IMG/VR virus record: IMGVR_UViG_3300009104_001101
Span: 1-29,201 of that record
Reading direction: 5' to 3' (one strand)
Origin: a virus
Length of the DNA stretch: 29,201 bases
The first letter of the stretch is position 1, and the number at the start of each line of letters is the position of its first letter. The notes beneath the pieces were generated by a model, which did not search any database, had not been told where the DNA came from, and saw only the letters and a program-made list of their open reading frames with translations. This document shows positions 1 through 29,201 of the stretch, in pieces. The position numbers and the translations under genes are program-made.

Positions 1-5
1 AATAA

Positions 6-1850
6 ATGTATGTTGATTATGATGAGATAGTTAAAGAGTGGGCGTGGAGAGTACCTAATGGTAAGCCTGATTTAAATAATCCATATCATAAAGCCAAACT
101 ACGAGAGGTTTTATTGGAATTAGATTACCCATTGGATTTATTAGATAAACCAGTGGAACAATTAGATGAAGCAGTTTTTACACCATTCGAGTTAGCTAAA
201 AGTAATGGTAAATATTGGAAACCATTAATTGATAAGATAAAAAATGGAGAACCAATATTAACAGAAAATCCATCAGGTGAAATAACTATTAGTAAAACTT
301 GGTTGAAAGAATTTGATAAGGTAGAAAAAACAGAAGCTGGATTTAAAGACTATTTTAAAGGTGGTGGGAGAAGTTTTATTCCAATCATACCTGCAACTAA
401 TGGACAGAAATATACATTAAAGCAAATATCAAAATCAACATTTACAGGTAAGAAATCAAGTGGTGGAAAAGCTATACCTAAAGATGCTGCATATTATGAA
501 ATGGCCATATGTAAGTGGCATAATATAAATAATGTTGGTATGAAAGAAGATACTGCAGTATCAGCTGCTGAAATAGAAGTTGATAAGTATTCTAATTTTT
601 CTGAACATTTAGATGAAGTTGGTCAAAAAATAGCTAAAAATTTAGGTAAAATATCGGGTAAATTAATATATACTGGTAAAAGAAGTTATAGCCCATCACC
701 AAATTGGACAACATCAGAAGGAACACCAAAGACAGATATTTTAAATTCTCAATATAGAGTATCATTAAAGAAAAAGGGTGGTTCTCAGTTAGTAAGTGGT
801 GGTGCAGGTGATGCTAAGGGTTTATTCACAGCTGCATTAGAATTTTATAAAAAAGAAGATGATGGAAATAATAAATTAGCTTCATCTATTATTGCAACAA
901 TAGATTCAAAATTTAATACATTTACAGCTGACCCTACAGTAACAGAGATTAAACAAGCTTTTGCAGAATGGTATATTGATGTTAGATTTCCAGAAATAAA
1001 AAATAAAATACCAAAAGGTAAAAAGTATAAGGATGCGGAAATTCAAAAGCATGCTAAAGCTGAAGCTATGGCATCTAATATGATTTCTGGTAGGGGTAAT
1101 TTTACAACTTGGTTCATTGATGGTGTTCCGGATGAAACTGCTAAAATTACTAAGAGATTTAAAACATATTTAAAAACAATTGGTAATACGGATTTGAGAA
1201 ATGCTGTTCAAGGTGTATTGGAACAAAATATAATACATAAGGATTTAGAAGCTCAATTTAAAAATGCTTTATCTGATGAAAAGTTTAAAAAATGGGTTGT
1301 ATATGAAGCCGCAACAGGAAATTATAAATTTTCAGGTGACGATGATATTAAGTCATCACACGAGGGTATAGCAAATTCATTATTAGTATTTGATTTAGGA
1401 GGTTCTGTAGACTTTCATACTGATATGATTGGTTATTCAAAAAATCACGCATCAAAAGTAAAAACAAATGTTGGATTTAAATCTACTGGTAGAAGTAAAT
1501 TTACTGCATTTAGATTGTTGAGTGAGAATAATGAACTTATAGAAGAGTACGATTTAAATAAAGATATTGATAATATTATGAATGAGGAATTAGATAATTT
1601 ATATAAAAATATTGATAATTTATTAGAAGAGGGATTAATTGATTGGGCTAAAAAAGGTGTTAAGAAATTACAAAAAGCTGGTAAACAATTATTTGAAAAG
1701 ATTAAATCATATGTTACTAATTTTTTCAAAAATACAATACAGAGAGTTTTAAACAAACTAAAAGAATATGCGAAAAAGGGTGTCCAATTTCTACTGGATG
1801 TTCTTGGTATTGAGGTTGATGGTTCTTCGGAACTTAGTATTAAATTTTAA
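6..1850 (+). CDS. Large protein of unknown function (614 aa), possible nuclease-like core
   Basis: I do not recognise this protein with certainty. The start is the first ATG after an in-frame stop at 3-5. The N-terminal ~60 residues (YDEIVKEWAWRVPNGKPD and on) look like a short helical domain that I associate with other large hypothetical proteins of marine T4-like phages; that is memory, not a search. The middle holds a TDI segment with D244, then RVSLKKKGGSQL with lysines 255-257. The spacing recalls a PD-(D/E)XK nuclease core, but the residue two before K255 is Ser, not Asp/Glu. Around 420-500 lies a second conserved-looking block (YEAATGNYKFSG, then FKSTGRSKFTAFRL). The last ~80 residues form lysine-rich amphipathic helices. 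It could equally be a virion or internal head protein. Codons are strongly AT-ending (TTA, AAA, ATA), as expected for the genome. Confidence 0.75.
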   Translation: MYVDYDEIVKEWAWRVPNGKPDLNNPYHKAKLREVLLELDYPLDLLDKPVEQLDEAVFTPFELAKSNGKYWKPLIDKIKNGEPILTENPSGEITISKTWLKEFDKVEKTEAGFKDYFKGGGRSFIPIIPATNGQKYTLKQISKSTFTGKKSSGGKAIPKDAAYYEMAICKWHNINNVGMKEDTAVSAAEIEVDKYSNFSEHLDEVGQKIAKNLGKISGKLIYTGKRSYSPSPNWTTSEGTPKTDILNSQYRVSLKKKGGSQLVSGGAGDAKGLFTAALEFYKKEDDGNNKLASSIIATIDSKFNTFTADPTVTEIKQAFAEWYIDVRFPEIKNKIPKGKKYKDAEIQKHAKAEAMASNMISGRGNFTTWFIDGVPDETAKITKRFKTYLKTIGNTDLRNAVQGVLEQNIIHKDLEAQFKNALSDEKFKKWVVYEAATGNYKFSGDDDIKSSHEGIANSLLVFDLGGSVDFHTDMIGYSKNHASKVKTNVGFKSTGRSKFTAFRLLSENNELIEEYDLNKDIDNIMNEELDNLYKNIDNLLEEGLIDWAKKGVKKLQKAGKQLFEKIKSYVTNFFKNTIQRVLNKLKEYAKKGVQFLLDVLGIEVDGSSELSIKF

Positions 1851-1860
1851 AGAGATTATT

Positions 1861-2268
1861 ATGAAAACACAACTATTATGTACATTTACAGATGGAACAC
1901 AACTGAATAATCTTGTTGGTCAGATTATAGAGGCCTATACAATCATTTTTGATAAAATCTATGTATTTCAAAATGATGAAAATCCTGACCAATTAGTTTG
2001 TACATATAATGTAGATGCAGTAAATCTTGGTAATTTTTTAGATAAAACAATTTCTCTTCATAGGAAGAAGCAGACAAATACACTATATACTATAAACGCA
2101 TTGAATTGTATTATTAAGGACTTGAATAATGGTGTTCTTGATAAACGATTTGAAATCCCCTGGGAAAATTATACAAATTCATTACTATTAACGACAGATG
2201 ACAATCAGTTAAATCATATACGCACACATATTTATACCATAGTAGATACGAAGACTTGGAAAAAATAA
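1861..2268 (+). CDS. Conserved-looking small phage protein of unknown function (135 aa)
   Basis: The reading frame is open from 1768, but that extension overlaps the previous gene and has no ribosome site. The ATG at 1861, 10 bases after the previous stop and preceded by AGAGA, is the likely start. The product begins MKTQLLCTFTD and contains LHRKKQTNTLYTINALN in the middle and THIYTIVDTKTW at the end. These blocks look like a family found in other T4-like marine phages, but I know no function. No signal peptide, membrane segment or catalytic motif is visible. It sits one base before the YkuK-like gene, so the two are probably co-transcribed. Confidence 0.8.
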   Translation: MKTQLLCTFTDGTQLNNLVGQIIEAYTIIFDKIYVFQNDENPDQLVCTYNVDAVNLGNFLDKTISLHRKKQTNTLYTINALNCIIKDLNNGVLDKRFEIPWENYTNSLLLTTDDNQLNHIRTHIYTIVDTKTWKK

Positions 2269-2269
2269 T

Positions 2270-2737
2270 ATGTGGAAAAGGTTATCGGGAAACGAAATAA
2301 TAGACACCTTAGAAGACACCATTCTCTCAGATATATCAAAATTAGAACAAGATGATTTAAAATTCTATATAGGATGTGATTCTCAATTTAGACGAGGAAA
2401 GGTAGTATATGGGGTCGTATTGGTCATTTTAAGAGAGGGTAAAGGTGGTAGTGGATACTTTAGTCGAATACATAAACGAGGCAGAATCACTACTCAGCAA
2501 AGATTATTTCAAGAAACTTATTATGCTGTAAAACTTGCAACGAGGATAAATCCACTACTGGAATCCATAGGATATAAGATAGAAGAAATACATACAGATT
2601 TAAATCCAAATAAAAACTATGTAAGCTCTACTATGATTCAACAATGCTTAGGATTTATTAAGGGTATGGGATTTGAAGGAAAAACCAAACCAAATAGTTG
2701 GGCAGCTTCATCAGTAGCCGATATAAAGACAAAATAG
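2270..2737 (+). CDS. YkuK/DUF458-type RNase H-fold protein (155 aa)
   Basis: The product resembles the YkuK (DUF458) family, predicted to have an RNase H-like fold. Three acidic positions fit such an active site: D37 in YIGCDSQF on the first strand, D110 in EEIHTDLNPN, and D151 in SSVADIKTK near the C terminus. The length matches the usual ~150-170 residues. Family members are poorly characterised, so a nuclease or nucleic-acid-binding role is inferred from fold and residues only. It is separate from the rnh-type 5' exonuclease at 7198, so the phage carries two unrelated RNase H-like functions. It starts one base after the previous stop, and the first early-type promoter begins just inside its 3' end. 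Confidence 0.75.
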   Translation: MWKRLSGNEIIDTLEDTILSDISKLEQDDLKFYIGCDSQFRRGKVVYGVVLVILREGKGGSGYFSRIHKRGRITTQQRLFQETYYAVKLATRINPLLESIGYKIEEIHTDLNPNKNYVSSTMIQQCLGFIKGMGFEGKTKPNSWAASSVADIKTK

Positions 2738-2769
2738 CTCTTGACATATATGCCAAAAGCTCGTATATT
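2736..2769 (+). promoter_or_regulatory. Strong sigma70-type promoter P1 with AGCTC box
   Basis: A consensus -35 TTGACA (2741-2746) is followed after 17 bases by -10 TATATT (2764-2769). AGCTC precedes the -35 directly (2736-2740) and recurs before the -10 (2758-2762). The same arrangement occurs at 2905, 11668 and 23859. Transcription would start near 2776 and run into the microORF at 2794 and the VWA gene. Confidence 0.85.
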
Positions 2770-2793
2770 ATAGTATAAAGAAAAGGAGTTTTT

Positions 2794-2880
2794 ATGTGTA
2801 ATAAGTGTTCTAAACCAAATCCCCCAGTAGATTATAAGGGTAAAAAATATTGTAATTGGTATTGTGCTAAGAAAAAATAA
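2794..2880 (+). CDS. 28-aa cysteine-rich (zinc-knuckle-like) peptide
   Basis: A short ORF lies directly behind promoter P1 with a good ribosome site (AAAAGGAG, then TTTTT, then ATG). The peptide starts MCNKCSKP and ends YCNWYCAKKK. The two cysteine pairs (CxxC, then CxxxC) and many lysines suggest a minimal zinc-binding, nucleic-acid- or protein-binding peptide. Its own promoter and leader, nearly copied in front of the next gene, argue that it is really expressed. I know no family for it. It may be an early host-takeover peptide, which is inference. Confidence 0.65.
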   Translation: MCNKCSKPNPPVDYKGKKYCNWYCAKKK

Positions 2881-2904
2881 AAAAAATATGAAAAAAATGA
2901 AAAT

Positions 2905-2939
2905 AGCTCTTGACTTGTATTGTCAAAAGCTGGTATATT
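2905..2939 (+). promoter_or_regulatory. Strong sigma70-type promoter P2 with AGCTC box
   Basis: AGCTC (2905-2909) is followed by -35 TTGACT (2910-2915), an 18-base spacer containing AGCT (2928-2931), and -10 TATATT (2934-2939). The following TATAG-type bases and AAGAAAAGGAGTTTTT leader almost repeat the P1 leader 169-170 bases upstream. It directly serves the VWA gene starting at 2966. Confidence 0.85.
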
Positions 2940-2965
2940 ATAGTGTTAAGAAAAGGAGTTTTTAA

Positions 2966-5107
2966 ATGAGTTATAAATTTGATGATAAAGGTTTTGTGTT
3001 TAGGTCTGGTCCTTCTAAGGTTCAGAAAAACCAATATTCATCATTTTGGATTAATAATAACAATGACGATGAATATGATGAGTTATTTGGAACTGAAAAA
3101 AATAAGGGTCGTGACCTTGTTCAGTTAGCGTCATATAAGAGAGCTATCAGTAACTTTGTTAATATCGTTACTGGTGAGACTATCCCTGTTGTATTTAATT
3201 CAAAAGATGAAAGTTATACGAATGGTAAAAAAGTTGTGATTGGTTCTAATCTTACTGATAAGAACTTTGATGTTGCAGTTGGGTTAGCTCTTCACGAGGG
3301 TTCACATATTAAGTTGTCTGATTTTGATTTTCTAAGACATCTTGAGACTAATATTCCACAAGAGATTTATAATCTTGGTGAGACTATGGGTGTTCCAAGA
3401 ATGGAAATTGTTAAAACTGTTAAAAGTATTTTAAACTATGTTGAAGATAGAAGAATTGACTATTTCATTTTCTCTTCTTCACCTGGTTATAAAGGTTATT
3501 ATAATTCTATGTATGATAAGTACTTTTATTCTAAGAATGTAGATAAAGGTCTGTTGTCATCAGAGTTCAGAACAGAAGAGATTGATTCTTATATGTTCAG
3601 AATTATTAATCTTCATAACAAAAATCGTCAGTTGGGTGCTCTTAAAGGTTTGAGAGAAATCTATGACATTATTGATTTAAGAAATATTCAAAGATTAAGA
3701 GATACTAATGATTGTTTCAATATTTCTTGTGAAGTTATGAGTCAAATTCTTCTTTCAATTGATAAGATTGAAGTTTCTGATTCTGATGAAAGTCAAGGTC
3801 AAGGTGGTTCTTCTGATAATACTATGTCTGATGAAGAGTTTGAGTCTCTTCTTGATTCTGTTGAGAATGGTGACTCTATGAGTTCTTCTGATTCTGATTC
3901 AACTGGTGGTGGAAAAACTATTGATGTTCCTGTTCAAGGTTCTCCTACAACACCAGATGAAAATCTTCCAAATGATGATGGTTCTGAAAGTGTTGAATTA
4001 TCAGATAGACAAAAAGAGTTATTGAAAAAAGCGTTTCAAAAACAAGAAAAGTTTCTTGATGGTGATATTCAGAAAACTAAAATGTCTAAAAAAGATTCAA
4101 AAGATATTAAAGCTATTGAAGAGAGTGGTGCTGGTTATGAAACTGTTGGTAAAGATGTTCCTAATTATTATGGTTCTACCGGTGGTGCTGGTACTAAATG
4201 TTTGGTTGTTAAGAACTTAACTCAATCAATCATTGATTCAGACCAATTTAGATGTGCTTCTTCTTGGAATCAATCAAACTACAATTCTTCTTCAGAGTGG
4301 AGTAGAAGAGATTATAACTTTGTTGAAGAGGGTATGAGAATTGGAACTATGTTGGGTAGAAAACTTCAAGTTAGAAACGAAGAAAATGTTACTAAATATA
4401 CAAGAAAAGATTCTGGAAGACTTGATAAGAGATTAATCTCTGAATTAGGTTTCGGAAACTCTAATGTGTTTAGTCAAACTTTCGTTGATAAATTTAATAA
4501 AGTATTTGTTCACTTATCAATTGATGCTAGTGGTTCTATGTGTGGTTCTAAATGGAACAAAGCTATGACAAGTGCTGTAGCGATGATTAAAGCGTCTGAT
4601 ATGGTTGGGAACATTGAGGTGGTTGTTTCAATCAGAACTACTCACGATAATGATAGAAGAGGTTCTTCTTCAGTTCCTTTCATTATGGTTTGTTATGATT
4701 CAAGAAAAGATAACTTGACCAAAGTTAGAAAATTATTTCCAGCGTTAGATGTTAGTGGAACTACTCCTGAGGGATTATGTTTCGAGTCTATTATGGATGA
4801 ATTGATTCCTGGTTCAACAACTCAAGATAGTTATTTCATCAACTACTCAGATGGTCAGCCTTACTATGGTAACAATGACATCTCTTATAGTGGTGAGAGA
4901 GCTGAGAGACATACTAAGAAAATGGTTGATATGATGAGAGCTAAAGGTATTAAAGTTCTTAGTTATTTCATCGGTGATTCAGATTATAGTTATGAATCTG
5001 ATAAAACAGCGTTTTCAAATATGTATGGTTCTGATTCTGAGTTTGTTAATGTGACTAATGTCGTGGATGTCGCGAGAACTATGAATAAAAGATTCTTAAC
5101 AAAGTAG
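2966..5107 (+). CDS. CobT-like metallopeptidase-fold/VWA-domain protein (713 aa)
   Basis: The protein has three parts. Residues ~50-260 form a metallopeptidase-like domain with HEGSH (110-114, an HExxH motif) and a downstream NYVEDRRIDYF, whose E160 may be the third metal ligand. Residues ~270-345 are a Ser/Asp/Glu-rich acidic linker. Residues ~480-713 form a VWA domain with a complete MIDAS: DASGS (520-524), a GTTPEG threonine (598-603) and D629 in YSDGQP. This order matches CobT, the VWA subunit of the aerobic cobaltochelatase, and the related DUF2201-type VWA metallopeptidases, which work with MoxR/CobS AAA+ ATPases. No such ATPase lies in this window. Two promoters precede it and a terminator follows, so it forms its own unit. 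Codons are unusually rich in CTT, GTT and TCT compared with its neighbours. A B12 link is supported only by architecture and by the B12-dependent reductase at 9641. Confidence 0.8.
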   Translation: MSYKFDDKGFVFRSGPSKVQKNQYSSFWINNNNDDEYDELFGTEKNKGRDLVQLASYKRAISNFVNIVTGETIPVVFNSKDESYTNGKKVVIGSNLTDKNFDVAVGLALHEGSHIKLSDFDFLRHLETNIPQEIYNLGETMGVPRMEIVKTVKSILNYVEDRRIDYFIFSSSPGYKGYYNSMYDKYFYSKNVDKGLLSSEFRTEEIDSYMFRIINLHNKNRQLGALKGLREIYDIIDLRNIQRLRDTNDCFNISCEVMSQILLSIDKIEVSDSDESQGQGGSSDNTMSDEEFESLLDSVENGDSMSSSDSDSTGGGKTIDVPVQGSPTTPDENLPNDDGSESVELSDRQKELLKKAFQKQEKFLDGDIQKTKMSKKDSKDIKAIEESGAGYETVGKDVPNYYGSTGGAGTKCLVVKNLTQSIIDSDQFRCASSWNQSNYNSSSEWSRRDYNFVEEGMRIGTMLGRKLQVRNEENVTKYTRKDSGRLDKRLISELGFGNSNVFSQTFVDKFNKVFVHLSIDASGSMCGSKWNKAMTSAVAMIKASDMVGNIEVVVSIRTTHDNDRRGSSSVPFIMVCYDSRKDNLTKVRKLFPALDVSGTTPEGLCFESIMDELIPGSTTQDSYFINYSDGQPYYGNNDISYSGERAERHTKKMVDMMRAKGIKVLSYFIGDSDYSYESDKTAFSNMYGSDSEFVNVTNVVDVARTMNKRFLTK

Positions 5108-5127
5108 TGGATTATTTCATTACTTGT

Positions 5128-5178
5128 GGGGGAGCTTCTCTTTTACTCCTTTCTTGGAGTTCCCCCGAAAATTTTTTT
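5128..5178 (+). terminator. Strong intrinsic terminator after the VWA gene
   Basis: GGGGGA (5128-5133) pairs with TCCCCC (5161-5166). Inside, ACTCC (5145-5149) pairs with GGAGT (5156-5160) around TTTCTT. A run of seven T (5172-5178) follows. Such G/C runs stand out in this AT-rich sequence. It should isolate the VWA unit from the gp32 gene. Confidence 0.88.
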
Positions 5179-5202
5179 GTATTTTAAGAAAGTTAGTAAT
5201 AC

Positions 5203-5233
5203 TTATTAGTGTCGATATGGTTTCGACTAATAA
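5203..5233 (+). promoter_or_regulatory. Hairpin in the gp32 leader, possible autoregulatory site
   Basis: TTATTAGT (5203-5210) pairs with ACTAATAA (5226-5233). After a two-base bulge, CGA (5213-5215) pairs with TCG (5223-5225) around TATGGTT. The structure ends about 20 bases before the AGGAG ribosome site (5253-5257). In T4, gp32 represses its own mRNA through a structured leader, so an equivalent role is plausible here but is inference. Confidence 0.5.
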
Positions 5234-5263
5234 CAAATAATAAATAAAAAGTAGGAGTTAATA

Positions 5264-6049
5264 ATGGATATTAATGCGATTAAACAAAGGTTATCTCAAC
5301 TCAAAGAGACAAACACAAAACAATCTTCCTTATGGAAGCCTTCACCGGGAACACAACAAGTAAGAATAGTACCTTACAAATTCAATAAGGATAATCCTTT
5401 TATTGAGTTGTACTTTCACTATGATGTTGCGAAAAGAACATATCTTTCACCAATATCATTTGGAAGACCAGACCCAATTGAAGAGTTTGCAACAAAACTA
5501 AAACAAACTGGTAATAAAGACGACTGGAGATTAGGTCGTAAGTTAGATGCCAAAATGAGAACTTTTCTTCCTGTTATAGTTAGGGGTGAAGAAGCTCAAG
5601 GTGTTAAGTTTTGGGGATTTGGAAAAACAGTTTATCAAGAACTGTTAGGTTTTATTGCTGACCCTGATTACGGTGATATCGCAGACCCAATGACAGGTCG
5701 TGACATCTCTGTTGAATTTAAAACTGCTGAAGAGACAGGTGCAAACTTTCCTTCAACATCAATCAGAGTTAAGCCTAATCAAACACCAATAACTGAAGAT
5801 AAAGAACAACTTAAATCTATGATTGAAAATCAGCAAAAGATTACTGAAATCTATACTGAGCAGTCATATGATGAGTTGAAAGAAGTTCTTCATAATTATT
5901 TAAACCCATCTGATACAGATGCTAATGAAAGTGGTGCTGTAGGAAATACAGAAACTGCGACAGATGACGGATTAGATAAAGTTGTTGATAAAAAAACCGA
6001 GAAGAATAGTGATGTAGAAGCTGCCTTTGACGACTTGTTCAATAGCTAA
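5264..6049 (+). CDS. 32: Single-stranded DNA-binding protein gp32 (261 aa)
   Basis: This is a T4 gp32-type protein that coats single-stranded DNA in replication and recombination. The call rests on the basic N terminus (MDINAIKQRLSQLKE), the core opening SLWKPSPGTQQVRIVPYK, the aromatic-rich middle (KFWGFGKTVYQELLGFIADPDYGDI), and the acidic C-terminal tail ending DVEAAFDDLFNS, which in T4 contacts replication partners. It lies directly before uvsX. At 261 residues it is shorter than T4 gp32 (301). The whole protein has no cysteine, so the zinc site of T4 gp32 (three Cys, one His) is absent. The start has AGGAG 6 bases upstream. The upstream terminator means it needs its own promoter, which I could not place confidently. 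Confidence 0.93.
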   Translation: MDINAIKQRLSQLKETNTKQSSLWKPSPGTQQVRIVPYKFNKDNPFIELYFHYDVAKRTYLSPISFGRPDPIEEFATKLKQTGNKDDWRLGRKLDAKMRTFLPVIVRGEEAQGVKFWGFGKTVYQELLGFIADPDYGDIADPMTGRDISVEFKTAEETGANFPSTSIRVKPNQTPITEDKEQLKSMIENQQKITEIYTEQSYDELKEVLHNYLNPSDTDANESGAVGNTETATDDGLDKVVDKKTEKNSDVEAAFDDLFNS

Positions 6050-6061
6050 ATAACAATGATT

Positions 6062-6096
6062 TAAGTGGTGGTGAAAATTAAACTCACCACCACTTA
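6062..6096 (+). promoter_or_regulatory. Perfect 13-bp hairpin between gp32 and uvsX
   Basis: TAAGTGGTGGTGA (6062-6074) is the exact reverse complement of TCACCACCACTTA (6084-6096), with a 9-base A/T-rich loop. No T-run follows, so it is not a typical terminator. It may stabilise the gp32 message against 3' decay or attenuate read-through into uvsX. The uvsX ribosome site (AGGAG) follows closely. Confidence 0.7.
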
Positions 6097-6113
6097 TAAT
6101 ACAGGAGAAATTT

Positions 6114-7211
6114 ATGGCAATTAGAGATGATTTGGCTGAAATATTAGCCGGTGATTTAAATAAAAAATTCAAAGGTACTAAAGTAGCTTATTTCTTGGAT
6201 GGTTCAGACCAGACACCAACAGATGTGGATGATTTCATATCAACTGGTTCAGATATGTTAGATTTAGCAATATCTAATAGGCCAAACGGTGGTATAGCCG
6301 TTGGTCGTATTACAGAAATAAATGGTTTGGAATCGAGTGGTAAATCTCTATTAGGTGCTCATCTTCTAGCAGAAACTCAGAAGAAGGGTGGTGTAGCAGT
6401 TTATATAGATACTGAGACATCGGTTAGTAGAGACTTCTTAACTGCGATTGGTGTTGATATTAGTAGTATGTTATATCTTCATACAGAGACGGTTGAGGAT
6501 ATTTTTGAAATTATAGAATCAATAGTAGTAAAAATTAGAGAGTCCAATAAAGATAGATTGGTGACGATTTTGGTCGATAGTTTGGCAGCCGCCAGCACGA
6601 AAGTTGAAATGGAAGCCGACTACGATAAAGATGGTTGGGCTACAAGTAAAGCAATCGTGATAAGTAAAGCTATGAGAAAAATCACCCAAATGATAGGGAG
6701 AGAAAAAGTAGCACTTGTATTCACGAATCAGCTTAGACAGAAGTTGGGTGTGATGTTTGGAGACCCGTGGACTACCTCTGGTGGTAAAGCACTTCCATTT
6801 CACGCTTCGACAAGAATCAGATTAAAGAATATGGGTCAGTTGAAAGACAAGAGTGGTAAGAATGTTCTTGGAATGAAAGTCAGAGCACAGATTGTAAAGA
6901 ATCGATTAGGCCCACCACTTAGAAACGCCGACTATACAATGTACTTTGATAGGGGTATTGACAACTATGGAAACTGGTTGGAAAAAATGAAGGAACACGG
7001 AATATGTAAAATCGGTGGTGCTTGGTATACATTAAATTTCAATGGTAAGGATTATAAATTTCTATCTAAGGACTTTGAAGACCTATTAGAGAAGAATCCA
7101 GAATTGAAAGATTGGTTATATCAAGAAATATGTGAGAAAGTAATATTAAAATATCAGGACAAAATCGGAATCGATGATGTACAAATAGACGCGACAGATG
7201 CCGAAGAATAA
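6114..7211 (+). CDS. uvsX: UvsX RecA-like recombinase (365 aa)
   Basis: This is a RecA/Rad51-type strand-exchange ATPase of the T4 UvsX family, acting with gp32 in recombination-dependent replication and repair. Walker A is GLESSGKS (71-78). VTILVDSLAA (around 150) supplies Walker B, and LVFTNQLRQK corresponds to the loop following the RecA core sensor region. The length is close to T4 UvsX (391). The start has CAGGAGAAATTT upstream. Its 3' end overlaps the exonuclease gene by 14 bases, suggesting translational coupling. The gp32-uvsX order places recombination genes together as a module. Confidence 0.95.
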   Translation: MAIRDDLAEILAGDLNKKFKGTKVAYFLDGSDQTPTDVDDFISTGSDMLDLAISNRPNGGIAVGRITEINGLESSGKSLLGAHLLAETQKKGGVAVYIDTETSVSRDFLTAIGVDISSMLYLHTETVEDIFEIIESIVVKIRESNKDRLVTILVDSLAAASTKVEMEADYDKDGWATSKAIVISKAMRKITQMIGREKVALVFTNQLRQKLGVMFGDPWTTSGGKALPFHASTRIRLKNMGQLKDKSGKNVLGMKVRAQIVKNRLGPPLRNADYTMYFDRGIDNYGNWLEKMKEHGICKIGGAWYTLNFNGKDYKFLSKDFEDLLEKNPELKDWLYQEICEKVILKYQDKIGIDDVQIDATDAEE

Positions 7212-8199
7212 GTATATAAGCCTATTTAACGAACTTCAAAAGCCGGATGATTTGGAAACCAATCCAAACGATAGAGTATTAGTGATTGATGGTTTGAACA
7301 CCTTTATAAGATGTTTCGCCGTTAATCCTTCTACTAATGACGATGGTATACACATCGGGGGGATTGTGGGATTCTTGAAATCCATTGGATACGCCATCAA
7401 GACTCATAGTCCGACCCGTTGTGTCATTGTCTTTGACGGAAAGGGTGGTTCTCAAAGAAGAAGAAAAATATTTCCGGATTACAAAGAAAAGCGTCGAGTA
7501 AATACAAGATTCAATAGAACAAATGATTTTTCTTCATTTGAAGATGAGCAACAATCTCTGAGAATGCAAATTACTCGATTGCTTGGCTACTTAAATACAT
7601 TGCCACTCACAACTTTAATGATAGAAAATGTTGAAGCTGATGATGTGATGGCTTATATAGCAAAAAGTGTATTAAAAGATAGTAAGATGATACTTATGTC
7701 TACTGATAAAGATTTTATACAATTAGTCGATGATAGGATTTCAGTTTGGAGTCCTACTAAGAAAAAAATGTATAATCCTGAAATGGTTTTTGATGAGTTT
7801 GGTATTCCATCACATAACTTTGTAATGTATAGAGTCGTTGACGGAGATAAAAGCGATTGTATTCCTGGAGTTAAGGGTTGGGGTAAGAAGACTCTGATTA
7901 AAAAAGTTCCATCGATATTAGAAGATAAGGTTATGACACCTCAAGATTTAATCGATAATGGTTTAGATGAAAATATAGTAAACTTGAATTATGATTTAAT
8001 GCAATTAGAAGATGTTGATATTAGTGGTACTTCTAAATTAAAGATTCAAAATATTGTAAATGAAAAAGTAGACCAATTAGTAAAAATCGATTTTCAAAAA
8101 ATGGTCATAGAAGATAAATTAAATTCAGCTTTTCCAAACTTAGATGTTTGGTTAGCAGAAACATTTAATAGAATAAATGTTATAGCGGGGAATCAATAA
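7198..8199 (+). CDS. rnh: T4 Rnh-type 5'-3' exonuclease/RNase H (333 aa)
   Basis: This is a FEN-family 5' nuclease like T4 RNase H, which removes lagging-strand RNA primers and adjoining DNA. Metal-binding acids are in place: D31 in VLVIDGLNTF, D80 in VIVFDGKGG, the EADD cluster at 146-149, D170 and D172 in MSTDKDFIQL, and DGDKSD near 215-220. A helix-hairpin-helix-like segment follows (IPGVKGWGKKTLIKK). The length is close to T4 Rnh (305). The start overlaps the end of uvsX, with no clear ribosome site, so translation probably depends on coupling. The next gene begins immediately after its stop. Confidence 0.92.
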   Translation: MPKNKYISLFNELQKPDDLETNPNDRVLVIDGLNTFIRCFAVNPSTNDDGIHIGGIVGFLKSIGYAIKTHSPTRCVIVFDGKGGSQRRRKIFPDYKEKRRVNTRFNRTNDFSSFEDEQQSLRMQITRLLGYLNTLPLTTLMIENVEADDVMAYIAKSVLKDSKMILMSTDKDFIQLVDDRISVWSPTKKKMYNPEMVFDEFGIPSHNFVMYRVVDGDKSDCIPGVKGWGKKTLIKKVPSILEDKVMTPQDLIDNGLDENIVNLNYDLMQLEDVDISGTSKLKIQNIVNEKVDQLVKIDFQKMVIEDKLNSAFPNLDVWLAETFNRINVIAGNQ

Positions 8200-9552
8200 A
8201 TGACAGATAAAGTTAGTTTACATCAGTATGGAAATTCTTTTCAAGCAAAACTAATAGCATCTCTCTTAACAAACCGACAATTTTTAGAACAAATTCAAGA
8301 TATACTTGAACCAAAATTCTTTGAATCAGATTCAAATAATTGGTTATGTAAAGAGATAAAAAAATATTTTAACAAGTATAAGAAGTTACCTACATTGGAT
8401 GCGTTAAAAGTAATAATTGATAATGATACCGAAGATATTTTAAGAGTATCCATTGTCGAGGATTTAAAAAATGCATTTAAACATTTCGAAGCAACTGATT
8501 TGGATTTTGTTCAAGAGAAAGCTTTAGATTTTTGCAAGAATCAAAAAATTAAAGATGCTATAGTAGTATCAGTAGATTTATTACAACAAGGTAATTATGA
8601 AGAGATTAAAAAACTTGTTGATGAGGCTTTGAAAGCTGGTACTGAACGAGATATAGGGCATGTTTATATGGAGCAGTTTGAGGATAGATATTTAGAATCA
8701 GCTCGAACAACTGTTAAAACGCCTTGGGAAGTTGTAAATGATTTAACAGATGGTGGATTAGGGCCAGGAGAACTTGGGGTTGTAGTAGCACCAGCAGGTA
8801 TTGGTAAATCTTGGGTTTTGCAAGCTATTGGAGCTGGAGCTATTAAAAATGGAATGTCGGTAGTTCACTATACATTGGAGTTAAATGAATCATATACAGG
8901 TTTGAGATACGATAGTATTTTTAGTGGATTTGCATCTCAAAATTTGAAATTTCATAAGGAAGAAGTAAAATCAAAACTTGATGACTTAGATGGAAATTTA
9001 GTTGTTAAGTATTATCCCACAAAAACTGCATCAGTTCAAACATTATCAGCACATTTACAGAGAATGATTACACTTGGTACAGAGGTTGATATGGTTATTT
9101 TGGATTATGGTGATTTATTAAGGGATGTGAATAATAATAAAGAAGTAAGACACGCACTTGGAAATATTTATGAAGATTTAAGGGGTTTAGCAGGTGAGTA
9201 CGAAATTCCCGTATGGACAGCTTCACAAGCTAATAGAAGTGCGTTAGAAGAGGATGTGATTCAAGCCGAGAAGGTAGCTGAATCATATCAAAAAGTAATG
9301 ACAGCAGATTTTGTGGTGTCGTTGAGTAGGAAAGTTGGTGATAAGATTGCTAATACAGGAAGATTTCATATTATAAAAAATAGATTTGGACCTGATGGAA
9401 TTACATTACCAGCAAAAGTAAATACTAATAATGGTTCAATTGACATTTATGATGGTAGTAGTCAAAATGGTCAAGAACAACAAGGTAAGATGAATAATCA
9501 GGAAGAGTATGTCAGAAAACAATTAGCACAAAAGTACAAAGATTTGGGCTAA
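8200..9552 (+). CDS. 41: Replicative DNA helicase gp41 (DnaB-like, 450 aa)
   Basis: This is a hexameric 5'-3' replicative helicase of the DnaB/gp41 family that moves on the lagging strand and partners with primase. Residues 1-150 form the helical N-terminal domain. The RecA-like motor carries Walker A APAGIGKS (197-204), LDYGD as Walker B (301-305), ASQANRSA as sensor region, and IIKNRFGPDG near 395 with the basic residues expected of a DnaB motif 4. The length is near T4 gp41 (475). It follows the exonuclease without a gap and ends the recombination/replication cluster. The primase gene (gp61) is not in this window. Confidence 0.94.
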   Translation: MTDKVSLHQYGNSFQAKLIASLLTNRQFLEQIQDILEPKFFESDSNNWLCKEIKKYFNKYKKLPTLDALKVIIDNDTEDILRVSIVEDLKNAFKHFEATDLDFVQEKALDFCKNQKIKDAIVVSVDLLQQGNYEEIKKLVDEALKAGTERDIGHVYMEQFEDRYLESARTTVKTPWEVVNDLTDGGLGPGELGVVVAPAGIGKSWVLQAIGAGAIKNGMSVVHYTLELNESYTGLRYDSIFSGFASQNLKFHKEEVKSKLDDLDGNLVVKYYPTKTASVQTLSAHLQRMITLGTEVDMVILDYGDLLRDVNNNKEVRHALGNIYEDLRGLAGEYEIPVWTASQANRSALEEDVIQAEKVAESYQKVMTADFVVSLSRKVGDKIANTGRFHIIKNRFGPDGITLPAKVNTNNGSIDIYDGSSQNGQEQQGKMNNQEEYVRKQLAQKYKDLG

Positions 9553-9578
9553 AAGTCATATATACGATATTTATATTC

Positions 9579-9593
9579 GGTTACAGAATAACC
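9579..9593 (+). promoter_or_regulatory. Small hairpin in the intergenic leader of the reductase gene
   Basis: GGTTA (9579-9583) and TAACC (9589-9593) form a 5-bp stem with a 5-base loop in the 88-base gap before the ribonucleotide reductase. No -35/-10 pair like the four clear promoters is visible. The gap is too short for a cobalamin riboswitch, so any regulation here is unresolved. Confidence 0.25.
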
Positions 9594-9640
9594 ACGCATA
9601 CATAATCCACTTTTTAAAATTTAAGATAGGAGAGTAAGAA

Positions 9641-11665
9641 ATGAAAAAGACGGCCTTCAAATTGTCGGATAAGTTTATAGACGGGTACAAAAGAAAAAGA
9701 GCACCATTTGGGTTCAATGGTCTCGGTGAGTTAGTATATATGAGAACCTATTCAAGATTAAAAGAAGATGGAAAAAATGAAATGTGGTGGGAAACTGTTA
9801 GGCGTGTTGTTGAGGGAACTTACAATATGCAAAACAAATGGATTAACTCACACGAATTAGGATGGAATGCGTGGCAAGCTCAACGAAGTGCCCAAGAGAT
9901 GTATGATAGAATATTCAATATGAAATTCTTACCTCCTGGTCGTGGATTGTGGTCAATGGGAACACCTATTACAGAAGAAAAAGGTATTTATGCAGCACTT
10001 AATAATTGTGCTTTTGTATCAACACAAAATTTAAAAGAAGATTTAGCAAAACCATTTTGTTTTTTAATGGATGCGAGTATGTTAGGAGTAGGTGTAGGAT
10101 TTGACACAAAAGGAGCAGAACAATTTGTAATTAGGGGGCCAAAAGAAGATAGAGATGTTGATACATATAATATACCTGATACAAGAGAAGGTTGGGTTGA
10201 ATCTGTAAGGCGTTTATTAGATTCATATTTTCTTGGTGTAGCACCAGTTCAGTTCAATTATGATGAAATTAGAGCGGCTGGAGAGCCTATTAAGGGATTT
10301 GGTGGAGTATCATCAGGACCTGAACCATTGAAGGATATACACGAAGATATACGAGCTTGTTTAGATGAGAATGTAGGAGAACCAATATCAGTAACAACAA
10401 TTGTAGATATAATGAATCTGATTGGTAAGTGTGTTGTAGCTGGTAATGTTAGACGAACAGCCGAGATTGTATTTGGAGACCCACATTCAGAAGAATATTT
10501 AAATTTAAAAAATTATGAAAAAAATCCACATAGAGAAACTTATGGTTGGACATCAAATAATTCTATATTTGCAGAACTTGGTATGGATTATACAGAAGCT
10601 TCTGAAAGAATTACAGACAATGGTGAACCTGGTTTCGCGTGGTTAGATAATATGAGAGAATATTCTCGTATGAGAAATGGTAGAGATAATAAAGACCATA
10701 GAGTAGCTGGTGGTAATCCTTGTTTGGAACAATCATTAGAATCATATGAGTTGTGTTGTCTTGTAGAAACATTTCCAAGTAATCACGATTCATTAGATGA
10801 TTATTTGAAAACTTTAAAATATGCATATTTATATGCTAAAACGGTTACATTAGGAAAAACACATTGGGCAGAAACAAATCGTGTAATGCTTAGGAATAGA
10901 AGAATAGGTTGTTCAGTTAGTGGTATAGCTCAATTCGTATCAGCTCCTGGTGGTATTCACAAATTAAGAACTTGGTTAGAAGCTGGATACGACCACATTC
11001 AGGAATTGGATAAACAATATTCTGATTGGATGGCAATTCCTCGTAGTGTCAAGACTACATCAGTAAAACCAAGTGGAACAGTTTCTCTATTAGCTGGAGC
11101 AACTCCTGGACTACATTATCCAGAATCTAAATACTATATTAGAAGAATTAGACTATCAGTAAATTCACCACTATTAAAACCTTTAGAAAAAGCTGGATAC
11201 AAAATCGAACCGGCATTTGGTAGTGAAGATTCTACGGTTGTAGTAGAAGTTCCTGTTGATGTTGGTGAAGGTGTTAGAACTCTTAGTCAGGTTCCGATGT
11301 GGGAGCAGTTATCCTTAGCTGCATTTATGCAAAAGTATTGGGCAGATAATCAAGTTTCTTGTACGGTCACATTTGACCCAGAAACAGAAGGCCCTCAAAT
11401 ACCATATGCATTAAATTATTTCCAATATCAATTAAAAGGTATTTCTCTATTACCAAAAACAGAAATGGGAGCTTATAGACAAATGCCTTACGAGGAAATC
11501 ACACAAAAAGAATATGATAAAATGGTTAAAAAATTAGGTTTCTTATCATTCAGACAAGTTAAGGGTAATGAAGCAGAAGTTGAAAAATTCTGTAATAATG
11601 ATACCTGTGAAATTGATTTTGAAGAAATAAAAGAAACACAAGAAGAAAAAACAGAAGTTATATAA
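9641..11665 (+). CDS. nrdJ: Adenosylcobalamin-dependent ribonucleotide reductase, class II monomeric (674 aa)
   Basis: This enzyme reduces ribonucleotides to deoxyribonucleotides with adenosylcobalamin, needing no second subunit and no oxygen. It follows the Lactobacillus RTPR pattern: LPPGRGLWSMG, then NNCAFVS with C123 (redox pair), then GGNPCLEQSLESYELC. That block gives the thiyl Cys C361, catalytic E363 and redox C372 at exactly the RTPR spacing. C651 and C656 (CNNDTC) near the tail match the C-terminal pair that re-reduces the active site. It is somewhat shorter than RTPR (739). The start has AGGAGAG upstream. T4 uses class I NrdAB instead, so dNTP supply here depends on B12. It is followed directly by promoter P3. 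Confidence 0.95.
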   Translation: MKKTAFKLSDKFIDGYKRKRAPFGFNGLGELVYMRTYSRLKEDGKNEMWWETVRRVVEGTYNMQNKWINSHELGWNAWQAQRSAQEMYDRIFNMKFLPPGRGLWSMGTPITEEKGIYAALNNCAFVSTQNLKEDLAKPFCFLMDASMLGVGVGFDTKGAEQFVIRGPKEDRDVDTYNIPDTREGWVESVRRLLDSYFLGVAPVQFNYDEIRAAGEPIKGFGGVSSGPEPLKDIHEDIRACLDENVGEPISVTTIVDIMNLIGKCVVAGNVRRTAEIVFGDPHSEEYLNLKNYEKNPHRETYGWTSNNSIFAELGMDYTEASERITDNGEPGFAWLDNMREYSRMRNGRDNKDHRVAGGNPCLEQSLESYELCCLVETFPSNHDSLDDYLKTLKYAYLYAKTVTLGKTHWAETNRVMLRNRRIGCSVSGIAQFVSAPGGIHKLRTWLEAGYDHIQELDKQYSDWMAIPRSVKTTSVKPSGTVSLLAGATPGLHYPESKYYIRRIRLSVNSPLLKPLEKAGYKIEPAFGSEDSTVVVEVPVDVGEGVRTLSQVPMWEQLSLAAFMQKYWADNQVSCTVTFDPETEGPQIPYALNYFQYQLKGISLLPKTEMGAYRQMPYEEITQKEYDKMVKKLGFLSFRQVKGNEAEVEKFCNNDTCEIDFEEIKETQEEKTEVI

Positions 11666-11667
11666 AA

Positions 11668-11702
11668 AGCTCTTGACTTATATAGTTGAAAGCTTGTATA
11701 TT
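11668..11702 (+). promoter_or_regulatory. Sigma70-type promoter P3 with AGCTC box
   Basis: AGCTC (11668-11672), -35 TTGACT (11673-11678), an 18-base spacer containing AGCT (11691-11694), and -10 TATATT (11697-11702). It lies in the 59-base gap between the reductase and the first glycosyltransferase and probably drives the polymerase/clamp-loader/glutamine synthetase operon. Confidence 0.8.
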
Positions 11703-11710
11703 AAGATACT

Positions 11711-11724
11711 AAAAAGGGTTACAT
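11711..11724 (+). promoter_or_regulatory. AAAGGTTAT-type leader before a glycosyltransferase
   Basis: AAAAAGGGTTACAT directly precedes the ATG at 11725. Nearly the same sequence precedes three other glycosyltransferase starts (19846, 24781, 28875). It lacks the AGGAG found at most other genes here, so it may be a special or weak ribosome site. Confidence 0.45.
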
Positions 11725-13203
11725 ATGAACAAATTATATGAAAAATATGGCAATCATCCATTCTACGGGAGAAGAATCCTGCATGTTAATTCTCCTGTAA
11801 GGTGGAAAAGTAAAAAATATTTACATCATTTATGTGCAAATTATAAAGTTATGGATAAAACAGTTAATTGGTTACCAATGTGTCATCATTATGTTTTAGT
11901 TCCACCTCATAATACAATTCCAAATGATAGACCTAATGTTACTTTGATTCCATTTAATTATGCAGGAAGTGTACTATTTAATCGTGGTTGGTTTAATAGT
12001 AAGGAATTTTTAAATTCAGTAGATTTCAGTAAATTGGATATTGATTTTATATTCAATCATCAACCTGAACTGATGTATAATGTATTGAATGCTACAATGA
12101 CAGATAGATATGGTGGTTCAGCAGATAGTTTTATATTCTTTCATTGGGTTGATAGTCCACAATCAAAACCATCGGGTGATTTTCCAGATGGATTTATGCG
12201 TCAGTTAGAAGCTATGAATCTAGCTACTAAAACTTATTTTCATTGTGACGCTTCACTTGATTACTTAAAATCTAATTTTAAAAAGGAAAGACCAGTTCTT
12301 GGAATTAATGACAATTTCTGTAAAGAAAAAATAAGTAGTTTTCCACTATCAGCTGATGGATTTCCTGATTCAATGCCCTTTGAATTACCTGATAAAAAGA
12401 TTTTAGTATTTAATCATAGATGGGCTAAGACAACTGGTGTTGAAAAATTAGTTAGTTATACAAAAGACTTAGATGAGGATTGGTTGATTTGGATTACTGA
12501 TAGAAATGCAAGAAAACCAAAAGCAGGTAAACCAGCTCCTGAAGCTTTTAAAGACCACAAATGTGGTTTAAGAATTGAAGGATTGGAAAGAAGTCAATAT
12601 AGATATTTGATTGAGAATTGTTATGCTACATTATGTTTCGTAGACAAATATATGACTTGGAATTTATCTGTCCAAGATGGTATACATTTGGGAACACCAA
12701 CGATAGTTTATGACCATCCTGTAGAAAAGTATGTTCTTGGTGAGAATTATCCTTATATGTTTAAAAACAAAAAAGAGTTTGTTGAGATGTTGGATAAAGT
12801 TGATAATGACAGAGATACTTTTGATTGGACATTACCTGAACACGATAAAGCGTTTAAAGAAAATTTATTTAAAGATATACAAGAAGCTATTGATAATAAA
12901 CCAAGTCGTGATTGTGGTGACGGCCCTAAATGGTTATGGCATATCCTTCAAGGAAATAGTTACAAGAAAAATATTTTATATAATACTCATCCTAATTTAT
13001 ATCTAAGTAATGTTTGGGAGTGGATAAGATTGTATTGTATGGAGCGTGGTATTGTAGATGACCCATTAAGTAAATATACAAAACTTACTATTCCTGATGA
13101 TGAGGTTAGAGAAGCAATAGAAAAAGAATTAAATGGGTTAGATTTGAAAGAATCTAAAAAAGACCCTAAGTTTTCAGTATCAACAGAAAAATCATTTTGG
13201 TAA
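11725..13203 (+). CDS. GT-B-like glycosyltransferase, paralogue 1 (492 aa)
   Basis: The product resembles a GT-B-fold glycosyltransferase. The second half has KILVFNHRWAKTTG, typical of the start of the nucleotide-sugar-binding domain, and WNLSVQDGIHLGTPTIVYD followed by a stretch like YPYMFKNKKEFVEML, as in group 1 transferases. The protein at 19846 is clearly a paralogue, sharing GRR(I/V)LH, LPMCHHYV, FHWVD and WNLSVQDG. Acceptor and sugar are unknown; candidates are modified DNA bases or host/virion glycans. No base hydroxymethylase gene is visible here. It is the first gene after promoter P3 and is followed after 6 bases by gp43. Confidence 0.7.
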   Translation: MNKLYEKYGNHPFYGRRILHVNSPVRWKSKKYLHHLCANYKVMDKTVNWLPMCHHYVLVPPHNTIPNDRPNVTLIPFNYAGSVLFNRGWFNSKEFLNSVDFSKLDIDFIFNHQPELMYNVLNATMTDRYGGSADSFIFFHWVDSPQSKPSGDFPDGFMRQLEAMNLATKTYFHCDASLDYLKSNFKKERPVLGINDNFCKEKISSFPLSADGFPDSMPFELPDKKILVFNHRWAKTTGVEKLVSYTKDLDEDWLIWITDRNARKPKAGKPAPEAFKDHKCGLRIEGLERSQYRYLIENCYATLCFVDKYMTWNLSVQDGIHLGTPTIVYDHPVEKYVLGENYPYMFKNKKEFVEMLDKVDNDRDTFDWTLPEHDKAFKENLFKDIQEAIDNKPSRDCGDGPKWLWHILQGNSYKKNILYNTHPNLYLSNVWEWIRLYCMERGIVDDPLSKYTKLTIPDDEVREAIEKELNGLDLKESKKDPKFSVSTEKSFW

Positions 13204-13209
13204 AATAAT

Positions 13210-15735
13210 ATGTATCAGAACATTTATATTCAAAGAGAAAAAGGTCAGAGAGCAACTGTTCATCTATGGGATGACCAAAAAGGTTATTATAGTTTTCCAT
13301 ATAAGAATTATGCATATAAAAAAGATACAGGTGGAATGTATGTTTCTTTGTCTGGTGAAAAATTAAAAAAAGTAGCTCGTTGGGAAGATGAGGATTTGAA
13401 AAAAGGACTTATTTATGAGTCTGATGTTCCTATGGAGACACGAGTTCTAATTGATACATATGGGAGTATAGATGAGCCTTCCAAAGGAATATGTACAATG
13501 TTTTTTGATATTGAGGTTGAGGTTACTGATGGATTTCCTGACCCATTAAAAGCTGAGAATAAGATTACATCAATAGCATTATATGATTCAATAACAAAAC
13601 AATATACTGCATTGGTTTTAGACCCCGATGGTAAAGTTAATCCACCAACAGAAGAGGGTGTTAATATAGAATCATTTTATTCAGAAGAAGAACTATTACA
13701 AACTTTTTGTAGAAAATATCAAGAGATTAGACCACATATTATAACTGGTTGGAATAGTGATAAGTTTGATATTCCATATCTTTATAATAGATTAATTAGA
13801 GTACTTGGTTTTGAATTTGCAAATACACTTTCACAACTTGGTAAAGTACGATTTAATGAGAGACAAGAGCGTTATAAAATAGCTGGAGTATCTTCACTTG
13901 ACTATTTGAGACTATATAAGAATTTTACATTTAAAGAACAAGCTTCATATCGTTTAGATGCAATTGGTGAGGTTGAAGTTGGTATGAAAAAAATTGAATA
14001 TGATGGAAGTCTTATGGATTTATATGACGATGATATTAATAAGTTTGTTGAGTATAATATTCGTGATGTAAAGATTGTTGTAGCTCTTGATGAGAAGCTT
14101 AAGATGATTGAGTTGGTTCGTGGTTTATCTCATATGTGTCATATTCCATATGAGGAAATTTATTTCTCTTCACGATATTTAGAAGGTGCTATTCTAACAC
14201 ACCTACGAAAGATTGAAGTTGTAGCTCCAAACAAACCATTAAGAAAAAAGGGTGAAGAGATTGAATATGAAAAGTTTAGTGGAGCATATGTTAAAGACCC
14301 AAAAGCTGGTAGACACGAATGGGTTTATGACTTGGATGTAACATCTATGTATCCGAGTATTATTATGAGTCTCAATATTTCGCCTGAAACAAAGGTTGGT
14401 CGTTTAGAGGGTTGGGATGCGAAAGAATTTTTAGATAAAGATTTACAAAAAACTTATACTCTTTGGTTTAATGACAAAGAGTTAGGAAAACACACAGCTT
14501 CTGAAATTAGAAGTTTATTAGAAAAGAACAAAATATCGATAGCTTCGAATGGTGTAATGTATAACACGGAAAGACCTGGATTGATGCCTACGCTATTAGA
14601 TACTTGGTTTAATGCTCGTGTTGAATTTAGAAAGCTTGCTAAAGAAGCGGCTGATAGAGGAGATGATGAGAAGTATGAGTATTTCAATCGAAGACAATAC
14701 ATACAAAAAGTGGTATTAAATTCACTTTATGGTGTATTGGGATTATCGGTGTTCAGATTCTATGACTTGGATAATGCAGAAGCTACGACATTGACTGGTC
14801 AACATTTTATCAAATTTTCTCAACAGATGTCTAATCTCTATTACAATAAGAAATTAGGAACTACTGATGAGGACTATTGTATTTATATTGATACAGATTC
14901 GTTATTTTATCCCTCAATACCAATAATAGAACATAAATACAAAGACTTTGATAAAATGGATGACGAGTTTATGTCAGAGAAGACTATTGAAGTAGCTGGT
15001 GAACTTCAAGATTTCTTAAACAAATCATATGACAGATATGCTAAGATGTTTTTGAATCTTGATGAGCATAGATTTAATATCAAGCAAGAGGTTGTAGCAA
15101 AGAGTGGAGTGTGGATTACAAAAAAACGATATGGGCAATGGATTATTAGGGATGCAGGAGTGGTCGTTAATAAGCTTGATATTAAAGGATTGGATATTAT
15201 TAGGTCAAACTTTCCAGAAGCATTTAGAGACTATATGAAAGAGTTCTTAATGGATATTCTGAAAAATGAACCAAAGGATGCGATTGATAAACGATATATG
15301 GATTTTAAATCCGATTTAACTAATTTACCAGTTACTACAATAGCTCAACCAACAAGTGTTAAGAACATATCAAAGTATACGGATAAAGAAGGTAGTAGAT
15401 TCAATAGAGCTATGAAAGGAACACCAGTGCATGTTAAGTCTGCACTGAATTATAATGATTTCTTGGAACATAATAATTTAGAAAAGAAACACGAATCAAT
15501 AGCTAATGGTTCAAAAATTAAATGGGTATATTTGAAACAAAATCCATATGGAATGCATACTATGGGTTTCAAGGGTTATGATGACCCAACAGAAGTTATG
15601 GATTATTTAGCAAAGTATATTGATACTGATAAAATGTTCAAAGGAGCTTTGGAAAAGAAAGTTGATATGTTTTATCAAGCTATGAAATGGTCACAACCAG
15701 TTGATGTGACAAAAACTTTAGACAGATTTTTTTAA
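13210..15735 (+). CDS. 43: DNA polymerase gp43, family B (841 aa)
   Basis: This is the replicative polymerase with proofreading exonuclease. The exonuclease site includes D100 and E102 in FFDIEVEV, and ITGWNSDKFDIPYL is exo motif II. Polymerase motif A is YDLDVTSMYPSIIMSLN (around 374), motif B is KVVLNSLYGVLGL, and motif C is YIDTDSLF (D561, D563). All catalytic acids are present, and the length is close to T4 gp43 (898). The C terminus ends TLDRFF, a plausible clamp-binding tail like those by which T4-type polymerases hold gp45. The clamp gene follows 28 bases later. No intein or homing endonuclease interrupts the gene. Confidence 0.97.
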   Translation: MYQNIYIQREKGQRATVHLWDDQKGYYSFPYKNYAYKKDTGGMYVSLSGEKLKKVARWEDEDLKKGLIYESDVPMETRVLIDTYGSIDEPSKGICTMFFDIEVEVTDGFPDPLKAENKITSIALYDSITKQYTALVLDPDGKVNPPTEEGVNIESFYSEEELLQTFCRKYQEIRPHIITGWNSDKFDIPYLYNRLIRVLGFEFANTLSQLGKVRFNERQERYKIAGVSSLDYLRLYKNFTFKEQASYRLDAIGEVEVGMKKIEYDGSLMDLYDDDINKFVEYNIRDVKIVVALDEKLKMIELVRGLSHMCHIPYEEIYFSSRYLEGAILTHLRKIEVVAPNKPLRKKGEEIEYEKFSGAYVKDPKAGRHEWVYDLDVTSMYPSIIMSLNISPETKVGRLEGWDAKEFLDKDLQKTYTLWFNDKELGKHTASEIRSLLEKNKISIASNGVMYNTERPGLMPTLLDTWFNARVEFRKLAKEAADRGDDEKYEYFNRRQYIQKVVLNSLYGVLGLSVFRFYDLDNAEATTLTGQHFIKFSQQMSNLYYNKKLGTTDEDYCIYIDTDSLFYPSIPIIEHKYKDFDKMDDEFMSEKTIEVAGELQDFLNKSYDRYAKMFLNLDEHRFNIKQEVVAKSGVWITKKRYGQWIIRDAGVVVNKLDIKGLDIIRSNFPEAFRDYMKEFLMDILKNEPKDAIDKRYMDFKSDLTNLPVTTIAQPTSVKNISKYTDKEGSRFNRAMKGTPVHVKSALNYNDFLEHNNLEKKHESIANGSKIKWVYLKQNPYGMHTMGFKGYDDPTEVMDYLAKYIDTDKMFKGALEKKVDMFYQAMKWSQPVDVTKTLDRFF

Positions 15736-15763
15736 ACTTAAACTTATATAATAGGAGATAACA

Positions 15764-16480
15764 ATGGCAGTAAAAAATAATTCACTTGGAAGATTTATTA
15801 GTAAATATCACCTTGAAAGTGCGGTAGCATCTTCTAAGTGGAAATTGAACAATGAAACACTTTCCGCACGATTTATGACGGAAGATAGGACTTTACTTGG
15901 TGAACTTAAACTAAAGAATTTCAAATGTGATTCTATAGATGGTGAGACATTAGGTATTTATAATACAGAGCAGTTAGTTAAATTGTTAGGTGTTTTGGAT
16001 GATGATGTTGAGATAAAATATAATTTTCCTTATCTACATATTCAAGATTCAAAATCTAAAGTATCTTATGTATTAAGTGATTTATCTATAATACCAGATG
16101 CACCAGCTATGAAAGTACAACCAACTTTTGAAACAGAACTTGAGATGGATATGAATTTTAGAAATAAATTTGTAAAAGGTAAGGGTGCTTTAGCAGATGT
16201 TGAAACTTTCACATTGGTAAAAAATGGTTCAGCGGATACACTTAACGCAGTGATTGGTCACTCATCCATTGCTACAAATAATTGTACAATACCTGTTAAA
16301 ACAAATAATCCTGATGTAGGGTTAGTTAGTTTTAATGCTAAATACTTAAAATCTATATTCACAGCTAATAGAGATGCTAAAGAATGTACTATGAAAGTTA
16401 GTTCTGATGGTTTAGCAAGATTAAATTTTAAAGCTGATGATTTTGAAGTTGAGTACAATATGGTAGCAGTTCAAAATTAG
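15764..16480 (+). CDS. 45: Sliding clamp gp45 (238 aa)
   Basis: This is the T4-type trimeric processivity clamp. The call rests on length (T4 gp45 is 228), on position between gp43 and gp44/62, and on clamp-like content: two repeated lobes of mixed strands, acidic overall, with segments such as LSDLSIIPDAPAM in the linker area and SFNAKYLKSIF in the second lobe. The start follows AGGAGATAAC. In T4, gp45 also links replication to late transcription, so it may serve that role here. A 53-aa membrane peptide starts 8 bases after its stop. Confidence 0.88.
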   Translation: MAVKNNSLGRFISKYHLESAVASSKWKLNNETLSARFMTEDRTLLGELKLKNFKCDSIDGETLGIYNTEQLVKLLGVLDDDVEIKYNFPYLHIQDSKSKVSYVLSDLSIIPDAPAMKVQPTFETELEMDMNFRNKFVKGKGALADVETFTLVKNGSADTLNAVIGHSSIATNNCTIPVKTNNPDVGLVSFNAKYLKSIFTANRDAKECTMKVSSDGLARLNFKADDFEVEYNMVAVQN

Positions 16481-16488
16481 GAGACATT

Positions 16489-16650
16489 ATGGAAAATACA
16501 AGAATGGTAGATGAGACTGGAACTAAATGGAAATATATTCTATTGGTAGGTGCAGGTTCTTACTTTGCACATTCACTATGGGGTTTATTTACAGAAGTTA
16601 TGACTCATCGATTTAAACATTGGAGAAGAGGAGAGGGATGGAACGACTAA
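16489..16650 (+). CDS. 53-aa single-membrane-span peptide between gp45 and gp44
   Basis: This short ORF starts at an ATG preceded by AGGAGACATT and ends inside the first codons of gp44, overlapping by 13 bases. The peptide has a polar N terminus, a hydrophobic stretch from about 16 to 38 (KYILLVGAGSYFAHSLWGLF), and a basic C terminus (RFKHWRRGEG), consistent with one membrane span. The gp44 ribosome site lies inside it, so it would help couple clamp and clamp-loader translation. I recognise no family. Confidence 0.65.
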   Translation: MENTRMVDETGTKWKYILLVGAGSYFAHSLWGLFTEVMTHRFKHWRRGEGWND

Positions 16651-17561
16651 ATTCACTATGGGTTGAGAAATATCGCCCACAAAATCTTGATACCTATATT
16701 GGTAATGATTTTATTAAAGATAAGGTTAAGGTTTATCTTGAATCTGGTGATGTTCCACATCTATTATTACACGGACAAGCTGGTACTGGTAAGACAACAT
16801 TAGCTAAATTAATCGTTAATAATATTGATTGTGATTTTCTCTATGTAAATGCATCTGATGAGAATAGTGTTGATGCGGTTAGAGATAAGATTAAAAACTT
16901 TGCTAGTACTGCAGGTTTTAGACCTTTTAAGATTATTATCCTTGATGAGGCTGATTTCCTTACACCAAATGCTCAAGCAGCTCTTCGTAATATAATGGAG
17001 ACATTTTCAAAACATTGTCGATTCATTCTTACTTGTAATTTTGTTGAAAGAATCATAGACCCAATTCAATCAAGATGTCAGACATTCCAAGTTATACCAC
17101 CAGATAGAAAACAAGTAGCTGCACATTTATGTTCTGTGTTAGACCAAGAGAGTGTATTATATAAGTTAGAAGATGTAGCTCTTCTTGTTAATGCGGGTTA
17201 TCCTGATATTCGTAGAGTTATCAATGCTGGTCAGAGACAATCAATAAGTGGTAAACTTGTTATTGATAAACAATCAGAAGTATTGAATGATTATAAGGTA
17301 AAGTTACTTGAAATATTAAAAAGTGGTAGAGATAAGAAAACTTCATTTACAGAGATTAGACAATTGTTAGCTGATAGTAAGGTAAAGGACTATTCAGATG
17401 CTTTTAGATTGTTGTATGATAATCTTGATGACTTTGCCGGAGGAAATAAAGCTGTAAGTATATTAACTTTAGCCGAAGGTCAGTTTCAAGATGCTCAAGT
17501 TGTTGATAAAGAAATTAATTTTATGGCAATGATGATTAAATTATTGGGTGAGATTAAATGA
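16638..17561 (+). CDS. 44: Clamp loader large subunit gp44 (307 aa)
   Basis: This AAA+ ATPase opens and loads the gp45 clamp with gp62. A longer frame from a TTG at 16620 exists, but the ATG at 16638 has a strong AGAGGAGAGGG site and gives the usual clamp-loader beginning (LWVEKYRPQNLDTYIG). Walker A is GQAGTGKT (46-53), Walker B is ILDEAD (101-106), and the SRC motif with its arginine finger is at 145-147. The length is close to T4 gp44 (319). The stop overlaps the gp62 start in ATGA fashion, which keeps subunit ratios coupled. Confidence 0.96.
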   Translation: MERLNSLWVEKYRPQNLDTYIGNDFIKDKVKVYLESGDVPHLLLHGQAGTGKTTLAKLIVNNIDCDFLYVNASDENSVDAVRDKIKNFASTAGFRPFKIIILDEADFLTPNAQAALRNIMETFSKHCRFILTCNFVERIIDPIQSRCQTFQVIPPDRKQVAAHLCSVLDQESVLYKLEDVALLVNAGYPDIRRVINAGQRQSISGKLVIDKQSEVLNDYKVKLLEILKSGRDKKTSFTEIRQLLADSKVKDYSDAFRLLYDNLDDFAGGNKAVSILTLAEGQFQDAQVVDKEINFMAMMIKLLGEIK

Positions 17562-17971
17562 CATTATTCGATTGGGTAAATGAAGTAAAAACTAAAAAAA
17601 GAAAATGGGATTCTTTTTCAGATTCAGATAAGAAGACATTTAGTCCATATATGATTCATAGATTTCTCTCAATGAATCAGAACTATGTAGAACTTGTAAA
17701 TGACTTTCAAAAGTATTGGACACTTGAATCAAGAGATGTTTATAAGTTCTATTGTGATGTTCTTCCAAATAAGCGTTCATTTGACAAATATATAAAAGCT
17801 AAAAAAGTAGAAAATTATCCAAGTTGGGTAATTGATATACTTTGCAAGTATTTTAATGAGTCGAAATCTCACATAGAGGAATATTTATATCTGATAGAAA
17901 AATCTGAGTTACAAACCATATTAGAAATGTATGGTACAGAGCCCAAAGAAATAAAAAAACTTAAATTATAG
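17558..17971 (+). CDS. 62: Clamp loader small subunit gp62 (137 aa)
   Basis: Position and size identify this as the gp62 partner of gp44: it overlaps the gp44 stop by 4 bases (ATGA), as in T4-type operons, and is a small mostly helical protein (MTLFDWVNEVKTKKRKWDSF at the start). It is shorter than T4 gp62 (187). Sequence motifs are weak because this subunit lacks an ATPase site, so the call depends mainly on context. The T4 translational repressor gene regA, expected next to it, is absent; glutamine synthetase follows instead. Confidence 0.85.
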   Translation: MTLFDWVNEVKTKKRKWDSFSDSDKKTFSPYMIHRFLSMNQNYVELVNDFQKYWTLESRDVYKFYCDVLPNKRSFDKYIKAKKVENYPSWVIDILCKYFNESKSHIEEYLYLIEKSELQTILEMYGTEPKEIKKLKL

Positions 17972-17980
17972 GAGAATATA

Positions 17981-18979
17981 ATGCTCACAAAGTTAGAGTA
18001 CATATGGTTAGACGGAACGGAGCCTACAACTCAGTTGCGTAGTAAAACAAAAGTAGTAGAGGACTTTAAACAAAATATTCAAGATTGTCCTGTATGGGGA
18101 TTTGATGGTTCGTCAACAAATCAAGCAGAAGGAAAAGACTCTGATTGTGTTTTGAAACCAGTTAAGTTGTATGAGAATCCAATGGAAAAACACGATTCAT
18201 ATTTGGTATTATGTGAGGTTTGGGATGTAGATGGAAATCCACATTCTACAAATAAAAGATTCAATTTAGATGATATTCAAGCTAAATATTCAAAAGAAGA
18301 AGTATGGGTTGGTATAGAGCAAGAATATACTCTGTTTAAAGATGGAAGACCTTTGGGTTGGCCAATGCACGGAACACCTCCACCACAAGGCGATTACTAT
18401 TGTGGTAGAAATGAGGGTGAGTGGTTAGCTCGTAAACATATGGAGTTATGTATAAGTACCGGTCTTAAAATAAGTGGTATTAATTCAGAGGTAATGCTTG
18501 GTCAATGGGAATATCAAATAGGTGCAGATGACCCGATTACGATTTCAGATGATTTATGGATAGCTAGATGGTTATTAGAAAAGGTTTGTGCGAAATATGA
18601 AGTTACAGTTACACTTGACCCAAAACCTGTTGAAGGTGATTGGAATGGTGCTGGTGCACATACAAACTTTTCTACTAAAGCTATGAGAGAAGATGGTGGT
18701 GATATGGTTATTCATAAAGGTATAAAAAAATTAGAAGCACGACATAATGAACATATTCAAGTTTATGGTTATGGTAATGAGAGAAGACTTACTGGAATGC
18801 ACGAAACTTGTCCTATAAATATGTTTCATTGGGGTGTATCTGATAGAGGAGCGTCAGTACGAGTTCCTTGGCAAGTAAGTAATGATGGTAAGGGATATTT
18901 AGAAGACAGGAGGCCATCGGCTAATTGTGACCCTTATGTCGTATGTCATAAACTAATAGACACAATATGTGGAGAGTAA
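17981..18979 (+). CDS. glnII: Glutamine synthetase, eukaryotic-type GSII (332 aa)
   Basis: This enzyme makes glutamine from glutamate, ammonia and ATP. It is the short GSII (GlnII) type, typical of eukaryotes and some bacteria, not the ~470-aa GSI. Metal and substrate residues are intact: E113/E115 in GIEQEYTLF, E170/E177 in INSEVMLGQWEYQ, H227 in WNGAGAHTNFST, RR at 268-269 in GNERRLTGMHE, and E308/R310 in LEDRRPSANCDPY. One change is notable: the usual RIPR reads VRVPW, putting Trp at 297. It follows gp62 by 9 bases with an AGGAGAATAT site, so it belongs to the replisome operon. Composition matches the neighbours, which argues against very recent transfer. It may supply glutamine or assimilate ammonia during infection. 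Confidence 0.95.
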   Translation: MLTKLEYIWLDGTEPTTQLRSKTKVVEDFKQNIQDCPVWGFDGSSTNQAEGKDSDCVLKPVKLYENPMEKHDSYLVLCEVWDVDGNPHSTNKRFNLDDIQAKYSKEEVWVGIEQEYTLFKDGRPLGWPMHGTPPPQGDYYCGRNEGEWLARKHMELCISTGLKISGINSEVMLGQWEYQIGADDPITISDDLWIARWLLEKVCAKYEVTVTLDPKPVEGDWNGAGAHTNFSTKAMREDGGDMVIHKGIKKLEARHNEHIQVYGYGNERRLTGMHETCPINMFHWGVSDRGASVRVPWQVSNDGKGYLEDRRPSANCDPYVVCHKLIDTICGE

Positions 18980-18980
18980 A

Positions 18981-19826
18981 ATGAAAAATATGTATGAATA
19001 TAATGAAGTTGTAAAGAAGATGAGATTCTTCTTTCAAGAAGCAAAGGGTTTTGTCGAAGTACCTGCACAATCACGACAATCGATATTAGCTGCGTGTGAA
19101 GACCCAGCAACAATATCACAATATATCTTTAGTGGAGTTAATTGGCCACTACCTCAAACAGGTCAAATGTGGCTAGAAAGAGATTTATTGGATAATCCTG
19201 ATGCAAAGGGAGTATTCTGTATCACAACAAGTTACAGAAATGAACCAAACCCGGTGCCAGGGCGTCACGATAAGATATTTCCAATGTTTGAATTTGAGTC
19301 ACACGGTGATATGGAAGATATGGTCAAATTAGAAACAGAACTATTGAATCACTTAGGATTTAATAATCGTTATGCTGATAAACAAGATTATGCAAGAATA
19401 ACATACGATGATGCTTCTGATAAATATGGAGTTTCTGAATTAGATTATGCAGAAGAAGAAGCACTTTGTAAGGACTTTGATAACTGCACATTCGTAACAG
19501 ACTTTCCATTAAGAACACATCCATTTTGGAATATGAAGCATAAAGGTAATGGAATATATTCTAAAGTTGATGTTATAATGCACGGAATGGAAACAATAGG
19601 TTCAGCTGAAAGAGCAACAGATGTCTATGAGATGAGAGAGCAGTTTCATAACATTTCAGATGGTGAGTATGCAAATCTTCTGTTCAATCACTTTGGTCAA
19701 AAAAGAGTTGAAGATGAGTTAGACGAGTATTTATCACTTGATATGTTTGAACGCTTTGGTGGTGGAATTGGAGTTACTCGTATGGTAGCTGCTATGAAAG
19801 CTGAAGGGCTCCTGCTAGATAGATAA
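18981..19826 (+). CDS. Class II aaRS-like ligase, AsnRS/asparagine-synthetase type (281 aa)
   Basis: The fold is the catalytic core of a class II aminoacyl-tRNA synthetase of the Asp/Asn group. Motif 2 is TSYRNEPNPVPGRHDKIFPM (83-102, with R86, E88 and RH), and motif 3 is GGGIGVTRM (260-268). A VIMHGMETIGSAERATD block matches the usual acid-rich strand before motif 3. There is no anticodon-binding domain. That is the architecture of archaeal AsnRS-derived asparagine synthetase and of E. coli-type AsnA, which adenylate aspartate and add ammonia. Placement next to glutamine synthetase supports an amide-forming role. It could also aminoacylate another target. A GTG at 18969 is possible, but the ATG at 18981 with GGAGAG 5 bases upstream is preferred. 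Confidence 0.82.
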   Translation: MKNMYEYNEVVKKMRFFFQEAKGFVEVPAQSRQSILAACEDPATISQYIFSGVNWPLPQTGQMWLERDLLDNPDAKGVFCITTSYRNEPNPVPGRHDKIFPMFEFESHGDMEDMVKLETELLNHLGFNNRYADKQDYARITYDDASDKYGVSELDYAEEEALCKDFDNCTFVTDFPLRTHPFWNMKHKGNGIYSKVDVIMHGMETIGSAERATDVYEMREQFHNISDGEYANLLFNHFGQKRVEDELDEYLSLDMFERFGGGIGVTRMVAAMKAEGLLLDR

Positions 19827-19833
19827 AAACAAT

Positions 19834-19845
19834 AAAAGGTTATAT
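19834..19845 (+). promoter_or_regulatory. AAAGGTTAT-type leader before a glycosyltransferase
   Basis: AAAAGGTTATAT immediately precedes the ATG at 19846, matching the leaders at 11711, 24771 and 28861. Confidence 0.45.
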
Positions 19846-21255
19846 ATGAAAAGTCATAAATTATACGGGAGACGAGTATTACATTTCTTGTCTCCTGTTA
19901 GATTCGATAGAAATGTTTTCAAACATTCATCAGATTCAAATTATAAGGTTGTAGAAAAAACAATAAAACATCTACCGATGTGTCATCACTATGTTGTAGT
20001 TCCTGAGAATCACATTATAGAAGATAATAGGTCAAATGTTACATTGATAAAATATCCTTATCCTCAGAACGCGGTTAGTAACAGAGCAACATTTAATTTT
20101 CAAGCATTTAGAAGGTTGATGAATATGAAGCAGATGGATATTGATTTTGTATTTACACATCAGCCTGAATTATTATTTAATATTATGACTGGTCTTATGG
20201 ATGAGAGATATGGTGAGATAGTTAATAGATTCTTATTCTTCCATTGGGTAGATTGTCCACAGAGTAGAGGTTCATCAGCTATTCCACATAGTTATATGAA
20301 ACAATTGGGTTCTATTAATCAATGTAATAAAGTATTTTTCCATACAGATATTGCGAGTGAGTATTTTGAAAAGAATTATACTAAAGAATGTGCCACTACT
20401 TTAAATTTAGATTATATAAAATCAAAGTCAAGTTTCTTTCCTTTAGCCGCAGATGATTTTCCAGAACCACAACCAGTTGATTTACCAGATAAAAAAATTA
20501 TTGTATTTAATCATCGTTGGAATGTATCTACTGGTTGGAAAAGAATGGTTAAGTATACAGAAGATTTGAATGATGATTATATGATATGGTGCACCGACCC
20601 AAAAGCACCTAAAGAGTATGCAGGAAAAGGATTACCTTTTTCGCAATATGGATATTTATTAAAAGAGAGTCTATGTAGTGTATGTTTTGTTGATAGCTAT
20701 GCTACTTGGAATCTATCAGTGCAAGATGGTTTAAAATTTGATAAACCAGTTTTATGTTATAAACACCCTGTAATGACAAAGGTTCTTGGAGAGGATTATC
20801 CATTTTTCTTCAAGACAAAAGAAGAATTTTTAAATCTTTTAAAAGTTGTTGAAAAAAATGCAGGAAAAGAGTTCAAGTGGGAACTACCAGACCACGAGAA
20901 CAATTTTAAAAATAATTTAATCAATAGTATGGAAGAATGTATTCTAACAGATATTAATTGTCCAAAGGATACGATGAATTGGATTTATTGTGTATTGAAT
21001 GGTTATGAATTTAAAAAAGATATAACGAATCAGGTTCAACCAAATCTAATGTTAAATTCAGTTTGGCAATATATAAGAAGATGGTTATTAGCTAATGGAG
21101 TTCAAGATGACCCAAATTGTCAATTTACAAGATATTCTATACCAGAAGATAAAAGAGAAGAGTTTGAAAAAATGACTCAATCAGTAGATATGGTATTGAA
21201 ACCAAAAACTACAAAACAAACAATAATAAATAATAAAAATCACGGATTTTTCTAA
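19846..21255 (+). CDS. GT-B-like glycosyltransferase, paralogue 2 (469 aa)
   Basis: This is a paralogue of the protein at 11725. Shared blocks include YGRRVLHFLSPVR, LPMCHHYVVVP, FLFFHWVD, KIIVFNHRWNVSTGW, ATWNLSVQDG and VLGEDYPFFFKTKEEF. It is 23 residues shorter, with a shorter stretch between the NHRW block and the WNLSVQDG block. Conservation is highest in the C-terminal nucleotide-sugar-type domain. Donor and acceptor are unknown. It follows the ligase by 19 bases with an AAAAGGTTATAT leader, and the nuclease gene starts one base after its stop. The paralogue pair flanks the polymerase/clamp/glutamine synthetase block. Confidence 0.7.
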   Translation: MKSHKLYGRRVLHFLSPVRFDRNVFKHSSDSNYKVVEKTIKHLPMCHHYVVVPENHIIEDNRSNVTLIKYPYPQNAVSNRATFNFQAFRRLMNMKQMDIDFVFTHQPELLFNIMTGLMDERYGEIVNRFLFFHWVDCPQSRGSSAIPHSYMKQLGSINQCNKVFFHTDIASEYFEKNYTKECATTLNLDYIKSKSSFFPLAADDFPEPQPVDLPDKKIIVFNHRWNVSTGWKRMVKYTEDLNDDYMIWCTDPKAPKEYAGKGLPFSQYGYLLKESLCSVCFVDSYATWNLSVQDGLKFDKPVLCYKHPVMTKVLGEDYPFFFKTKEEFLNLLKVVEKNAGKEFKWELPDHENNFKNNLINSMEECILTDINCPKDTMNWIYCVLNGYEFKKDITNQVQPNLMLNSVWQYIRRWLLANGVQDDPNCQFTRYSIPEDKREEFEKMTQSVDMVLKPKTTKQTIINNKNHGFF

Positions 21256-21256
21256 T

Positions 21257-22126
21257 ATGAGTAAAAAAATAAGTTATACACAGGTGTCAATGTATAATGA
21301 GTGCCCATTTAAATGGAAACTAAATTATATAGATGACCATAGAGAGTTTAAAGGTAATATTCATACCTTGTTTGGAACTGCGATGCACGAAGTTCTACAA
21401 AAATATTTGAATGTAATGTATAATGACTCTGTAAAAAATGCAGACTTGTTACCACTTGATAAGTTATTAAAAGCTAGAATGGTTGAAGAGTTTAATAATA
21501 TGCACGAGTTTGGAACAGATGAGCAGTTAGTAACACAAGACCAAATGGAAGAGTTTTATCAAGATGGATTAGCAATTATAGATTTTTTCAAAAAAAGAAG
21601 AGGTGAATATTTTAGTAAAAAGGGATATGAGTTAATTGGATGTGAAGTTCCAGTTGATTTAGAGTTACCTCAAGGATTACAATGGATTGGATATTTAGAT
21701 ATTGTAATTAAAGATAAGATTAGAGATGTTATACAGATTATGGATATTAAAACATCTACAATGGGTTGGAATAAATGGCAGAAGAAAAATAAAAATAAGA
21801 CAGACCAACTATTGTATTATAAGCAGTTTTATTCTATGATGTACAATCATCCAATTGACAAGATAGAAGTTGAGTATTTTATTGTTAAACGAAAATTATA
21901 CGAGAATATGGATTTTCCACAAAAGAGAGTTCAGAAGTTTTCACCAGCTAGCGGCAAACCTTCATTAAATAATGCTATGGGTAACTTAAAAAAGTTCGTA
22001 ACCGAAGCATTTACACCAGAGGGTGAGTATAATATGGAGCATGAGTTTGAAAAGTTACCATCCGCTAAGAATTGTAAATGGTGTGAATTTAAAGATAAAC
22101 CAGAGTTATGTGACAGGAGGAAGTGA
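21257..22126 (+). CDS. Cas4/RecB-like PD-(D/E)XK nuclease with Fe-S cysteines (289 aa)
   Basis: The protein starts SYTQVSMYNECPFKWKL, typical of RecB-family nucleases. The active site is H44 (GTAMHEVL), D148 (GYLDIV) and D163-I-K165 (IMDIKT), followed by QLLYYKQF as motif QxxxY. C16 plus C273, C276 and C285 (NCKWCEFKDKPELC) match the four-cysteine iron-sulfur pattern of Cas4 and AddB. It probably degrades or processes DNA ends during recombination or host DNA breakdown. Similar genes occur in T4-like phages of marine bacteria. There is no CRISPR array or other cas gene nearby, so a CRISPR role is not supported. Its stop overlaps the next start (TGATG). Confidence 0.88.
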   Translation: MSKKISYTQVSMYNECPFKWKLNYIDDHREFKGNIHTLFGTAMHEVLQKYLNVMYNDSVKNADLLPLDKLLKARMVEEFNNMHEFGTDEQLVTQDQMEEFYQDGLAIIDFFKKRRGEYFSKKGYELIGCEVPVDLELPQGLQWIGYLDIVIKDKIRDVIQIMDIKTSTMGWNKWQKKNKNKTDQLLYYKQFYSMMYNHPIDKIEVEYFIVKRKLYENMDFPQKRVQKFSPASGKPSLNNAMGNLKKFVTEAFTPEGEYNMEHEFEKLPSAKNCKWCEFKDKPELCDRRK

Positions 22127-22344
22127 TGACTGATTTGGAACGATTTGAAGAGATAGTTGATGATATTTGGGAAATGGTATTTGGAACAGAACGAAGACCA
22201 AAACCAAAAAGAGCAAGAACTAAAAAAGGTACATACAGAGCCGATGATAAATCTACAAAAGATTATAATGAAGCTTATGTTGGTGGTAAAGCACCAAAAA
22301 AACTTTTAGGACTAAAAAAGAAATCTAAAAATAGGAGAAAGTAA
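22126..22344 (+). CDS. Small basic protein (72 aa)
   Basis: The start is the ATG overlapping the nuclease stop, with GGAGG just upstream. The first 20 residues are acidic and helical (LERFEEIVDDIWEMVFG), the rest is very lysine/arginine-rich (RRPKPKRARTKKG, and LKKKSKNRRK at the end). It probably binds nucleic acid or a partner protein; I recognise no family. Coupling to the nuclease suggests related expression. Confidence 0.7.
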   Translation: MTDLERFEEIVDDIWEMVFGTERRPKPKRARTKKGTYRADDKSTKDYNEAYVGGKAPKKLLGLKKKSKNRRK

Positions 22345-22346
22345 AT

Positions 22347-22571
22347 ATGGCACATTATTATGAAGCACAAGTAGAGTTTGAAAAAACATTTGATACAAAG
22401 AATGGCCCAAAGGTTAAAAAGACTAAAGAGAATTATTTAGTTGAAGGTGATTCAGTAACTTATGTAGAAGCTCAAGTAGCAAAGTTTTTGGGTGATATTC
22501 AAGACCCATTTGAAGTTAAAATTGTTAGAGAGTCAAAAATAATTGAAGTATTAGATATGGAGAATAAATAA
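22347..22571 (+). CDS. Small protein resembling the DUF4494 family N-terminal region (74 aa)
   Basis: The product starts MAHYYEAQVEFEKTFDTKNG and continues with KENYLVEGDSVTYVEAQVAKFL. The order Y-E-x-V, EKT, KxxENYLVE and a TxxEA helix recalls DUF4494-type phage and bacteroidete proteins, but this one is about half their length. Function is unknown. It has an AGGAGA site upstream and overlaps the next microORF start by one base. Confidence 0.7.
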   Translation: MAHYYEAQVEFEKTFDTKNGPKVKKTKENYLVEGDSVTYVEAQVAKFLGDIQDPFEVKIVRESKIIEVLDMENK

Positions 22572-22666
22572 TGGATTATTGGGATTCAGAATATCCAACA
22601 CATATAGAAGTACCTGAAGGTTATTGGGTATGTTCTCATAATGTGGAATATACAACAGGAGATTAA
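22571..22666 (+). CDS. 31-aa microORF
   Basis: An ATG overlaps the previous stop (TAATG) and opens a short frame ending one base before the next gene start. The peptide begins MDYWDSEYPTHIEVPEGYW and is acidic and aromatic-rich. Perfect packing between neighbours supports it being real; nothing can be said about its role. Confidence 0.5.
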   Translation: MDYWDSEYPTHIEVPEGYWVCSHNVEYTTGD

Positions 22667-22667
22667 G

Positions 22668-23141
22668 ATGCAATTAGATGCTAGAGGTTTTTCTATGAGA
22701 GTATGTTTGAAGAACATTGTAGGAACTGATGAAGAAAAAATATTTATGCAATATTTAGAGGATTATAGAGTTAAATTTCCAGTACCAGTTTTATTAAAAT
22801 TTTGGTACAATGAGGGAACTATAAGTGAAAAGAAATTATCTAATTTTGTAACTAAATATAAACATATATTAGCTTACTATGGAACAAAAATATATACCTT
22901 AGAATCTTTAAAAAATAATGTTGGAGATGATGCTTGGTTTAATGTTACAGATGAAGATGGTTGGAAAGATAAAAGAAGAACCTTTAGATTTACCTATATA
23001 TTTGATGAATTAAAATCACCAATATGGGGCAGTATAAGTTCATTTTTAGATTTGGTTATCTTTCATACAAAGGAAAAACCAGAAAAAAAACCATTTAAGA
23101 AAAGGACATTTAATGAAGGTAGCAATAGTAGGAAGTCGTAA
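22668..23141 (+). CDS. Protein of unknown function (157 aa)
   Basis: The open frame extends to an ATG at 22641, but the one at 22668 has an AGGAGATTAAG site and starts right after the microORF stop, so it is preferred (MQLDARGFSMRV). The body is mixed helix and strand with many aromatics (VLLKFWYNEGTISEKKL, FTYIFDELKSPIWGS), and the tail is basic (KEKPEKKPFKKRTF). I recognise no family. Its last 29 bases overlap the SLOG gene. Confidence 0.65.
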   Translation: MQLDARGFSMRVCLKNIVGTDEEKIFMQYLEDYRVKFPVPVLLKFWYNEGTISEKKLSNFVTKYKHILAYYGTKIYTLESLKNNVGDDAWFNVTDEDGWKDKRRTFRFTYIFDELKSPIWGSISSFLDLVIFHTKEKPEKKPFKKRTFNEGSNSRKS

Positions 23142-23514
23142 ATACGAAAATAGAAATAAAATAAAAAAATTCATATTTAGATTAATAGAAAAATATGGTA
23201 AAGGTGTTACAATAGTAAGTGGTGGTTGTCAAGATGGGGCCGATAAATATGCTAAAAAATATGCTCTTGAGTTAGGAGCTCAATATAGAGAGTATCCACC
23301 ATTCCACGAAGTACATAATTTATATTGTGTTTTACCAGAGTCTTGTTATAGTAAACCATATAATGTAAAATATTTCTTCGTAAGAAATAAACAGATAGCT
23401 CAAAATAGTGACATCATTGTAGGATTTATTCCAGAGGGTGTTAAATCGGGTGGAACTTTATCAACATTAAAATATGCTAAACAATTTAATAAGAAAGTAA
23501 TGGTAATAGACTAA
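23113..23514 (+). CDS. SLOG-superfamily (DUF2493/YspA-like) nucleotide-binding protein (133 aa)
   Basis: The fold is a small Rossmann-like SLOG domain. MKVAIVGSRKY is the first strand and glycine loop, VSGGCQDGADKYAKKYA gives the characteristic SGG-DxxA motif, and PEGVKSGGTLSTLKYAKQF is the late GGT phosphate-binding loop. SLOG proteins bind nucleotides or their derivatives, and some sense or make signalling nucleotides; relatives such as YspA are single-domain like this one. Here the role may be nucleotide sensing or cleavage in phage-host conflict, which is inference. It overlaps the previous gene by 29 bases, with AAAGGA as its site, and overlaps the next by one base. Confidence 0.8.
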   Translation: MKVAIVGSRKYENRNKIKKFIFRLIEKYGKGVTIVSGGCQDGADKYAKKYALELGAQYREYPPFHEVHNLYCVLPESCYSKPYNVKYFFVRNKQIAQNSDIIVGFIPEGVKSGGTLSTLKYAKQFNKKVMVID

Positions 23515-23855
23515 TGAAGAAAATTAATCTACATAAAAATTTAGAACATATGGATTATTATAAAATTGTTGATTATTATATTCAACAATATCATTATGAC
23601 AAAATGATAGCAGTTTTATATGACCTTTCATATCATTTTAATCAACTTGAAAAAGAAGAAGCTGAAAAACAAATAGAAAGACTGGGATTATCAGAATTGG
23701 GATTGGATTCTATCATAGAGTCTGATGTTATTTTTATGCAATTTGATTCTATGACGGATATGGAAGAATATATGTATAGAACAGAATATGAGGATGTTTG
23801 GATAAAATTTTTTAAATTTGGTGAATTATACGAGGAATATGAAGCAGAATTTTAA
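23514..23855 (+). CDS. Acidic small protein of unknown function (113 aa)
   Basis: The start overlaps the SLOG stop (TAATG). The protein is acidic, especially in its C-terminal half (FDSMTDMEEYMYRTEYEDVW and KFGELYEEYEAEF), and rich in Tyr/Phe. Such small acidic phage proteins sometimes mimic DNA or inhibit host enzymes, but no specific family is recognised. Coupling to the SLOG gene suggests they are made together. Confidence 0.65.
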   Translation: MKKINLHKNLEHMDYYKIVDYYIQQYHYDKMIAVLYDLSYHFNQLEKEEAEKQIERLGLSELGLDSIIESDVIFMQFDSMTDMEEYMYRTEYEDVWIKFFKFGELYEEYEAEF

Positions 23856-23858
23856 AAA

Positions 23859-23893
23859 AGCTCTTGACAAGTACTATAAAAAGCTCTTATATT
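23859..23893 (+). promoter_or_regulatory. Sigma70-type promoter P4 with AGCTC box
   Basis: AGCTC (23859-23863), -35 TTGACA (23864-23869), an 18-base spacer containing a second AGCTC (23882-23886), and -10 TATATT (23888-23893). It serves the 5'-nucleotidase starting at 23919, which has an AAAGGAGAA ribosome site. Confidence 0.85.
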
Positions 23894-23918
23894 ATATAGT
23901 AAAGATAAAGGAGAATTT

Positions 23919-24482
23919 ATGAGAATAGGTATTGATTGTGATGGAGTTTTAAGGGATTTTATTCCTGATGTCATTAATAAAATTAAAGAAACTCATCCTG
24001 AACATTCAGATAAAATACTAACACCAAATTCTTGGAATTGGGAAGATTGGTTACCATTCTGGACAGAAGATGAAACAGAAAAGTATATCTTTGAAGACCA
24101 TTTTTATGAACTATTTGGTCCAGACGCTAATGTCATCCCATCAGTTTTAGAAGATTTTCCAATACTAAAAGCTTGGGCTATTAAGAATGGTCACGAATTA
24201 GTTTTAGTATCAGCTCAAAGACCTCATTGTGAAGAACCAACTATGGAGTGGTTACAAAGGTGGGGAATTACTTTTGATGAATATAATTTTACTAAGGAGA
24301 AATGGTCTATTGATGTTGATGTATTGATTGATGATTCACCTGAAAAGTTAGATGTTTTTAACGAAAGAAGTGTAGCGTATGGAAGACCAATCTGTATGAA
24401 ACAAACTTGGAATCAAGAAAGTCAGAAAAAATATATGACTATTGAGAGATTATCTGATTTAGTTGGAAGGCTTTTTGGTTAA
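23919..24482 (+). CDS. HAD-family 5'(3')-nucleotidase-like phosphatase (187 aa)
   Basis: The protein starts MRIGIDCDGVLRDF, with the DxD nucleophile/acid pair D6 and D8 of the HAD superfamily. LVLVSAQRP provides the motif II serine, and VDVLIDDSPEKLD gives the acidic motif IV. The small size and cap resemble 5'(3')-deoxyribonucleotidases (NT5C type), which remove phosphate from deoxynucleoside monophosphates. In a phage this could adjust dNTP pools or salvage bases from host DNA; the exact substrate is inferred. It has its own strong promoter (P4). Confidence 0.82.
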   Translation: MRIGIDCDGVLRDFIPDVINKIKETHPEHSDKILTPNSWNWEDWLPFWTEDETEKYIFEDHFYELFGPDANVIPSVLEDFPILKAWAIKNGHELVLVSAQRPHCEEPTMEWLQRWGITFDEYNFTKEKWSIDVDVLIDDSPEKLDVFNERSVAYGRPICMKQTWNQESQKKYMTIERLSDLVGRLFG

Positions 24483-24507
24483 AATTTAAAATTTTTTAGT
24501 GTTTTTT

Positions 24508-24517
24508 CCTATATAGG
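24508..24517. promoter_or_regulatory. Perfect 10-bp palindrome, possible operator
   Basis: CCTATATAGG is its own reverse complement and lies 44 bases before the ribbon-helix-helix-like gene. It is surrounded by TATA-rich sequence, so chance is possible, but repressors of this fold commonly bind such sites near their own gene. Confidence 0.3.
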
Positions 24518-24560
24518 TATATTTATATATATAGATATATGATTTCAAGGGAGAAATGTT

Positions 24561-24755
24561 ATGAAGAATACAAAACTAACATCTGTTAAAGTTATAGAAG
24601 AACTTTACAATGATTTTAAAAAAGAAACAATTGGTAATGGTTTCAATTTACAAAAACTTGTAAATCGTTCTATACACAAATATGTAACAGATGATGAATT
24701 TAGAGATGAGTTACACGAAGAAGAAGGATTGAAAGAAAGTGGAACTTGTTTTTAA
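24561..24755 (+). CDS. Small ribbon-helix-helix-like protein (64 aa)
   Basis: The beginning KLTSVKVIEELYNDFKKET looks like the strand and first helix of an Arc/MetJ-type DNA-binding fold, and FNLQKLVNRSIHKYVTD the second helix. Length fits a dimeric small regulator, though the fold is suggested rather than proven. A 78-base AT-rich gap with a palindrome precedes it. The site GGGAGAA lies 9 bases before the ATG. Confidence 0.6.
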   Translation: MKNTKLTSVKVIEELYNDFKKETIGNGFNLQKLVNRSIHKYVTDDEFRDELHEEEGLKESGTCF

Positions 24756-24770
24756 AAAATAAATAGAAGG

Positions 24771-24780
24771 AAAAGGTTAT
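24771..24780 (+). promoter_or_regulatory. AAAGGTTAT-type leader before a glycosyltransferase
   Basis: AAAAGGTTAT abuts the ATG at 24781. It is two bases shorter than the leaders at 11711, 19834 and 28861. Confidence 0.45.
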
Positions 24781-26178
24781 ATGAAATTAGCAAGAAGTAA
24801 GAAAAAAATACTACTCTTATCAGACGATTTACGAATGCATTCTGGTATCGGAACAATGTCAAGATTTTTTGTGATGGGAACATTGGATAAATACGATTGG
24901 GTTCAGATAGGTGGAGCTATCACACATCCAGATAAAGGAAAAATAGCAGATTTATCTCAAAGTATGAAAGAAGAAACAGGTGTTTCTGATGCATATTTAA
25001 AAATTTATGCTACTGATGGTTATGGTGATTCCAATATTCTAAGAGAAGTTATGGATATAGAAAAACCAGATGCTATTCTACACTTTACAGACCCAAGATT
25101 CTGGGGATGGTTATATCAGATGGAGCACGAGTTAAGACAAACAACACCACTTATGTATTATACTATTTGGGATGACTTACCTTATCCAAGATGGAATGAA
25201 CCATTTTATGAATCTTGTGATTTGTTGATGTGTATTTCAAAACAAACATATGGTATAGTTAATAATGTAGTAAGAAAGTTTCCAAAAAAAGATTGGCAGA
25301 TAACATATGTTCCTCACGGAATACACGAAGATAAATATTTTCCAATAGATTCATTTCATTCAGATTGGGATGAATTTAAAAAATTCAAAAAAACTCTCGT
25401 TGGAGATTCAGATTTTGTATTCTATTGGACTAATAGAAATATTCGTAGAAAATCACCTGGAGATTTAATTTTAGCTTATAAATTATTTTGTGATTCATTA
25501 CCAAAAGAAAAAGCTGAAAAATGTTGTTTATTAATGCATACTGCAGGAGTTGACCAAAATGGAACAGATTTACCAGCAGTTATTAGAGAGATTTGTCCAG
25601 ATTATAAAGTTGTTATTGATGAAGCTAAGGTTGATGACAAACATATGAATTTCTTATATAATATTGGTGATGTAACGGTTAATATAGCATCAAATGAGGG
25701 ATTTGGTCTATCAGGTGCAGAATCACTAATGAGTGGAACACCAATTATTAACAATATAACTGGTGGACTACAAGACCATTGTGGTTTCAAGTTAAAGGGT
25801 AAATATTTAACTGCAGATGATTATGTAGAAATAGGTTCATTACACGATGATAGAAAATGGGCAAACAATCCTGATTTAACTTGGGGTGAGTGGGTAAAAC
25901 CAGTATGGCCATCCAATCGTTCAATGGTTGGTTCGCCTCCAACACCATATATTTTTGATGACAGATGTAGATTTGATGATGTAGCTGAAGCGATGAAATA
26001 TTGGTATGATAAGACGCCTGAAGAGAGAGTCGATGCAGGAGCGTTGGGAAGAGAATTTGTTCTGGACCCTGAAACTGGAATGTCAACTAAAAATATGTCT
26101 AATAATTTTATCAAAGATATGGACTCTTGTTTTGAAAAATTTGAGAAAAGAGATAGATTCACATTATATGAGGTATAA
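24781..26178 (+). CDS. GT4-like glycosyltransferase (465 aa)
   Basis: The protein shows a GT-B fold of the GT4 group. The N-terminal domain begins KKILLLSDDLRMHSGIGTMS, with the glycine-rich acceptor loop. The C-terminal domain has NEGFGLSGAESLMSGTPII (near 305-325), holding the conserved E-x7-E that binds the sugar nucleotide, followed by GLQDH. It probably transfers a sugar from an activated donor to an unknown acceptor in the cytoplasm; there is no signal peptide. It leads a run of three glycosyltransferases with small genes between them. The next gene begins directly after its stop. Confidence 0.87.
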   Translation: MKLARSKKKILLLSDDLRMHSGIGTMSRFFVMGTLDKYDWVQIGGAITHPDKGKIADLSQSMKEETGVSDAYLKIYATDGYGDSNILREVMDIEKPDAILHFTDPRFWGWLYQMEHELRQTTPLMYYTIWDDLPYPRWNEPFYESCDLLMCISKQTYGIVNNVVRKFPKKDWQITYVPHGIHEDKYFPIDSFHSDWDEFKKFKKTLVGDSDFVFYWTNRNIRRKSPGDLILAYKLFCDSLPKEKAEKCCLLMHTAGVDQNGTDLPAVIREICPDYKVVIDEAKVDDKHMNFLYNIGDVTVNIASNEGFGLSGAESLMSGTPIINNITGGLQDHCGFKLKGKYLTADDYVEIGSLHDDRKWANNPDLTWGEWVKPVWPSNRSMVGSPPTPYIFDDRCRFDDVAEAMKYWYDKTPEERVDAGALGREFVLDPETGMSTKNMSNNFIKDMDSCFEKFEKRDRFTLYEV

Positions 26179-26529
26179 ATGAAAACAAAAAATATAAAAG
26201 ATATTACTTACAAACAAGTAGAGATAGATAAAAAACATATGGTTGTTGTATATTTTGATTATCAATATCCAATTTCAGAAGAAGATGTTACTCAGGTAAC
26301 TCAAACTATATCTAATATTATAAACGAAGATAGAAGATTTATAAATAGATGTATATTTCTACCAAAGGGATTTGATATGTATAATTTAACAGAAGATGAT
26401 TTCATTAGTATTTGGAGAAGTAAAGTTGATGATAAAATAGTAGATGAGGTTATTGAGAAGACAAAAAAAGACGAAAATCAATTAGAATTATTTGATAATG
26501 ATGTGGAGGTAATAGAAGAAAATGAGTAA
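26179..26529 (+). CDS. Protein of unknown function with a QLELF motif (116 aa)
   Basis: No family is recognised. The first 70 residues look like a small alpha/beta domain (MVVVYFDYQYPISEEDV, then NRCIFLPKGFDMYNL). The acidic C-terminal tail contains QLELF at 101-105 (26479-26493), which fits the bacterial sliding-clamp-binding pattern QLxLF. The gene starts right after the glycosyltransferase stop and overlaps the next gene by 8 bases, so all are likely translated together. Confidence 0.7.
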   Translation: MKTKNIKDITYKQVEIDKKHMVVVYFDYQYPISEEDVTQVTQTISNIINEDRRFINRCIFLPKGFDMYNLTEDDFISIWRSKVDDKIVDEVIEKTKKDENQLELFDNDVEVIEENE

Positions 26530-27895
26530 ACCAATTATGTTAATACAAGCTCCTGTAGCTACAAGAAGTGGTTATGGGAATCATTCAAGAGATTTAATTG
26601 AATCTTTGATTCATATGGATAAGTTTGATATAAAAATATCAAGTCTAAGGTGGGGAGATTGTCCTATGAATGCTTTAGATGAAAATAATTCTGTTCACCA
26701 AGAGATATTAAAAAGAATAATAGGCCCTCAGAATCCACTAACTCAACAACCAGATGTGAATGTTGAAATTAGAGTTCCAAATGAATTTCAACCAGTGGGT
26801 AAATATAATATTGGTATAACTGCTGGTATGGAAACAACTTTAGTATCGCCTGAATGGATAGAGGGTTGTAATCGTATGGATTTAATCATAGTTCCATCAC
26901 AACATTCTAAACGAACATTTATACAATCATCTTGGGATAAAATGCAAGATATAAATGGTCAAAAACAAAAAGTTGGTGAGATGAGAGTTGAAAAACCAAT
27001 CGAAGTTTTATTTGAGGGTGCGGATTCAAATATTTATAAAAAAACAAAAGACATTCCAGAAACTATAAAACCTACACTTGATAGTATAAAAGAAAATTTC
27101 TGTTTCTTATATGTTGGTCATTGGTTAAAAGGTGATTTAGGTCAAGATAGAAAAGATACTGGTATGTTGGTTAAAGTATTTTTAGAGACATTTAAGAATA
27201 AAGAAAATCCACCTGCACTTGTTATGAAAACAAGTGGAGCTTCGTTTTCAATAATGGATAGAGATGAACTATTTAGGAAAATTGAAAGTATAAAATCCTC
27301 AATAGAAGGTGCAGATAAGTTACCACCAATCTATATTCTACACGGAGATTTATCAGATGAAGAAATGAATGGATTATATAATCATCCCAAGATGAAAGTT
27401 TGTCCTACATTTACAAAAGGAGAGGGATTTGGAAGACCATTATTGGAAGCTACTTTCGCAGATAAATTAGTTGTAGCGTCTAATTGGAGTGGTCAATGTG
27501 ATTTCTTAGATTCTTCTTTATCAGTAATGTTACCTGGAAAATTAAATAATGTACACGAATCTTCTGCTTGGGATAAAGTTATACTTAAAGAATCCCAATG
27601 GTTTACAGTAGATTATGGTTACGCATCAAAAACATTATTAGATGTATGGAAAAATTATAAAAATTATTCAAGTAGAGCTAAGAAACAAGGTTCTCAGAAT
27701 AGATTGAAATTTACTTTAGATAATATGAAAACTCAATTCACAGAAATTGTAAATAAATATATTCCAGAATTTCCTAAACAAGTAGATATAAAATTACCAA
27801 AATTATCAAAACTTGGAAAGACAGATACAAGTACTGGAATAAAATTACCTAAATTAAATAAACCAAAATTATCTAAGGAGATAGTCAATGAGTGA
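26522..27895 (+). CDS. GT-B group 1 glycosyltransferase with KLPKL tail (457 aa)
   Basis: The N terminus MSKPIMLIQAPVATRSGYGN carries the acceptor-side glycine loop seen in group 1 transferases. The second domain has FLYVGHWLKGD and KGEGFGRPLLEATFADKLVV, with the E-x7-E donor-binding motif, then WSGQCDFLD. The last ~35 residues are a lysine-rich linker with repeated IKLPKL units, outside the catalytic fold, and may bind a partner or membrane. Sugar and acceptor are unknown. Its stop overlaps the start of the next gene by 8 bases. The start lies 14 bases after GGAGG with a nearer GAAGA, a somewhat relaxed site. Confidence 0.87.
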   Translation: MSKPIMLIQAPVATRSGYGNHSRDLIESLIHMDKFDIKISSLRWGDCPMNALDENNSVHQEILKRIIGPQNPLTQQPDVNVEIRVPNEFQPVGKYNIGITAGMETTLVSPEWIEGCNRMDLIIVPSQHSKRTFIQSSWDKMQDINGQKQKVGEMRVEKPIEVLFEGADSNIYKKTKDIPETIKPTLDSIKENFCFLYVGHWLKGDLGQDRKDTGMLVKVFLETFKNKENPPALVMKTSGASFSIMDRDELFRKIESIKSSIEGADKLPPIYILHGDLSDEEMNGLYNHPKMKVCPTFTKGEGFGRPLLEATFADKLVVASNWSGQCDFLDSSLSVMLPGKLNNVHESSAWDKVILKESQWFTVDYGYASKTLLDVWKNYKNYSSRAKKQGSQNRLKFTLDNMKTQFTEIVNKYIPEFPKQVDIKLPKLSKLGKTDTSTGIKLPKLNKPKLSKEIVNE

Positions 27896-28394
27896 TATTA
27901 TATTTAAGGAAGAACAGATTAAAAGTCCTATTGATAATAGTGATAAGTGTTATAGAATTTTTACAGAGCCAAAGACAGATGACCACTATTTATGTATGAC
28001 AACTGGATTTATGTCAAATACAGCGTATAGTGTTGGTTCTGATAAGTTGAATCAAGAACTTGAGCGTTCACCAGAGTTAGTTAAAGCGTTACAACACTTT
28101 GATGAAGAGCGTGAATTGGTGTGGTTACCAACAATTTTAAACATACCTGGAAAAGGTATGATTTATCCTGATGGTACTCTTGAGAAATGGGAATGGTGTC
28201 ACGCTTCTGTAATTGAAATACCAGAGGATGAAAGAAAAAATTATCCAATACCAGATAAGGATGGGGAGTTCTTTGATAGTAAATTGGATGTAGATAATTC
28301 TCAAAGATTTGATAAATTTTATGAAGCTTGTATATCTATGGGATTATTAACAAAAGACTTTAAAGGGAGTTTAATAAATGCCGACAAAGTATAA
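27888..28394 (+). CDS. Phage protein of unknown function (168 aa)
   Basis: AAGGAGATAGTCA gives a good ribosome site, overlapping the end of the glycosyltransferase. The protein contains DDHYLCMTTGFMSNTAYSVG, then ELVWLPTILNIPGKGMIYPDG and EKWEWCHASVIEIPEDE. These look well structured and I believe similar proteins occur in other T4-like marine phages, but the function is unknown. Cysteines at several positions show no clear zinc pattern. Its 3' end overlaps the next gene by 17 bases. Confidence 0.75.
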   Translation: MSDIIFKEEQIKSPIDNSDKCYRIFTEPKTDDHYLCMTTGFMSNTAYSVGSDKLNQELERSPELVKALQHFDEERELVWLPTILNIPGKGMIYPDGTLEKWEWCHASVIEIPEDERKNYPIPDKDGEFFDSKLDVDNSQRFDKFYEACISMGLLTKDFKGSLINADKV

Positions 28395-28857
28395 CCATAG
28401 TAAAAATATAATTAATGAAGCTGCAAGCTCTAAAAGTAAAATACAATCTGGTGATATTGTGATGTTTAACTATAGTGGTAAAAAGGTTACTACTAAAAGA
28501 CCACTTGTGTTAGTATTACATCCAAATTGGAAAGGTCAGTTACACGGATTAAATCTTGATTATATTCCAGAAGGTGTTTTAAAAAAATTATGGGAGTTAA
28601 CAAAATTAACTGTTCAAGGTAAAGTTGAAAAATTAATTAAATTGAGATTACCGTTATTGAAAGCTGATATTGGAGACCCTAAAAGGTTTTATTATTCAAG
28701 ATTAAAATCATTTCTTAAAGGTTCTCTTGGTTCAACAAGAGTAGCATACAGAACCTATGATAATAAAGCCGTTGGTGGGATGAAGAAAATAGATTATAGA
28801 TTTGAAGGTTCTTCTTTTGCAGATGAAGTAAGAACTGAAGCCGAAGATACTAAATAA
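28378..28857 (+). CDS. Phage protein of unknown function with a small barrel-like N-terminal segment (159 aa)
   Basis: AAAGGGAGTTTAATAA precedes the ATG inside the previous gene. Residues ~24-60 read SGDIVMFNYSGKKVTTKRPL then VLVLHPNWKGQLHGLNLDYI. This is a pattern of short strands as in SH3-like or MazF-like barrels, though no catalytic residues can be assigned. The central region is helical and basic (KVEKLIKLRLPLLKADIG), and the tail is acidic. Family-level function is unknown; a structural or DNA-associated phage role is as likely as a toxin-like one. Confidence 0.72.
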   Translation: MPTKYNHSKNIINEAASSKSKIQSGDIVMFNYSGKKVTTKRPLVLVLHPNWKGQLHGLNLDYIPEGVLKKLWELTKLTVQGKVEKLIKLRLPLLKADIGDPKRFYYSRLKSFLKGSLGSTRVAYRTYDNKAVGGMKKIDYRFEGSSFADEVRTEAEDTK

Positions 28858-28860
28858 AAC

Positions 28861-28874
28861 AAAAAAGGTTATAA
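28861..28874 (+). promoter_or_regulatory. AAAGGTTAT-type leader before a glycosyltransferase
   Basis: AAAAAAGGTTATAA immediately precedes the GTG at 28875, and an in-frame stop (28872-28874) rules out an upstream start. It matches the leaders at 11711, 19834 and 24771. Confidence 0.45.
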
Positions 28875-29201
28875 GTGAAGTTAAGTTATGCAATCACTAC
28901 TCATAATGAGTATGAAGAGATTAACGAGTTACTTGGTGTGCTCGTACATCATATAGATTCAAAAGATGAAATAGTAATACTTGATGATTTTTCAGATGAA
29001 CGAACACAAGAAGTATTTACATCTTGGACATCTCAGTACGGGCATGTAATAAATTTCAAAATAGAACAAAGAGCTTTAAATAAAAATTTCGCAGAACAAA
29101 AAAATTACTTGACTGGTATGTGTTCGGGTGATTATATTATAAACATAGACGCAGATGAAATTCCACACGATGTATTTTTGAATCAGATTAAACAAGTTAT
29201 A
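28875..29201 (+). CDS. GT2 family glycosyltransferase, 3' end beyond window (109 aa seen)
   Basis: Only the N-terminal part is present. The start is a GTG, since the codon just before it is a stop. KLSYAITTHNEYEEINELL is the classic GT2 (GT-A fold) opening, and GDYIINIDADEIPHD provides the DxD-type metal/nucleotide-sugar site near residue 94. This differs in fold from the GT-B enzymes upstream, so the cluster combines at least two glycosyltransferase folds. The acceptor is unknown. Confidence 0.85.
   Translation, partial: MKLSYAITTHNEYEEINELLGVLVHHIDSKDEIVILDDFSDERTQEVFTSWTSQYGHVINFKIEQRALNKNFAEQKNYLTGMCSGDYIINIDADEIPHDVFLNQIKQVI

Follow-up and report, generated by a model that had tools for sequence, protein, structure and literature searches.

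Organization of the locus

We analyzed a 29,201-nucleotide stretch of viral DNA (IMG/VR virus record IMGVR_UViG_3300009104_001101), referred to here as the window, which belongs to a marine, T4-like phage. A plus-strand gene at positions 2966..5107 encodes a 713-residue VWA co-chaperone-type protein with an N-terminal metallopeptidase-like domain. It is followed on the same strand by a T4-like replication gene block (5264..9552) consisting of gp32 (5264-6049), UvsX (6114-7211), a 5'-3' exonuclease (7198-8199), and the gp41 helicase (8200-9552). This block separates the VWA gene from a gene encoding a 674-residue monomeric class II (adenosylcobalamin-dependent) ribonucleotide reductase (9641..11665, plus strand). 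The original prediction read the 713-residue protein as CobT-like and proposed that it may boost B12 supply for phage dNTP synthesis, with a MoxR/VWA remodelling machine that has no role in B12 metabolism as the alternative.

The 713-residue protein

The AlphaFold model of the protein contains an N-terminal domain (residues 46-268, positions 3101..3769), an acidic linker (residues 265-345, 3758..4000), and a VWA domain with a pre-VWA extension (residues 389-713, 4130..5104), all encoded on the plus strand. The linker carries 22 acidic residues (D/E) against 2 basic residues (K/R) in its 81 positions and is modeled with low pLDDT. The N-terminal domain includes an HExxH motif, H110-E111-x-x-H114 (3293-3307), and a putative third-ligand helix with E160, D161 and D165 (3443-3460), and the VWA domain has a complete MIDAS (D520-x-S522-x-S524, T600 and D629). 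The gene is a member of a large marine phage family; its top PHROG match, phrog_1576, has only a weak relation to the VWA genes of cyanophages. The HExxH, E160/D161/D165 and MIDAS residues are invariant in all 76 non-identical full-length homologues, so the HExxH and MIDAS motifs are not chance matches, and the domain order originally described is confirmed.

The N-terminal domain is predicted with high confidence (pLDDT 93.3), and in VIA searches almost all of its structural neighbours belong to the zinc peptidases with HExxH (HtpX, selecase, jannalysin, ArdC, ZMPSTE24, LTA4H and thermolysin), at modest Z scores of no more than 6.2. Foldseek matches to the domain are not significant (best E 0.84). 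The gluzincin hallmarks H110, E111, H114 and E160 are retained in 76 of 76 homologues, with E160 the putative zinc ligand. Additionally, HExxH and an ED-x-x-I-(D/E) motif occur in VWA partners from cyanophages, a pelagiphage, an Ochrobactrum phage, a Microcystis phage, and E. coli phage-plasmids. From these motifs, the 713-residue protein may be capable of proteolysis.

The VWA half is predicted to fold like NorD (9qh6_G; VIA-align Z 20.2 over 264 residues) and the Rea1 MIDAS domain (Z 17.0). These closest structural matches, NorD and Rea1/midasin, are partners of MoxR/midasin AAA+ motors, and the modeled fold with its intact MIDAS is that expected of the VWA member of a MoxR/VWA pair.

The resemblance to CobT is confined to the VWA part, where it is weak. 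CobT_C (PF11775) is the top Pfam match, although its score of 16.9 bits is under the gathering score of 21 and only residues 508-559 are covered. Among solved proteins, CobT also lies closest in sequence to the VWA part (E = 0.21, about 42 residues), while by structure the nearest is NorD; CobT (9uka) is absent from the structure-search listing (library to 2026-04-08), an absence that carries no weight against CobT. In profile-profile comparison the VWA protein matches phage proteins annotated as 'CobT' with 97% probability over 72 columns, and one of these proteins scores 64 bits against solved CobT. The complete MIDAS following an acidic linker is likewise found in CobT, but is not diagnostic, as other VWA partners share this architecture. 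The CobT models in NCBIfam do not match the 713-residue protein, and no N-terminal CobT model is among its matches, leaving the invariant HExxH domain unmatched. The 'CobT-like' description is thus retained, weakly, for the VWA part and does not extend to the rest of the protein. With CobT_C as the named family nearest to the VWA part by sequence, a chelatase-like role keeps a small probability.

An AAA+ partner in related phages

In the relatives, tailed phages carry a two-gene pair in which a gene with the HExxH-linker-VWA order is accompanied by a MoxR-superclade AAA+ gene. The AAA+ gene is present whole in 21 of the 23 long contigs that carry the VWA gene. One exception (G027) has the gene cut at the contig end and the other (G024) lacks it, with the VWA gene less than 5 kb from an end; truncation at contig ends can explain both. 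The AAA+ and VWA genes are always on the same strand, adjoin in most loci, and lie within 8 kb of each other in 46 of 73. One scan of genome contigs returned two loci only.

The window itself contains no AAA+ gene. This cannot be read as the lack of a partner, since only 2965 bp of sequence precede the VWA gene, whereas the AAA+ gene of the window's subclade is 4-18 kb upstream. Most likely the motor gene lies a few kilobases beyond the left end of the fragment. The original prediction was to be refuted by nearest matches that fall outside the CobT clade combined with the lack of an AAA+ partner. This combination is not observed: relatives have the partner, and CobT is the nearest by sequence, though only at E = 0.21.

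The AAA+ proteins of the relatives match PF07728 (AAA_5) with 61-78 bits, conserve the Walker A and B and other ATPase motifs, and have midasin as their top PDB sequence match (67.7 bits). The comparison with CobS and CobT is based on curated-profile scores and PDB matches instead of a tree. The CobS model TIGR01650 gives only 28.6 bits against a cut-off of 558.55 and is outscored by the GvpN model (50.3 bits); for the AAA+ protein of LR756508, TIGR01650 is not among the matches listed. A tblastn search of plasmids for cellular CobT and CobS returned mostly phage-plasmids and CbbQ/NorQ/MoxR proteins. A search for a cobS/MoxR-type AAA+ gene leads to a MoxR-superclade gene, found in relatives and expected beyond the window edge.

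Considering this pairing together with the domain architecture, the 713-residue protein probably engages the substrate within an AAA+/VWA machine for protein remodelling, with a putative gluzincin-type metallopeptidase domain at its N-terminus. A MoxR/VWA remodelling machine is the alternative included in the original prediction. The likely activity of the protein is the remodelling or cleavage of other proteins.

Genomic context and candidate targets

One version of this machine would remodel components of the replisome or recombination apparatus, whether phage or host proteins. We consider this specific target doubtful, despite a genomic context that offers indirect evidence for it. The VWA gene directly precedes gp32-UvsX-exonuclease-gp41 in the window and in other loci, with gp32 nearby in 14 of 73 (13 besides the window). 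The pair is flanked by gp46/gp47 and gp45/gp44 in cyanophages and the Ochrobactrum phage, precedes dnaE in E. coli phage-plasmids, and lies 1.2 kb ahead of DnaB in Thermus phage P74-26. However, 59 of the 73 loci have no replication gene within 10 kb, some of them being limited by contig edges, and replication genes are 37-60 kb from the pair in two relatives (G007 and G009).

A second version, in which the machine is a virion-assembly chaperone and processing protease, is unlikely. A pair with the same architecture, including the N-terminal metallopeptidase, has been described in group 2.2 jumbo phages (PMC7824862). In 40 of 73 loci the pair has a neighbouring gene for Hsp20, a folding helper, and in HTVC008M Hsp20 also lies close by. 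However, across the 73 loci no virion structural genes were detectable closer than 10 kb to the VWA gene, a result obtained with distant references (approximately 25-45% identity) that may miss some genes near the pair. In larger contigs, the same references do detect structural genes, separated from the pair by 18 kb or more, which serves as a positive control. Replication or recombination genes, moreover, are the neighbours of the pair in Kyanoviridae, Thermus phage P74-26, and the E. coli phage-plasmids. The genome position of the pair suggests a function early or midway in infection and not one tied to the structural-gene cluster.

The ribonucleotide reductase and B12

The assignment of the reductase to class II is well supported, as originally proposed. 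The protein scores 353.8 bits with TIGR02505 (cut-off 340.05), contains the PF21995 B12-dependent insertion domain, and has as its sole PDB sequence match 1L1L, the RTPR of L. leichmannii (325 bits). It retains catalytic-type cysteines C123, C361 and C372 and a C-terminal pair, C651/C656. There is precedent for a misannotated class I enzyme in the P-SSP7 reductase (PMC6370689). Misannotation of this kind can be rejected here: the enzyme scores above the TIGR02505 cut-off and matches only RTPR in the PDB, and no class I small subunit (NrdB) was found in the window. The reductase belongs to the phage DNA replication gene set and is not evidently linked to the VWA protein.

It has been proposed for tailed viruses in general that such pairs are a viral CobST (Liu et al. 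2021, PMC8651126), in which the VWA and AAA+ proteins would join host CobN, insert cobalt, and raise B12 for a class II reductase. In agreement with this proposal, class II reductases are found in 7 of the 10 VWA-family genomes in which any reductase was found. However, the pair occurs alongside a class I, B12-independent reductase (NrdB) in three family genomes (G007, G008 and G010), and the T4-like cyanophages P-SSM2 and Syn9 and the pelagiphage HTVC008M, all with an analogous CobS-type gene, also have class I enzymes. Among class II reductase phages checked for the pair, 5 of 33 carry it, a count that tells little because most of the contigs are short. Pair and reductase are unlinked in relatives; in one (G009) the pair is 42-60 kb from a reductase 82% identical to that of the window. 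The pair is independent of reductase class and does not track the use of B12-dependent reductases.

A search for another B12 gene, CobN, found none in 26 phage records, although host CobN could serve. Related pairs are carried by phage-plasmids of E. coli and Klebsiella, and E. coli is not known to synthesize the corrin ring de novo. Given also the failure of the CobS model and an invariant HExxH domain that would be left without a role, a viral CobST is very unlikely despite the published proposal and the CobT matches of the VWA part, and the suggested boost to B12 supply is not borne out. The proximity of the VWA gene to a B12-dependent reductase looks coincidental; under the favoured explanation, a remodelling machine, it reflects a site beside the replication cluster.

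Proposed mechanism and significance

For NorQ/NorD, a model in which a finger is inserted in the pore and the linker is twisted has been described (PMC13036017). By analogy, a hexamer of the MoxR-superclade AAA+ protein would hold on to the VWA domain together with its extension, in the way that NorQ grips the NorD finger, and the VWA MIDAS would capture an acidic residue of the target protein. ATP-driven movement would then pull on the acidic linker, allowing the N-terminal HExxH domain to clip, or act otherwise on, the remodelled target.

Ecology papers treat cobS, found in almost all marine T4-like cyanophages, as a gene of B12 metabolism, although one of them points out that what it does in phage is untested (PMC9983427). 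For this VWA family there is now comparative evidence that the pair does not follow the use of B12-dependent reductases and that the VWA partner keeps its protease-like site intact in all members examined. This argues against assigning a B12-metabolism label to genes of AAA+/VWA pairs from annotation alone, and the two published proposals, B12 supply and an assembly chaperone/protease, become separable by experiment. We tentatively suggest, as a possibility short of an expectation, that during infection a phage-encoded AAA+-driven metalloprotease cleaves or reshapes proteins of replication or of the host, and that the widespread annotation of marine-phage 'cobST' as auxiliary metabolic genes is wrong and hides a common machine of infection.

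Comparison with known systems

Phage AAA+/VWA pairs have already been published, either as 'cobST' (PMC8651126) or as a MoxR-vWA-peptidase chaperone (PMC7824862). The cobaltochelatase CobS/CobT shares with the window family the acidic linker, the VWA domain with MIDAS, and the weak CobT_C match. It differs in that the curated CobT and CobS models fail, CobN was not found in the phage records, and the HExxH domain is unmatched.

Phage 'cobST' and the cyanophage CobS with its 'peptidase' likewise pair an AAA+ gene with an HExxH-acidic linker-VWA gene, and cobS is a cyanophage core gene (PMC3037559). P-SSM2, HTVC008M and others arrange these domains as in the window protein. However, the cyanophage and window VWA profiles are very divergent (hhalign probability 49%, aligned over just 124 columns of the N-terminal domain), and a tblastn search of Kyanoviridae records for the family AAA+ found it in none. 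The reductases also differ, being class II in the window phage and class I in cyanophages with CobS and the 'peptidase'.

In group 2.2 jumbo phages, too, a vWA co-chaperone carries a metallopeptidase at its N-terminus and is accompanied by a MoxR ATPase (PMC7824862), a likeness drawn from the published description. The jumbo-phage pair has been proposed to act in virion assembly, whereas the window family is mainly found in marine T4-like phages, with no detectable link to structural genes.

The AAA+/VWA remodelling machines NorQ/NorD, CbbQ/CbbO and RavA/ViaA include the nearest structural counterpart of the VWA half, NorD, which inserts iron into NO reductase; the N-terminal domain of the window protein is instead zincin-like.

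Gene order and the class II reductase

The window, which spans an entire IMG/VR record of 29,201 bases, is a genome fragment from a marine T4-like phage, with genes in the order gp32, UvsX, 5'-3' exonuclease, gp41, ribonucleotide reductase, and gp43/gp45/gp44-type genes. The ORF encoding the 713-aa VWA protein (2966-5107) ends 156 bp ahead of gp32, and the reductase ORF (9641-11665) comes after gp41. A PF04308 RNase H-like protein (2270-2737, 96.5 bits) is encoded just upstream of the VWA gene. Directly past the replication genes is an unusual nitrogen/amino-acid pair (17981-19826 region), a GlnII-type glutamine synthetase (NF041605, 478.5 bits against a cut-off of 500) overlapped by a class II aminoacyl-tRNA-synthetase-like ORF (AsnS/LysS-like; phrog_29758, 318 bits). 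By eye, glycosyltransferase-like or related ORFs occur at 11725-13203, 19846-21255, 24781-26178, 26522-27895 and 28875-29201, and two of their products (492 and 469 aa) resemble paralogues.

Judged by its sequence, the reductase is a class II enzyme, as originally predicted. It passes TIGR02505 (353.8 bits, cut-off 340.05), contains the PF21995 B12-dependent insertion domain, and has a single solved relative by sequence, 1L1L (325 bits), which is an AdoCbl-dependent RTPR from Lactobacillus leichmannii. Cysteines occupy the radical-site positions (C123, C361 in NPCLE, and C372) and form a C-terminal pair (C651/C656). No class I small subunit was found in the window.

The VWA protein

The predicted layout of HExxH domain, acidic linker and VWA domain with MIDAS also proved correct. 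All 76 non-identical full-length homologues share H110, E111, H114, E160, D161, D165 and the five MIDAS residues without exception, and linker residues 265-345 include 22 acidic versus 2 basic. The sequence is only marginally CobT-like: among curated profiles CobT_C scores 16.9 bits versus 21 (residues 508-559), and no NCBIfam model matches. Relatives are plentiful in marine viral contigs (at least 548 confirmed of 599 candidates among the matches listed); Microcystis phage Mel-JY01 has one, and so does LR756508, a phage of 484 kb.

The domains of the full-length structural model are confident (pLDDT mostly 80-95), while the termini and linker are disordered. For the C-terminal half (about 389-711) the nearest structure is NorD as seen in NorQ-NorD complexes (Z 20.2, 264 residues, rmsd 4.2), followed by the Rea1/MDN1 MIDAS domains (Z up to 17.0), all of them VWA partners of AAA+ motors. 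Among viral structures, the full-length matches come from actinobacterial phages, haloviruses and a Thermus phage, and are 'CobT'/VWFA proteins. The N-terminal domain modelled alone reaches pLDDT 93.3. Foldseek returned no single significant match to it, and a second structure list is mostly HExxH zinc peptidases (Z up to 6.2): HtpX, selecase, jannalysin, abylysin, ArdC, ZMPSTE24, LTA4H, aminopeptidase N, thermolysin, SPRTN and IrrE. Based on this list, the invariant HExxH and the downstream E, our best inference is a gluzincin-type metallopeptidase.

The AAA+ partner

The window contains no AAA+ partner, its clamp loader being the only AAA+ there. The partner search proposed with the original prediction succeeded in relatives, where a MoxR-superclade gene with intact ATPase motifs adjoins or lies near the VWA gene. 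It is whole in 21 of 23 long contigs; in contig G027 it is cut at the contig end, and contig G024, whose VWA gene is <5 kb from the contig end, has none. The two genes are <8 kb apart on the same strand in 46 of 73 non-redundant loci. Within the window's own subclade (G003, G006, G009, G012, L106) the AAA+ gene is 4-18 kb upstream, and would therefore fall outside this fragment, past its left edge. In profile searches the relatives' AAA+ proteins score 50.3 bits with GvpN and 28.6 with CobS (cut-off 558.55); against solved proteins midasin is best (67.7 bits), with CobS (36.9) and NorQ (36.7) level.

Neighbourhoods of the pair

Across the 73 loci the pair is found near genes for Hsp20 (40 loci, e.g. 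L162 8601-9131), an endonuclease (29), PhoH (17, or 21 by a second method) and peptide deformylase (18), and gp32 is near the VWA gene in 14. In Pelagibacter phage HTVC008M, too, Hsp20 lies close to the two genes; this arrangement is common to two very divergent lineages. No structural genes were detected <10 kb from the pair in these neighbourhoods; the same references do detect them on whole contigs, at least 18 kb away. The pair is among gp46/gp47 and gp45/gp44 in cyanophages and an Ochrobactrum phage. In Thermus phage P74-26 (L227 5893-8405) the AAA+ ('ATP-dependent protease') and VWA genes are side by side, 1.2 kb ahead of DnaB helicase and then a Holliday junction resolvase. In E. coli plasmid NZ_CP148383.1 (L220 3374-6813; one record read) they directly precede dnaE. 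The VWA part matches 1024 plasmid records; a CobT-type VWA gene together with an AAA+ gene is present on phage-plasmid-like records of ~108 kb from E. coli, Klebsiella and Acinetobacter. One contig assigned to a Nitrosopelagicus (archaeal) MAG (L193 6266-10205) has both genes and seems to derive from a phage; it may be phage sequence placed in the wrong bin, or it may point to a different host.

Proposed function

Such pairs have been read as cobaltochelatase subunits that hijack host CobN (PMC8651126) and as a chaperone with a peptidase domain in virion assembly (PMC7824862). The MoxR/VWA remodelling machine, which the original prediction offered as its alternative, is likely given the MoxR-superclade AAA+ of relatives and the NorD/Rea1-like VWA half. 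The pair would be a protein-remodelling, probably proteolytic machine with an early or middle target, favoured because of the lack of detected structural genes <10 kb away and the replication/recombination neighbours in other lineages. Assembly and replication roles are sub-cases that name the target, and their probabilities overlap that of the machine.

The preferred original reading, in which cobaltochelatase subunits raise B12 for the phage's own reductase, is improbable. A pair serving that enzyme would be expected to travel with class II reductases, and the weak CobT_C match is in favour of the B12 reading. Of the ten family records in which a reductase was found, seven have a class II enzyme (RTPR-type in six, NrdJ in LR756508) and three a class I enzyme with NrdB; this 7:3 ratio is no association test, as these records are fragmentary and related to one another. 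P-SSM2, Syn9 and HTVC008M each combine a CobS-type AAA+ gene with a class I reductase; a VWA 'peptidase' partner was also seen in P-SSM2 and HTVC008M. CobN is absent from the 26 records searched. The window's order VWA-gp32-...-RNR is common to a few loci. G009 has a reductase 82% identical to the window's, but its AAA+ and VWA genes are 42 and 60 kb away from that gene; in G007, 37 kb separate the pair from a class I reductase. Phage-plasmids of E. coli and Klebsiella carry related pairs, and E. coli lacks corrin ring synthesis.

AAA+/VWA pairs of this kind are already published, and the window protein is a further member; the finding bears on a widely repeated annotation. By analogy, the remodelling machine may work as NorQ-NorD does, for which the published model has a finger of the VWA protein inserting into the pore of the AAA+ and the linker twisting (PMC13036017); NorD is also the protein that the C-terminal half of the window protein most closely resembles in structure.

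Follow-up and report, generated by a model that had tools for sequence, protein, structure and literature searches.

A glutamine synthetase and an asparaginyl-tRNA synthetase-like ligase lie directly behind the clamp-loader genes of a phage, and the question arises as to what such a pair of genes contributes there. The locus forms part of the virus record IMGVR_UViG_3300009104_001101, of which the 29,201 bases analyzed are referred to here as the window. A sequence-only reading had proposed that both enzymes assimilate ammonia, producing glutamine and asparagine during infection. Family scans identified a T4-like replication block in the window, composed of gp32-, RecA/uvsX-, DnaB/gp41-, gp43-, gp44-, gp45-, and gp62-like genes together with a B12-type ribonucleotide reductase (RNR); the PHROG label for the gp44 and gp62 matches is "clamp loader of DNA polymerase." The type II glutamine synthetase (GSII) and the stand-alone aminoacyl-tRNA synthetase (aaRS)-like core (ASNL) follow (Table 1), and the matches of these two proteins, gp44, and gp62 are far beyond chance. 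The ORF coordinates agree with the spacing that had been claimed, namely, 9 bases between gp62 and GSII and a single base between GSII and the ATG of ASNL at 18981; an alternative GTG at 18969 would give a protein of 285 aa. The paralogous ORFs 11725-13203 and 19846-21255 flank the polymerase/clamp/GSII/ASNL block on both sides, neither having a Pfam or PHROG match, and glycosyltransferase-like genes (phrog_2170) are located at 24781-26178 and 26522-27895.

Table 1. Features of the window discussed in the text
Feature	Position	Strand	Match or evidence
B12-type ribonucleotide reductase (nucleotide-supply context)	9641..11665	+	PF17975 (E 9e-44), PF21995
Family B DNA polymerase (gp43-like)	13210..15735	+	phrog_262 (E 2e-189)
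gp45-like sliding clamp	15764..16480	+	phrog_223 (E 3e-8)
gp44-like clamp-loader AAA+ subunit	16620..17561	+	phrog_168 (E 4.5e-83)
gp62-like clamp-loader subunit, directly 5' of GSII	17558..17971	+	phrog_225 (E 1e-16)
GSII, type II glutamine synthetase, 332 aa	17981..18979	+	NCBIfam NF041605, 4bax
ASNL, stand-alone class IIb aaRS-like core, 281 aa	18981..19826	+	PF00152, phrog_29758, AlphaFold model
ORF directly 3' of ASNL	19846..21255	+	No Pfam/PHROG match; 42% identical to window ORF 11725-13203

Judged from its sequence, GSII looks like an ordinary type II glutamine synthetase. Its residues 1-331 were aligned with positions 1-330 of the 333 of the NCBIfam GlnII profile (NF041605) at an E value of 1e-143, and the score of 478.5 bits is just under the 500-bit equivalog cut-off. 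The closest solved structure, 4bax, was matched with 417 bits over residues 3-330. The protein is thus full length, as had been proposed, and its catalytic residues presumably lie within these well-aligned segments. The glutamine half of the earlier interpretation is therefore supported by a complete and normal-looking enzyme. Relatives with 58-80% identity adjoin RNR or gp43 in contigs of T4-like phages, and 59 of 80 viral GSII loci also contain B12-type RNR or gp43, so that GSII can be counted among the regular genes of these phages. Glutamine synthetase of viral origin has been reported from viromes (review PMC9083009).

The two genes do not form a unit, since, within the flanks taken, ASNL was found in only 4 of the 80 GSII loci (L083, L086, L087, and L089) and GSII in none of 80 phage ASNL loci. 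Co-occurrence is thus largely lacking, which speaks against the sequence-only reading, and on these counts a conserved ammonia-assimilating pair was rejected. GSII was equally absent from 80 loci that surround cellular ASNL genes. Nor was a conserved protein neighbor of phage ASNL seen; even the most frequent cluster reached only 22 of 89 loci, where its distance from ASNL varied and either strand could encode it.

Members of the ASNL family occur on at least 595 viral stretches. The window protein matched PHROG 29758 with an E value of 7e-95, and its only Pfam match was tRNA-synt_2 (D, K and N; PF00152) with 4e-20. The top PDB matches of its AlphaFold model (pLDDT 92.4) are AsnRS and AspRS, with Z scores of 26-28; AsnRS fits best (Z 27.6), followed by AspRS, archaeal asparagine synthetase A (Z 24.4), and others, and matches so close in score to a predicted structure do not decide the function. 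The 281 residues match tRNA-synt_2 alone and lack an N-terminal OB-fold anticodon-binding domain, and the model covers the catalytic part of the AsnRS chains. Residues R86, E88, H96, E204, R211, and R267 are identical in 138 phage and cellular ASNL rows, a count from which one divergent row was left out. R86 and R267 are the motif 2 and motif 3 arginines of class II enzymes, and a profile alignment with E. coli AsnS, weak though it is (probability 25%), matches up the residues of the class II motifs. Fold, motif arginines, and the missing anticodon domain hence bear out the description of ASNL as a free-standing class II aaRS-like core. Its assignment to the asparagine synthetase type was not supported, as ASNL remained far below the curated NCBIfam cut-offs for asparagine synthetase A, AsnRS, AspRS, LysRS, and EpmA (the AS-AR profile PRK06462 gave 14.1 bits where the cut-off is 322), and its cellular relatives often adjoin pyrimidine genes.

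These cellular relatives amount to 141 encoding stretches when one genome is scanned per species, and the record titles name Patescibacteria, DPANN archaea, Dependentiae, Chlamydiota, Bacteroidota, Myxococcota, Gammaproteobacteria metagenome-assembled genomes (MAGs), and others as sources. The window copy shares a sequence family with them, being 64% identical to L504, the best cellular match, and 55% to L529, but only 53% to the copy of phage P-SSM2. The analysis of cellular loci covered the best 80 of the 141 stretches. Recurrent clusters around ASNL were recognized as PyrE/PyrF and PyrD, and a PyrD-, PyrE-, or PyrF-like gene was present on the same locus of about 10 kb (within about 5 kb) in 26 of the 80, a count made with queries drawn from those same loci. 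With three pyr genes placed at random in 1 Mb, such a count would have a chance of about 4e-20, a rough figure that ignores kinship between loci. In 22 of the 80 loci, the pyr gene was the ORF (of at least 120 aa) nearest to ASNL, and in 17 of these it was on the same strand. ASNL and PyrF are separated by 1 bp in L529, whereas the order in L504-L507 is ASNL, PyrE, and another gene of the PyrE/PyrF cluster. Of 21 pyr-like neighbors compared with NCBIfam, 16 scored above a PyrD, PyrE, or PyrF cut-off, and these originate from Gammaproteobacteria, Rhodospirillaceae, Myxococcota, Chlamydiota, Dependentiae, Bacteroidota, and a midichloriacean. The remaining five fell below the cut-off but matched the right families (PyrD-like in L511, L522, L537, and L573; PyrE-like in L577); among those below cut-off are the Patescibacteria examples and the PyrD-like proteins of Chlamydiota and Dependentiae. 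On a quick tree of 139 rows, the pyr label changed 14 times, with at least 8 changes forced by well-supported branches, and the linkage is present in several separate lineages. Counting against a role in pyrimidine synthesis, 54 of the 80 cellular loci have no pyr gene. PyrD, PyrE, and PyrF were also absent from the surroundings of phage ASNL (0 of 89 loci) and from the names returned by the family scans of the window, and the sole pyr match among 166 phage loci was on a GSII locus. In Patescibacteria (L525, L527, L533, L539, L541, L557, L569, L577, and L581), ASNL is often accompanied by genes that were named DnaX-like and Dus-like by eye, and several of the loci contain tRNA-Gln.

The early steps of the pathway were searched for in 50 ASNL genomes from the 80 loci, 26 of them pyr-linked and 24 not, and in 14 control genomes. 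Among the 50 genomes, matches above cut-off were obtained for PyrB in 2, for CarB in 2, and for PyrC (PyrC_multi) in 1, and one further genome had a CarB fragment at 949 bits; the 26 pyr-linked genomes account for no PyrB, no PyrC, and two CarB plus one fragment. All 14 controls gave matches each time, which were above cut-off in 14 (PyrB), 11 (PyrC), and 14 (CarB) genomes. When matches of any score are considered, PyrB was found in 6 of the 50 genomes, 4 of these being below cut-off. In two of these four, the pyr-linked L531 and L519, a below-cut-off carbamoyltransferase is encoded directly beside CarB or the CarB fragment, so that a divergent PyrB is possible there. PyrC was matched at any score in 15 of the 50, among them eight pyr-linked Bacteroidota whose PyrC-like proteins are long but score below cut-off (in one case as fragments). 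CarB was matched in 35 of the 50, mostly by short segments that we take to be other ATP-grasp enzymes. The Coatesbacteria genome L526 (CP070755) possesses two adjacent PyrB-PyrC pairs above cut-off and ASNL, but no CarB above cut-off. For Pasteurella atlantica, the one genome covered by the search for class II PyrC, 2.0 of the 2.30 Mb of the chromosome were searched. This part gave no match to E. coli CarB, PyrB, PyrC, AsnA, or AsnB at an E value of 1e-5, and PyrE was not found in it either. CarA gave only a weak match of 98 residues, the weak PyrB-family match turned out to be an ornithine carbamoyltransferase with 59% to ArgI, and AsnS is present. Many of the ASNL genomes are MAGs, and several are likely to belong to parasites or symbionts, for which auxotrophy may be explanation enough.

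We read ASNL as an enzyme of the pyrimidine pathway rather than as an asparagine synthetase. Because the gene recurs next to PyrD, PyrE, or PyrF where carbamoyl-phosphate synthetase, PyrB, and PyrC were not found, its product should supply dihydroorotate for PyrD, and since its fold adenylates the carboxylates of aspartate-like substrates, an ATP-driven ring closure is plausible. From the gene identities, the neighborhoods, the missing hits, and the common active-site residues described above, we infer a substrate, a product, and a role in infection. ASNL would most likely use ATP to adenylate the carboxylate of an aspartate- or asparagine-type substrate and would yield dihydroorotate without carbamoyl-phosphate synthetase, PyrB, or PyrC. 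The ureido carbon could, on paper, be carried by N-carboxy-asparagine, N-carbamoylaspartate, or a urea adduct. PyrD, PyrE, and PyrF, which for the phage would be those of the host, would then complete UMP. The entry step of pyrimidine synthesis is feedback-regulated, and ASNL would bypass it. GSII, in turn, would convert glutamate and ammonia into glutamine, and the two phage enzymes, whose genes are grouped with those for RNR and the replisome, would channel nitrogen into nucleotides while DNA is being made. That GSII provides glutamine and ASNL a dihydroorotate entry to pyrimidines, both feeding the phage nucleotide supply alongside the replisome, is the account that we tentatively prefer, with slightly less than even confidence. 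A side suggestion of the sequence-only reading, in which the pair serves nucleotide synthesis, agrees better with the findings than its headline of an ammonia-assimilating pair. More doubtful is the general form of the proposal, in which the work of carbamoyl-phosphate synthetase, aspartate carbamoyltransferase, and dihydroorotase is taken over by an AsnRS-like enzyme; this would provide a carbamoyl-phosphate-independent entry that is scattered among bacteria and archaea and serves many phages as a one-gene bypass, perhaps with the help of a dedicated tRNA in some of them.

That ASNL is an ammonia-dependent asparagine synthetase of the AS-AR/AsnA type, the pair producing glutamine and asparagine, appears unlikely. 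The AsnRS/AS-AR fold without an anticodon domain, including the Z score of 24.4 with archaeal asparagine synthetase A, would suit such an activity, as would the position next to GSII in the window, the weak matches of 18 of 58 ASNL members to PRK06462.1-5, and the presence in P. atlantica of AsnS without an AsnA or AsnB homologue in the part searched. However, ASNL scores under the asparagine synthetase cut-offs and E. coli AsnA barely aligns with it, and an asparagine synthetase leaves both the adjacency to PyrD, PyrE, and PyrF and the missing CarB, PyrB, and PyrC unaccounted for.

A function of ASNL as a small aminoacyl-tRNA synthetase is quite improbable; its substrate would be a phage-encoded tRNA that has a long variable arm and G73 and whose anticodon is GUU or, in some cases, GUC. 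Such a tRNA was found 3' of ASNL on the same strand in 12 of 89 phage loci, near-duplicates included, at distances of about -2 to 1046 bp; ten have a GUU anticodon with the loop CTGTTTA (counting L008, which was left untyped by ARAGORN), and L083 and L021 have GUC. Furthermore, a search by nothing but two tRNA patterns yielded 13 contigs, 12 of which encode ASNL in whole or in part, L384 having only its last 27 codons; 7 of those 12 were already ASNL records, and of the remaining 6 tRNA-pattern contigs, 5 have ASNL. This link to GUU tRNAs is not accounted for by a pyrimidine function. Nevertheless, no tRNA was found in the window, none of this kind was found in 77 of the 89 phage loci, a single one of 80 cellular loci (L583) has one, and P. 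atlantica shows only ordinary tRNA-Asn and tRNA-Asp in the part searched. ASNL genes with and without the tRNA are intermingled in the tree of 139 rows. In addition, the sister family of GUC tRNAs, which is far more widespread, has ASNL on only 2 of 57 stretches, by which ASNL was rejected as an obligatory partner of the GUC version, while the GUU version is kept as a rival.

The GUC tRNAs with long variable arms (L691-L764 and L400; 57 of 75 stretches) are 88-162 nt long, possess G73, and are followed in 25 of 57 cases by an ORF family with a median of 733 aa that is terminase-like by eye. In the members of 146-162 nt (L083 10796-10943, L711, L733, L743, and L747), the variable arms have an internal segment in common (GATAAAC-like ... 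GGTTGACCACC-like ... GCTAAC), which gives the arm the look of a structured domain. Phages were also found to encode tRNA-like RNAs (L260-L339, e.g., L272, L285, L303, and L306; L217 and L218) with a constant acceptor AGTCAGG/CCTGACT, a D-arm, and a T-arm. These RNAs mostly have no recognizable anticodon arm, their middle is hypervariable, and some records contain several copies. A 24-base scan located at least 154 matches on at least 120 stretches, and a fitting 5' acceptor was present in 135 among the matches listed. ARAGORN called none of these RNAs in the small loci L197-L203 and L208, and Rfam weakly calls some of them tRNA. An apparent link of ASNL to the anticodon-less RNAs was rejected, as ASNL was present in 2 of 39 carrying records and equally in 2 of 39 controls with ordinary tRNA-Lys, both sets being the records of at least 40 kb from lists of 80.

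Least probable is a role of ASNL as a substitute for PyrC only, in which N-carbamoylaspartate taken up from host or prey would be closed to dihydroorotate at the expense of ATP: the same neighborhoods and missing hits would fit, as would the parasitic or predatory life of some carriers, and asparagine synthetase A offers a precedent in that it activates a beta-carboxylate, but an importer would be required, and there is little reason for a phage to carry the gene if its host has PyrB and PyrC.

None of the titles and abstracts in the literature searched assigns a function to ASNL or describes a nonstandard route to dihydroorotate. The main interest lies outside the window, in an unnamed and uncharacterized aaRS-like family that is linked to pyrimidine genes and may represent an unrecognized way to make the building blocks of DNA and RNA. 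If ASNL makes dihydroorotate, the pathway known from textbooks has a second, hitherto unknown entrance, which would serve organisms that otherwise pass for pyrimidine auxotrophs as well as phages with rapid DNA synthesis, and the aminoacyl-tRNA synthetase fold would have a new job. Even if only asparagine is made, an unnamed family with at least 595 viral and 141 cellular stretches gains a testable role.

In comparison with known systems, GSII shares with GlnII (NF041605; 4bax) the full-length match and differs from it in being phage-borne and in scoring just below the cut-off. The "tRNA ligase" (T4-GC 194) of the Prochlorococcus phages P-SSM2 and P-SSM7, and also of P-SSM5, belongs to the ASNL family (phrog_29758; 51-54% identical), but these copies are followed by tRNA-Asn and have no GSII within 10-14 kb on either side. 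T4-GC 194 is listed in a table of PMC3037559 that states no function for it. With EpmA/GenX, the EF-P lysine ligase, ASNL has in common that both are stand-alone class IIb cores (Z 23.5 to 3a5y), whereas its scores are 22-27 bits against cut-offs of 264-287. Archaeal asparagine synthetase A (PDB 3p8t/3rex) has the same stand-alone core, fold, and size, with a Z score of about 24, but is 17-18% identical to ASNL. AsnRS (class IIb; PDB 8h53, 2xti, and 1x54) has the same catalytic-core fold, with Z scores of 26-28 and an rmsd of 2.1-2.9 over 248-256 residues. ASNL differs from it by the lack of the N-terminal anticodon-binding domain, by an identity of about 22%, by scores of 22-28 bits against asnS cut-offs of 343-414, and by the pyrimidine genes that many of its cellular members adjoin.
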